DNA from: Ectocarpus siliculosus
Lineage: Eukaryota; Sar; Phaeophyceae; Ectocarpales; Ectocarpaceae
Reading direction: 5' to 3'
NCBI GenBank assembly: GCA_000310025.1
Contig: FN648466.1
Span: 84,313-148,312, forward strand
DNA length: 64,000 nucleotides
This document shows positions 1 through 64,000 of this stretch, in pieces; positions within the stretch are counted from its first letter, which is position 1; every line of letters starts with the position of its first letter. Both the position numbers and the translations under genes were made by a program. The notes beneath the pieces were generated by a model. The model was not told the DNA's origin, ran no database searches, and saw only the letters and a list, made by a program, of their open reading frames with translations.

Positions 1-3000
1 ATTTTTTCGTACTTGTTGCGCGAGGTTGCCAATGCCCTCAGCTGAGTATGTTAACACGGGACAACCGTTTCGTTGTGTCAGTGAGATGCTTTAATTACAC
101 AACTCGAGAATAAATCGGATTCAAGAGGAATTTTGCACAGCAGGCATGGATTCCAACATGGTGAGTGTTCTTCGTTCTTCAAACAAATATACCACACCCA
201 TCTCAAGATGTTTCGTACGCCTCACCCAAACAAAACATTTCGGAAAATGCAGTGTACGCACTCAGTTTGGCGGTAGGCAATCCATCAGGGATACGCCGAA
301 CACAGGGCTGACTCTGTCCGCCACGGTCAAGCATCAACGATCAACGGATCAACAGCCGGTTGTTCGTTGTACGATCAACTGCACATCAATACGATCTGAT
401 GCTGGTGTCACTCACCCGACAGTTGGCCCTCCAGCTCGGTTTGTACCAGTTGCACGATGTCGCCAAGGCCCTCACCTGAGTATTTCAATATGCGACAACA
501 GTTTCGTTGTGTCAAGTGAGCGTCCTATTGTAGAACGAAACGATAAAAAACCAGAATCCACTGGAATATCACAAAAGCGGCAGACGTTCCATCATGGTGA
601 GTGGTTTTCGTTCATCAAACAAATTACCCGCCTCCATCGTATGAAGCCCCGTACGCATGGCCGGCATGCACGTTTGACGATTAGATAAGGGATTTGGTGT
701 AAGGCGGCAAGTCAGGCACCAGGGTTGTGCCAAACGTAGAGCTGTCCACCTCTGTTAAGCACTACAACGATCAAGAGCGCCGCCTGCCGCTGCCCGGTAA
801 AACCAACAGTTAGCCCGTTCGATCTGATGCAAATATCGCTTACCCGAGAGGTGGCCCTCCAGTCGAGCTCGCAACCATCGAAGCACGTCGTCAAGGTCAT
901 CAACTGCGTAATTCAACACGGGAGGATATTCGTTGTGAGGGTAACCTGCTTCGATTGTAGAACTCGAGGACCAAAATCAGACTCAAGAGGAAGTTCACCC
1001 AAGAAGGCATGATCCGATCATGCTGCTTTCCATCCAACAAACAAGATATCAATCGCATCCGACGGAGCATAGGGCCTGACCGACATATTATAGATACGGC
1101 GAAAGAAGGCACAGCCAGGTGGTGAGCAAGGTGCCAGGGGCCACCCAAATATGCAGGCGAGTCTGTCCAACACTGGCGAACATTTACGATCATCAGCGGG
1201 CTGTTGTTGCCTCACGCAAACGAACTGCATGTCAGAATTGTTTGATGCAATTGTCGCTCACCCGATAGTTGGCCGACCAGTTTGGAGTGTACCAGTTCCA
1301 CCAGGACGTCGGCAAGGTCTCCGGCTGATTTTTTCAGCGTGAGAGAAAAAATCGTTGAGTAAGTGGGCTTCTTCGACTCCATAACTTCGGAATCTACCGG
1401 ATTTGACAACAAACTCACTGAAGCCATAGATTCCAGCATGGTGAGTGCTTTTCGTTCATCAAACAAATAAACCACACCCATCCTCCGATGCTCCGTAGGC
1501 CTGACTGACAAAAACATGTCGACAAAAAGACAACTCACTAAGCTCGACGGTGCCAGGTTCTGTCTGCGAGTGTCAAGCATCAACGGACCAACGGATCAAC
1601 AGCAGGTAGTTCGCTGCCTGATCAAGTCAACTGCTCGTCCATACGGTCTGATGCTGGTGTCACTCACCCGAGAGTTGGCCCTCCAAACATGTCCGTACTC
1701 GTTGCACGAGGTCGCCAAGGCCTGCAGCTGAGTATTTCAATATGGTACAGCAGTTTCGTTGTGTCTTGTGAGATGCTTTGACTGAACAACTCGAGCATAA
1801 ACCAGATTACAGGAGGAAATTCGTACGGGAGGCATACATTCCAACATGGGTGAGTGTTTTTCGTCCATCAAACAAATATACCGTTCCCATCCTACGGTGC
1901 TCCCTCCCGGTGTTTGTCATCGGGGTTGGGTTGTCCAAGCTTGGCAACGACATATAGCAACGACATCACGACATTGTAAAACAAGCCGATCGGTTCGTGG
2001 GCTCGACAAAGGATACCCACTTTCTTCCCGTTGTATTGTTTGCGGCAACATAATGGTGGTCGAGTAGATTATGTTGTGCGAGGTCGACAACGCTCACTCG
2101 CGCAAAGGGGATGATCGCCCCACGTGGTGTTAAAATGGTGAAGCACCCTCGAGGCAGTTACACAGTGCTAACAACCGTCTCTGGGAGTGTAAGCACCAGA
2201 AAATATATTAAGTTATTCGCACATGCCATCCGTACGCAAGGAAGCAAGCACAAGATGCCGAACGCCCAATACAGGATGCAGCGCACCCTCCATGGTGTTT
2301 GCCGAATACCTCACGGTCCTTCGCGCTTGGTAATGTGACAGCCTCGTCCTGTGAGAACCCGGCCTGCTAAGTCCCGGCTTTGCAGGGATGCGAGGTAAAT
2401 TGTCAAACGACTACGGCCTGCACGACTATGAGTACACCCCCCCCATCCTACGATGCTCCGTACGCCTCACCCAAACAAAACATTTCGGAAAAAACATTAT
2501 ACGCACTCAGTTCGGCGGTAGGCAATGCATCAGGGATACGCCAAACAGGGTCCCGAGTCTGCTCGCCACGGTCAAGCATCAACGATCAACGGATCAAGAG
2601 CTGGCTGTTCGCTGCACGATCAAGTCACATGCATGTCCATACGATCTGACGGTGGTGTCACTCACCCGACAGTTGGCCCTCCAGCTCGGTTCGTACCAGT
2701 TGCACGACGTCGCCAAGGCCCTCACCTGAGTATGTCAATGCGGTACAGCAGTTTCGTTGAGTCAAGTGAGCGCTCCTATTATTGTAGAACGAAAACGACA
2801 AAACAGATTTCACTGGAATATCACAGAAGCGGCAGGCGTTCCATCATGGTGAGTGGTTTTCGTTCATCAAACAAATTACCCGCCTCCATCGTACGGAGCC
2901 CCGTACTCATGGCCGACATGTACGTTTGACGATTGGATAAATGATTCGGTGTAAGGCGGCAAGTCAGGCACCAAGGTTGTGCCAAACGTAGAGCTGTCCA

Positions 3001-6000
3001 CCACTGCTAAGCACTACAACGATCAAGAGCGCCGGCTGCTGCTGCCGGTAAAACCAACAGTTAACCATTCGATCTGATGCAAATATCGCTTACCCGAGAG
3101 GTGGCCCTCCAGTCGAGCTCGTAACCATTGCAGCGCGTTGTCAAGGTCATCAGCTGCGTATGTATTTCAACACGGGAGGATATTCGTTGTGAGGGTAACC
3201 TGCTTCGATTGTAGAACTCGAAGACCAAAACCAGATTCAAGAGGAAGTTCACCCAAGAAGGCATGATCCGATCACGCTGCTTTCCATTCATCAAACAAGA
3301 GATCAATCGCATCCGACGGAGCCCAGCGCCTGACCGACATATTATAGATACGGCGAAAGAAGGCACAGTCAGGTGGCGAGCAGGGTACTAGGGAGCACCC
3401 AAATATGCAGGCGAGTCTGTCCAACACTGGCGAACATTTACAATCAACAGCGGACTGTCATTGTCTGACACAACCAACTCCATTGATGCAATTGTCACTC
3501 ACCCGATAGTTGGAACTCCATTTTGGAGTGTACCAGTTCCTCCAGACCGTCGGCACGGTCTGCATCTGGATATTTCAACATGTCAGAATAGTTTTGGGTG
3601 TGTGAGTGGCCATATTTGGCTGCAGAACTTGGGAAATACCAGATTGCAGAGGAAAAACACCGAGGAGGCAAAATTCCAATATTGTCAAGTGCTTTTCGTT
3701 TATCGAGTAAACCACACCCATCCTACGAAGACCCGCATGCCTGACCGTGACAAATCAGCGAGTCAGGCGAATAATACGCACTCAGTCCGGCGTCACCGAA
3801 TGCATCAGGGCCAACCCAAACACGGCGCCAAGTTTCTTCACGACTGTCAAGCATGAACGATAAACGGACCAACGGATCAACAGCCGGTAGTCCGCTGCCT
3901 GATCAACTCAACTGCACGTCCATACGGTCCGATGCTGGTGTCACTCACCCGAGAGGTGTCCCTCCAACTTGGTTCGTACCAGTAGCACGAGGTTGCCAAT
4001 GCCCTCAGCTGAATATTTTGTCACGGGACAACCGTTTCGTTGTGTCAGTGAGATGCCTTGATTGCATAACTCGAGTATGACTCGTATTTCAAGAGACATT
4101 TTGCACAGGAGGCGTAGATTCCAACATGGTGAGTGTTTTTCGTTCATCAAACAAATACACCACTCCCATCTCAAGATGCCCCGTACGCCTCACCCAAACA
4201 AAACATTTCGGAAAAAACAGTATACGCACTCAAAGTTCGGCGGTAGGCAATCCATCAGGGATACGCCGAACACAGGGCTGACTCTGTCCGCCATGGTCAA
4301 GCATCAACGATCAACAGATCAACAGCCGGTTGTTCGCTGCACCATCAAGTCAACTGCACGTCTATACGATCTGATGCTGGTGTCACTCACGCGACAGTCG
4401 ACCCTCCAGCTCGGTTCGTACCAGTTGCACGAGGTCGCCAAGGCCCTCAGCTGAGTATTTCAGTATGGGATAACAGTTTCGTTGTGTCAAGTGAGCGCTC
4501 ATATTATTGTAGAACGAAAAAGACAAAACAGATTTCACTGGAATATCACAGAAGCGGCAGACGTTCCATCATGGTGAGTGGTTTTCGTTCATCAAACAAA
4601 TTACCCGCCTCCATCGTGCGAAGCCCCGTACGCACGGCCGACATGTACGTTTGAGGACTAGATAAATGATTCGGTGTAAGGCGGCAAGCCAGGCACCAAG
4701 GTTGTGCCAAACGTAGAGCTGTCCACCACTGCTACGAGCTACAACGATCAAGAGCGCCGGCTGTTGCTGCCCGGTAAAACCAACAGTTAGTCCGTTCGGT
4801 CTGATGCAAATATCGCTTACCCGAGAGGTGGCCCTCCAGTCGAGCTCGTAACCATTGAAGAACGTCGTCAAGGTCATCAGCTGCGTAATTCAACACGGGA
4901 GGATAGTCGTTGTGAGGGTAACCGGCTTCGATTGTAGAACTCGAGGACCAAAACCAGATTCAAGAGGAAGTTCACCCAAGAAGGCATGATCCGATCACGC
5001 TGCTTTCCGTTCAACAAACAAGATATCAATCGCATCCCACGGAGCCAAGCGCCTGACCGACATATACATATGGCGAAAGAAGGCACAGCGAAGTGGTGAG
5101 CAAGGTACCAGGGGCCACCCGAATATGCAGGCGAGTCTGTCCAACACTGGCGAACATTTACAACCAACAGCGGTCTGCTAGGACCTTAGGCAAGGCAACG
5201 AACTGCATGTCAGAATAGTTTGATGCAATTGTCACTCACCCGATAGTTGGATCACCAGTTTGGAGCGTACCAGTTCCACGAGGCTGTCGGCACGGTCTTC
5301 AGCTGAGTATTTCAACATGGGACAATATTTCGTTCTGTAAATTTACTTCTTCGACTGTAGAACTTGGAAATAGAAGTACCGGATTTAACTTGTGCCAACT
5401 TAATGAAGGCCAACATTTTAGCATGGTGGGTGCTTTTCGATCCTCAAAAAGATATACTACACCCATCCTACGATGCTCGGTACGCCCGGCCGAAACAAAA
5501 CATTTCGGCAAAAGTAGTACGCACTCAGTTGGGCGTAACGGAATGCACCAGGGTTGCGCCAAATACGGCGCCAAGTTTGTCCACAACTCAAGCATCAACG
5601 ATCAACAGATCAACAGCCCGTTGTTCACCGCCTGATCAAGTCAACTGCATGTCCATACGGTCTGATATGCTGGTGTCACTCACCCGAGAGGTGGCCCTCC
5701 AAATTGGTTCGTACCAGTTGCACGAGGTCGCGAAGGCATTCAGCTGAGTATTTCAATATGGGACAATCGTTTCGTTGTGTCAGTGAGATGCCTTGATTAC
5801 ATAACTCGAGCATTGATTGGATTCCAAGACGAAATTCGCTGAGGAGGCGTAGATTCTAACATGGTGAGTGCCTTTCGTTCACAAAGCAAATATACCACTC
5901 CAATCCTACGATGCTCCGTACGCCTCACCCAAACAAAATATTTCGGAAAAAAACAGTATACGCACTCAGTTCGGCGGTAGGCAATCCATCAGGGATACGC

Positions 6001-9000
6001 CAAACAGGGCGCTGACTCTGTCCGCCACGGTCAAGCATCAACGATCAACGGATCAACAGCCGACTATTCGCTGCACCATCAAGTCAACTGCACGTCCGTA
6101 CGGTCTGACGCTGGTGTCACTCACCCGACAGTTGGCCCTCCAGCTCGGTTCGTACCAGTTGCAAGACGTCGCCAAGGCCCTCACCTGAGTATTTCAATAT
6201 GGGATGACAGCTTCGTTGTGTCAAGTGAGCGCTCATATTATTGTAGAACGAAAAGACAAAACATAATCCACTGGAATATGACAGAAGCGGCAGACGCTCC
6301 AACGTGGTGAGTGGTTTTCGTTCATCAAACAAATTACCCGCCTCCATCGTACGGAGCCCCGTACTCATGGCCGACATGTACGTTTGACAATTGGATAAAT
6401 GATTCGGTGTAAGGCGGCAAGTCAGGCACCAAGGTTGTGCCAAACGTAGAACTGTCCACTACTGCTAAGCACTACAACGATCAAGAGCGCCGGCTGTTGC
6501 TGCCCGGTAAAACCAACAGTTAGTCCGTTCGATCTGATGCACATATCGCTTACCCGAGAGGTGGCCCTCCAGTCGAGCTCGCAACCATTGCAGCACGTCG
6601 CCAAGGTCATCAGCTGCGTATTTCGTGTATCAACACAGGAGGATAGTCGTTGTGAGGGTAACCTGCTTCGACTGTAGAACTCGAGGACCAAAACCAGATT
6701 CAAGAGGAAGTTCACCCAAGAAGGCATGATCCGATCACGCTGCTTTCTGTTCAACAAACAAGATATCAATCGCATCCCACGGAGCCCAGCGCCTGCCCGC
6801 AATACACATATGGCGAAAGAAGGCACAGTCAGGTCGGGAGTAAGGTACCAGGGAACACCCAAATATGCAGGCGAGTCTGTCCAACATTGGCGAACATTTA
6901 CGATCAACAGCGGACTGTCGTTGTCTGAAACGACCAACTCCATCGATGGACTCGTCACTCACCCGGTAGTTGGATCACCATTTTAGAGGCAAACAGTTCC
7001 ATCAGGCCGTCGGCAAGGCCTCCAGCTGAGTATTTCAAAATGTCAGAAGAGTTTCGTTGTGTAAGTGGCCGTATTCGACTGCAGAACGTGGATATACCGG
7101 ATTCAAGAGGAAAAACACCGAGTAGGCAAAATTCCAACATGGCGAGTGCTCTTCGATCAGTAAACACACCCATCCTACGATGCTCGGTACGCCTGACCGA
7201 AACGAAACATTTCGGCAAAAAAGTACGCAATCAGCTTGGCGTTTAGGGAATTCATCAGGGTTACGCCAAATACGGCGCCAAGTTTGTCCGCGACGGTCAA
7301 GCATCAACGAACAATGGATCAACAGATCAACACCCGGTTGTTCTCTGCCTGATCAACTCAACTGCACGTCCATACGGTCCGATGCTGGTGTCACTCACCC
7401 GAGAGTTGGCCCTCCAAATTGATTCGAACTCGTACAGCGAGGTTCTCAAGGCCTTCAACTGAGTATTTCAAAAATGGGACAATCGTTTCGTTGTGTCAGT
7501 GAGATGCCTTCATTGCATAACTCGAGCATTGATTGGATTCCAAGACGAAATTCACACAGGAGGCATGGATTCCATCATGGTGAGTGTTTTCGTTCATCAA
7601 ACAAATACACCACTCCCATCTCAAGATGCTCCGTACGCCTCACCCAAACAAAACATTTCGGAAAAAACATTATACGCACTCAGTTCGGCGGTAGGCAATC
7701 CATCAGGGATACGCCAAACACGGCCCCAAGTCTATCCGCCACGGTCAAGCATCAACGATCAACGGATCAACAGCCGGCTGTTCGCTGCACGATCAAGTCA
7801 CATGCATGTCCATACGACCTGACGGTGGTGTCACTCACGCGACAGATGGCCCTCCAGCTCGGTTCGTACCAGTTGCACGACATCGCCAAGGCCTTCAGCT
7901 GAGTATTTCAACATGGGATAACAGTTTCGTTGTGTCAAGTGAGCACTCCTATTGTAGAACGAAAAAGACAAAACATAATCCACTGGAATATCACAAAAGC
8001 GGCAGACGTTCCATCATGGTGAGTGGTTTTAGTTCATCAAACAAATTACCCGCCTCCATCGTACGGAGCCCCGTACTCATGGCCGACATGTACGTTTGAC
8101 GATTGGATAAATGATTCGGTGTAAGGCGGCAAGCCAGGCACCAGGGTTGTGCCAAACATAGAGCTGTCCACTACTGCTAAGCACTACAACGATCAAGAGC
8201 GCCGGCTGTTGCTGCCCGGTAAAACCAACAGTTGGTCCGTTCGATCTGATGCAAATATCGCTTACCCGAGAGGTGGCCCTCCAGCTGAGCTCGTAACCAT
8301 TGCAGCACGTCGTCAAGGTCATCAGCTGCGTAATTCAACACGGGAGGATAGTCGTTGTGAGGGTAACCTGCTTCGATTGTAGAACTCGATGACCAAAACC
8401 AGATTCAAGAGGAAGTTCACCCAAGAAGGCATGATCCGATCACGCTGCTTTCCGTTCAACAAACAAGATATCAATCGCATCCCACGGAGCCCAGCGCCTG
8501 ACCGACATATTATAGATACGGCGAAAGAAGGCACAGTCAGGTGGCGAGCAAGGTACTAGGGAGCACCCCAATATGCAGGCGAGTCTGTCCAACATTGGCG
8601 AACATTTACGATCAACAGCGGTCTGCTGGGACCTTCTGCAAGGAACCTCATGTCCGAATAGTTTGCTGCAATTGTCACTCACCCGATAGTTGGCCTACCA
8701 TGTTGGAGTGTACCAGTTCCACCAGGCCGTAGGCAAGGCCTCCAGCTGAGTATTTCAGCATGAGAACATAATTTTGCTGTGTAAATGAGCTTCTTCGACT
8801 GTGGAACTTGGGAAATACCGGATTTGACAACAAACTCACTGAAGGCATCCATTCCAACATGGTTACTTTTCATTTATCAAACAAATAAACAACTCCCATT
8901 GTAAGATGCTCCGTACGTCTGGCCGTGACAAAACATTTCGGCAAAAACAGTACGCACTCACTTCGGTTTCAGGGAATGCATCAGGGTTACGCCAAATGCG

Positions 9001-9294
9001 GCACCGAGTCTGTCTACGACGGTCAAGCATCAACGATCAACAGATAAACAACTCGACAACCGGTTGTTCGCTGCATGATCAAGTCAACTGAACGTCCATA
9101 TACCGTCTGATGCTGGTGTCACTCACCCGAAAGTTGGCGCTCCAACTGGACTCGTACTCGTTGCACGAGGTTGCCAAGGTCTTCAGCTGAGTATTTCAAT
9201 ATGAGACAACATTTCGTTGTGTCAGTGAGATGCTTTGATTGCAGAACTTGAGCATTGATCAGATTCCAAGAGGAAATTCGCACAGGAGGCATAC
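1..9294 (-). repeat. Higher-order repeat block: four monomer types in a ~1.73-kb period
   Basis: Four distinguishable monomers follow one another in fixed order. The type with a GTAAGC donor (plus strand gcttacccgag) recurs at 838, 3087, 4815, 6548 and 8257. Intervals are about 1.71-1.73 kb once the ~0.55-kb insertion at 1.9-2.45 kb is removed from the first. Copies of the same type in different periods are clearly more alike than neighbouring monomers within a period. This is the usual signature of recent unequal exchange acting on a multi-monomer unit. Confidence 0.75.
1897..2450 (+). repeat. Interspersed ~0.5-kb repeat, copy 1, inserted in the array
   Basis: Starts with the motif ggtgtttgtcatcggggttg and ends at a C-run after tatgagtacac. 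It matches, with many substitutions, the segments at 10.18-10.53 kb, 25.84-26.51 kb and 26.51-27.04 kb. The array monomer resumes directly after it. No coding capacity was recognised. Confidence 0.7.
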
Positions 9295-10127
9295 ACCGTA
9301 GACGACACAATATAACACACCCACATAAGAAACTTTACCCCCCACAGAATGAGACACCCCGGAGATAATTTTGATTTTGGACGTTTCTGACGAATCATCG
9401 ATTTAGCCCCCGGGCTACATAAGATATTACACCCCTTGAGTTCGCGCCTCATACATTCACGGGGCCCCTCCGTCTATCACCGGGGTGATATAGGATCTCA
9501 GGATCTGCCGCTTGGGCATCGCACGCACACACAACATCTGCGTGCGGGGAAACACCCCGAGACCTCCAACAACATGAACGTGCAGGGAGGCAGAATGTCG
9601 CCGCAAGTACCTCCGCTTCTTCCACAACTGTTTCGACTGCAGCAGTACAAGCACCACAGATCGCGTCGTTTTTTCAGCGCCGGTGAGCACATTTCTTCTA
9701 CGCAAGCGGCTCCTGCCACGGCTCGTCCTCCTGATGCTGCTGATCTAACAGCAGCAGTAGCTGGCACAGCAACAAGCGCCAACATGACAGCCACCGCATC
9801 GCCTCACCAGCAGCAGCCACACCCCTTCAAGTGTGCGGCAGCAGCAGCGGTTCAACTCTACAACCAGTGTCATCACACCCCCATTTTATCACACCCCCAC
9901 AATATCACACCCCCACAATATCACACCCCCAAAGGCACCCTGTGGGTGTTGGGACGTGCTACAACACCCCCTGGTTTATCGCACACCCTTAGGGGCCCCT
10001 GCGAGCTGCACTTTATCACCCGGGCTACATAATATACCCACCCCCCACAGGATACCACACCCGGTGATAACATTTTTAAAGCCCAAAATATAATCACCGC
10101 CGTGTGTTATCTTGTGTCGTCTACGGT
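9295..10127. mobile_element. 833-bp element with ~27-bp terminal inverted repeats
   Basis: The left end begins ACCGTAGACGACACAA and the right end is its inverse, TTGTGTCGTCTACGGT; similarity continues for about 27 bp. Removing the element restores the array sequence catac/attccaac seen in other monomers, for example near 1.84 kb, so the ends are well defined. No target-site duplication is evident. The interior has GC-rich and CAC-rich short repeats (cacccccacaatat three times) and no recognisable transposase, so it is likely a non-autonomous DNA element. Confidence 0.65.
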
Positions 10128-10179
10128 ATTCCAACCTGGTGAGTGTTTTTCGTTCATCGTACAAATAAACCCACCCCAT

Positions 10180-10525
10180 ACGCGTAAAGGGGATAATCGC
10201 ACCACGTTGTGTTAATATGGTAAAGCACCCTCGAGGCAGTTACACAATGCGTATAACCGTCTCTGGAAGTGAAAGCCCCAGAAAATAAATTAAGTCATAC
10301 GCAGCTGTCATCCGTACGCAAGGAAGTAAGCACAAGATGCCGAACACCCTTAGCAGGATGCAGCTAACCCTTCATGCGGCTCGCCGAATACCTCACGGTG
10401 CTTCGCGCTTGGTGATGTGAGAGCCTGGTCCGGTGAGAACCCGGCGTGCTCCGTCTCGGCTTTGTAGGGATGCGAGGTCAATGGTCTAACGACTACGTCA
10501 TGCACGACTATGAGTACACCCCCCC
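10180..10525 (+). repeat. Interspersed ~0.5-kb repeat, copy 2 (5'-truncated)
   Basis: Matches the 3' two thirds of the family, from ggggataatcgcaccacg to tatgagtacacccccc. It lacks the 5' part with the ~60-bp subrepeats found at 25.84 kb. It lies just right of the 833-bp TIR element, and array sequence follows it. Confidence 0.65.
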
Positions 10526-10869
10526 ATCCTACGATGCCCCGAACGATGTCCCGTACGCCCGACCGAAACAAAATATTTCGGCAAAATTGTACGCACTCAG
10601 CTTGGCGGTAGGGGAGGTATCAGGGTTACGCCAAATACGGTACCCTGGTGTCACTCACCCGAGAGTTGGCCCTGCAGATTGGTTCGTACCAGTTGCACGA
10701 GGTCGCCTAGACCTTCAGCTGTGTGTGTTAATAAGGGACAACAGTTTCGTTGTGTCAAGTGACCTGCTTCGATTGCAGAACCCGGGGATAATCGGACTCA
10801 AGATGCAATTCACTTCGGGGGCATACATTCCAACACAGCAATGCGTGCGTTTCGTCCATCAAGCGAATA

Positions 10870-11215
10870 AACCATCCCTGTCCATCGCGCTTTGGTCTAT
10901 TAGTTCGTATTCCCGTAAACCTTCTGGCGGCCAGGTCATGGGTCCGAATCTCGGCGTGAGCGAGCTTTTTTCTTGCAACGTGACATTTTTCTCTCAGTCT
11001 CGTGTTTGGCAGGGGAGTATCGCTACGTCGTGAGTACACATTGAGGGAAGATAGCCTGCTGAACTTTTCTCGCGTTAAAAATCGAAGCCAAGCACCGCAG
11101 GAGGGTGGGTGGGGGCCTCAAGGGAGGGCCTCGGGGAGAAGAACTTTTCTGTGTGACCACGGATCAGAGCTCTGGCGAGGCGTCCCTGCGGCCGATGGTT
11201 AAATCGGCAAAGAAA
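10870..11215. repeat. Insertion in the array; part resembles a tRNA-derived SINE tail
   Basis: The array pattern is broken here. A segment around 10,915-10,965 contains ggtccgaatctc, similar to a Pol III B box, in a context of the kind commonly seen in tRNA-derived SINEs. The following ~200 bp (purine-rich, with gggtgggtgggggcctc) match nothing else in the window. No gene is supported. Confidence 0.3.
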
Positions 11216-12899
11216 AACTATCAACTGGCTCGAAACTGCCTGGCCGAAGTATACATTTAACGATTAGATAAGGGATTGGGCGCAAGGCGGATAACAAGGC
11301 ACCAGGGTTGTGCCAAACATGGCGCCGAGTGTGTCCACCACTGCTGCTAAGCACTGCAACGATCAGCAGAGACGTCCATATCGCATGAGGCAAATATCAC
11401 TTACCCGAGAGGCGACCCTCCAGTTGATTTCGAGTCTGTACCCATTGAAGCACATCGCAGAGGTCATCAGCTGCGAAATTCGAAATGGGAGAGAGTTTCG
11501 TTGTGAGGGTGGCCTGCTTCATTGTAGAATTCGACAGCAGACTTTGTAAAGTGGACTTAATCAAGGAGAAAGAGTTTCCAACAAGGCGCAATGTCTTCAC
11601 TGATTGGCTAACCCAACCCCATCCTTCGTAACGATTCCTTATAGCCGGAACAAAAAATATTGGAAAAAGATAAGGCACTCTGTCAAATGCGGACAGTTAA
11701 TGTACCAGGGTTAAGCCAAACACTTGGGCAAAGTTTGTCCCCTACACCTAAGCGTTGACCACCAACACCCAACTGATGCTGCCTTAAAAATCAACTGCAC
11801 GTCCAAATTTACTACAAGTCTTCAGGTACAGGTGTACTCACCCGAGAGTTGACCCTCCAAACGAGTTTGTGCCAGCTGCACCAGGTCTTCGAATTTTGAT
11901 TTTTCATCTGCGTATTTCAATATGGGAGAACAATTTCGTTGTGAGGGTCACATGCTGCGAAAAAAAACTCGAGAATGAATCGAATTTAAACGAAAAAAAT
12001 TTACTCAGGACGCAAAGAACCGATCATCCGATCATGCTGCTTCCCGTTCGACAAGTAAGACACCAATCCGTACTTCGCAGCCCTGAACGCCTGGCCGAAA
12101 CGAACGTTCAAAGTGAAAGAGAGGGCGCTCGGAATAAGGCGGAAAGTCAGGCACCAACGTCAAAACACTATTGGCGCCCGATCCCTCCACTACAGCTGAA
12201 CAACAACGATCAACAGCCGGTTGTTTTTGCGTGATAAAAACCAACTGCACGTCCGTATCATTTGATGTAGGTATCACTCACCCCAGTCATTGTCCTCCGG
12301 CGGTGGATTTTGTACCGAGTGCGCCAGCAACTCAAGGTCATCAGCTGGTATTTCAACATGGGACAGCATTTTCGTGGCGATGAGCTGCTTCGATTGTAGA
12401 GCTCGACGACAAAACGGATTCAACTGGAAACTCATCGATGATTCCAACATGGCGTTTTCGTTCGTGAACCAAGACACAAATTGCATCCAACGTTGTTCTG
12501 CACGCTTCACCGAAATGTGAACCATCGGACGAAAGATCAGGCACTCGCTTCAAGATTTAAGGCGAGTCCCTCTGCTACAGTTTTTAGCAATCACGATCAA
12601 CATTGTTGATTGTTGACTTTTCGATGTCTGATCAAACAAACTGCGTGTCCGTACCATTTGATGCAGGTGTCACTCACCCGAATGTTGGCCCACCAGTGTG
12701 GTTTGTACCAGTCGCATCAGGTCATCAAGCCCTTCATCAGCTGAGCATTTCAACACCGGAGGACATTTTCGTGCAGGGCGAGTGGGCTGCTTTGACTGCA
12801 AAGAACTCGACGACAAAGCGGATTTAGCTGGAAAATCAACGATGAGGCAGACACCCGAACATGGTGTTCCCTCGTTCATCCAGTATTAACCGACCCCAT

Positions 12900-13440
12900 C
12901 CTGCGGACAGAGGAACCTAAGGAAAGAACCAAGGATAAGGAGGGTCTAGAAGTGTACGGAATGTTGAACGGGGAATAGGGTTCAAGGAGTACCGACATGG
13001 ACCAATGGATGCAGGGACAAAGCGAAGGTCAAATTCAGGACCGGGGACATTGACCTTCGAGAACGCAGACGGAGATTTCGGAAGGTACAGTAGACAATGA
13101 AGACGACAAGTTCATATGCGATTGCAACGCCGAGTGAGAAGACCGGGTTCATGTACAAGAAGGAGAGGGAAGTGTACATGACTGAGCTAGGAAAAATAGA
13201 AGGAAGATAGAGGGAGAGGGAGATGTTTGAGGCTAGCGAGGAGAAGACAATAGTCGCACTGGGGCATAGGAAGTGTGTTGAAAAGGCGGGAAGTGATATC
13301 GATAGGATAGATAGACTAGGGAAGACAATTTTGAGCCACCTTTGACAAAATAGGAAGGAATGATTGGCCATCGGTGATCGGTCCTGTGGGAACAATGCTC
13401 CCTTCTCTCGAGGACGCGTGGTCAATGGTCTAACTCCTAA
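12900..13440 (+). pseudogene. Decayed 3' end of a reverse-transcriptase-type (LINE-like) polyprotein
   Basis: Read across at least three frames, the plus strand gives pieces typical of retroelement polyprotein tails. They include a C-D-C-N-A-E segment followed by DRVH, then a KKEREVYM-like charged stretch, then TIVALGHRKCVEKAG, DRIDRLGKTIL and finally GDRSCGNNAPSSRGRVVN. Frameshifts and stops separate the pieces. It interrupts the monomer array between the units at 12.68 and 13.65 kb. Similarity is recalled from such elements in other genomes, not computed. Confidence 0.4.
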
Positions 13441-14700
13441 GGAATGCAAAACACAAGAGTACACTCCTCCCATCGTACGGACGGTAACCCTGACGTCGCC
13501 TGACCAAATTGCGGTAAGTCAGGCACCATGAAAACGCCAAACATGGGGCCGAGCACGCCCGCCACCGCAGAGAAGGAAGAACAAACGGCCGGCTGCTGTC
13601 TGCTGAAAAACTCAGCTGCGACTTCGAACCGTCTAAACCAGCTGTGACTCACCCCAGACGTGGTCTTCCAGTTGAGTCCGTAGCAGTTCCACCAGGTTCC
13701 CCAGGTCATCGGCTGCGTATATCAACATGAAGGAGTTCAAACCGGATTCAATTGGAACTCGTCGAGAGGGCAGCGATCCGATCATGCTTTTCGTTCATCA
13801 CATTGATGAAAACTATCCCATCCTGTTCGCCCTAAATGCCTGATCGAAACCAAAACCTTTCGAAGGAAAGAGTAGGCACTCGAAATATGGCGGCAAGTGA
13901 GGCATCATGGTTGCGCTGAACATGCGGCCGAGTCTTTACATTTTTTCATGTGAAGCTAACGATCACACAACAGCTGGCTACTGATGCCTGATGAAACCAA
14001 TTGCACGTTCGCACCGTTTGATGCAGGTGTCACTCACCGGACAATCGGGGCTCCACTTGAGTTCGAACCAGCTGCAACAGGTTGCCGAGGTGTTTATCAG
14101 CTGGGCATTTCAACACATGGGGAAAGCATTTCCGTTGTGTGAGTGAGATTCTTCGGTTGTAGAACTTGACGACACAAGACGGGATGAAATGGGATTCAAC
14201 GGAGGAGGTAGGGATCCGAACGTGGTGAGTTCGTGCATGAAACAAGCAAACGACCCCATCCTTTGCGTAGCCCTGTACGCCTGACCGAAATCAAACGTGC
14301 TGCAAAGCAGGCATATGAAATATGGCGGCAAGCAAGGCACCCGGGTTGTACCCATTAGAGGACCGGCTGCGCACCACTGCTACAGCAAGCAATATTCAAT
14401 TATCAACAGCCGGTTGTTGGTGCGTGACAAAATCAGCTGCACGCCCGTACCATGTTATGCGCAATTCACATACCCGAGAGTTGGCCTCCGAGTTTGGCTC
14501 GTTCCTGTCGAAGCAAACCGGCAAGAATCTTGAGAAGGGTGTTCAACACGTCAATCCGGTTTTCTCGATCTTCATCACCTGCGTATATTCAACATGGAAA
14601 AATGTTTCGGTCTTCTTCGTTGTAGGAGTGAGCTCCTCGATTGTAACGCTCGACATAGACCGGATCGCACTGGATGAGCGTGTTGGGCATTTCTTCTACC

Positions 14701-15028
14701 GGGTTATCAGGCCTTGCAAGAACACAAGCATCTCTTTCATTGTAGTCTTTATACAGGCAGCCTGGGCATTCTCTTGGGCAACTTCCACCAAATTGAAACC
14801 ATAAACAAGCCAGTTGTCCCCACCCCCGCCCTGGCGCCTCTGGGATTCCGAAGAAACTCCGCGCGCAGAGCTCGTCAAAATTTCCGAGGTTCGAAGGGAC
14901 ACCGCACACCGAACGGTGATAATTCCTGTGATCTACGTAGCTGTCTCCAAGAACCCTCAAATACAAATGGTTCTACGTTGCTGATGCCTTGTAGGCGTTA
15001 CGGTCTGTCGATCACCGATCGAACTCAC
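14701..15028. other. Spacer between the array and the Roc exon
   Basis: Sequence immediately 3' of the Roc exon on the minus strand. It holds no recognisable COR domain and no exon with convincing splice sites. Around 14.59-14.70 kb it already resembles the intron-like part of the array monomers. Confidence 0.4.
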
Positions 15029-15619
15029 CCGCGGATTCGCTGGAAGGAGGTGGCCGAGGAAAAAACTTGTCCCCATGCGTGCCCACGAGAGCGACAACCG
15101 CGCCAGGGACGCGTTCGTGTAGAATAACGAGCCACCGGTAAATGGCTCCGCGAGGGTCTGGGATCCCGGCCGACTTCTCGTCCCTTCCGAGCTCGAAGAG
15201 GTCCACCACCAAGAGGAACAAGGCACCTTCGGTCAGAAAGATTTGGTGGGAAGCGTGGTAGTCTGATTGCCCTGAAAAGTCCCACAAGCTCACTGCCAGA
15301 GGCAGGTTTTTATTTGGTTTCCATTCGGAGAGCTCGACGCCAATTGTACGCTTGTCGGCTGGATCGCCGCCGGTGAAATGGCGCACGATGGTAGTCTTGC
15401 CGGCTTCCGCAAGTCCCACCAATACCATCTTGAGCTTGCTCGATGTCCCTTCACCAAAGCGAGCGATGCCATCCCACCATCTCCCAGCACTCACGAGACC
15501 CCGTGCTAGAAACGCTCGTGGCGGCCGTACCCAAGGGTTGCCGTTCACGCTCACACCCACTTTGCGATTGTCGTCTTGAACCGCCAACGCCCATTTGGCC
15601 GTCAAGTCCATAGGTAGCA
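15029..15619 (-). CDS. Roc GTPase exon of the ROCO gene
   Basis: A 591-bp exon with acceptor gaccgcag/TG and donor GCGG/GTGAGT, phase 1 at both ends, encoding about 197 residues. The N-terminal part (MDLTAKWALAV, then VSVNGNPW) is the usual linker after LRRs. G1 is GLAEAGKTT (P-loop GxxxxGKT), G3 is DFSGQ, and the G4 region is THGDK, where Ras-like proteins have N/TKxD. FLLVVDLFEL fits the strand before the switch region. The nucleotide-binding residues look intact, so GTP binding is plausible. In family members a COR dimerisation domain follows; here the next 300 bp hold none and the monomer array begins. Confidence 0.85.
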
Positions 15620-18600
15620 CTGCGGTCGACGAATAAAAACGGTCAACAGCACCGGAAGCCGACCTGGGAATCAGCCCAAGATACTTTATTGTGACCTCAG
15701 ACGACCCCCCGAAAAATGTCCTCCTGACGGGACATTACCGTATCACACAACTCAGGTATAGTACCGGCGGACTGTATCGTCACCGCATTTATCGAAAACG
15801 GACAACTCTGTGATTTCGCGATCGTGCGCGATATCCGCTTACAGTTGTGCACAGCCAAGACTCGACTCACGCAGCACGATTTTGGTCAACTTTGGAGGAA
15901 TGTTGGCCGACTCTTCAACGTGTGATACTCACCACTCAGTTCATTGTTGGTCAAGTCTACGTCAAAAAGTCTCTCCAGACGAACCAGAGCTGACGGCACG
16001 GTTCCTGGCCGTTGTGAAAACGCGCAAGAACGAGCAAAAACGACATGTTTCAGCTCAGTACGGGGTGCTCGCCATTCACGGCAATGGTATCGCATGATGC
16101 ATATGGAGGACGACTACTCTCGTTCTCCACACGAGAAAAGTTTGCCTCTGATTCTTCGATCGTCTGGTGCAACAGCTGCAGTACGCCAAGCCACCGACCA
16201 CTTAGCCCATTGCTGCCCAATCTCAGCACTCCAAGGTCTCGAAGGTTGGAGAGGTCCTGCGGGATGTTTCCTGCGGAACGGAGTTAAAAAAACAGACAAA
16301 AAGGTACTTAGCACGGTATTAGGATAGAAAGTTCGCAGGGGGTGGAAAACGCAAATCATGAAGAGCATAGGCCGCCTTAGAAACACACAGAAGCAGTTTT
16401 CGATTCGGCGTTAACCTGCAGCACGTCTCATAAATCACAGGTACTCCGTACCGTTGCTTTCACGGTGGCACAAGGTAGCATAATCGAGAGCACAACCTTC
16501 CTCACGGTGACGCTTGAAAGTATGTCTCAGTTCTCTTTGCTTCGTCCTGGTAACATATTCGGCCAAAACAACGCACCTGTAAGTTGGTTGTTGCTGAGGT
16601 CGATCTTCCACAGCACTCTGGAGTACAGTTCGTCGCCACAGCTCCCTCCTATGCAAGAACAAAGGTCGCAAACGGAGTGTTGTAAGGGTAGATGAACCGG
16701 CCATGGCGACTCAACTTCGATCGGCTATTGTAACCCCAAAAATATTTCCGAGAGATCTAACCAAGAGTGGACAGAGTGCGTTCTTTATCTCACTAAATAA
16801 ATCCTGGTCTAAGTTGGAAGCGACGCGCGGCAAAGCTCGTTGTTAGTAAACTAGATCGACTTCATAAGTCGCGAGGGAAGGGATTGCTGTTTTCGCGATA
16901 AAAATATCTCAGGCAGGAACCGCAGGAGGGGGTCCAACCCCCCCCTCCTATGTGACCTCGGTTGGGTAGTCTAGCTAGTAGAAGTGGAGGATGGGGGCCA
17001 GAGGGGCAGACGACAGAGTCCAATGATGGGAGGAAAAAAAAAGAGCGTCAATGAGTGAGCAGCAAAATGTTGTACGGTACGTACAATCCGAGCGAGAGGT
17101 CGTTCCCTCGGTCAGCAACGCACCGGGCGGCGAGGTCAGCAGAAACAAAACCGTCCAAAACACGGAAACAAACCCACCCGCAACACTGAAATGCAGCGTA
17201 AATCTTCTCGCTTGTAAGATGTGACCGCCTCCACCACCCGCGATGAAAGACAGCCGGTAACGGTCGCCGGCGCATGCCAACCGTCTCAGGGGGTCCTTCG
17301 GATCAATCTCCATCACTTCATGTGTCCATTTATGCTCGGCTGGATCTGGCATAAGCTGCCGGTGCTCCTTCGGTTCTTGGGTTGAACACTGTTGGTCCGT
17401 GGATCCCGGGTCCAAGCTCAGGAATAGCGTCCCTTTCCGATTGCCCCATCCTTGATCTCTCCACAAGAAGGACACGTACCGGAGCTCGTGTAAAGGTTCC
17501 AATGGCTCCGAACTCCAGTGGTCCCGCTCGTCCTCGGGATCGCTGCCGATCCCTTCGGCGTACAGATCAGGTACGAAGGTTTGATGGCCACTTCTGTTCC
17601 CGGCGTCTAGGGAAACAAACGCGAGTGTGGGGCGGGAAAACATTCGGGCGGCTCTCGCTTTGGCTCTGACGTTATTCGAGCAAATTGAAAAAAGCATCAA
17701 CGGCGTCGACCACGTCCTTCTGCCATACCAGTTCGAATTTTCGTTTGCCGTAAGCCCCAACACTTGCCGGGCAACACTTGCCGGTTTTTGCTGCCACCTT
17801 CTGTCCCGAAATTTCGAACGTCCCTTTCCGACTTCCTCTGACGACGCCACCCAATTGCTGACTGAAAGCTCTTTTCAATGTGATCATATTTTGGGGGGAG
17901 AGGCATTTGAAAAGGTCTCTTAAATTATGGGCTGAAGCTTTCATCAGCACACCCTGCTTGCTGTTTCTCTCTTGACGTTATCTCAACGCCGATCCTTGAT
18001 TGTCTCTTTGTCGTTATCTTCCCGTCGTCCACAATCTCAAATATACCCAAACTCCTGTTATTGTCTTTGAAAGAATACAGTCAACATCAAAGAAGGAACT
18101 ACGCCATGAGACAGGACTCCCGATTCCCCCCTGGGTTTCCTCACGGAGAACGGTCACTTTAAAACCGGCCGAGTACAAAATTGCCTTTATCATGGCCTCT
18201 CCTCAGAAACCGGCTGCTGCACGTGAGGTATTGGGTGCTGCCCAGCTGTTTGCTGCAGTACATGGTAAGGTTCCGGTGGGTTAGAGCGGCAAGCGTGCCT
18301 TGCTTCTTCACTCCGCCCTCCTCTACTTTGTTTTCTGTCGCTGTCTGTCTCTCTTGTTTCTCGCCCTTCGTTCTTGTTTGAGCAAAATAACTGACTGTCT
18401 GACTGTGTCTTGGGGTCCCCCACCCACCCACAACCACCTGATGGTTCGTGGTCTCCAATATTTACAGTACGGTATGTAGTGGTCTACTACAGAACATGCG
18501 GTACGCGTCCATGAGTGCAACAGCAGAAGAGCTAGATACTGGTGGCCTTCTGACCTGATCATGCAGAGAGAGGCTATTGCCACCACAAGACGACTCTATG

Positions 18601-21600
18601 CCATGCCCATGACGGGGAACGCGTACGTTCTACGCCTGTGCTCATTTCCTCTCCCATCCGGCTATTTTGTTTCGGAGACGAAACCTATCCTGACAATCAT
18701 CTTCTGGGGTCCGCATTTATTTAGTCTCGGTTTCTTTTCGAGCGTGAGGAGATCGATGGTCTCCACCGTTCGGGTGTGATCGTGCGCATCAACGAGCATG
18801 ACTAGCGAGATTGTTGACAGCATGGAGTCCCTCGCCACAAAACGTGCATACGCATCGATGGGCGTTGTGAGAATGCCCTCTTCTTTCTCTTCGCTCAGCG
18901 CCGGTCGAAGACTGATGATGTTGTTCTTTTCGGGTGCGCGTGAGGTCGTCCCAATAACTTCGTCGTGCGGAAGGCAGAAAGCAGTGTATCCGGACCGCAT
19001 GTCAATTGCCGCGGTCGCTGCCCCTGGTCTTCTTGCTACAGTACATCGTTCGGTGGTGTCATTTCACTTACCTTTTTGCATGTCGGCCGCCCCGTCTACG
19101 CGGCTACACACGTCTACATCAAACGTTGACGTTGATATTCAAGCTGACTTTGTGCAACCGCCCGTCCGGCTGTAGCGTCTAATATTGCGATCCCAGGACA
19201 ATCTCCGTGCCCCTACTGCGCCGAGAACAACGCATTGCATACGTGCCAATGGAACTTGCTTCTTTGAACTGGAGTCACGGCGCCGGGCAGATTGTTTCTC
19301 AGTCTTCGCAAGTCTTCCAGGGGTTTGAAGACCACCCCATGTAAACGTCATTGACTTCAACTTTGGGGGCGGAATTCTCGCTGGTAAGTGTTTCGAATCA
19401 CCTTCTTCCTCTTGGCGGCGGGTCCCGCATCCACTTCGTCACGCAGATGCGCTCGAGGGATCGGTGGCACAAATAAATTTGCCTCCATGGTGGCCTTACA
19501 ACCTCTTCTCACGACTTTGACCCTACCTGGTATTAAGCCCACCAGTACATGATACTGTAGTATCCACGCGGACGTCGCTATGTGCGTATAAACCCAACGA
19601 TCGGGATATGAGCCCATCACGAGGACCACCAAAACCTACTCAACAACGGAGCCATTCAGCCTATCCGGTGAAGCCTGTCCCCAAACGACCGACGCAGTTC
19701 AGGTCCTGTCAGCCGATCGGAGAGAACTGCTTGAGGCCATTTTTCATGTGATTTCTGTGTTTTTCATCTCGTTTTTTTGTATATTGTCGTGTTCGAGAGT
19801 GTTCCCGTACGCAGTTGCGGCTTCCCGTAAAAAAAAAGGAAGGGTTCAAACAGACAACACCGACGAAACTCATCGAGTTGCACATCAATCTGAAGACACT
19901 TTTATCGCAGCCAGCCGCCGTCAAGGAAGTGGTGCAAAATTTTGTACTGTTTAATACCCTCGCTATGTAGGTAAGGTAGGACCATAGCAGTATAGTCTCT
20001 CTTCTTCGCGCGCACTATCTCTCTTCTGGTGCCATGGACTCACCGCCACACACAATTCGTCGTGTGACTCGCTTCACTCAGCATGGCGGCAAAAGCCGCA
20101 ACAACCCTTGTACTTCGTATTGCTTTTGTGCACGCCTCGTCAGCCAACGCAAGTCGCATATCAGTTGTCAGGATGGCACGACAACAGTGATCCAGGTGTC
20201 GCTCGGAGCCCTTGACGAGCGCGCTAAGATCAGTACCTCCTGCGCGATCGATGAGTTTGTCCGTCGACGCACTCGCGATCACGAAAGAAAATCAATCGGC
20301 TCATCTGATCGGAAATCATCTACCGCGTCTATTTTCGGTCAAGTTTACCCTCTCGTGACGGAAATAGAAAACTACTGATTGGAAAACGCCGACGTCCGAC
20401 CGCTAAAGCAACGGTTCCGGGCTCGAAATCGATAATACAGATTTTCGATCGCTGGTCTATCGCATAAGAAATGGCCTATTAGGGTTTTTTGCTTGAGCGT
20501 GCGAAAAAAAAATGCGAAAAAACAAAGGTCCAAAGTTGTTCTTCTGTTGGGGGCAGTCCCAACTGATGTCGAACACCCCTGTGTCCTCATCGAACGACTT
20601 TGATTTCCCTGATGGACAACAGTGCGTCCAACGAAACACCAAGTGTCGAAATAAACTAGCCTTGAGCGTGTAGCCTGTCGCAGACTAGTAGATTCGGCGG
20701 TTCTCACCCGTAAAGTTCTCCTCCACATTGGTCCTGATGCTTACTCCTAGCTGTCCAAGCCGATCGGGAATGTGACCTAGAGGGCGCGTGCGAGAATGTC
20801 GAGAGTTTCGTGTGTGCCAAATATTTCTCTAAAAGGGATTGTCACTGGCTACAACCCGATGAGCTGTACCACACATACTTTGGTATCTTTAAATACGATG
20901 TGTGGTGCCACAACCATGCATTTCAGCTACCTAGACAGATCAACAGCAGGACAGGATACCCGCACTGAGCCTGTAGCGCCGGGCGGACTCACCGCTAAGT
21001 TCGTTCGAACCGAGGTCAAGAACCTCAAGCGACTCCATCTCCCCCAGCTCCGGTGGAATAGAGCCTGTGAGAGGTTAAAGGGAAAGTAACAGGTGCCCCG
21101 GCCTCGTCTAAATCCCAATGTTTTGTATTGCAATCGAGTCGTCTGCCTGCGTTGCTGCGGTGGTACATGTAGCAACCACATTAATCAGACAGGGAAGAAT
21201 GGCTAGGCATACAGCACCTCCGCATGTTCATACATCACAAGCTGTTGTCTGTGGCAAAGACGAAAGAACCGAGTGAGCGATCGATCAACTTGGAGCAATG
21301 CAAGACAACATAGTGCTCGTTACAAGCTGGTTCAGGATGAATGCCCAACACTTATTGCACAAGATATTTTCACGCCGTTTATTACGGGTTCGACCATGAA
21401 ACTTTGCACACATACATGCTACAACGGTGAGATATCAGGGTAACCCGCCCCCCGCCCCCCGCCCCCCGGCTCAGTACTATTCAGTATGGCTAGACCATCA
21501 CTATTCAGTGAGCTCACTGAGGAGTCTAATAAATATACAGGTGGAAGTGATCTCCGGGGTGGACCCCTCGCCAGTCTCACAGTAGTTCTGTAAATGGTGC

Positions 21601-24600
21601 ATGTTTAGCATAAAAGTATGCTGGGATTCGAACCCGCGTCGGTATTTATTCTCAGTAATGCTTAGACTACTCAAATCAGCTGACTATTAGGCTACTTGTA
21701 CAGTCAATGTTGACTGTTCAAGTAGTCTAGCGGTACGTCAACCGGGACTCCGGATACTTGGCCACTAAAAAATTATTCGACCCGTTCTCATCGACTTTCG
21801 ATATGACCGGTATACATGTGAGTGAGCGAAATTTCATGGCTTCACTCGAAAAAACCGCGCGAGAAAACGGAGATATATGTACGGAGAGGTGCAATTTCAT
21901 CTGCCTATCCCCTACAAGTTGAAGCACAAAAGCTTTTACCCACAAATCTTTCTCATTTTTCAGAGTTGGGAAACGAAACTTTGTAACGAGTGCCTATTGG
22001 ACTGTCCTCCCGAAGGTAATATTTGAAAATTCAATATTCGGGAATATTGTACCGGCTTCTGGGGGCCTTACCCCGGAGACCGGTCAGTAATGGAAAAACT
22101 TGAAAACAATCTCACGAAATGTTTTGTCCAAGTTTGAGGGTGATCTGATGTTCCCTTCGATGTGTACAAGGGAAACAAATGTTAGGCTCTCCTGGTTTTT
22201 GCCTCATATTTTGCCCCATACACTTTGAGCAGAAATCTGACGACGCCATATCACCACATCATCATCACCCGCTTGGGCGTAACTCGTCCCCACCGTGTCC
22301 GTTTTCGATTCCGTTTCTTTCATGTGTCCCCTACCGTGTGAGAGGGGTTAACACTGTCTTGATTTTGATTTTTCATTCTGGAAAAGTTTTTAGGCCTCTG
22401 ATTGGCCAAAGCACATTTTCGCCTCAAGGTCACTGCAAATACCTGAACGGAAACCGGACCATGTCACCCTCTTCGACTTTCCATAGGGGTCACGAAGATA
22501 CATTGAAAAATTTGAATAAGGATTGCTCTCGATCTTCGTGGTGCACAAAATGTTGGGCGATCATCCTGAACCTGCTTGGAGCAGGTGGAGTTTCGGCTCA
22601 TTGGATGAATAAATCGCATGTCGTGACTGTCACACAAAAACAGTGGCACCAATGGTCTACGTGGATGACATCAAAATTATTTCTACGCTCATTGCGAGTT
22701 TTTTTGAACGGCGCGTATACGCCGCGAGCTCAAGGTACCCACAAGTCACAACTGAAAAATAATCACCAATGCTGTTCACCTCACCTTTTGACGTTCTCGT
22801 TTCCAAAGCTGACCAAAGTAGTTGGGGTTGTGCCCCCCCGGGCTTTGCTTAACACCCAACAAGGGCATGAACAACAATAATAGAGTAAACTGGCAGTAAA
22901 ATAGGGCACCCAACCATCTGGCACCACGCGACCTCCCTGGGGCTGTGGCCTACTTTTGCTGTCAAGGCTTCGATGCAAATAAATGCAATAGCATCATTTG
23001 TTCCCAAAGGCGATACTGCGTCCTCTCCTCAAAAGGTGAGCTGTGCGCTTCACTAGACCCCGAGCAAGCAGAGAAGCAACAGTATTCTGCTCCAATTGTC
23101 TGAACATTACAGGATGCCTTGTTTAGTTTGATGGAGCAGACCGACTCACCGAGCAAACCGACTCACCGGTCAGGGTGTTGTCGCTGAGAATAAGAGTCTT
23201 CAACAGCTTGAGCTTCCCCAGAATAGCCGGAATATCGCCTGCGCAAACCCATTGAGGTGGTCATACATTCCATATACCCCCCCAAAAAAACAGATATGAC
23301 GCGATTAGTGGTTCAGGTTGGGTTGGTAAAATAAAACAAAAAACTTACCATGCGCGTGTCTTTCGAATCTGCCAGTACCCCACCGCAAAAACAGAGGCTC
23401 GAGTTGGGGGAGTAGAGCGAAAATAGAAGCAAACGCCAAGCAACGAATCAGCGACTAGACCCGACAGTACCAGGAGAGAGTAAATCGCTAGCGCGGGGGT
23501 TGTGAATTTACAGAGAGAAGAAAAGAAAGGATACAGACACGAGCGGGCACATCTAGTTCGGTGCATTCTCGGCACGCTCGCACCCGATACTTGGATTGTG
23601 CGTGCGCATGAGCTACCGCCCCCACGAGCGCATGGCTGTCCCTGTTTCGGAGCACGTCCCACCAAAATATGCATGCGAGAGGCCTCGGCGCAATCGACGA
23701 GTGAGGCTTGTTTCATGCAATTTTCCACGACGATCGACGGCTTCACGAGAAAGGTCTTTGAGGACACCGCGCCACGAGCTCGCATGCGTAGCTTCCCTTA
23801 GCTCAGAGAAATCGGCGAGGGTCAAGAAAACGGCGTCACTAAAACCAGCCTCACATTTATCAAGTGAAATTTTCCAATTGCCTAACAGAAAAACTTCAAG
23901 GGCACCCAGGTGGAACACATGGTGCGGAAGAAATGGAGGCATGGATTCTAGAAGGCAGGGGGAATGTCTTGTCAGTTCCCCGCCAAATTCATTTTTCTCG
24001 TTGGTTGCAGGTCCCATTCTGCCGGAGCTGGGAAAACCCGTAGCATTGCGAATCCTCGTGCTCCAGAGCAACCAAATCAGGTGTGAGTCTTTTCGTCCAA
24101 GAGACATTTTATTTGAGCTCTCTTTGAACAAATATTCGCTGGTGGAGTAGGTGTTCTGGAAGGGATTGGCGCAAAATGTTCCGAGAAGCCGAGAGAATAC
24201 TTTTAACAACTTCTCGTCGAATTCGTTTTTCTTTTTTGGCTGCCGCCCATCAAAATTCACAACACTAAGGATCCTTTTCCTGGAGAAAACCAGTGGAGCG
24301 GTGAGTCACAAAGAACGCGATACTGGTATTCTGAGCTCGAAACGCGCGCGCAAAACCAATTTGACAATCGGAATTTTGGTTGTACAGGTTGCCCGTGTTC
24401 CAGGAGCAGGCTGGAAGGCGGAAAATAGATTTGTTGAATAGCTTTACCAGTACAGCAACATCGTGCGCACGCCGTGCTGGTACTGCGTCGACTTTACATA
24501 CAACGGATATTTAGGCGTCGACCGCGTGCAGAACGAGGGCACGTACCAGGAAGACAACGACGTTGTGGCATCTTGTACAACATGCAAGTCCATGGAAGCA

Positions 24601-24856
24601 TCACTTTCTGTCAACGAATTCTTGGCAAAGGTCAAGCCCATCGAGCAATAAATCACTTCCACAGGGTAGGCCTTGAAATACCTCGGAGGTTGTTGCTGGC
24701 CAGATCGAGCTTCACCACGTGGCCGTCGTCCTTTACTTTGACTCCGTGCCAATCACCGATGGGAGCATCCGTGTCCCAGTTGGCGTTGTTCGTCCAGCTA
24801 GCTCCACCGGTCGACCGATGCAGGACAAGCAGCACATCACGATCGGTTGAAGCCAT
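15029..24856 (-). CDS. LRR-ROCO GTPase gene (candidate immune-type receptor), no COR domain found
   Basis: Minus-strand gene assembled from exons seen in the sequence: cap exon 24,856-24,682; LRR exons 23,238-23,167, 21,064-20,993, 20,776-20,708, 16,648-16,577, 16,270-16,199 and 16,004-15,933; Roc exon 15,619-15,029. Every junction is GT-AG and phase 1. Five LRR exons are exactly 72 bp (24 codons); one is 69 bp. Each 72-bp exon encodes one repeat of the form G.IP..LG.L..L..L.L..N.L(S/T)G. ROCO proteins are multidomain GTPases in which LRRs sense and Roc-COR switches; in brown algae they have been proposed as rapidly shuffled pathogen receptors. Oddities are introns of up to several kb, LRR exons on the opposite strand inside an intron, and loss or displacement of COR. 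The model may be a truncated gene or pseudogene, although each exon is intact. Confidence 0.75.
15933..16004 (-). CDS. 72-bp LRR exon of the ROCO gene
   Basis: Acceptor ggccag/GA and donor AGTG/GTGAGT. Encodes TVPSALVRLERLF followed by DVDLTNNELSG, one complete LRR in phase 1. It is the LRR exon nearest the Roc exon. Confidence 0.85.
16199..16270 (-). CDS. 72-bp LRR exon of the ROCO gene
   Basis: Acceptor ttccgcag/GA and donor AGTG/GTCGGT, a slightly weak donor. Encodes NIPQDLSNLRDLGVLRL, then GSNGLSG. The sequence can also be read through the donor for many codons, so exon skipping or intron retention is possible. Confidence 0.85.
16577..16648 (-). CDS. 72-bp LRR exon with altered N-terminal half
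   Basis: Acceptor cttgcatag/GA and donor ACAG/GTGCGT, exactly 72 bp and phase 1. Encodes GSCGDELYSRVLWKIDL, then SNNQLTG. The second half is a standard LRR; the first half lacks the usual IPxELG. Confidence 0.75.
17178..17606 (-). CDS. 429-bp phase-1 exon encoding an unassigned domain (WGNRKG motif)
   Basis: Acceptor gtttccctag/AC and donor GCGG/GTGGGT, 429 bp, phase 1 at both ends, on the ROCO strand between LRR exons at 20.7 and 16.6 kb. Key segments are LRYVSFLWRDQGWGNRKG, then LFLSL, an acidic-proline stretch and CAGDRYRLSFIAGGGGGHIL before RRFTLHFSV. The alternating hydrophobic pattern suggests a beta-sandwich. I have an impression of similar WRDQGWGNRKG segments in stramenopile and fungal proteins beside ankyrin repeats or F-boxes but cannot name the family. 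It could be a cassette exon of the ROCO gene or an exon of a separate gene sitting in its intron. The frame stays open beyond both proposed splice sites. Confidence 0.45.
17607..20707. other. Intron-scale stretch without a recognised gene
   Basis: No further canonical LRR exon was found. Short open frames on both strands lack motifs. A weak LRR-like trace at 19.28-19.33 kb (minus, PLEDLRRLRNNLPGA) is too decayed to call. Confidence 0.4.
20708..20776 (-). CDS. Diverged 69-bp LRR exon of the ROCO gene
   Basis: Acceptor gccctctag/GT and donor ACGG/GTGAGA, phase 1, one codon shorter than its siblings. Encodes HIPDRLGQLGVSIRTNVEEN, then FTG. The IPxxLGxL start and the xNFTG end are LRR-like, but the middle has lost the L.L spacing. 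It may be a decaying but still spliceable exon. Confidence 0.55.
20993..21064 (-). CDS. 72-bp LRR exon of the ROCO gene
   Basis: Acceptor cctctcacag/GC and donor AGCG/GTGAGT. Encodes SIPPELGEMESLEVLDL, then GSNELSG, a textbook plant-type LRR in phase 1. It lies 216 bp upstream of the 69-bp exon on the same strand. Confidence 0.88.
21065..23166. other. Intron-scale stretch; no gene recognised apart from a tRNA-like element
   Basis: Contains C-runs at 21.45 kb, a tRNA-like head at 21.6 kb and a plus-strand open frame of 233 codons (22,179-22,880) that has no recognisable motif or gene context. Confidence 0.4.
21605..21695 (-). repeat. tRNA-Leu-like SINE head or tRNA pseudogene
   Basis: On the minus strand the segment has an A-box-like stretch (tgatttgagtagtctaag) and a good B box (gggttcgaatccc) spaced as in a class II tRNA. 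The acceptor halves GTCAGCT and AGCATAC pair only partly, and no clean anticodon arm is visible. It lies in a large ROCO intron, and a partly inverted copy of the 5' part (caagtagtcta) lies just to its right. A SINE head or pseudogene is more likely than a working tRNA. Confidence 0.45.
23167..23238 (-). CDS. 72-bp LRR exon of the ROCO gene
   Basis: Acceptor tttgcgcag/GC and donor ACCG/GTGAGT. Encodes DIPAILGKLKLLKTLIL, then SDNTLTG. Just beyond the donor, the ~14 bp around the GTGAGTCGG junction are repeated (a second gtgagtcggt), giving two adjacent candidate donors. Confidence 0.87.
23750..24306 (+). repeat. Three tandem LRR exon-intron units in the opposite orientation
   Basis: Three related units lie on the plus strand, inside the first large intron of the minus-strand ROCO gene. 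The middle unit has an intact 72-bp exon (24,011-24,082). The right unit ends at 24,300 before GTGAGT and reads FTTLRILFLEKTSG, but its acceptor AG is mutated. The left unit ends near 23,820 and is more decayed. Flanking intron sequence is also shared: for example aattcatttttctcgttgg before the middle exon and aattcgtttttcttttttgg before the right one. Relatedness was judged by eye. Confidence 0.55.
24011..24082 (+). CDS. Inverted, intact 72-bp LRR exon
   Basis: Plus-strand exon with acceptor ttggttgcag/GT preceded by a pyrimidine tract and donor AGGT/GTGAGT, 72 bp, phase 1. Encodes PILPELGKPVALRIL, then VLQSNQIR. All other ROCO exons in the locus are on the minus strand, so this one cannot be spliced into that transcript unless it is re-inverted. 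Confidence 0.7.
24682..24856 (-). CDS. First coding exon of the ROCO gene: N-terminal LRR cap
   Basis: The chosen start is the ATG at 24,856, giving MASTDRDVLLVLHRSTGG. An in-frame upstream start would add about 17 proline-rich residues, which the family lacks. WTNNANWDTD and IGDWHGVKV form the usual LRRNT cap of plant-type and stramenopile LRR proteins, and VVKLDLASNNLRG is the first repeat. The exon is 175 bp and ends CGAG/GTATTT in phase 1, matching all downstream exons. No signal peptide is visible, so the protein is probably cytosolic. Confidence 0.85.
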
Positions 24857-25256
24857 GGTAGAGAGCGCCTGTGAGGATTGAAGGAGGGGCGGAGGTTGCG
24901 GGGACAAACGAAAATATTATGTCGGCGTTTGGCTAAATCGCTCTCGGTTGGTCGGTGAGTTGGGTGTTTCATGTGATCATGACATGTCTTGCGTGCCTTA
25001 CCGACAGCTACGATGACGTGCGAACGATGCCACAAAAGCGCTACTTCGCCACCTCTTACGCACCACAAAGGGTGTCCACCTCCGAAAGACTCAAGCGCAT
25101 ATTTAACGCCCACGAGGAAAAAAGGAGCAACAAAGAGCAAGAAAATGCACGAGCCAAAGAAGCCAACTCAGGCACTGTGCTGAACTTCACCGTGGTTCCA
25201 GAATGTGTCCTGACGCGTCTCTGTCGCTGGGCACGGCGTTGGAAGGTCTACCGGAA
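24857..25256. promoter_or_regulatory. 5' flank of the ROCO gene
   Basis: No other gene is supported here. The region should hold the ROCO promoter. I see no unambiguous TATA or initiator element. Confidence 0.25.
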
Positions 25257-25836
25257 TACAGTAGGTATAGCGGCATGAAGGGGCAAGCTAAACACATGCT
25301 GCTATTCAGGGCAGTGCCGCTATTCCGCTATAGCCGCAACATTGTCGCTATTGACCCCCCAAAAGCAGAAATAGCGGCAATATTGCCGCTATAGCGGAGA
25401 AAAGGTTTTCATGCGCACACTAAATTAAATGACGGCAAGGAGTAGTAGGATCTATTTTCCTGGACTGCATAAACGTGTATGCGTTGTACGTGCGGGGCGT
25501 GTGTTGTGCTTGGCCGCATAAAACAAATGGTGTTTCGTGGTTGGGCTTTCATTACGAGACACAGCTAATCTCGGCCCGCTACGTGAAATAGAGGGATACT
25601 TGCTCTTCAAGTGATAGCGATGCCATTCTTTTGCCGCACAGCCTAGTCTACAACTACATGATTGACCACACCGCCAAGCAGTAAGTGATGCAAATAAATG
25701 TTATCTGGTGGACCATGTAAGATGGGGTTCGGACCAAGGAAAAATCACGTTGACAACAGTGGAGTACATGTACGCGAAACCATGGAGCAACCAATCAGTA
25801 AACAAACGTCGAACCCCCCCGTGTATCCGCCCCCTC

Positions 25837-26511
25837 CGGTGTTTGCCATCGGGGTTGGGTTTTCGTCGCTTGGCAACGACGTTGTAAAACAAGCCCCCCC
25901 CTCGCTGTGTCTCGGTGTTTGCCATCGGGGTTGGGCTTTCGTCGATTGGCAACGACGTTGTAAAACAAGCCGCCCCCCCCGTGTTTGCCATCGGGGTCGG
26001 GTTTTCGTCGCTTGGCAGCGATGGTGTAAAACAAGCCTATCACTTCGTGAGCTCGGCAACCAGGTTACCGGGGTTTTTTTTTTCCTTTTTTTTTTTGCGG
26101 TAACCATGAATGGTGGTCGAGTAGATTCTGTTGTGCGGGGTCGAGAACCCTGACTCTGCGCAAGGGGGGTAATCGCACCACGTTGTGTTAAAAATGGTCA
26201 AGCATCCTCGAGGCAGTTACACAGTGCTTACAACTGTCTCTGAAGTGAAAGCACCAAAAAGTAAATTAAGTCGTACGCAGCTGTCATCCGTACGCAAGGA
26301 ATTAAGCACAAGATGCCGAACACCCTTAGCAGGATGCAGCGCACCCTTCATGCGACTCGCCGAATACCTCACGGCGCTTCGCGCTTGGTGATGTGAGAGC
26401 CTGGCCCGGTGAGAACCCGGCGTGCTCCGTCCCGGCTTTGTAGGGATGCGAGGTCAATGGTCTAACGACTACGGCATGCAGGACTATGAGTACACCCCCC
26501 CTCCCCCCCCC
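25837..26511 (+). repeat. Interspersed repeat, copy 3, with three ~60-bp subrepeats
   Basis: Opens with three tandem units of about 60-75 bp, each containing gtgtttgccatcggggt and ending gtaaaacaagcc. It then continues through ggtggtcgagtagat and catcctcgaggcagtt to tatgagtacacccccc. It is followed head-to-tail by copy 4. Confidence 0.8.
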
Positions 26512-27040
26512 CTCCCGGTGTTTGCCATCGGGGTTGGGTTTTCGTCGCTTGGCAGCGATGTTGTAAAACAAGCCAATTCACTTCGTGAGCTCGACAACCA
26601 GGTTACCGGGGGTTTTTTTACCTCGTTTTTTTTTTTTGCGGTGACCATGAATGGTGGTCGAGTAGATCATGTTGTGCGGGGTCGAGCACCCTCACTCCGC
26701 ACAAGGGGGATGATCGCACCACGTTGTGTTAAAAATGGTCAAGCATCCTCGAGGCATTTACACAATGCTTACAACTGTCTCTGGAAGTAAAAGCCCCAAA
26801 AATTAATTGAGTCAGACGCAGCTGTCATCCGTACGCAAGGAAGTAAGCACAAGATGCCGAACACCCTTAGCAGGATGCAGCGCACCCTTCATGCGACTCG
26901 CCGAATACCTCACGGCGCTTCGCGCTTGGTGATGTGAGAGCCTGGCCCGGTGAGAACGCTCCGTCCCGGCTTTGTAGGGATGCGAGGTCAATGGTCTAAC
27001 GACTACGGCGTGCAGGACTATGAGGACCCCCCCCCCCCCC
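26512..27040 (+). repeat. Interspersed repeat, copy 4 (tandem with copy 3)
   Basis: Same order of motifs as copy 3 but with one subrepeat instead of three. A deletion removes about 10 bp after ggtgagaac. It ends at a C-run of about 14. Confidence 0.8.
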
Positions 27041-27794
27041 GGTGTATCAACCCCAACCGTTACACCGACTTTGCAGCCATAGGCGTCTAACGACTAGTTT
27101 CACTGTGACTACTATTGTAGGTAAACGTCTAATGTCTAACTGCCGTGACGGTTTAGCGACATTGGTGCCCGTCCTTCTCTCCGAGTGGGCATTTCGGGAG
27201 TTTATAATGTTCTAGATCCGTGCATGCTGGCACGATACGTGTGGCGCCCACTGTGTGTGTGTGCGTTTGGGTGCGCGCCGGTGAAATACATGGGGGCTAC
27301 GATGTTATGTTGGGAATTGCCACTATCGGGGGGGTGAGATACCCCAAAGTGCCGCTGTATCGGCTCAAAATTGGGTCAAGAGATTTTGATACCGCTACAG
27401 TATACCAGCAATTTCGCTATTCAGGTTGCCGCTATATCGGGCCTCCTACTGCTGCATCTCCCTTTCTGTCGGCCTTTCTTTGCGTTCGAACACAAGAAGC
27501 CAAGAAGTTGCTTGAGGTCAGGTACCGGCCACTATTTTGTGTATAGCATAACGGTGTACGCCGCAAATGACCTACCTCACTAGAACGGGGGAGCGATGTC
27601 ATCAAGCCCTGCACCTTGGTCACACACTGCAAGAGCCGAAGGCGCTGATAAAGAACAACTCCGGGTATAGACTACTTTCGTTTCGCTCCAAAATATTCCG
27701 ACAACGAGTCAGTCGCCGGCGATGCCACTGCACTTTTTATTTGTTTTCCACCAACCCTCTTTGTTGGCTCTTTTAGAAAGAGGAAAATGCTTAA

Positions 27795-28575
27795 AATATG
27801 GGGGGATCATGCAATGTTTTGGGTAACTTGGTGCAAGGTTAGTTGGTTACCGGTAGAAAAGCGATCAGCGCGGGTAAAATAAACAAGTTTGCCATATTTT
27901 CGCCGCCTTCTGCCGGACTGGTGCCCCCTCTGCTGCATCGCAATCGCCGACACCGCCATCAAAACTGAACTTGGCGCACTCGTAAAGGGTTCTTGAGCAT
28001 CCCAGGGCAAGATTTCACCACGGGCGCTCGTGGTAGCCAAAGACGAGCCAGGTGCTCAACAAACAAACATGTTTTGTCTTGGTTTGTCTCAAGACATGCG
28101 CAAAGAAGCTCTCCATCATTCATTATGCATACAGCAGTCTTTTTTTTTTTCAGCAGAACCAAGTTTTGGTTGTTGTAGAAAGAACCATATGACCGACATG
28201 GACCATATCCACACGTGGGCGCCGTGGCATCCGCCTACCCACCCTGCCCCGCTTTGAGGCTCGCAACTGTCAGAGAAGGGGCATGAGGGGATCATGGCAT
28301 GTTTTCCCGTGCAATTTGTGGCAAGGTTGGGTGTTTACCGGCAGAAAAGTGATCAGCTCGGGTGACAGCAACCGTTCTGCAAAACAATTCAACTCCTGGT
28401 GGCGGCCTGGTGCCTGTTCTGTTGCATCGCCATCGCCGACTCCGCCACGAAAAAAGGACGTGGCACGCTCGTAAAAGAGCCTAGGTGCATAACTAGGTGC
28501 ATAACGTTTCGCCACGGGTGCCCATGGCAGCGAAAGATGAGTCAGGCACTCATTAAAAACCATGTTCTCTGTCAT
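27795..28575. repeat. Diverged tandem duplication of a ~300-bp segment
   Basis: Segments at about 27,795-28,085 and 28,275-28,575 share an ordered series of blocks: ggggatcatg, a gcaaggtt block, ttaccgg.agaaaag.gatcag, gcatcgc.atcgccgac, cgctcgtaaa and a caccacggg or gccacggg block. They are diverged, with insertions between blocks. No protein was recognised on either strand. Confidence 0.5.
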
Positions 28576-28717
28576 GGTCTTTTCCGGAGGGTACCGAAGA
28601 TTCCTTCCAAAACAGAAAATCAATCAAAGAGACGTTTACCCCTTGTTTTGGCCCAACAGCAGATGACACCCATGTCGATCCCACACTCGAAAATGAACGT
28701 CTGACAGTAAAATCTTC

Positions 28718-28992
28718 AGGGCTGTTCTCTCAAGCCACTGCTTTCGTCGAGTGGCAAGTGAGTTGGTTTCTACTTGCTGCGAAACAAGCTCACAACAGCT
28801 TGAGTCTCTCGCAACATCATGTAGTGTGTTGTTCCTTGCAACACTCACAACGGCCATCCAACGCGATGTATGTGATGATGTACACGTCGCGAGCGACTCT
28901 CCCAACTCGTGGCTGGAGCAAGTAAGTCGAAACCAAGTCACTTGCCACTCGATGAAAGCAGTGGCTTTAGAAGACAGCCCTGGACGGTTGAA
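28718..28992. repeat. Long imperfect hairpin, MITE-like
   Basis: The left arm starts cagggctgttctctcaagcc and includes gagtggcaagtga and ttggtttc. The right arm is its inverse (cttgccactcgatgaaagc, then agacagccctg). Pairing is good over about 55-60 bp, with weaker pairing further in around gagtc.ctcgc. CAGGG ends recall hAT-type MITEs, but no 8-bp target duplication is visible. A small-RNA precursor is the alternative. Confidence 0.55.
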
Positions 28993-29317
28993 ATGAGCGG
29001 AGCGCGCTCTACATATCGGCCTGTTCCACCGCGTGATACAGGGGTCCAAAGTTTGATTTCCGGGAAACCTAAATAACCCTCCTGTAGGACCAGAACGAGG
29101 TCTGTAGAGCACCGATTGACGATCTGCTGGCTTGTGAGGAAGGAGAAAAGTAGGGCACTCTTCACCGCACCGCTTTGGTCGTGCTCCGGCAGCAGATGGC
29201 CGTGCTTCACTGGCATTTGTACCCAAAAACCTTAGGAGATACTCACCCCCATGCCCGGGAGTTGCCCAGGGAATGGAGGAACAAAACTCGGATATCTCCC
29301 ACACACGCGCGCGCTAG

Positions 29318-30413
29318 TTTATCTTTTGATGGGAAAAAATATTACAACAGCATGCGCCGATCTTTTATCCTACCGGAAGTGGCCATTCACATGCCACTCT
29401 TGGTGAAGTACGTCGGGAACATCTACGCTCGAACCAAGGCGAAACCTCTGTTCAAAATGGCAGATGGTTCGATCGAGGTTGTTCTTTCACAGCGCGGAGT
29501 TCAACAAGGATGCAAGTTGGGAGAGTTCGGCTTCTGTGAAGGATTCCTTGATATCATGAACGTGTTCAACAACAAGCCACCAGTGGCATGAGTCAAACTC
29601 GTGGGATACGTCAACGACCTTCAAGCGCATCTCCCACCAGGTTTGGCTAGGAACATACAGGCCATCGTTATTGTGACGAAGTGGATTCAGAAACGCCTCT
29701 CCCAAAAAAGGCATTGAGCTCAGTCTCCCGAATTCTAAAGTGCTTTTCCCAGAAGGTTTTTGCCTGTCCTCTTTGACAAACAACGAACAGCGAGAAGTGA
29801 CGAAAAATTGTCTCTCTCAGTCGCTGAAGGTGGCATGGCAGTAGTCGGAGTCCCAGTAGGGACAGAAGATTTCCAGAGGAATTTCGTCTCCAACTTCGCC
29901 CTTGGTGACCCTGCGGATATGATACGCCGCCTAGCAACGCTTGACCCCCAAGCCAGCTATCAACAGCTGCGTTTATCTGGCTTACCACGTTTATTCCATC
30001 TGCTGAGAACGACTGCACCTTCTATCACCAATGCTGCCGCAAGAAGACATGGCAGCAAGATGATATGGGCAATGAGTAAGATCGTCCTCGGCAAGATGGC
30101 AGACAGCATGGGAATACCGACTGAAGGAGAAGTACGCGCAGGCCCGACGAAGAGTGAGGTGGATTCCCTCAAAGAGACAGCTCGGGCACAGTTACACCTG
30201 CCCATACGTGAAGGGGGACTCGGAATCACGAGCAATGTCCTCATTATGGAATCAGCCTTTGTGGCATGTCAAGCGTTGGAGTTCTCCAAGCCAGTGCACG
30301 CATCGACAGGATACACTATAGAGCAATGTCTGCCCCGACTTGCCCAGCTACCAACGGGATTGGCTCTGATTGACTCGCTCAAGAAGCTAGAGATCATCAC
30401 CAGAGAATCTTAA
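29318..30413 (+). pseudogene. Decayed reverse transcriptase, retroelement polyprotein
   Basis: One plus-strand frame is broken by stop codons at 29,589, 29,715 and 29,736. Palm motifs are visible: FDGKKYYNSMRR, SQRGVQQGCKLGEF (family GVQQGxPLG) and GYVNDL where the catalytic motif is YxDD, so one catalytic Asp is replaced by Asn. After the stops the frame runs on with AEGGMAVVGVPVGTEDF, RLSGLPRLFHLL and LHLPIREGGLGI, the thumb and connection motifs of non-LTR-type polyproteins in protists and algae. It cannot be active as it stands. Confidence 0.7.
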
Positions 30414-31330
30414 AAAGCTCTTGGTCAGTATTCTTTGACTCCCACGCTTAAAGGAGTACCTCTTGGAAGCAGGGGAAGCAGGGAAAACCAATGAAGGTGG
30501 CAACCCTGACGTGGAACATCAACCACCGTCTACATGCGGTCGAAACGAATTTGGTTAGAACTACCAATCCTTTGAAGCTCAAGCCGTCCTGTCGAAACTT
30601 TATCACTCAGCTGTGCGTCGTATGGTGGAGACAGACTTGCAGAAGATAGCATCCAAGGAAACGTCAGGGAAGAAACGCTAGTCCGTTTCGAGGGAGCAAG
30701 GGGGAAAGGGGTTTTGTCGTGGCTGACAACGCAAGGGCTTTCAGCGGATGCACGACTGCTGCCTGACCTATATCGAGACTCAATCGGTCGTGTACTGGGG
30801 AGTCACGGTCGAACTGACTGCGACACAGGCAGACTGGCAGACTTTGCGGTGGGGGTGCATTGTCACCATGCAAGGAGCGTTGAACCGGGCCCACTCCCTC
30901 GTCTGCACGAAAACCGGGGCATCAACATTCCCGCACAACGGGATGGTTCGCTTTATACTGAATTGAAGACATTACGCGAGTGCCACATGCCAGTCGCCGT
31001 TGAAGATTCCCCATTTACCACAGGCACTGGTAGCGGAAAGGGGCTCTACGAGATGGATTGGTGATCCCCCCGGGATTACACGCAGGAGATAAAGAAGAGG
31101 AACTCTGAACCAAGTCCATTCTTGTAGATGTCACAATCGTCAGCCCATGCGCTAATCGAAGCATCGACAAGTCGATCCAAATACCAGGATCCGCCCCCGA
31201 AGATCGAGCTGCAAGTAAGGCAACCCACTATGCGGGAACATTCAACCCGTCTAGATCTACCCTCCTTATGTTGCTATTTCAACGTATGGCGGTCTTCGCC
31301 AAGGCACCAATCGATTAATCGTAGTTATCG
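30414..31330 (+). pseudogene. C-terminal part of the same retroelement, frameshifted
   Basis: Fragments in alternating plus frames follow the RT: LLPDLYRDSIGRVL, then NRAHSLVCTKTGASTF (the HxxxC knuckle region common after RT in such proteins) and PFLVDVTIVSPCANRSID (endonuclease-like core, family DVTVVxP). Several frameshifts separate them. Ends of the element were not found. Confidence 0.5.
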
Positions 31331-31881
31331 CCACCATCTGGCCTACCAAGCCTTTTGCAGGGGGAACTTCGACGATGAAACAGCCTTTCTTCGCATGAAG
31401 GCTTACCATACTAACAGAATTCGGAGGCGGTTTACCTTCGAGCGGGCCCATTTTCTGCCGGTGCGAATTCGTGATGTTGTCAAACGTCATGGATGACTGA
31501 TCGACCAACTCCCACCACGACCAATCGGTTGGGATTGTAGTACAGTGATTCTGGTGAAAGCGATAACGATGGTATTGAGGGTAATTATTTTGGGAGTGAC
31601 GGCGATGAAGGAAGGGGAAAGGAAAGGATGGAGAATGAAAGAAGGCGATGATGGAGGAGGAAAACATCGCGTGGAAGAGAGCAAAGGGTGTGAGCCAGAT
31701 GACCTTCCTCACAACAAACGCCGCAGGACTGGAGAGGTGGGAATACTGGCAACGAGAGTGGCGGTAGTAAATGTAGGGAAGACGACGAAAACAATGTAAA
31801 ACGCGCGCGCACACAAAGTAGTAGCAGCCATGGCAAATAAGTGTAGTTTTCTTCTGTTACTACAGTGCTACGGTATATGTC

Positions 31882-32040
31882 TTTAATCCGGAGAGTAGCG
31901 TAGACTCCCCCATGACGCTCGCTCACAGGGTCCCAGATCGTGGCCTATAGAAGGATGTTGTGTTTTTCACCGCACCGAGACTGACGTTTTCGTTGGTCAG
32001 CCGGTTAGCGCTGTCGATGCTAATAGAAAAGACACACACA
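31882..32040 (+). repeat. SINE-like repeat, copy 1
   Basis: Shares with 63.43-63.57 kb the ordered motifs ttaatccggag.gtag, ctcccccatg, gggtcccagatc.tggcct, then gtcagc.ggtt.gcg..gtcgatgc, with an AC-rich end. The copy at 54.04-54.21 kb is inverted and lacks the first motif. No coding function. Confidence 0.6.
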
Positions 32041-32835
32041 CACGCAGGTGGTTCACACCAGGAGAAACAGAGGAAGCACTCAGCGAACACACAACACCGC
32101 CGGGAGTGGCAAGACAGCACTGGCGGGGGAAGGGAGCCATACACAGAGCTAGTGGCGGATGCCATTGCTGTTGCTTCGGTATGTGGAGAGGGATCATCGC
32201 CACATGTAAACCAAACCTTGACCTGGGGAAAAAACATACAACCTGGTCCCAGCAGGCGCGGGCGTGTGTTTTCTTCAGGCTATCCCAGACTCTCGGACTC
32301 GCAATTTCTAAGCGTCCTACATCCTTCTGGTCTGTATCAATCACCACACAAGATGGAGCTGGACACAGCTCGTGGCATGCCTTTGTTGTTGATGTTGATT
32401 CGGTGTGTGGGGAGGGTTCACCTGAAACAAAGCTGTGCCACGGGAATAAAATAGGCTACACAACATGAGCCTCTTTTTTTTGGCGGGGTGTTTTTCTCGC
32501 ATGCATGCACTGCCGACTCTCGCCACCTCAGCTTCCGTGGCCTGTGGCCTCTGTTAGCCAAGACCCAGCGCAAAGTTTACCCGAGGTCAAACAGCATCCA
32601 TCCGCAAAACGGACCTATGCCTCAGATCATGTATTTGAAGGTCTTCCACGAGTTATTCCGGCTTTTTGGCACAAACCCACTGCACACCAGCAGAGAAAGG
32701 CAGCTACAAACAGCGACGCCTACAATATCAAATATGTCACAGCAGAGGTGGGCCTGCACAAAAACGGCGGCAAAACCGACTGGGGTGATAAGAAGACTTT
32801 GGTTATACCTCGAACGGAGATACTGCTGTAGTCTT

Positions 32836-32839
32836 TCTG

Positions 32840-32870
<31 letters not shown>
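32836..32870. repeat. (GTT)n microsatellite
   Basis: Eleven consecutive GTT units followed by an interrupted A-run. Confidence 0.9.
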
Positions 32871-35398
32871 CCTCACATAAAAAAAAAGTTCCGATCTCTC
32901 TACCCAGTACCTTCATCTGCCCGTACTGATCAAACACATGATCGAGCGATTCCCGTGGTCACGAGGCTAACTTACCTAAAAAAAAGTATAATACTCACAT
33001 AAAATGGACCCGAAGAGTCCGCAAGCCAACTTAAATCAACGACAGATAGCCTTAGGGTTGGGTTTGGTTACATGTGTAAGATTGAACGAAGGAAATCTGG
33101 GGTTTGTGGCGCGGGATTGAATCGTACAGAGGCAAAAAATTGCGGGGAAGTTTCATCGGGAGATTGGATGAGCACGGTGGTGATGACGTAGTGGAGTACA
33201 ACTTCAGCAGCAGCAGCAAGAAGCAATAAGAAGAGTGCACACTGCAGCTGCTCCTGTGAGACGAAGGGGCGATCTGCCGTAGAGGTCATCGCGTGTTAGT
33301 ATTTCTGCGTGTTGATGTATTTTTCCTCTATATGCATGAAAAAAATGGGGTTGTGGTAAGAGGTTGGCGGAAAATAATCATGGTGAGACTCAAGTGAGAC
33401 TTGAGAAAAAACAGCTTGTCAGACCTGCGCTGAATAATAATAGGCAGGGGGTTCCTGGTGGGTGGCTATCTGTCTCCGTCGGCTTGTTGCTACATGTATG
33501 TACGTGTACATGCACTTTCAACATAGACAGACCTGACTGTTGTATTGGCACAGTGTGGAAGTCCTGTTGCACCTACCTCTACCTCTGTACCGTTACCGGT
33601 TTCCCCCCACGTGCGTGTTATTATGTATTTGCCCGCGATTGTCAGAACTACTGTACAGTTGTACACGACGGCTGTGGTACCACCAATCGATGTATCGTTG
33701 GAGAGCTCGCCAAAAGTCTGAAAGAAGAAGTAAAATGGACGTTGTAACTGACTTGCAACTTTGAGCACGCTTGATTTTCACGCAAGGCTGACGCGCGGTA
33801 GATAGAGCTGGGACCCTTATTAAATGGGCACAGACTGTCTCCGCTGGTGGCTGCCTGTCTGTGCTGTGTTCGGGACATCGAAGACGAGCGTACTGAATGA
33901 AGATGAAAGCGGAACAAAAAGTGTCACGGTATTATAGCCAATCTTCTCAGAGTAAGCTGGCTACATCGTGCGCTAAAACGGTCGAGGAAAGATTGATGTC
34001 ATTGCAAAGACTCCTCTCCTCGGGCGCTGCAGGACATTTCGCCATGAATGTCCCGTGTTGCAGTACGAGTGGTTTCGCCAACGTAGATGGCTATGAAGAG
34101 GAAACATAGTTGGGCGCGGCAAAACGCAAGACGACTCGGAAGAGAAAAATAGAGCTACGGAAACAGACCTCGCTTGTCAGGCCACGCGCGGAAATTTCCG
34201 TGGATTGCACTTCACTATCCGCTCATCGGATGCGTCCTACGCATACGTGCAAACATACGATAGATGCACGACCAAAGCCTCATGTCCGGTCTTGGCGTAG
34301 TTCTCAAAAACTGCTGACCAAAAGTTCGAAGCTCGGTCGGACGGTCTACCCTACTCTACATAGCTACCCGACCTTTTCTTGGAAGTAGAAAGGATACAAT
34401 TATATTCAATCAATGCATGATCTCACAGAAAAAAGCCCCGTTCGTGATAACCCCACCGTCGAAGTACCCTCGCTTTTGGTAGGCACGAAAGTTCGAAGTT
34501 CGGCCGGACAGTCTACAAGCACCCGACTCTCACCTTGGTAGCACGCTCGCTTGGAAGGCACGGTTGGCGCGCGGTGGACTGAACCTGTCGTTCTTTACAG
34601 GAGTTGGACACGCGCAGTTGCTACTGCTTCGACGCGGCTATTCCTGTGCATGCAAGAGGCACGGCGCCCGCAGATCGCAGATCTCCTCCTCGTAAGATGA
34701 GAAAAATCCTTCCAAAGGAAGATAGGGGATTGTGGAAACCTCATTTTCTTGCGGCGCAACCTCGCCTCCAGACCTTGCTATATATCTCCAACACTGTTAT
34801 AGGGGAAGAAGCACGGGTTCTAAGAAGCACGGACCAAGACGTGGAACCTTCGCCAAAGGTGTGTACTGTGTGGGTCCGTGGGCATCATAGGACGAGGTTT
34901 TCCAGCAGATGCTAGGTACACGGAATATGCTGCGAGCGTACCACCAAGATTCCCCCGCAGAAACCGCGTAGTCGTGTCGTATAACCACGCTAGCCGCTTA
35001 TAACTGAGCATTTGCCGTTGACCCAGCAGAGAACTACAGGGGATGTACTGTAAACTGTAAGTTACTTATACAGATGTTTTTGTACTTAGCACCAGCTGGC
35101 ATCACTGGTATAAATCATCAGTGTATAGACTTAAAAAGACTCGAAATAAGTCCAGTACCCAGCCGGTTTCCCTCCACTCACTGAAAAGACTCCACCACAT
35201 CCCGTTCGACTGTGGGTATATCTCGAATGGGTAGTCTTTCTGTGTGTGTTTTTATTATTCCTTAACTGAGCACCCAATTTGGATGGATCTAATTGGGTTT
35301 TTATGCGGCGGGATCGCTGCCGCGAGGTGACGTGGGCACCAAACAGGTTACATAGAGCGATAGACACTTGCATAAATATATCAGCGCACACACGAAGC

Positions 35399-35541
35399 TA
35401 CACTGGTGGCCAGAGGGGCAGGTTGGGCACCAACCACAACCTGGGGGGGGCAGGTTGGGAGGCCGAGTTCGACCTTGAACCCATTTTCTTGAGGTTTGCA
35501 GCGCTTGCAGCCCGCCGTGTTGATTGGTATAACGTCATTAT
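35399..35541. mobile_element. Left remnant of a foldback element split by the recombinase retroelement
   Basis: The part at ~35,486-35,541 (cttgaggtttgcag, then cccgccgtgttgattgg) is the inverse of the right end at 42,935-42,989. The preceding ~60 bp (cactggtggccagagg) match the same family at 42.82-42.89 kb. The sequence stops at cattat, exactly where the retroelement begins. Confidence 0.65.
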
Positions 35542-35778
35542 TTATTTTGTTTTCTTTCGAATTGCTTCATTATTTCTTCGGTTTCTAGGCTACGTGTTGG
35601 GGAGAGAGACGCACGAAACGCTCATCGTCTCTCCGGCCGCGTTAGCTGCAAAGGCCGGCGTCAACTCTTACAAATCCATCTCTCTCCCCACAAATACTAG
35701 CCGGGGGACTACGACTGCAAACGCAGGAGTCCCAAAACTGACCAAGTCCTCAAATGGTACACACCATTCTACAACACC
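35542..35778 (-). repeat. Split direct repeat R1, terminal copy
   Basis: 237 bp, identical by eye to 36,115-36,351. Its outer end defines one terminus of the element. Confidence 0.9.
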
Positions 35779-35846
35779 TGACTAGATACCGAATATTCCC
35801 GAACTTATGCCCCCACCTTCGAAAGAAAAGGGATGGGAGGGCGGGA

Positions 35847-36114
35847 TTTTCTAAACTGCCGCCGCTACTGCGTTAGGCGGCTGCTGCTGTCCTTCCGTTG
35901 CTTCACGCGCTCTGTATGTAGCTGTCACACGTTACCCGACTTTGCTACAGCCCCTGCGTGGACTCGATCACGGAATGACACCCCCAACTATAGACTAATA
36001 ATTCCAAACACCGTGACCCTGGGTTTCCGGTAGAAAATGAAGCCAAATTCTAATTCGACTGTTACAAAATAAACACCAGTTTATTCTATCTGCTTCGACG
36101 AACAAACCTTCCTT
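35847..36114 (-). repeat. Split direct repeat R2, internal copy
   Basis: 268 bp, identical by eye to 41,392-41,659. It abuts the internal R1 copy with no spacer. Confidence 0.9.
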
Positions 36115-36351
36115 TTATTTTGTTTTCTTTCGAATTGCTTCATTATTTCTTCGGTTTCTAGGCTACGTGTTGGGGAGAGAGACGCACGAAACGCTCATCG
36201 TCTCTCCGGCCGCGTTAGCTGCAAAGGCCGGCGTCAACTCTTACAAATCCATCTCTCTCCCCACAAATACTAGCCGGGGGACTACGACTGCAAACGCAGG
36301 AGTCCCAAAACTGACCAAGTCCTCAAATGGTACACACCATTCTACAACACC
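36115..36351 (-). repeat. Split direct repeat R1, internal copy
   Basis: Identical to the terminal R1 copy. It ends 42 bp before the stop codon side of the recombinase ORF, so the ORF reaches almost to the repeat. Confidence 0.9.
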
Positions 36352-36392
36352 CACATCGAGGTCAGTTTCTGGACGACTACCGAATAACTCAA

Positions 36393-37601
36393 CTATCCGT
36401 TCCCCCAGACGGTCCCCTCCCCCGGCTGTCTCGATACGATCCTACTGCCGTCTGTAAGTTTCCGTGACACTCGCCGCGAATCCTCTACATTGTTTAGCGC
36501 GTACGGCTTGTATGCATCCGACCTCCACTTCCCTTCTCTCTGAATCACTCGTTCTGCGATGTCTCCGCCCGATGCAAGAGCCGTCGCGCCTCCAATTCGC
36601 AACGAGTGCAACGCGTACTCCTGGGGGTTACGCCCCGACTTCGCTACCACTTCTCTGAGTGCACGGAGGGCAGCAGTATACCTCACTACTCTCACTGCTC
36701 TTCCACTGCGGTACGAAGCCAACGGTGCGGAGTCAGGGAACGTCGCATGACACGATAACAGCTCCACCACAAGAGCCACCGCGCCGCCGCGTGCTCTCAC
36801 ACCTGACTGCGGTCCGGTGACTTCGTCTCGCGTACGAACCCGTATGTTTCCTTTCTGCTCTTGATCGGCCTTGTGCCCTCTAAACCTCATTTCGACACGG
36901 TCTGCTCTACGATAGTGACTAAAGACTAATTGCGTCTCGCCAGCAAACAATGCTACGTCCGCCCTCGTAAGACAGTGTGCCTCATGCACCCTGCCCGCAT
37001 CATTCGCGAACACCTCATCAGACCGTGTGATAAAGAGATAGGACAAGCACAGACACAGCCACATCACTCTGCCCCCTTCCCCCCAGTTCTGGCTTGCGCT
37101 TTCCCCGTCCAGCAGCATACGCCAAGACACAGGCAGGCGCACACGGCGTACCGTCCCCACAGCCACGTGGTTCCTCGCAATCCCCCTTAGCGCACATTTC
37201 AACATCGGAGACGACAAGTCTAGCTCGACAGAAGCTTCCAGCCTATGAAAATGTTGTACAGCCGTGAGTTTTCCGGATATTGTACTCGCTAGATTACCCT
37301 CAGACTCGAAACACCAGGCTACGAAGTCTATCAACTCCCACACATGAAGGTCCCCGGCACGTTGCCCTAGGAACTTGGGCTTCTCCGTCAGCCTGCGAAA
37401 CGTGCACCAAGAGTTGAAGCCTGACGTGTAAGTCCTTCTAGACGAAGACGCAACTGAGTGCTCGACGAAGCTGCATGCCAAGACGTCGGTAACAAAGTCC
37501 CGTCCTGCCTGTCCCAGGTCCTGAACCTGCTGATAGCCCTGGAGCCAACCTCGTGTAGACCGGCGTGCTGCCGTTCGATTTAGCGGCAGGTGCGCTGCCA
37601 T
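36393..37601 (-). CDS. Tyrosine recombinase / integrase of the retroelement
   Basis: Uninterrupted 402-codon frame. The N-terminal ~50-120 region (SSRRTYTSGFNSWCTF) resembles the SAM-like DNA-binding domain of tyrosine recombinases. Catalytic motifs are Arg193 in LFITRSDEVF, His332 and Arg335 in LHSLRIGGATALASGGD, and Trp359 plus Tyr364 or Tyr367 in GKWRSDAYKPY, in the R...HxxR...W...Y order and spacing of the family. The length suits a retroelement recombinase. It would cut and rejoin circular cDNA at the split repeats. It lies between a gag-like region and the internal R1 copy. The intact frame and complete catalytic set suggest recent activity. Confidence 0.88.
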   Translation of the reverse strand: MAAHLPLNRTAARRSTRGWLQGYQQVQDLGQAGRDFVTDVLACSFVEHSVASSSRRTYTSGFNSWCTFRRLTEKPKFLGQRAGDLHVWELIDFVAWCFESEGNLASTISGKLTAVQHFHRLEASVELDLSSPMLKCALRGIARNHVAVGTVRRVRLPVSWRMLLDGESASQNWGEGGRVMWLCLCLSYLFITRSDEVFANDAGRVHEAHCLTRADVALFAGETQLVFSHYRRADRVEMRFRGHKADQEQKGNIRVRTRDEVTGPQSGVRARGGAVALVVELLSCHATFPDSAPLASYRSGRAVRVVRYTAALRALREVVAKSGRNPQEYALHSLRIGGATALASGGDIAERVIQREGKWRSDAYKPYALNNVEDSRRVSRKLTDGSRIVSRQPGEGTVWGNG

Positions 37602-37619
37602 CCGAGGTAGGCCCCCCCG

Positions 37620-38511
37620 CTACGCGGGAGAGCCCGCACCCCTATTTGTCTTTCCCGTGGGTGAAGAAGCCAGCGGCCTTGGGTCTCGCGCCGCCCTCGC
37701 CAGCGGCGCGCGCCTCTCCTCCGCGCCCTCCCCCGTTGCCGTGGCCAACGCCGCGCGCGCCGGTTGCCGGAGTTTCGGACGCTCCGCGCCTAGCGTGGGA
37801 AGGGTTCTGGGCGTGGATGTGTGGGCAGTTACGATCATGGCAACCGGACGACGAGTTGAAGGCGAAGCAGTAACCACGAGCGTGTCGAGCGATGCCGCCA
37901 CTTTCTCTGTCACCAGGACGCCTTTGCGAAGCAAGGATTGCCACTCCATCTGCGACAGTTTTGAAACTGCCGGAGGCCGCCCCAGGATGAGCCACGCTTT
38001 TACCCGGCGGAGGTCCCCCCACATCCGCGCTCTATCCTTTGCCGTAGCCTTAGCCGCCTCGGCGCTGGGTGTAGCGGGGGCCCGAGAGGCCGATGGTGGG
38101 GCGGTTGTGCCCACCAGTTGCACCCCCCCCCGGAAGGCCAGGTCCTGCTGCTTGGGTGGCGATCAGGTCGTCGATCGTTGCTTGAAGCTGCTGGCGATCG
38201 CCGGCAGCCTCATCGCGCTTCCGCTGCAGCTCCTCCCTCAGGCCGTCCACCAGCCCGCGGAGAGAAGCGAGCTCAGTCTCATCAGCGGGGGGGTCGCCGC
38301 GGGTGCCTGTCCCTGGCGCTCGCGAGGAGGATACCGCTCGACGCCTCGCGGGAGTACGTGATCCGCTGCGCGTCGAGGGGCGAGCCGTCGAGCTCGCCAC
38401 CGATCGCGCGGTAGACCTCCTCGTGCGTGGTGTCGAAGGTGTCGCCGCCCGACCTCGCCCTGCTTGCCCAGCCGCTGCCCTGCCGCTCCGCGTGGAGGCC
38501 CGTGTCGGCAT
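37620..38511 (-). pseudogene. Gag-like region with coiled coil and CCCH-type knuckle, frameshifted
   Basis: Minus strand. The first frame (38,511-38,050) is Arg/Ser/Thr-rich, then ELASLRGLVDGLREELQRKR, a likely coiled coil. A second frame (to 37,620) has MWGDLRRVKAWLILGRPP and MEWQSLLRKGVLVTEKVA. The first frame resumes at 38,022-37,642 with GYCFAFNSSSGCHDRNCPHIH, a C-x8-C-x4-C-x3-H knuckle of the kind seen in gag proteins of recombinase retroelements. Two frame changes are needed to join the parts, by mutation, sequence error or programmed frameshifting. It lies directly upstream of the recombinase ORF. Confidence 0.55.
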
Positions 38512-38904
38512 CTGGTCGCGGTTGGAGTCGTATAAGCAGCGGACCGGCGGCAGGCGGCGGGCGAGCGTCAGGGCGGCGTTGCGGGAACACTTCTTTTCCT
38601 CTTCATCGTGGGCGTAGTCGATCGCGCGCCTGGATCTGCAGTTAGAATGGTCTACAAATCCTATCTTCGGGCGAAACTATCTGACGTGGGTTTTCGTCGG
38701 GCCCAGAACGACGCGTTGTTATATCGCGAGCTCGCGTTAGTTCGTTCTCGACGCCTGTGGATTGAATGGAGTGATTATTGCTGCTGACGCTACGGTCACC
38801 GGACGTCGACCAATCCCGAATATTTCTCTCTTTGGAACACTAGCGATGGTTTCTCTTCTTTTTTTTTTATATGTATATTTTCTTGGATTCGGTGAACCCC
38901 GGTT

Positions 38905-40240
38905 CGCCATCGGCACGGGTGCTTCCACTCATTGGCGCGTCCCGTGCTGATACGTGTTTTTTTTTTTTTCGATGCGTTGGATACGGTGAACTCCACTTGC
39001 CAACAGCGCGGGTGCTTCCACTCATTGGCGCGTCCCTCGCTGAAACTGACAACACATATGCAGCACGGGTGCTTCCACTCATTGGCGCGTCCCGTGCTGA
39101 TACGTGTTTTTTTTTTTTTTCGATGCGTTGGATACGGTGAACTCCACTTGCCAACAGCGCGGGTGCTTCCACTCATTGGCGCGTCCCTCGCTGAAACTGA
39201 CAACACATTTGCAGCACGGGTGCTTCCACTCATTGGCGCGTCCCTTGCTGAAACTGACAACACATATGAGCACGGGTGCTTCCACTCATTGGCGCGTCCC
39301 GTACTGATACGTGTATGACTTCGTTTTCGATGCGTGGAGATCGGTTAATTCTACTCGCCAACAGCACGGGTGCGTCCACTCATTGGCGCGTCCCGTGCTG
39401 ATACGTGTACGGCGTTTTTGTTCTTTCTTTTTGAGATCGGTTAACTCTACTCGCCAACAGCACTCATTGGCGCGTCCCTTGCTGAAACTGACAACACATA
39501 TGCAGCACGGGTGCTTCCACTCATTGGCGCGTCCCGTACTGATACGTGTACGACTTCGTTTTCGATGCGTGGAGATCGGTTAATTCTACTCGCCAACAGC
39601 ACGGGTGCGTCCACTCATTGGCGCGTCCCGTGCTGATACGTGTACGGCGTTTTGTTCTTTCTTTTTGAGATCGGTTAACTCTACTCGCCAACAGCACGAG
39701 TGCTTCCACTCGTTGGCGCGTCCCGTGCTGAGGCTGACAACACATATGCAGCACGGGTGCTTCCACTCATTGGCGCGTCCCGTACTGATGCATGATTTGT
39801 GGTATTTCCTACCGCTGCGTTGAATTCGGTTAACTCTACTCGCCAACAGCGCGGGTGCTTCCACTCATTGGCGCGTCCCGTGCTGATACATGTACGGCGT
39901 TTTGTTCTTTCTTTTTGAGATCGGTTAACTCTACTCACCAACAGCACGAGTGCTTCCACTCATTGGCGCGTCCCGTGCTGAGGCTGACATCACATATGCA
40001 GCACGGGTGCTTCCACTCATTGGCGCGTCCCGTACTGATGCATGATTTGTGGTATTTTTCTACCGCTGCGTTGGATTCGGTTAACTCTACTCGCCAACAG
40101 CGCGGGTGCTTCCACTCATTGGCGCATCCCGTGCTGATACATGTATGACTTCGTGTTTCGTTGCGTTGAGATCGGTTAACTTCCACTCGCCAACAGCACG
40201 GACGAGTGCTTCCACTATTGGCGCGTCCCGTGCTGGTGCG
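38905..40240. repeat. Hairpin-forming minisatellite inside the retroelement
   Basis: About 17 copies of a ~38-bp core containing ggtgcttccactcattggcg and ending cgtcccgtgctga. Inside each full core, gcacggg and cccgtgc are inverted, so each copy can form a hairpin. Cores are joined by two spacer types: a short one (aactgacaacacatatg) and a longer one with a T-run and ggtta(a)ctctactcgccaaca. The order of spacers makes a loose higher-order pattern. Confidence 0.9.
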
Positions 40241-40454
40241 TGTCCTTGTTTTTTTTTTTTCATTGAGATCACTTCCGCATAGACAATCCTACGGCAGGTT
40301 GACGAGTTTTTGGCATGCATCAATTGCTGTCCGGGCGTTTTTGGTCGCTTAATCGTCGATGGACGTGACGTATTCTTATAGAAGGTTTGTGTCACAGCGG
40401 AATTAAATTTGACGTGATGCCCCTCGAGACCGTGATGCACTCACATGGACCGCT

Positions 40455-40495
40455 ACCTGACGTTCCTCGCGAGTTCGAACCTCGCGTGTCACTTT
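40455..40495. repeat. tRNA T-arm-like hairpin
   Basis: cgcgagttcgaacctcgcg forms a 6-bp stem with a TTCGAAC loop, as in a tRNA T arm, but no convincing acceptor and anticodon arms flank it. Confidence 0.35.
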
Positions 40496-41054
40496 CACCT
40501 CCCCCCCCTATTTTTTTCTCATCTTCTTTTTCCTTATGCATACAGCACGTAGTTCGCTGTCTCGTTTTTTTTTTCTCGTCTTCTTTGTTTTTCAGTCTTT
40601 TTCTTTGAGTCTTTCTCTCGCATGCATGTGTTTTTGCTTTTATCCGTTCCCGTGAATGCTGTTGAATGCACTTTCCGATTACGTATGCGGCCGCTTTGTA
40701 TGCCATGGGACTTGTCGATACCATCAGTGGGGACTTGTCAATACCATCCGTGGAGACGATTGCTTACGTGAGTGGGCATATTATCGTCGATTCCTTCAGC
40801 TATATGCCCCTCTGTGCGCGGCACAGACAAGATTGTACCGGCAAGTAGTCCCTAGTAAGCCGGGGGAAACAGAAAACAAGGCACCTGCCTCATGTGCATA
40901 CTCGTGACAGCATCATGCCCTACTGCCGCGGGTCGATTGGTTATGTCCGATGCCGCAGGGTTCCTCCACCCCGTGCAGTACAATGGCTGCTATCAACCGC
41001 GACAAGTCAGCGTGGCGACCATACAACAGGCCCCGCTCTTTCTTTTTGCCGTTG

Positions 41055-41150
41055 AATTTTTTTCTTCAGAGAGAGTACGTCTCGGTTGGGACGAACCGCA
41101 TTTTTTTTCTTCAGCGAGAGTACGTCTCGGTTGGGATGAACCGCATCCCA
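41055..41150 (+). repeat. Two tandem ~48-bp units
   Basis: The unit ttttttcttcag.gagagtac, then gtctcggttggga.gaaccgc, occurs twice head to tail. Function unknown. Confidence 0.7.
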
Positions 41151-41391
41151 TGTTTGGGAAGGGACCTATCTGAGCGGCGCGGCGAGCGAGACTGCGGTGG
41201 CTTGCCGCCGCTTATCTTACTGCACCCTCCCCCCTCGTGCTAAATGCACGCAGCGATGAGGTCACAAGAGTAGCGGGACGCGAATAGGAACACGGCCGAC
41301 ACGATGGATGTTGGACACGAGTACACACCTTTATATGGAGAGTCGCGTGCTGGTCACTTCCCCAATGCTTGCGCCGTGTCCCGTCCCGTCC

Positions 41392-41659
41392 TTTTCTAAA
41401 CTGCCGCCGCTACTGCGTTAGGCGGCTGCTGCTGTCCTTCCGTTGCTTCACGCGCTCTGTATGTAGCTGTCACACGTTACCCGACTTTGCTACAGCCCCT
41501 GCGTGGACTCGATCACGGAATGACACCCCCAACTATAGACTAATAATTCCAAACACCGTGACCCTGGGTTTCCGGTAGAAAATGAAGCCAAATTCTAATT
41601 CGACTGTTACAAAATAAACACCAGTTTATTCTATCTGCTTCGACGAACAAACCTTCCTT
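41392..41659 (-). repeat. Split direct repeat R2, terminal copy
   Basis: Identical by eye to 35,847-36,114. Its end at 41,659 is the other terminus of the element. Confidence 0.9.
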
Positions 41660-42989
41660 CTATCCAAGATGCGGGATAACTTGCACGCTTTGGGCTGCAA
41701 CTCCCTGCAAACCCCCCCGCCCAGGTTGTAGTTGGTGCCCCAACCTACCCACAACCTGCCTCTGGCCACCAGTGTAAGCATCAGCAGGCGGTGCCAGTGG
41801 TCCAAGCCTTATCCTCAGGCTTGCTCTACAACTACTCTTATTTGGGCTGTCTCGCTGCCCACAACCGGCCGTTGGCTTTTGACAAAGCAACCTCCACAGC
41901 AACCCAACCAACCAGCGCTAAAAATTGACACGGTGGATTATCACCATTTCAGGGTACACTTGAAAATCAACACGACACCAATCTCCGACAGCCTCCGCCG
42001 CCGTAGATCGCGGCGAAACCATAAGCCCCTGTGTCCTGTGCCTCGGAAGCATGATGCATGAGGCAGGTCGTGCCCGTCTTTTCTCTCTGTGCCTTTCTCC
42101 GTGTGCGTTTACTACACCGAACGAACTCGCGCGTCAAGCGATTCCGACCCTCTGTCGAGAGGGGCCGGTATCCTATGGAGGCGGTGCATATCAACGAACG
42201 ATGTTGGTGGTTTGGTTGTGGGTATGTATGTTGTGCGGTACACGTTTTTTCTGCGGGTTTTATGCTAGAGTCGTCGGGCGCCGGAATGATACGACCATTT
42301 CTGGGTACAAAATCGACCCCTTCCGGGTACAAAAGTATCCAGTATCGGTTACACTAGAGGGTCTAGATGCCAGCGCCGGTTGTACCCGATGAAGGTTTCT
42401 CCAAAAGTGGGTACGATGGTGTTTCAGCCAATCAGCTGGCTGCCTGGGGGTATTTATATGTTGATTTGTCAAGTGTACCCTGAAAGGGTGATAATCCACC
42501 CGGGTGTACCCGTTTCTGGACAGTACTACTTCTCCTTGGCGTTGTTACCCCAGACTGGACGGCATGTGGCACACTGGCCGTGCGACACCCACACGCATCG
42601 CCCACTGCCCGCTGCCGGGAAATATATAGCTGTCTGCATTGTATTGTACTCCTGTGTATTGGTTCTGTGAGCATGTCAATTTTTAGCGCTGGTTGGTTGC
42701 ATTGCTGTGGAGGTTGCTTTGTCAAAAGCCAACGGCCGGTTGTGGGCAGCGAGATAGCCCAAATAGAGTTGTAGAGCAAGCCTGAGGATAAGGCTTGGAC
42801 CACTGGCACCGCCTGCTGATGCTTACACTGGTGGCCAGAGGCAGGTTGTGGGTAGGTTGGGGCACCAACTACAACCTCGGGGGGGGAGGTTGCAGGGAGG
42901 TTGCAGCCCAAAGTGTGCAAGTTATCCCGCATCTTGGATAGATAATGGCGTTATTCCAATCAACACGGCGGGCTGCAATCCTCAAGAAA
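41660..42989. mobile_element. Foldback / long-TIR element, host of the retroelement insertion
   Basis: The segment 41,660-41,935 is the inverse of 42,665-42,950, with a second inverted pair inside (ggtggattatcacc at 41.93 kb; ggtgataatccacc at 42.49 kb). With 35,486-35,541 added on the left, the inverted repeats are about 320 bp. The interior (~0.5 kb) has no transposase. A weak further relative lies near 46.16-46.21 kb. Confidence 0.65.
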
Positions 42990-44085
42990 AAATTATCAAA
43001 GTCCCGCTTTTCCGGGCAGAGAAAGCCTCATCGTGTTTTTTCCTGTTGACCAATCTGCGTCTTTGGCCCCCGGCAGCCCCCCCAAACTTAGTTTTGCGGG
43101 GCCTCTATGTAGGTGGTAATTCTTTCGTTAAAACGGGCCCTTAGCCCCGACTAGGTGTTCCATCATAACCCCCGTTCTTGATAGCCAACTTATCGTGCTA
43201 CCTATTTCAACCGTAGGTTGTTTGGAACAAGCGTTCAAAAGTAAACTTTCCTTTAATTAAATACTCAAATTTAGCTTTCCTTTTATACCTAGGAACAGTG
43301 GTACCTCAATCTAGCTTATCCAAGCTATTCGACGGTACACCGTCCTAAACTAGCTGCTTCAACAGCTATTGTAGGGTCTCACCAGGTACGTTTCGACTGA
43401 CAGTCTTCCCTGATCACAAGTGGCGCGCTCTGAGAAATTGGCTTAGATTCCATTCTCGGTAAGGGCCGTGTCGATGACTACACGTGAAGGGCGAAGCTAT
43501 AAGGCTCCGCCAATTGATTCGGGTATCATTGAGACATAGCCTAGCCCTCCTCGATCTACCGTCAGGTCGATCGAATCATCGTATTTTAAGCGCGCGTTCT
43601 GTGGCCGTGACAATGACGACAGCCTATAAAAATGTAGTTCTGGCGCTTCTGAATTTTCTGCCACTCTCGGCAGCGAGCCTTTTGCCGTCCTTCCTTCTCA
43701 ACGGCACGATGCTCGTCAGTACACCGTCGGTACGTTCACATTTCACGCCCTTGCCCTTTTAACTCCGTCACACGTGTGTTTCACGGGAGATCTCGCGAAA
43801 TCTAGGTCGATATACATACCCAGGGGAGTTTTCCGCGACGACAAACCGTGACGATTCAAAAATACTTAAACCCATCAATAACGATGCAACAAAAGACGAT
43901 GAGATGAAGACTTTCGAACACATGTCTCAGCCACCCGGGCCCGGCAACCTACCCTTATGTCCACACATACACCTACTTTTCTGCTGTACACAGCAAATCA
44001 CCCGGATCACCTCTTCTTCCTGCGCAATTTCACTTTACAAAAGCACCAGACTTCCCATTTGGGGGCGGGGGGTCAGTCATTGCCC
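42990..44085. other. No gene recognised
   Basis: Open frames up to about 90 codons without motifs, on both strands. Confidence 0.35.
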
Positions 44086-45298
44086 CTAGTACAGCACTAT
44101 CAGCTCGTTTCTCCGCGGGCTCCCACTCTCAATGTCGAGGTAACTGACGGCGTGTTCCCAAGGACGTACCCTCAGGTGTCGATGTCCACCGCCTCTACTG
44201 GCGGGACTCGCCCCGTGGCGTGCATGTTTTGGTTCCGGGCCGTGAGGAGTGCGAGATCGTGGGCATCGCCGCCTTCGCCCCTTTTCGGGCTGCCCGTAAT
44301 CAATGACGGTCCGCCCGTGGGAGTAGCGGCACTCGCCATGCGTCGCCATGGGCGTGCAGATCTCCCTCTTGCGTAGTCGAAGCTGGAAACGAGTATTGTC
44401 GTCCTCGCCAGCGTCTGCGTCGGGCGCGGGCCTCCCGCCCCCTTGGTCCACACCTCCACCCGGCTGCTGCGACCCTGTCTGGCTTGGAGTGATTTCCGCC
44501 TGGCGACGGCGACTACCCCTTGCTGTAGTCTCCTTCTCGAGTCAGCCTTGGGCCTGTTGACCGTGGATCCTCCCTCGCCTGAGGCCAGGAACTTCCTGCC
44601 GACGGCGGGCGGACCTCATCGCTGGTTGACCATCGATAGCAGGTGCCCGGGCCCGGTTGCTGCGGCTGTGAATGGCCGCTCCAGGCGCAGGTATCTGCCT
44701 TCCCACGAGCAGTGACGTATGCGTGATGCTGCCGTTGATGTGAGTCCCCATCATCGGGCGTGTCACTATCCGAACTGCCGCCCCGCCTGTCCTCGTTCCG
44801 TCACTCATCCATTGCAAACAGCTCCGGGGTGTGCTTCCCCCACAGAGTAACGGTCTTATCCCATCGGCAGGCGAGTGAAGCGAGTGACCAGTGCGCCCAT
44901 TTTGTTGTCGCGTACCGGTCTGACCCCGTCCGTGGGTGAACGGTGTTTGAGCCTTGACGGCAGGGGGTGTCATTGAAGCGGCCGTAAATCTCATTGATCA
45001 CGAGGCTGAAGCATTGCCGACAAATAGCGGCAGAGACATCAAGTCCAGAGCTTTTGATCCTAGCGGTGATAGTGAGGCCCCTGCGGCTGGTGGAGCGCTT
45101 TCCCACCGTGATGAGGCTGATCAGGTCCCTCCAACGGAGGAGGAGGCACTCTAGCTCGAGTGAAGTCGCGGGCTCAAATTTATGGGGCGCGGGTGGCCCG
45201 CGGTGGAGTGGATACTCCTGGAATTCGTGCGGCAGGTTGCGCCAGAGCGTTGTTGGAAAAGTTGTCCAAAAGGCGGCTGGTGTTGCTACTGCTGCCAA
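44086..45298 (-). pseudogene. Gag-like retroelement relic
   Basis: Two minus-strand frames. The upstream one (45,298-44,801) reads ELECLLLRWRDLISLITVGK and later ICRQCFSLVINEIYGRFND. The downstream one ends with LRKREICTPMATHGECRYSH, a CCCH-like knuckle followed by basic residues. The order of helical region then Cys/His knuckle recalls gag proteins, but joining the frames needs shifts and no RT follows. It is not clearly the same family as the element at 35.5-41.7 kb. Confidence 0.35.
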
Positions 45299-45716
45299 CT
45301 CATCGTCGCCTTTTTCGGTCGCTCGTACCGTGGTCGAGAAGTCGTGAGGCTTGTCGTCGTCGAAGAGCGGTGTCGTGCGCTGGTCGTCGGTTGGCTGTTA
45401 CCTCCCGACCGCCCCTGCTTTGTCTCCACCTGTCTGGCATTCTTGGTTGCTGGCGTGGGTGGTTCAGTGCCGTCTTCCGTCTTTCATTTTCAGTGTCGTT
45501 TCTTTGGTGGGTTAATTTTCCGTTTTTGGTTTATGTATTTCGTACTCCGTTTCTTTCGGTCTGCCCCCACACGGAAAAGCAAACAAATGACAGCAAGAAT
45601 CGAGAGAAAGCATAACAACGACGCATTGCAACCGCAACTACATATGAGAGCGTCTTCATCCGGGTGCCCTCCCGTTGAGGCGTTTGGGATAGAAAAAAAT
45701 TGGGTTGTTTTGGCAC

Positions 45717-46155
45717 GACTGAGTGCTTCCTAACTTCCACCAAGGCGATATCCCTCACACTTTAGACCAATGCCACCTGTTGTCAGCATCCATGGAAGGG
45801 GTATTTACTTCCATGGAAGTGGTCTTCACGTTCATGACTTCCATTGAATATGACCGAGTACTTCCTCAACTTCCACCAAGCAAGGCGTTCTGCTTCACAC
45901 TTTTTGACAAATGCCACCGGATGTCAGCTTCCACGGAATTTGTTTTTTCTTTTTCTCCATACCTTCCATAGAGCATGACTAAGTGCTTCCTCAACTTCTA
46001 CCGAGAGGCTTTTACCTCACACTTTTGGACCAATGCCACCGGTTGTCATCTCCATTAAAGTGGTCTTTGCTTCCATGGAAGTGGACTTCACTTCCATGAC
46101 TTTCATAGAGTATGGATGAGTGCTTCCTCAACTTCCACCAAAGCGTTTTACCTCC
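45717..46155. repeat. ~3.3 tandem copies of a ~140-bp unit
   Basis: Repeated order of gagtgcttcctcaacttccacca, cctcacactttt.gaccaatgccacc and ttccatggaagtgg with ttcatagagtatg. Copies differ by point changes and small indels. Not coding. Confidence 0.85.
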
Positions 46156-47816
46156 CCACCCAATCCTGGGCAGGTTGTGATCGGTGCACACCGTACACCT
46201 CTGGCCACCGTTCTTCTCCCACTTTCGAAAGCATCCTCTTGTTTACCCCACAGGTTCGACTCTTGTTACCTCGCTAAGGAAACTGTGCAGCGATCATATA
46301 ATATCTTTCTTAGCTGAGCACACCCACCCGTTCTCATGATTATGGTCAACTACAAAGGTGTTGTTATATTGTTTGGGTCCAGAGGTTTAGTTTACGGTAG
46401 CGGCAAGTGGTGGCGCCATACCACGTGTGCTAAAGCCTGCTCGGGGCGTACACTGGAGGGAAGAAGCCCTGAACCCTCCTTGCGTCTTAGTGTGCATATG
46501 TGGCTAGTCTATGTACCGTATATTGGGTTCCACTGGGAGATACCACAGAACACCGGAACACCGCTTACACCGTACAACGTCGTCAATCGTTACTGTAAAT
46601 GATTCCATTTTCCCTTGCGGTGCGCCTACCGTCCGTTTGCCCATTGCTACATCGACTCGAAATGGACGGTGGTACCCGAGGGCTTTACAAGTTGCGTTCG
46701 TGTATTTGCCAACAGAAGGCACGTTGTTTCGTCGACAACGCCAATCTTCAACAGAAACTAGAATAGCATTCGGGACGTCGCGTGTGCATGAAGGCGGGAG
46801 GACGTGCAGAAATCGACATACCTTGGAACACTAGAGTATAAACATATCACACCCGCTACTTGATGGCGAAGTCAGCTCGCCAACAGAGGGTGATACAAAC
46901 TTGTTGCTATGCCACTCCTTGTCAGAAGATACTGCTGTGTGGCAGATAACCGGGTGTAGTCTATGTACTACTAGTAGCTCTCGACGAAGTTTCCGACCTC
47001 CTCAGATAGACGACGGATGCCACACATGATGCCAGACTGAATCCAGGACCGTGGCACGTACCATCAAAGACAAGCAGATTCATCTCCTGCAAATAGAGTG
47101 TTGTGTTGTGCAGAAACAACCGCTGCACCTTACTCCAAACCAGTTACGATCAGCTCGCCTCACCCATCAGATGGGTAAACGCATCAATCTATCGCACACC
47201 AAGGGAGGTGTGTAGAGTACTCGTAGCGCACACAAAACGAGTCCCTCACGCTCACAAAATATTTTTGGCACACGCGGGGGTAACACGATGCACACAATAT
47301 TTCCGGAAAGAGGTGCGTAGCTAGCTGTCTTTTGCGCGCCCGCGGAAAACTAGACACCTATTGGCATTATAATACAGATTATGGCAACCCCAAGAACACA
47401 TTATCAATCACCTGTTTTGTGGGATGCTCGTTTTGTGAGCTATCTAGACTAGTCTATTTGTTGGGCCTCATGTCTACGCCAAATCTGTAGACGGGAAGCA
47501 GACGTGAGATTTCGTCATGCTCCCTTCTCCCCCCCTGCCACGACCCCCGCTCCCACCCCAGCCCCAGTCCCAGCTCCTGCACCCGCCGCCCCAGCAGCTG
47601 CGCCGTTTGAAACGTCCAGCTCGTCGCCACCGTCCTGCTGGTTTTGTGGCGATGGACTCAGCGGGAACGTCTGCAAGCGATTCGTTTCCAGCAGGGCGGG
47701 GAGGGAGGGAGGGGCATGGGAAGGACATGGTGGGGGGGGGAAAGCGCCACGCACGGTCAGCTCAGGGCACACCAGGTAGGAAACGCGATAGCAAGCGAAG
47801 TCGATGCGTCGCTCGT
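46156..47816. other. Intergenic stretch 3' of the coiled-coil gene
   Basis: A proline/alanine-rich open frame at 47.5-47.7 kb on both strands reflects CCC-rich sequence. No convincing gene. Confidence 0.35.
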
Positions 47817-50800
47817 TCACGAGTGGCCGACTGGCCTGGTCCATCTACAAAAGAGTGCTGCTGTCGAAGCCTTACGCGCCGATCCCAATGCTTTTTTGAG
47901 GCACCGCTTGAGTTTTTCTACCGAACCACTGATGAAAGGAGCATCCTCGGGCGACAGAACCGAAATAAATAGTGTTTCAAATATATCCGCAGCACCTTGG
48001 CGTGTGGAACAACGAATACGAGACACACATTTGTTCCCGTCAGTACCTTGGCGTACAGCAGAGAAAGCACGCGCTCTCTCGACAGCAGCATCTCCAAGGT
48101 CTGATCTCGCTGCGTCGATGAGAACGCCCCCGGCGACACCCTCGGGGAGGAGAGCCCTCCCGCTCCACCCCCACTGCCACTGGCGCCGCCAGCCTTTCCC
48201 TCGTCCTTCAATCCCAGCTTGGCCGCTCTCTTTTGCTTGGACCGTATCTTGGGCGAGGAGGGCCAGGAGCGGGGGCGGGGGGCAAAGACCGTTAGATATT
48301 TGAAGCCAAACACTACACACGTTGCTGATCCTGAGAGCGGTTGCAGCTGCTGGTACTGTTGTGTTGTCCGCTCCGTCACCTCTTGCTTAGAGTGGATACG
48401 CTTCGGTGTCTACAGGCCAAGATTTAAGCCGTCGAAAAATTTTTGCAGGGAGTACCATGTATTGTGCTGCTAGCCGAGGACTACGTCCAACAAGCCACGA
48501 TGATGGCCATCTCCTTGTGATACTCGCTACGACTGACGTATATCCGTTGTTTTCTTTGGCCGGTTAGCCCGGCCGATGTTTCTGAAAGCTTCAAACACAT
48601 GCCATCCACATACGTAGGGTTTGTCGGTGACAAGAGTGGGCTGGAGAAATAGGAGCAATATCTCACAAACCTTGATTGGTGTGTAAGTGATGGTATCAGC
48701 GAGGGGGGAGCGAGTGGGGGGAGGGGAAGTGTGTGCGATGCCGAGAATAACATTTCGCGGTTTGTGTGGTCTTTGCTTCTGCATTCTATTCGCACCTGAC
48801 GACAGGGATTCTCGATGTTGACATCCCCCCATAACCTTCTCGAAAAGGAAGACTATGGCATGGGAAACATTTAACCGGAATTGTATACTTTCGAGTTGGA
48901 GGGAAAATAACCCCTCGCAACGAACAACGTTTGCCATTATTCGCCAACGCACATACAGGCCTTTTCCGGTTACGCGAAGCAGCAGCAGCAGCAAACGTCT
49001 ATCACGTATTTGCCGCTGACCACTGCTCGTTCGTGTTCTTCTGTGTGTCGTGTCTGTCTCTTGGTCTTTTTCTGGCCGTACCTCTTGGACAACTTCTTCG
49101 ACGGCTCCTCTCAAGAGGTTCTCGAGCTCGGTGCGTTGCTGGAGATCCGCGGCGTACGACGATCGGACCTGTCCGTGACACATACACACACATGCACGCA
49201 GACACGCACAAGCACAGGAAAGTGGACTCTGCTGCTTGGTTCACCTGATTCCTAGAAATGAAAGGTGCTTGAGCAGGTCGCGGGAGAACGAGATTCGAAC
49301 TGGCCTTCGACGACATGTGTCTCTCTTTCACCCAAAAGGCCAATTGTGCACAAGCACATGCGACATGGGAGATGTGAGTGGTGCTAGTTGGCAAACGCAC
49401 GGCGTGTGTGCTACGAGGCTTTCCGCGGCAAGGAAACGGATGCCAAAGCACACCGTGCACAGTGGCTGCCGGTCAGGAAAAGACGCAATAACGAAATGGC
49501 TTCTTGAGTACCTCGTCTACCGGATCGTCAAAAACAACGGCACCCTCTGTCGGCACAGGAGCTCGAAATGAAAAACGTGATTCAATACCGGGTAAAGAAC
49601 GAGCGTACACGCGCGAGGTAGGTCTGTTCTGAAGAGATGGTGAAGGTAAAAACGGCAGCAGATGAATACGAAACAAGTAGCAGCCGACAGAAGACAAACC
49701 AACCGTGGGGGTAGCTCACAGTAGTAGTAGCGCAACGGAACACGGGGTCGAAAACTGTTGCGACTCCACGCGAAAGGCTGCACGCCCTCGTGTGTAAGTG
49801 AAGGGGGCGGCTCTGTCATCCTTCACCTCGTCATTTCGGCTTTTGCTTCGTTCACCTGTCTCAGGTTTCTCCGCTCCGTTTCCAGCAACCTCTTCAAGCG
49901 CTTGATGATTTCCTTGTACCTGCTCCAGGATGGTCCGCGCGAGGGAGAACAGGATTTGTACGTGTGTGGCCGGCAGTTTTGAGGCTGATCGAATTCACTC
50001 GGGGCTACCGTGGCCCGTACCACGTATTTTTTTTTCTTTCTATTCTGTCCTGCTTTCCCCGAGGAGAGAATTGGGAGGTAGTACGCGGGAATCTGGAAAG
50101 AAGCACTCACACATGATGGTTGACATGCAAGATCTATTTCACACAATATTATTGTAGACACTCCTCCTCTGCTAGACCATCACCGGTTATGCTCTGCCGG
50201 AGACTGAGACATGTGTGGGATCCAACATCCTACGATTCACCACCGCCACCGCCATCACCACCACCATCGGCACTTTTCATCCGCCGGCACCGACAACACC
50301 ATCCACAATTCCAATGCACAATTCCACCGACGCGCCAGCCGCACCCCCCCACCCACCTTGCATCTGCCTCCGCCCCTGACTGCCTCGCCGCTCCCGCGCC
50401 CAAGCCCGGCAAGTTGGGCGCGGAGGAGGAAGACGCGGGTCTAGTTCTCATCGCCGTGGCCATGTCCTCCTGGGCGCGAAGCGCCTTTTGCTGAATCTCA
50501 AACATGGAAGCTTCCGCCGCCTCCCTCTCTTGCCGCAGGGACTGGTTTTCTTTCTTGAAGGAGAAAAGCAAGGGTGGGGAGGGGGGGGGTTGGAGAATGG
50601 AGAAAGGGCCGGCCTTTGTGTAAGGTGGACGGGTGTATGTATGTGGAATGAAGGATGGGGGGGGCAAAGAAGCGAGTTGCCCTGAACTTTTCGTGTGTGT
50701 GTGTGTGTGTGTGTGTTTTCGGGGGGGGCGCTACCCTAGTTTGGCCTCCCAAAAGTTGAAGATTGGGAAACTATCGTTCGAGTCACTCGTGCGTGATGAC

Positions 50801-52872
50801 CCCGGGGGTGCCAGGAACGGGATTGGTGGTGGGAGAAGAAATTTCTTTATTGCAGAAGAGGGGGGGCGATACAGGTAGTGGTGAGGGTTGTTCTTAAACA
50901 TTTTTATGGGGTGAGACAGACCAACATTCCGGCACTTTTATTTTCACCTTGATGGCCACTAGCTGCTTTATGAGGAACTTGCGGTCGTCCTCCTGGCTCT
51001 TGAACTGACTCTTCAGCCTCAAGTTCTCCCTGCTGAGCCCCTGGTTGACCCTGTCGAGGCGGTCCGCCATCTCCTTCGCCCAGTCCAGCTCCGCCTCCGT
51101 CCTCCGCGTACGCTCGATCCAGGCACTGTCCCCGCCGTCCTTGCGGGTCTTTTCTTTCTCCAGCTCTGTCTGCGGATTCACAAATCGTGCACGGGTGCCA
51201 TGCGAATAGGGAAGGAGGTCTCGGCCTGCAACATTATGGTACGCGGTTGAGTACACCTGAGGTGGTAGAAGGTGAAGGTGTGGAAGTGCTCCATTTTTAT
51301 GGTGAAAGGCTGAAGGGTCAGCGTTCAATCCGTACAAAGCCTGAGCAAGGAGGGGGAAGGGCGTGTCCTTAATGTCCATCATGGTAGGCTGAAGGGGCAC
51401 CATCCAATCCGCACAAAAGCCTGGGCGGGGAGGGGGGGATACCGACCGGGTACCCATTGCTGCATCACATGCGTGTCGCCGAGGGGTATCCGCTGAGAGG
51501 CCCTAGGGCCAAGTAAACCACACAATCTCAAGCACCGCTTGTGGCACGACGGATTGAGGGAGAACAATGTCGCGAACGACCTCTGCAACAACACAGATGA
51601 CGGGGGTCGAAACCTTAAGTTCGTCTGGGCGTCTGGGCATTGATCGTATTGTCGCCGTCTTCTCAAGGACTGAGCGCGCGCCACTCCCTTTCCTGACCCA
51701 AGCTACAGTATATAGATGCTCAAATTGAGGCCCTGCTTGATGTACGCCAAGCGAACACTACGCGGCAGTTGCCTCCGTGCTCCGTTCCCATCCAGAAAGC
51801 GTCTTCTGCCAGAGGCTTGCCACCCTGGTGATGCTGAAACTAGCTTTGATGGGTGTGATTGGGGTTCAAAGTCCCATAGACCACGGCGCAGAGCTAGCTG
51901 CGCACGCCAGATTACTTTAACCGCTTCTTTCATGAAGTTTCTCAAGATGTCTTTCTTTGTCGCCGTCTCTCTCTCTCTCTCTCGCTCTCTCCCTCTCTCT
52001 CCTCACCTGAACGCTCTTTCTCTCTCTCCTCACCTGAACGTCGAATAGCCTGGCTCGGAAAGCTCGGAGAAGGTCCTTCTCCTGCTCTTGCAAGATCTTG
52101 GAGCTCCTGTCCTGGACCATCTCCACGTTGTGCAGGATCTGCTGGTGCATGTTCTTGAGGCTCTCCATGCTGTGATTCCCTTGCATCCAAGACATTTTCC
52201 CCGACTGTCGTCGTTGTTGGTTTTACCACAAGATGAGATGGAATGGGATGGGTTGGAATAAGGTGAAAGTTGTAAAATATTTCGAAGTCGACAGGTGTGA
52301 ACGTCAACTACGAAAAGTTTGTGAGAGCATGAACGCTGCAAAAACGCCTTTGGTGATGGCATGTTGACAAAGAGTTTTGGACAAACACTCTACGTACGAC
52401 AACATCTTGGCCCAAACAATGGTTGGAAGTCATTAAAAGCATGAAGGGCATGCAGTACTACTGGTTTCTTGAGCCATGCTTGGCACACACAACGAACGAG
52501 GGGAGACGTTTACCGACGAAACCAAGTGCTCACCAACAACATGTCGTCTTTACCATCATCAGGAAAAGATACGGCAACAATCAAATCTCGACACGTTGAG
52601 TTGTTTCATCGACGCGCTGCTTAGTCAGTCACTCAGTCGCACTACCTCTTCTAACCGTGGTCACAAGTAATAGATACCCCGGTAGGTTTGCCTTCTTGAG
52701 TGAAAAACATGCCCGTACTACTTCCCTGCCGCACTACTGCCTGCACCTTTAAGCTCCCCACTTCCTCCTCCAGCTCTTCGATTCGCATGTTAAAAGCGCG
52801 CTCCCTCCGAATGTAACTTTCCTGTCTTCGACTCAGATCTGCTTGCAGGGTTTCCACTTTCTGCTTCATCGC
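47817..52872 (-). CDS. Coiled-coil protein gene, eight exons found, 5' end uncertain
   Basis: Exons in order: 52,872-52,747, 52,204-52,034, 51,169-50,948, 50,553-50,357, 49,919-49,856, 49,168-49,082, 48,247-48,047 and 47,945-47,817 (TGA). All junctions are GT-AG and the frame is continuous over about 395 codons (phase 0 throughout except phase 2 between the fourth and fifth). Heptad-rich pieces include MKQKVETLQADLSRRQESY, NMRIEELEEEVGSLK, ENLRLKSQFKSQEDDRKFLI, YKEIIKRLKRLLETERRNL and DLQQRTELENLLRGAVEEV. A Ser/Pro/Ala-rich linker follows the fourth coil and a Gly/Ser-rich linker lies in the seventh exon. No transmembrane segment is seen. Long broken coils suggest a structural, possibly centrosomal or flagellar, role, but I recognise no named family. 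Further 5' exons are likely; ELEQLSDVDIATF at 55.14-55.18 kb is one candidate. A mariner-like element lies just upstream. Confidence 0.7.
50690..50716. repeat. (GT)n microsatellite in an intron
   Basis: About eleven GT units followed by T and G runs, inside an intron of the coiled-coil gene. Confidence 0.85.
51966..52006. repeat. (CT)n microsatellite in an intron
   Basis: A pyrimidine tract immediately downstream of the exon ending at 52,034; two ctctctcctcacctgaacg copies follow, the second containing the exon's splice donor. Confidence 0.8.
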
Positions 52873-52948
52873 CTGCGATTGCGGACAGCAGAAATAGCGT
52901 GAGATCCAATGCACGGGCATGCGGCATCGGCGAACGAAAAATGTTGTA

Positions 52949-53993
52949 CAGTAGTGGGCCCGCTATAGTGCCGGGTAGTGTCCAGAGGGAAAAGCGGCAC
53001 TATAGCGGGCACCGGCAGTATTCAGAATAGTGCCTCAATAGTGCCGGACCGGCACTATTGAGGCTTCGAATATCCCTCAGTAGTGCCGGTCCGGCACTAT
53101 TGAGGAGGTGGTGGTTTCATGGTGTTAGCGGCTCAAGCTTTGCGGGGCCAACACAGTACGATGTGGATCGTGGATCGAATATGTGTGTACTATGAGTGGA
53201 CGTGTAAGTCCTCGTTGCTCTCCTTCGATGTTACCAGATAAAAAAAAGACAGCAGAGAACCACGACAGGAAGCGCACCGCACGGAAAATAAACGGCCATT
53301 ACATGCTACCACAGCTATTCTCCCCGCCCTCACTACGTACCAGCAACTCTATCATGTTTGCCTGCTGGCGCACCCCTTGGATGTTGCAAGAAATAATCAA
53401 AACAACCCGAAGAACACAAGCACGACAGGAAGCGCACCGCGAGAAAAAAACAACCATTACTACCTACCACAGTTATACCCGCCGCCCTCGCAACGTAGCA
53501 GCAACTCCCTAATGTCTGCCTGGCGCACCCCCTTGGATGTTACTAGAAGAAACAAGACAAAAAGAAAAGCACGACAGGAAGCGCACTGGAAGCAAAAGCA
53601 AACAACCATTGCTACAACAGCTGTACCCCTCGACCTTACTCCGTGGCAGCAACAAACTCTCTCATGTCTGCCTGGCGCACCCGCTTAGCGGAATGCGCTG
53701 CAATCATCGCCATCTTCCGCACAAGGCATGGTGCGTGCGCCTCTGCGTAGAGCTCTTAGGGTCTGCAGCAGCAGGTGTACACTATTTTCAGTGTGGCGTC
53801 TGTCCTCTGGCGTGTGTTGTGGTGTGTGTGTGTGTGTGTCTACAGCACTACAGCAGTAGTGAACCGGCACTATTGGGGGGCACAGCGGCGCCCAACCGGC
53901 ACTATTGAGGGCGCTGTCCGTGTCCCGAAATTTTACCGGCACTATACCGGGCACCGGCACTATTCAACCGGCACTATAGCGGGCCCCCTACTG
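52949..53993. mobile_element. Mariner-like non-autonomous TIR element with TA target duplication
   Basis: The left end is TA/CAGTAGTGGGCCCGCTATAG; the right end, inverted, is CAGTAGGGGGCCCGCTATAG, and it is followed by TA. TIRs are about 28 bp. CAGT ends and a TA duplication fit the Tc1/mariner superfamily. Subterminal copies of ccggcactattgagg in both orientations occur at each side. There is no transposase frame; the centre is a tandem repeat. Total length is 1,045 bp. Confidence 0.75.
53215..53695 (+). repeat. Three tandem ~150-bp units inside the TIR element
   Basis: Each unit carries cacgacaggaagcgcac, a cca.tac(a)acagctata-like block, gcagcaact.tctcatgt and tgcctggcgcaccc. Units are diverged. 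Confidence 0.8.
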
Positions 53994-54039
53994 TACTGGT
54001 TGTACTGTACCACCAACTTCACTCTGTCGTCTTGTGTGT

Positions 54040-54214
54040 TTTTATTATTAGCATCGACCGCGCTACAAGACGTGTATGTGTCTTTTATCATTCGCATCGA
54101 CCGCGCTAACCGGCTGACAAATGAAAAGACGTCAGTCTCAGCGCGGATGAAACACTTCTAAATGCAATGAAGTGGGACCCCGTGAGGGGGCGGCGTGGGG
54201 GAGGCTGTGGGTGT
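54040..54214 (-). repeat. SINE-like repeat, copy 2 (inverted)
   Basis: The inverse of this stretch has cctcccccac, ccctcacggggtccca and gtcagccggttagcgcggtcgatgc, as in copies at 31.9 and 63.4 kb. The terminal gcatcgaccgcgct block is duplicated. Confidence 0.6.
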
Positions 54215-55224
54215 GGGTGTCCGTCCCATCTATTCTGGCGTCGGTTTGCAGGCCGTTCGGTATATAGACTATACCTGACGTATCAGCCGGGGTCACACAA
54301 GAGGAAGGTCACACAGGAGTTTCTTCATTTTCTTGTTCTGTTATAGTCTACATATTGCCCCACCTTTCCCCCTGCGGGCTTGTCTTAGTTTTTATACTGG
54401 TCAACTCTACGAAGGGCCGATCTATCACTACCGAGTCGGGCATGATGCACGTTTGTCTGTATCGTTGAGACAACCTGTTGATATGTTTACCAGCGAATGA
54501 TGACCGGTATCTGCAGTATCCATTGACGGTGTAACTTGTACCAACCGAGGGAGACAGCGTACAGCAGAGGTTGTAGCGTACACACGCAAAGAACGCGGCG
54601 AAATACTGCGGTAGAGTCTACAAAGGCCACGAGAAATGGTAGCGCTTGGGATCGTACTCGAGCATCATGTTCCCCCTTCGCGTATTAGGAGGGCACCCGT
54701 CCATGGATCAAAATTCCCAGGATGCCAATACCGCGCATGATAGTTCTCGCGAAAAAAACAGCCTCTTACAGTGGTGTTATTTCGTTATTTCCGCCCCCTG
54801 CCAATGCAGCGCGTTGCACCGCGCACTAGAGGGGTGGTAGACTGCTGCTGTAGGTTACCAGTATTTTTGTAGACGCGCGTACACTACTGCTGTTGACGAT
54901 GGCACGATTCCCTGCATGTGCTTACCTGCAGCTGGTCCTCGTCTAGTTGAGAAGCGCTACTTTTTCCATGCACCCCCACCTCCCCCCCAGCTTTCGGGCC
55001 GAGAGATCTACCTCCCGCCCCAGCCTTCGCCGCCCTTGATGGCATCTTGCGGTTTGGAGAGGATATGCTTGCGGCTGCCGTGTCGATCGCTCAGACCAAT
55101 ATTTATGTGTAGGGTACTCCTCTAATTTACAGTTGCACTTTCTCACAAAGGTTGCGATATCAACGTCGGAGAGTTGCTCGAGCTCAGAGTGGACAACAAC
55201 AAGGGCGGAGGGGATACCACACAT
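54215..55224. other. Possible 5' region of the coiled-coil gene; otherwise nothing recognised
   Basis: A minus-strand frame from 55,224 reads MCGIPSALVVVHSELEQL, then SDVDIATF before a possible GTGAGA donor. It may be a first exon of the coiled-coil gene. The rest shows no motif. Confidence 0.3.
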
Positions 55225-55471
55225 ACCAGCTCGGGTGAACCTCGAACGAGAAGGGCGGACAAACAGAAAAAGACGGAAAGACAGGTGGTGGTTTCAGATT
55301 CCGCCTGCTGGGATGGAAAACTTTTTCCTACAGTCCCCCCAAGGCCATCGTCAGTAATTCCTCCGCGTTTTCCCTCAACTCTCAACTCTTGGACTCCTCT
55401 CCCCCGGCGGCTGCGCGTGCGATAGAGAGAGAGGGAGACCATCTTGCCCCCGTGGTGCTATTCCCTGTGTG
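55225..55471. promoter_or_regulatory. Candidate bidirectional promoter
   Basis: About 250 bp between the plus-strand DUF1995-like start and the possible minus-strand first exon of the coiled-coil gene. It contains GA-rich tracts. No clear TATA. Confidence 0.25.
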
Positions 55472-58400
55472 ATGAAATGCCTCCCTTCTTCCCTCGCTGC
55501 GGTTTTGTTAACCGTTACGCCCACTAACGTGGGTGCCTTCGTGCCCAGCTCAGTCCGATTGGGATCATGTTTCGGAAGACACGCGTGCAAGGTCAAGACC
55601 GGGGAACGGGTCTATCATGACGGCCTTTGCCGTGGTGCCATGCTGGCGAGGAGAGCGAGGGGTCGGAGCATAACGACAGCGGCGCAAGAAGAGAGCGCAG
55701 AAGCCTCGGATGCGAGCAGCGGCGGCAGCAGCAAGCAGGAGGAGGAGGAGGACGGAGAGGATGTCGTCTGGGCACGGGCAGAGCTCCCAATGAGCAACGA
55801 CGTTCAAGTGGAGCAAGCAACTCGTGCGGTGTGGCAGGTGCGTGAGGGAGCACCCTGGTAACTTGCAACGAAAGTCCCTTGTCGCCATTTTCCTGCTCTA
55901 CGACTCACATTGTAAAGTTTTCGAAGTCCGTAAACCTCGCCGCCCCGTTGCGCGTGTGCTCTACCGCTTTCGTAGGCTCTCTCTGACGGCAAGACTCGCC
56001 AGATTTTGAGGCTGTCCCTCCCTTTGATCGGGAAAACCGAGATCGACGACTGGCCGGGTGGGGATCGACAACGCTACAAGGCCTGTGGGCCAATGGTGGA
56101 AAGCGTGCTGCGTGGAAATCCAGCGGCAAAGGTACTGACGCAAGGGGTACGATTGGTACATCTCACCATCATCCTCGCTCAGCATCCGTACACGATGTAC
56201 TGTAATACCGCCGCGTACACTACCAAATTTTATCAACCATGCAGATTGGTGCCACAGCAACAGCAACCTGCTCGCTGCGTGCAGTGCTTTTGGGTCTGCT
56301 TGCACGGAGCAAGACGACGCATAGCAGGGGAGGTATTTGGGCACCATTGATTTGCAAAAAGGCCCTCATCTAGGGGCTTTTACGCAGCTCTGCTATTTTG
56401 TGTGGTTTGGGGCTACAGCACGGTGGTCGATGGAGAGTTACGAACTCTAGGCAAGGTGTCCTCACGATGAGCAACGACGATGAAAAGTTGGGGCATGTGT
56501 AGAGTAACGTGGACAGCACAGACGTGGGTTTTGGTGAGGAGGCCAGAGAGAGGGGAGGGAGGGGGTGGAAAGGGAACGAGACGAGAGAGAAGGGCGACGA
56601 GGGTGGACGGCAAGCGACCGTCAAGTGATTGAGCCACGCCTACGATCGGACAGATTAAGCCTGCGATTTATCTATCCGGAGGGGTTTGCCCCACCGGCGT
56701 TGGGCGTTACAGATGGACAAAAGTAGGCATGTTAGGTTCAGGGGACCCCCGCGTTCCACAGGTGACCGCGTACTCGACAGCTGGATCCACCTCGTCAGGA
56801 AGCACGGTCGCCTAAATTTGACGGTCTGCGAGCGTGAGTAACGGAAAGAGCGTGTAGTTCAACCTGCAAGGACAGAGCTTCTGCGCTATACAGGCCAGTT
56901 ACGAACGTCCTACACCCCTGCCACCGCCTGTTTGAAACGGATTGTCAGCTATTGCAAGGTTGTGGGACTTCCTCTCCATGGGAGTAGACATCTGAAACAA
57001 TTTTGCTCCATTTCGGGGCGGATGCATGGCAAAAATGCGTAATTAGCTCCTCAAAGGCGAGCAACGAATGAGCATACCACGACCCCTATACCCCCCTCCT
57101 CGCAGGAAGGCGCGTCGATTGTGGAGCAGATTCTTGACGAGTCTGACGCGGTGGGGCTCATGCAGCTGCAGTGCAAGGAGGCCAAAGACGACGCCTCCGT
57201 CATGATTTTCCCGACAACGGACACTCTCTCCTTGCAGCAACAGGTGAAGATTAAGATTTGCTAGCATTGCATCCGCTCTGCCCGTGCTTTACTACCATAC
57301 GTGTACAGTACAACCTGTAGCTCCAGGCGCCGTGGAGGTTGGCGGCAGCCAGTGAAATGACGCTGTGCTATCACTGCCGCATACAAATGCGAATGTTAGC
57401 TTTGACGTTGTAGGTTCAATGAAGGGGGTAGCACAACGTCCGGCAGCCGGCGGCTGGCACTGCTTGTCGATCTCACCGCGTTTTCACCTCGCTTCGGTGT
57501 CACCCCGTTACACCTTCCTGAGGGGTAGATATGGTACCCCACAGCCTTTTTTCTCTGTCACAAGCAGCGCTTGTGCGCATAATCCCCTTCAATTTTGCTC
57601 GCCAATATGTAGGCCAACTGGCTCAAGGTCGACCGCAGTGGTACTATAGTAATGTGCCCCGCTTGTTCGGTGTATGCGAATCTTTCACCGCCACACACAC
57701 ACACCCCGTGACCAAAACCCGCGGGTACAAAATTGCAAACGGGGGAGTAGGTAGCGGCGGGCGCCGGCTCCCGGCTCGTGGCGCTCGTCAATCCTGCATG
57801 GAGGTCCTCATCAGACTTCGGGCTGTTCCAGGCCGGAGAAGCAAAGGAGACGCTGTCCGAGTTTGAGGTCACCTACTCGCTCCAGAGCCTGGTAGTCTAC
57901 GGTTACACGGTGAGAACACCGATCGGCCTGAATCCTATAACCGGGGCCCCTTTTTTATGATTGTCCCCCGATGCTGGTTGTTTCCTCTTTCTTTCGATGT
58001 TTGCCTACGGGAAACTGGGCGTTATTGTTTTTCGACCTTTGGCTCTTCGCCTTTCGATTTTTTCTAGTGCTCGTGTGGTGGAAGCCAACCCATCGATGTG
58101 GTGATTGTCTGACCAAGGCGGTGTTGTAGAGTTCAGCGTTGCCTTCTCCCTCCAAAGAAGCTTGTGGTCGTTCCCACACACCCCATCACCCTAAGGGTTG
58201 CACCACAACAGACATGAGCAGGAGTACGCAAGTATTACCACTCACACACACCGTCGTCGCTCCCTCAACCCTCGCTCTCTCTCTCTCTCTCCTTTCTATC
58301 TATCTATCTATCTATCGAACAGCTACGGCTGCTGTACTGCTACCCTGGCCCGTGGAGGCTCTTCCTCATCGGTGAAGGCAGCGGAAAGCGCGAGCTCCTG

Positions 58401-58526
58401 GGTTCTTGGGACCAAAGCCCGCCAACAAATGATCAAGTGGAGAGCGCGGTGTTCGACAAGAAGGGAAAGCCGAACGCGTCGGAGAGGGTCCAGGCTAGCG
58501 CAAAGTTTTTCCAGGATAGCATATGA
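55472..58526 (+). CDS. DUF1995-like plastid protein, five exons
   Basis: Exons 55,472-55,837, 56,003-56,131, 57,106-57,243, 57,751-57,909 and 58,323-58,526 (TGA) all join in phase 0 with GT-AG sites and give about 331 residues. The start is the ATG at 55,472: MKCLPSSLAAVLLTVTPTNV is a signal peptide and GAFVPSS resembles the A-F cleavage motif of heterokont bipartite plastid leaders. An acidic low-complexity linker follows. The mature part has RLSLPLIGKTEIDDWPGG, MVESVLRGNP, LVALVNPAWRSSSDFGLF, VTYSLQSLVVYGYT and YPGPWRLFLIGEG, the pattern I associate with DUF1995 proteins of chloroplasts and cyanobacteria (plant LPA3 type, photosystem II accumulation). Function in algae is not established. 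Family assignment is from memory of motifs. Confidence 0.7.
58268..58318. repeat. (CT)n and (CTAT)n microsatellite at an intron end
   Basis: CT run followed by six TCTA units, directly before the acceptor of the last DUF1995-like exon, serving as its pyrimidine tract. Confidence 0.85.
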
Positions 58527-60832
58527 TGTTTGCGCTACAAACCGCGTCACGATATATCCCGAGGTTTGAAAACAACGTAGTTGTAGAGGGTTCTACAGTA
58601 CAACGGCCCGCTCGAAAATAGCGCAGCAGAGATAGATAATATATTAGAGTTCTCCTATCCTAAACAGCGTTGTGATTCTTTATGTAGAGTTGGTCATACG
58701 TAGTCCTGCTGTATGTAGAACAGCAGTAGAGTAACACATGTTATCCGTGGTTGTGGCATTGCGCCTTCTGTTTCTTTTGTGGCCATAGCGCCTGCATCGT
58801 AGAGAACGATGTAGCCAAAGATTATGCGGGGACGACGAGAAGCAATACAGGAGATTACACCCCACACCACCAACTACTATCTATCGCTGTTTGGCGGTAT
58901 ACAGATGTTTGTCGGGAGGGAGGTACAAAGTCAGGACGACAGCTTTGAACAGGGGGGGTGTCGGTGGGTGGACGACGAGTGTTTCCATGGCCGGTTAGAT
59001 TAGCAAGCGTGAGCCTGTGGGTCTAGAGGTGGCGCATCGCCGGGCTCGAATATGTTGAGCACACAGGACGCGAGCGACACCGACGCAAACACTTTCAAAC
59101 ACACAAGAGTAAAATGTGTCCATGCGGGAACCCACGGGAAAGAATAGGCGCCGCGCTCTTTGCGGTGGTCTCATCATGTTGAAATCAGAGGCTTACGTGA
59201 ATAGAGGGAATCGTCCTCGACAGACGTTGGGAAGATTATACCTTTATCAAGGTGGTCTCCACATTACCCCCCCCGTTTTCGAGACCTGTTCTTCGTTGCT
59301 AGGCAAGAGAAGCCTTCTACTGTAGGGGTAACCGGAACCCGACCGGCTGGCAGCGGGGCGAGTCACGTTCTTCACAATCCTCTGTGCGTGAATACACGGG
59401 GTTCGCTGCGTCTGCCACATCAGTCATCAGAAGTTCCGAGTTCGATAGCCAGTGCGTCCTTCTTTGGCCCACCCACCGTGTTTCTTTCTTTTTTTTTCCG
59501 TTGTCCGGAAGAAATGTGGTGAGCAGACATTCTTTTGCAACCAATAGCAGACATTCTGACATCTCTTCGTCGACGCCATTGTGAAAAGAGGGAATCGTCC
59601 TCGAGACGATGGGGAGATTTTACCTTCGTCAAGGTGGTCTCCACACTTATGTTCTGCTAAGACTGTGTACGTAGTCAAGAGAACAATTCCTGGTGGTTTT
59701 GCCTGTGTTAGATGGCGTGTTCTTTTCAGCGAACGTCAGATCTGCTGAGAAGAGATCCTCACAAAAATAAAGATAGTAGTCTTATGTTCAAAGTGACCTG
59801 TCCTACGGCGGTAAGTAGCAGCAGAAGCGTGTGCCACACCTTTTTTTGTGACAGGTGTGCGGAGGTGCGCTGTAGATGTGAGTCTTCAACCAAATGGAAT
59901 TTGGTTCTAAGAGAAATAATGAGAAAAGACGTTGTACATTCTTGTATTATTGTTGAGCTGGGCAGGAAACAGAGTGAGCTCCGGTGGGGGCATGCGCTCT
60001 GCCTGGTCAGCAATTTACATAGTCGATTACTGACGAAACCACGAAAAGCCTTACTACCAGTCCGGAACCGTTCCGGGAACCAAACGCCGTTCTATAAGAC
60101 GTTCCGAAAATGTTCCGGAAACCATTCTAATCTTATTCTGGACTTTTTCTTGAGAGCGTTCTTGAACCCCGTTCTAGGAAAATGTGCCCGATCTAGGAAA
60201 TCTATCGCATCCATCAGTGGATCGTTCTAGATACATTTCCTGAAATACCGTTCTTCACGTTGAAGTTACTTCCTTAACAGCTTATTACACCGCGTTTAGT
60301 GTGCCATGTCATCTATACTGAAACCGGTATTGTTTTGTGCTACTGAAATCGCTCATGGTGTATGCATATGTGACATCGTATGCTGTGCTGTATCCAAGAG
60401 AACACCTAAAACAGCAGTTTTTAGCAGTTGATACTGATATTTTTAGCACATCATTTGGGTGATACGTTCTTACATCGTGTTTCAGGTCATTTCGCAGCGG
60501 CTGGGGGTGCATTGAGCCGCAATGCGTGTTTGCCGAAGCTACCCAATCTCAAACGATTGCCCACATCTAGTCTAGGGAGAAAACCCGCGCGAATCAAGCC
60601 CGTGGAACGATCACACTCCCGGTATATCTTCGTCTTAATTGGCGTCAAGCTTGCCCTCCAACTTCAGCGCCTGTTTCTCTCCCCCCTTTTGGAGGCCGGG
60701 AAGAGGCGGGCTGGCCAAACCGCACTCTTATTCCGCCGCCGTCCGCCTCCACGTCCCACATTACTGTACAACAACATCAACACCGCCCTTGCCTGCGTGC
60801 TGCGGCATGCAGAGTCACGTGCGCGTGGACTA
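58527..60832. other. Intergenic region between DUF1995-like and HMGR genes
   Basis: The two genes converge here. Contains a direct repeat (59.20 and 59.58 kb) and a stretch rich in GTTCC and CGTTCT motifs at 60.06-60.24 kb. A 172-codon plus frame at 59,712-60,230 has no recognisable domain. Confidence 0.35.
59203..59645 (+). repeat. Direct repeat of ~60 bp
   Basis: gagggaatcgtcctcgacagacg at 59,203-59,265 and its variant at 59,586-59,645 both continue through gggaagatt or gggagatttt and tcaaggtggtctccaca. About 380 bp apart. Confidence 0.75.
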
Positions 60833-60896
60833 CTAAGGTGGGCCCGATGCCTCTCCTGCCGCTGCTACCGATGCCGCCGCCGCTGTCGATCCATCC

Positions 60897-60931
<35 letters not shown>

Positions 60932-61027
60932 GCAACCGCCCACGTCCAGTCTCGGAGCCGTTTGAACGGCCGCGTGCATCGCCGCCGGCCCCGGCTGCAT
61001 CGCTTCCGGCTGCATCACCGCTTGAGG

Positions 61028-61073
<46 letters not shown>

Positions 61074-63800
61074 GAGTAGTTTGCCTTTCCCGATTCCGGC
61101 GGCGGTACCCCTTCCATCTGCATCTGCATCAGGACTTGTGCTCCCTGGTGTGGGCGGTCGGCAGCAGACGCAGAAGCGCCTGAGTTTTGTGCCGTCTCCG
61201 ATGACGGTAGTGGTGGTACCTCTGTCACCCCACTCGACCGTTCCTGCTCCTGCTCCTCCTGCTGTTGCAGGTCCGGGCTGGTGGACTCCTCGCTCTCTGT
61301 CTCATCGGTTGCCTCCGTGGGAGCGGCCGCGGGGAAGACATCCAACCTTCCCGATTCGCTGCCGTCAGCACCACTGCCGCCGGCGTGTGCATCGATGCCG
61401 CCGCCGCCGCCGCCGGTACCACTCTCCCCAGCCGGCTGTTGGACCCTGGGTGCTGCGCTCCCTCCTCCAGCAGCTCGCGGAGAAGCCGCTCTTGTCGACC
61501 CGCCAGCCGGTACTGCAGCCGCTAACGAAGCGGCAGCAGGAGTTGCTGCTGGTGCTGGTCCGGTTGCTGGTGCTGGTGTTGGTGCTGGTGCCGCTTGTGG
61601 ACTCGGAGCGAACGCGGCCCCAAAAAAGACACTACCAGCGCCGACGGCGCCGGCGCTGGCACCAGGCGCACCCCCCTTCTTCCTGTTCAGGGCCATGTGT
61701 GCCCTGACGAGGTCGTTCGAGGTCAACGCCGCCAACAGGGACAGCTCTCCCGCCATCACGGTCGCCGCAATCACGCAAGCCAAGCGCCTGGCGCCCTTCT
61801 CTCGGGGGTTACCGGCGGACGAACTTCCTGGTGAACCACCCCCGCCGCCGGACTTCCTAGCCCCCCCCCCCGGTGCCTTGCCCTTGCCTTTTCCTGGAGT
61901 TGCAGCTGGCGGCAGGGGAGTTTCCGCCGCTGCGCCCACCGAACTGTCGCCGGCCCTAGCATTCGGGGTAGTCGCAGCCTCATCGGCGACGGCGGCGGCG
62001 ATGACGCCGGGGAGCGGGGATATCGCCGCGGCGGCCTCGGCGACAAGGCCGATAGCCGTGTGCTGTTCACCGCTGCCATCGCCGCCACCACCGCCACCGT
62101 CGTTGCCACCGGTGTCTTCGTCGATGCTGCCCGGGATGTTGCTGCTGCTGCCACCGCCGCCATCTCCGCCGCCGCCGCCGCCGCCGCCGCCGTTCTCGCC
62201 GTTCGCGCTCGGATGGCCAGGAAGACTCGCTGTATCCCCAGCAACCCCGGCTTTCTGAGAGCCCATCTGAGCACCACCACCACCACACCCACCCCACCCA
62301 TCATCATCAACGCCACCACCACCACCACCACCACCACCACCATCAACACCACCATCACCACCAGCGTCCTCGACGGGCTGGCCGCAACCCATCAGCCGGA
62401 GGCACGCGGACTGCGCGGGGAGGCCGGTGCCGCCTCCGACGGTACCCACCAGAAGCGACGGCATCGTCACCGTCACGCGGAGGTCGCCGGGTCGGCCGCC
62501 GCCGCCGCTCCCTTCCTCGCCGGGCTTGACCTTCTCCATGAGCGTGATGCAGCTGCTGCCCTCGACGGTGTGGGCGGGGTCTTGACCCGTGGCCAGGAAG
62601 ACGGCGGCTACCACCTGGCGCGAAAATAAAAAAAAAGGAGCGCGCGCACGGGATGTGGTGTGCCGCGAGGATGATGACGTCGGCATCTCCATGTTGTTGT
62701 ATCGGTGGTGGTGGTGGTGGTGCGGCTGTGGTGGTTGTTGCTGTTGGCGGTGTTGGAGGTGATATACTTGCTTTAGAAAGCCGTTCCGATCTCTGCTCGG
62801 TGCCTTCCAACAGTAGTACCGGACCAACTGACGGGGACTCCTTCAGTGGAAAACAAAACAAGACCCAGAATAATCATCACGAACACGATGGCACAGCACA
62901 CAACATCACGGCGAGAGCAGAAGCGCCCATGACGAAATACCAACAGTATGGGGGGCTAGCGGTGGTCATTATTCAACAAGACCTATTGGCTGGGACTGCT
63001 GCGGAAGAGGTTGTCGGTGACGACGAGCACACCGTCATGAAACGAGGAGAGGTGTCACTACTACCGCTGTATCCACACAAAAAACAAAAAAACGACCATG
63101 ATAGAAAAAGTCTCACGTTCGCGGCGTGCGAGTTGAAGCCGCCAATGCTCCCGGCCATGGCCGACCCGACGAGATTCTTGGAGATGTTGCACTCCACCAT
63201 CTGGTCCACCGTGGTCTTGAGGACGGACGACACGGTTTTCGCCGACAGTACCGCCTCGGCCTGCGCGGAATTCCGTGAAAATGATGGAACGGGAACAAAC
63301 ATGGTGCCACAAGGTTCCATTTCTCGTCGGTGGTGGAATGTACACACACATTTTAGACGCGCCGAGAGTAACGTCATGTTCAGCCGGCTATGTAGCGCGG
63401 TCGATGTTACCTACCGAAACACACACAAGGAGTTTTTTAATCCGGAGTGTAGCTTAGCCTCCCCCATGGCGCCCCCTCACGGGGTCCCAGATCATGGCCT
63501 TTTAGAACCTTTCTTCTGCTTTCAACATTGGTCAGCTGGTTTGCGCGGTCGATGCCAAATATAAACACACACACGCACACACGCACATGGTACACGGGGC
63601 CCCTAAAACTTTCGTGTCTGCAGTAAACCTCACCACTACAGATTTTCCTCGCCCTTCGACCCAGTTCTGCGCGGACGCCTTCTTGTCGGTGCACACGTTG
63701 CCCGACAACGCCACTAGCCTCGCCTGCTTGAATCGCTTCTGGATCTCTCGCACCGCGGCCTCGCAGCCTTTGCTGATCATGTTCATGCCCATGGCGTTCC
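60833..63800 (-). CDS. HMGR: HMG-CoA reductase, 3' part of gene (5' exons outside the window)
   Basis: Catalyses NADPH-dependent conversion of HMG-CoA to mevalonate, the committed step of the mevalonate route to sterols and isoprenoids. Exons: 63,800-63,634, 63,260-63,117 and 62,614-60,833 (stop), with GT-AG sites. Motifs in order: [21 protein letters not shown] with the catalytic Lys, [14 protein letters not shown]-like [29 protein letters not shown] with the catalytic Asp, [48 protein letters not shown] and [12 protein letters not shown] with the catalytic His. A Gly/Ala/Asp-rich insertion of about 200 residues lies between the LMGC and ARRLA segments, where other enzymes have about 10-15. 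A further C-terminal tail of over 250 residues is Ala/Pro/Gln-rich. The Ser two residues after the NR of HNRS, target of AMPK-type kinases in animals and plants, is absent. Confidence 0.9.
60900..61075. repeat. CAG/CTG trinucleotide tracts coding poly-Gln
   Basis: Two CTG runs on the plus strand (about 60,900-60,932 and 61,030-61,075) encode runs of 10 and ~15 Gln near the C-terminus of the HMG-CoA reductase on the minus strand. Confidence 0.9.
61840..62400 (-). repeat. Low-complexity Gly/Ala/Asp-coding insertion in HMGR
   Basis: Long stretches of GGT/GGC and GAT codons interrupt the catalytic domain. The TGGTGG-rich part at about 62,265-62,375 is bounded by GT and CAG, so it could be an unspliced short intron rather than coding sequence. 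The remainder ([16 protein letters not shown] and similar) has no obvious intron borders. Confidence 0.6.
63429..63572 (+). repeat. SINE-like repeat, copy 3, in an HMGR intron
   Basis: ttaatccggagtgtagctta, ctcccccatgg, ccctcacggggtcccagatc, then gtcagctggtttgcgcggtcgatgc and an AC-rich tail. Best match is copy 1 at 31.88 kb. It lies in the intron between 63,261 and 63,633. Confidence 0.65.
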
Positions 63801-63857
63801 CTTGTAGTAGAAGATAAGAAGAAACAAAGTCATGCGTCCCGAACAAATAAATACAGA

Positions 63858-63966
63858 CCGGGGGGGGGGGGGGGGGGGGGGGGGGCCCAAAAAGGGAGGG
63901 GGGGAAAAAAAAAACCCCCAAACCCCGGAAAGTTGGGCCCAAAAAAAGGGGAAAACCCCCCCAAAA

Positions 63967-63997
<31 letters not shown>

Positions 63998-64000
63998 AAA
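63858..64000. other. Homopolymer-run sequence, probable low-quality assembly
   Basis: Runs of G, C and A (G runs of ~26 and ~27) with almost no other content, unlike any other part of the window. It probably represents poor reads next to a gap, so upstream HMGR exons cannot be read here. Confidence 0.7.

Follow-up and report, generated by a model that had tools for sequence, protein, structure and literature searches.

A candidate immune-receptor ROCO gene (LRR–Roc–COR) of the brown alga Ectocarpus siliculosus appears to carry 42 tiny interchangeable exons, placed midway through its GTP-binding switch domain. These ‘cassettes’ are very probably real exons, whose splice sites and readability have apparently been maintained by selection, and they suggest that the alga can build many receptor versions, alternative splicing of the cassettes being a live possibility. 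The window, that is, the whole stretch of DNA analysed, comprises 64,000 nucleotides of contig C461 (FN648466.1) and holds no N bases; window positions equal C461 positions minus 84312, and both the array and the gene lie on the minus strand. All 150 scored EsV-1-7 matches exceeded the cut-off, compared with 0 of 14 control genomes, a result that fits a brown alga.

The 42 cassettes occupy a single phase-1 intron position, bordered on one side by the Roc exon, which carries motifs G1–G4, and on the other by a probable exon for the rest of Roc and COR-A. The Roc exon (15029–15619), the upstream neighbour of the array, ends in ...VGTHGDKFFPRPPPSSESA in phase 1 with the donor GTGAGT. It scores above the cut-off against Pfam Roc (PF08477, 5.4e-15), can be aligned with the Roc domain of LRRK2 up to THxD, and matches chains of bacterial Roco proteins and LRRK2 in the PDB. 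Its measured distance to cassette 1 is 450 bp, in place of the approximately 330 bp of the initial annotation, which also placed the array next to the ROCO gene, where a COR domain would be expected. A putative COR exon was found past the array on the same strand, at C461:75898–75150 (L001:838–1586), beyond a 2727-bp intron that follows cassette 42. This G5/COR exon fits the array in phase and matches a paralogue exon located downstream of another Roc (query 56–228, E 6.6e-32); its match to LRRK2 is weak (second stretch, non-significant), and Pfam COR-A, at 0.085, remains under the cut-off, the same difficulty of scoring COR being described for brown-algal ROCOs in the text of PMC11378527. With this exon past the array, matching it in strand and phase, the cassettes fall inside the gene. 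Leucine-rich repeats precede Roc, with two stretches detected by Pfam, LRR_8 (1.6e-4) and LRR_1 (0.0028), each below the cut-off. A 72-bp, phase-1 LRR exon of the same gene lies at 15934–16005 and a weaker LRR-like stretch at 16200–16271 (E 0.0048), whereas the LRR exons at 20994–21065 and 23168–23239 may perhaps belong to it, all on the minus strand. Past the G5/COR exon an open stretch resembles COR-B by eye and has no Pfam match.

The array was delimited with nhmmer, which placed 42 cassettes at E < 1e-23 each, the 6 further matches listed having E values of 1.5 or worse. Its in-window part covers 1–14578 and includes 28 entire cassettes and the cut cassette 29, so the count of about 29 given by the initial annotation holds for the window; the full array extends to C461:78626, 5.7 kb past the left window edge. 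Beginning at the Roc side, cassette 1 (14474–14578), the longest at 105 bp and the one with donor GTATGT, is followed by cassettes 2 (14038–14100), 3 (13653–13712), 4 (12678–12740), 5 (12282–12344; the least identical to cassette 1 among the 40 others compared), 6 (11842–11907), 7 (11405–11470) and 8 (10659–10718). Cassettes 9–34 form a zone of period four, in which the types C, D, A and B follow one another in strict order. Within the window, type C comprises cassettes 9 (9127–9186), 13 (7399–7458), 17 (5684–5743), 21 (3949–4008), 25 (1668–1727) and 29 (1–41, C461:84353–84294, cut by the window edge); type D, cassettes 10 (8683–8745), 14 (6963–7025), 18 (5240–5302), 22 (3503–3565) and 26 (1262–1324); type A, cassettes 11 (8266–8325), 15 (6554–6613), 19 (4821–4880), 23 (3094–3153) and 27 (844–903); and type B, cassettes 12 (7839–7898), 16 (6125–6184), 20 (4391–4450), 24 (2666–2725) and 28 (416–475), the exons of 12 and 20 ending in C. 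Outside the window, on C461, lie cassettes 30 (83910–83848), 31 (83500–83441), 32 (83074–83015), 33 (82621–82562), 34 (82178–82116), 35 (81779–81720), 36 (81333–81274), 37 (80944–80885), 38 (80239–80177), 39 (79815–79762), 40 (79453–79388), 41 (79082–79023) and 42 (78685–78626).

All 42 cassettes are preceded by the acceptor CAG and contain an open phase-1 frame, in agreement with the phase-compatible units first described, and the frame stays open for 870 codons when they are joined. Every cassette being 1-1 symmetric, the frame is preserved however many are joined. Exon lengths, all divisible by 3, are 60 bp (26 cassettes), 63 bp (11), 66 bp (3), 54 bp (1) and 105 bp (1), a wider range than the initially reported 60–63 bp. 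The donors GTGAGT (32), GTAAGC (6) and GTGAGC (1) had been recognized, and GTAAGT (2) and GTATGT (1) complete the set. Serine stands before the split codon in 34 of 42 cassettes and Leu-Ser in 31; the glycine of the (L)SG ending proposed for the block belongs to the split codon, whose residue is set by the next exon and is usually alanine once joined, 27 of the 42 cassettes beginning with CT. Forty-one distinct peptides are encoded. The acceptor tracts are poorer in pyrimidines than those of 16 LRR exons (0.56 compared with 0.65, p = 0.0009, the cassettes not being independent), a possible sign of weak or regulated splicing.

None of the 42 cassettes is disrupted. In intron control windows (aligned and overlapping, on both strands, each in its best frame) the minimum was 25 of 42 disrupted copies upstream (46 tests) and 18 of 42 downstream (42 tests), and the exon block read backwards is disrupted in 7 of 42. 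Under neutral simulation, stops are expected in 15–20 cassettes, against 0 observed, and every one of 500 runs at each of three rate scales contained at least two cassettes with stops. Of the dinucleotides at 280 well-filled intron positions, invariance is confined to the donor GT and the acceptor CA, this CA being part of the acceptor in every alignment row. The hydrophobic core is kept at 94.9%, compared with 77–85% in the simulations, a level reached by 0, 0 and 1 of 500 runs at the three scales; polar positions, for which the observed value was reached by 5, 36 and 184 of 500 neutral runs, are not clearly kept. The five long inter-cassette introns showed no decayed cassettes, each being a single intron broken by insertions. 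The two measures that the initial annotation had put forward, dN/dS and the spread of substitutions over codon positions, gave no such signal. Codon positions are near even (0.352/0.295/0.382), and dN/dS (0.746) does not differ from the value obtained by neutral simulation (0.73 ± 0.13, with 83 of 150 simulated values at or below the observed one), so amino-acid identity is without measurable constraint and dN/dS was dropped as a sign of it. Splice sites and frame are kept beyond neutral expectation; dN/dS does not lie under it.

Each of the four types forms a single clade in the intron tree, and five four-cassette blocks are 85–88% identical. Growth of the array would have come from duplicating four-cassette blocks in the central part, so that the two ends retain the oldest copies. 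Two DNA searches for further array copies returned C461 only, and all 20 scored matches to a 22-residue query, the best candidates alone being scored, lie on C461. The cassette model found nothing significant in L003–L008 (best E 0.16) and, in the paralogue L003 on C483, no match up to E 10; at the equivalent place, the nearest paralogue carries an intron of 449 bp and no cassettes. Across the window, no Rfam family reached its gathering threshold. A hairpin from the palindrome-like CAACAGCCGGCTGTTG, present in many introns, was discarded after a consensus fold of 16 intron starts contained no pair.

With 41 of the 42 cassettes aligned as input, AlphaFold predicts a single helix for the whole of cassette 1 (pLDDT 91.8). 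Short peptides are often modelled as helices, and the helical moment at 100 degrees was equalled or exceeded in 271 of 2000 column shuffles, which is not significant. Each cassette may be pictured as one α-helical module of 18–22 residues (35 in cassette 1). We somewhat favour the reading that the cassettes are spliced in series, all together or as varying subsets, in the manner of brown-algal LRR exons, and that once joined they would add to the GTPase, between G4 and G5, a further helical segment whose length and composition could vary. Such an insert could act as a variable binding surface, or tune the coupling of the LRR sensor to the Roc–COR switch. The absence of any defective copy among the 42 favours joining in series, as do the alternative splicing and alternative combinations of serial LRR exons reported for brown-algal ROCOs in the text of PMC11378527. 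Against it, inclusion of all cassettes would place approximately 870 residues within a GTPase domain, which is unusual, and the cassette-free nearest paralogue and the hints of weak or regulated splicing in the acceptors also count on that side.

The main rival to serial inclusion, possible but rather less probable, is a Dscam-like choice in which exactly one of the 42 cassettes, or a fixed few, is placed between Roc and COR, the helix being swapped among 41 versions. The array does have the layout of an exclusive cluster, with tandem homologous in-frame exons between flanking exons whose constancy is assumed. A single 20-residue helix between G4 and G5 would be structurally modest and placed like the Rho insert (text of PMC9687936), the array of 42 approaches the size of Dscam exon 6, with its 48 variants (text of PMC6071210), and both the 41 distinct peptides and the weak acceptors fit such a choice. 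The exons, however, are symmetric multiples of 3, so double inclusion would carry no frameshift penalty, and among redundant alternatives some dead exons should be present, yet there are none. A search for docking/selector pairing compared 156 windows in the two flanking introns with 16 of 41 cassette introns; none of the 12 strongest, which were tested against shuffles, stood out (best z −1.4), and the 16 cassette-intron starts yielded no consensus fold. We put forward only tentatively a hypervariable GTPase in which each transcript would place one helix, or a few, out of the 42 between G4 and G5, and retain serial inclusion as the preferred reading.

Of the remaining accounts, the improbable one that they are tandem copies of the first part of the native Roc helix α4 draws on two other ROCO genes (C11 and C5), where the stretch after the G4 exon begins, by eye, with (D)VED or (D)VEE, resembling the (A)ED of the cassettes. 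That stretch follows a CAG, its frame is compatible with phase 1, its exon limits were set by eye and its donor would be GTCGGT; against this, the N-terminal stretch of the gene's own G5/COR exon could itself be α4, its low-confidence model (mean pLDDT 40.8, a fold too poor for use) containing a helix at 2–39. A tandem repeat without function, with a short block open by chance and cassettes left unused, is very unlikely given the controls: the neutral-like dN/dS, the polar positions without clear conservation and growth by blocks would suit it, but the lack of disruption and of stops, the invariant splice dinucleotides and the retained hydrophobic core do not. Least tenable is the proposal of the initial annotation that the cassettes are LRR-like, descend from LRR exons and could serve as a donor bank. 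Nothing was found in favour of such exchange with the LRR exons or of trans-splicing, and an LRR origin was rejected. Although their phase and their ending in Leu-Ser and a split codon resemble the 72-bp LRR exons, they are 20–21 residues long rather than 24, lack an IP or Asn motif, lie within the Roc region and outside the LRR region, and include a cassette 1 predicted to be all helix. The comparison of profiles that it had suggested, made by hhalign between 26 20-residue cassettes and 16 LRR exons (that at 15934–16005 among them), scored 6.6, no better than column-shuffled profiles (mean 6.8), of which 95 of 200 reached that score or more, or 110 of 200 when hydrophobic and polar columns were shuffled separately, whereas one half of the LRR exons scored 54.5 against the other. 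Pfam, applied to 19 of the 42 cassettes in joined form, found no LRR match at E ≤ 1 in cassettes 1–12 and none among the nine weak matches that cassettes 36–42 gave at E ≤ 0.1, all of them under the cut-off.

Heterotrimeric Gα resembles the proposed arrangement in having an all-helical domain within its G domain; its insertion site differs, and the domain is a fixed one. The Rho insert region is likewise helical. Like the proposed insert, it adds a segment to a small GTPase between G4 and G5 (text of PMC9687936), but a single, fixed and short one compared with a bank of 42 exons, and Roc belongs to a different GTPase family. Insect Dscam1 also has similar exons in a large tandem array, flanked by constant exons within a receptor gene and numbering 48 in exon 6 (text of PMC6071210). 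The choice in Dscam1 is mutually exclusive and tied to docking/selector pairing, whereas the cassettes are symmetric exons of approximately 60 bp for which a limited search found no pairing. Closest are the brown-algal ROCOs with single-repeat LRR exons (Teng et al. 2024, PMC11378527; Zambounis et al. 2012, cited therein), which belong to the same gene family and have runs of short, same-phase, one-repeat exons, 72-bp LRR exons being present here too. Their LRRs are N-terminal to Roc, in contrast to the non-LRR cassettes inside Roc between G4 and G5. The text seen of PMC11378527 describes one Cladosiphon gene whose ROC domain contains an inserted non-conserved sequence, and no array like the 42 cassettes.

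In the open-licence literature seen, exon arrays of brown-algal immune-type receptors are reported for LRR and TPR only, in the sensor part, and neither a ROCO with Dscam-scale choice nor one with a variable helical insert was found described. The cassettes would be a third kind of exon array, located within the GTPase switch itself. If joined in series, they would give a GTPase with a variable helical insert; if chosen exclusively, they would constitute a Dscam-scale system outside animals, in a lineage whose separation from plants and animals dates back about a billion years (text of PMC11378527), and the exon choice of such a hypervariable GTPase would diversify downstream coupling and not the ligand-binding part. 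The finding bears on how brown algae diversify their immune-type receptors.

The cassette array runs along the minus strand of contig C461 from position 98890 to 78626, within the DNA analysed here (the window, C461:84313–148312, plus 20 kb to its left on the contig). A nucleotide profile built on the exon block identified 42 copies with E values below 1e-23, of which 28 lie wholly in the window, one is cut by the window edge and 13 lie outside; the window stretch contains no N. The cassettes are 60 (n = 26), 63 (n = 11), 66 (n = 3), 54 (n = 1) or 105 bp (n = 1) long, all multiples of three, and are in phase 1 at both ends, so that the 42 exons joined together are open for 870 codons. All 42 have a CAG acceptor and a GT donor (GTGAGT in 32, GTAAGC in 6, GTAAGT in 2, GTATGT and GTGAGC in 1 each), the acceptor CA occupying the identical two alignment columns in all 42 rows. 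Exon limits were set by seeking CAG at the lengths listed, picked after a freer pass (CAG or TAG, any length divisible by three); the alignment-based counts of intron windows, dinucleotides and core positions are independent of this list. In cassettes 12 (window 7839–7898) and 20 (4391–4450), the last exon base before the donor is C rather than G, so that the split codon, otherwise Ala or Gly, would code for Leu or Pro when the following cassette is joined and for Arg when the COR exon is.

A COR domain had been expected at the array start; the candidate COR exon instead lies beyond the array, at C461:75150–75898 (minus strand). Residues 56–228 of its 250 match an exon that follows Roc in a paralogue on contig C483 (E 6.6e-32); part of it matches LRRK2 weakly and non-significantly, the Pfam COR-A value (0.085) is below the cut-off, and the G5 motif was assigned by eye. 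The Roc exon (window 15029–15619, minus strand) ends in phase 1, 13 residues past its THGD motif (aligned with THLD in LRRK2), and the G5/COR exon starts in phase 1 behind a CAG. The C483 paralogue has a predicted 449-bp, phase-1 intron in almost the same position, 16 residues past its G4 motif (exon limits set by eye), in which the cassette model found no match up to an E value of 10. The array therefore probably occupies an intron that already separated G4 from G5 in one of the ROCO paralogues. Roc matches on contigs C20 and C459 (loci L007 and L008) contain in-frame stops and may be pseudogenes or matches running into introns. Upstream of the Roc exon, an open stretch at window 17100–17640 (minus strand; ...WRDQGWGNRKGTLFLSL...GGGGGH...), without a Pfam match at E ≤ 0.1, could be an N-terminal part of the ROCO gene or a gene of its own.

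Controls drawn from the repeats’ own introns make it very probable that the cassettes are real exons. In alignments of all 42 copies, read in overlapping 60-column windows on both strands in the best frame, a stop or frameshift broke every intron window in 25 or more of the 42 copies upstream (46 tests) and in 18 or more of the 42 downstream (42 tests); the exon was intact in every copy, and in the reverse reading was disrupted in 7 of 42. When the exon consensus was evolved neutrally along the intron tree (500 runs per rate scale), a mean of 15.1 to 19.8 of 42 copies acquired a stop, depending on the scale (minimum 2), against 0 observed. Only the acceptor CA and donor GT are invariant among 280 well-filled intron dinucleotide positions, and hydrophobic residues make up 94.9% at the hydrophobic positions versus 77–85% in simulation, where 0, 0 and 1 of 500 runs at the three scales reached the observed figure. 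Each of the five introns between cassettes that exceed 400 bp (I03, I07, I08, I24 and I37) is a single intron interrupted by at least one insertion, and no decayed cassette was seen within any of the five. Counting against real exons are a dN/dS of 0.746 over all 42 cassettes, compared with 0.73 ± 0.13 under neutral simulation, and polar positions without clear conservation, the observed value being attained in 5, 36 and 184 of 500 neutral runs at the three scales. Conservation thus extends to the splice sites, the reading frame and the hydrophobic core, with residue identity nearly free.

The LRR likeness proposed in the initial annotation is rejected by profile scores at the shuffle level, by Pfam and by a predicted fold. 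LRR exons of the ROCO gene and its paralogues (16, found by motif) are 72 bp long, in phase 1, and encode GxIPxxLGxLxxLxxLxLxxNxLS. Against these, the 26 cassettes of 20 residues scored 6.6, compared with 6.8 ± 1.8 for column-shuffled profiles (95 of 200 at or above the cassettes), while LRR profiles set against each other reached 54.5. Scores were 4.3 for the 11 cassettes of 21 residues and 7.8 for seven old cassettes. Pfam LRR was not found in joined cassettes 1–12 or 36–42 (19 of 42), and matched two LRR stretches of the ROCO gene below the cut-off. AlphaFold modelled cassette 1 as one helix (pLDDT 91.8; 41 cassettes as the alignment, leaving out cassette 29, which crosses the window edge). 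Short peptides are often modelled as helices, and the helical moment of the cassettes is not significant.

Cassettes 9–34 comprise four types, here labelled A to D, in the strict order C-D-A-B, each type forming one clade of the intron tree. The block has a period of approximately 1.69–1.74 kb, or 2.24–2.28 kb where an insertion lengthens it, and five blocks are 85–88% identical; cassettes 1–8 and 35–42 are more divergent and stand outside this order, a pattern expected from block duplication midway in an old array. DNA searches of the genome (189 Mb, 492 contigs) did not find the array elsewhere among the best candidates scored. EsV-1-7 repeats are abundant in this genome, with all 150 scored matches above the cut-off versus 0 of 14 control genomes, in keeping with a brown-algal origin. 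The insertion between cassettes 24 and 25 (window 1728–2665) has, by eye, a stretch (CGGTGTTTG.CATCGGGGTTGGG) in common with a tandem repeat of 76-bp units at 25837–25978, which suggests a mobile element. Approximately 21 kb from the Roc exon, a 408-residue ORF (window 36393–37619, minus strand) resembles tyrosine recombinases by eye (HSLRIGGAT...) and has no Pfam match at E ≤ 0.1; we take it to be possibly a Crypton- or DIRS-like element. It is adjoined by a repeat array at 38913–40235 with units of approximately 57, 95 and 151 bp and arms CAGCACGGG...CCCGTGCTG.

Symmetric cassettes would be joinable in any number, and serial splicing would place a helical insert of up to approximately 870 residues between G4 and G5. 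Were one cassette used at a time, a single helix would be swapped in the position that corresponds to the Rho insert region, described as lying between G4 and G5 (PMC9687936). We lean towards serial use for three reasons: none of the 42 copies is defective; LRR exons of brown algae are described as lying in series, with different combinations spliced together (PMC11378527); and docking/selector pairing such as that described for Dscam (PMC6071210) did not turn up in a limited search. Against serial use stand the size of the insert and the acceptor tracts, which are pyrimidine-poorer than those of the LRR exons (0.56 versus 0.65).

Searches of open-licence papers on ROCO proteins, brown algae, exon shuffling and mutually exclusive or tandem exons listed none whose title or abstract describes exons arrayed between Roc and COR. 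Teng et al. (PMC11378527) mention one Cladosiphon gene whose ROC domain carries inserted sequence; it may be a case related to the present array.
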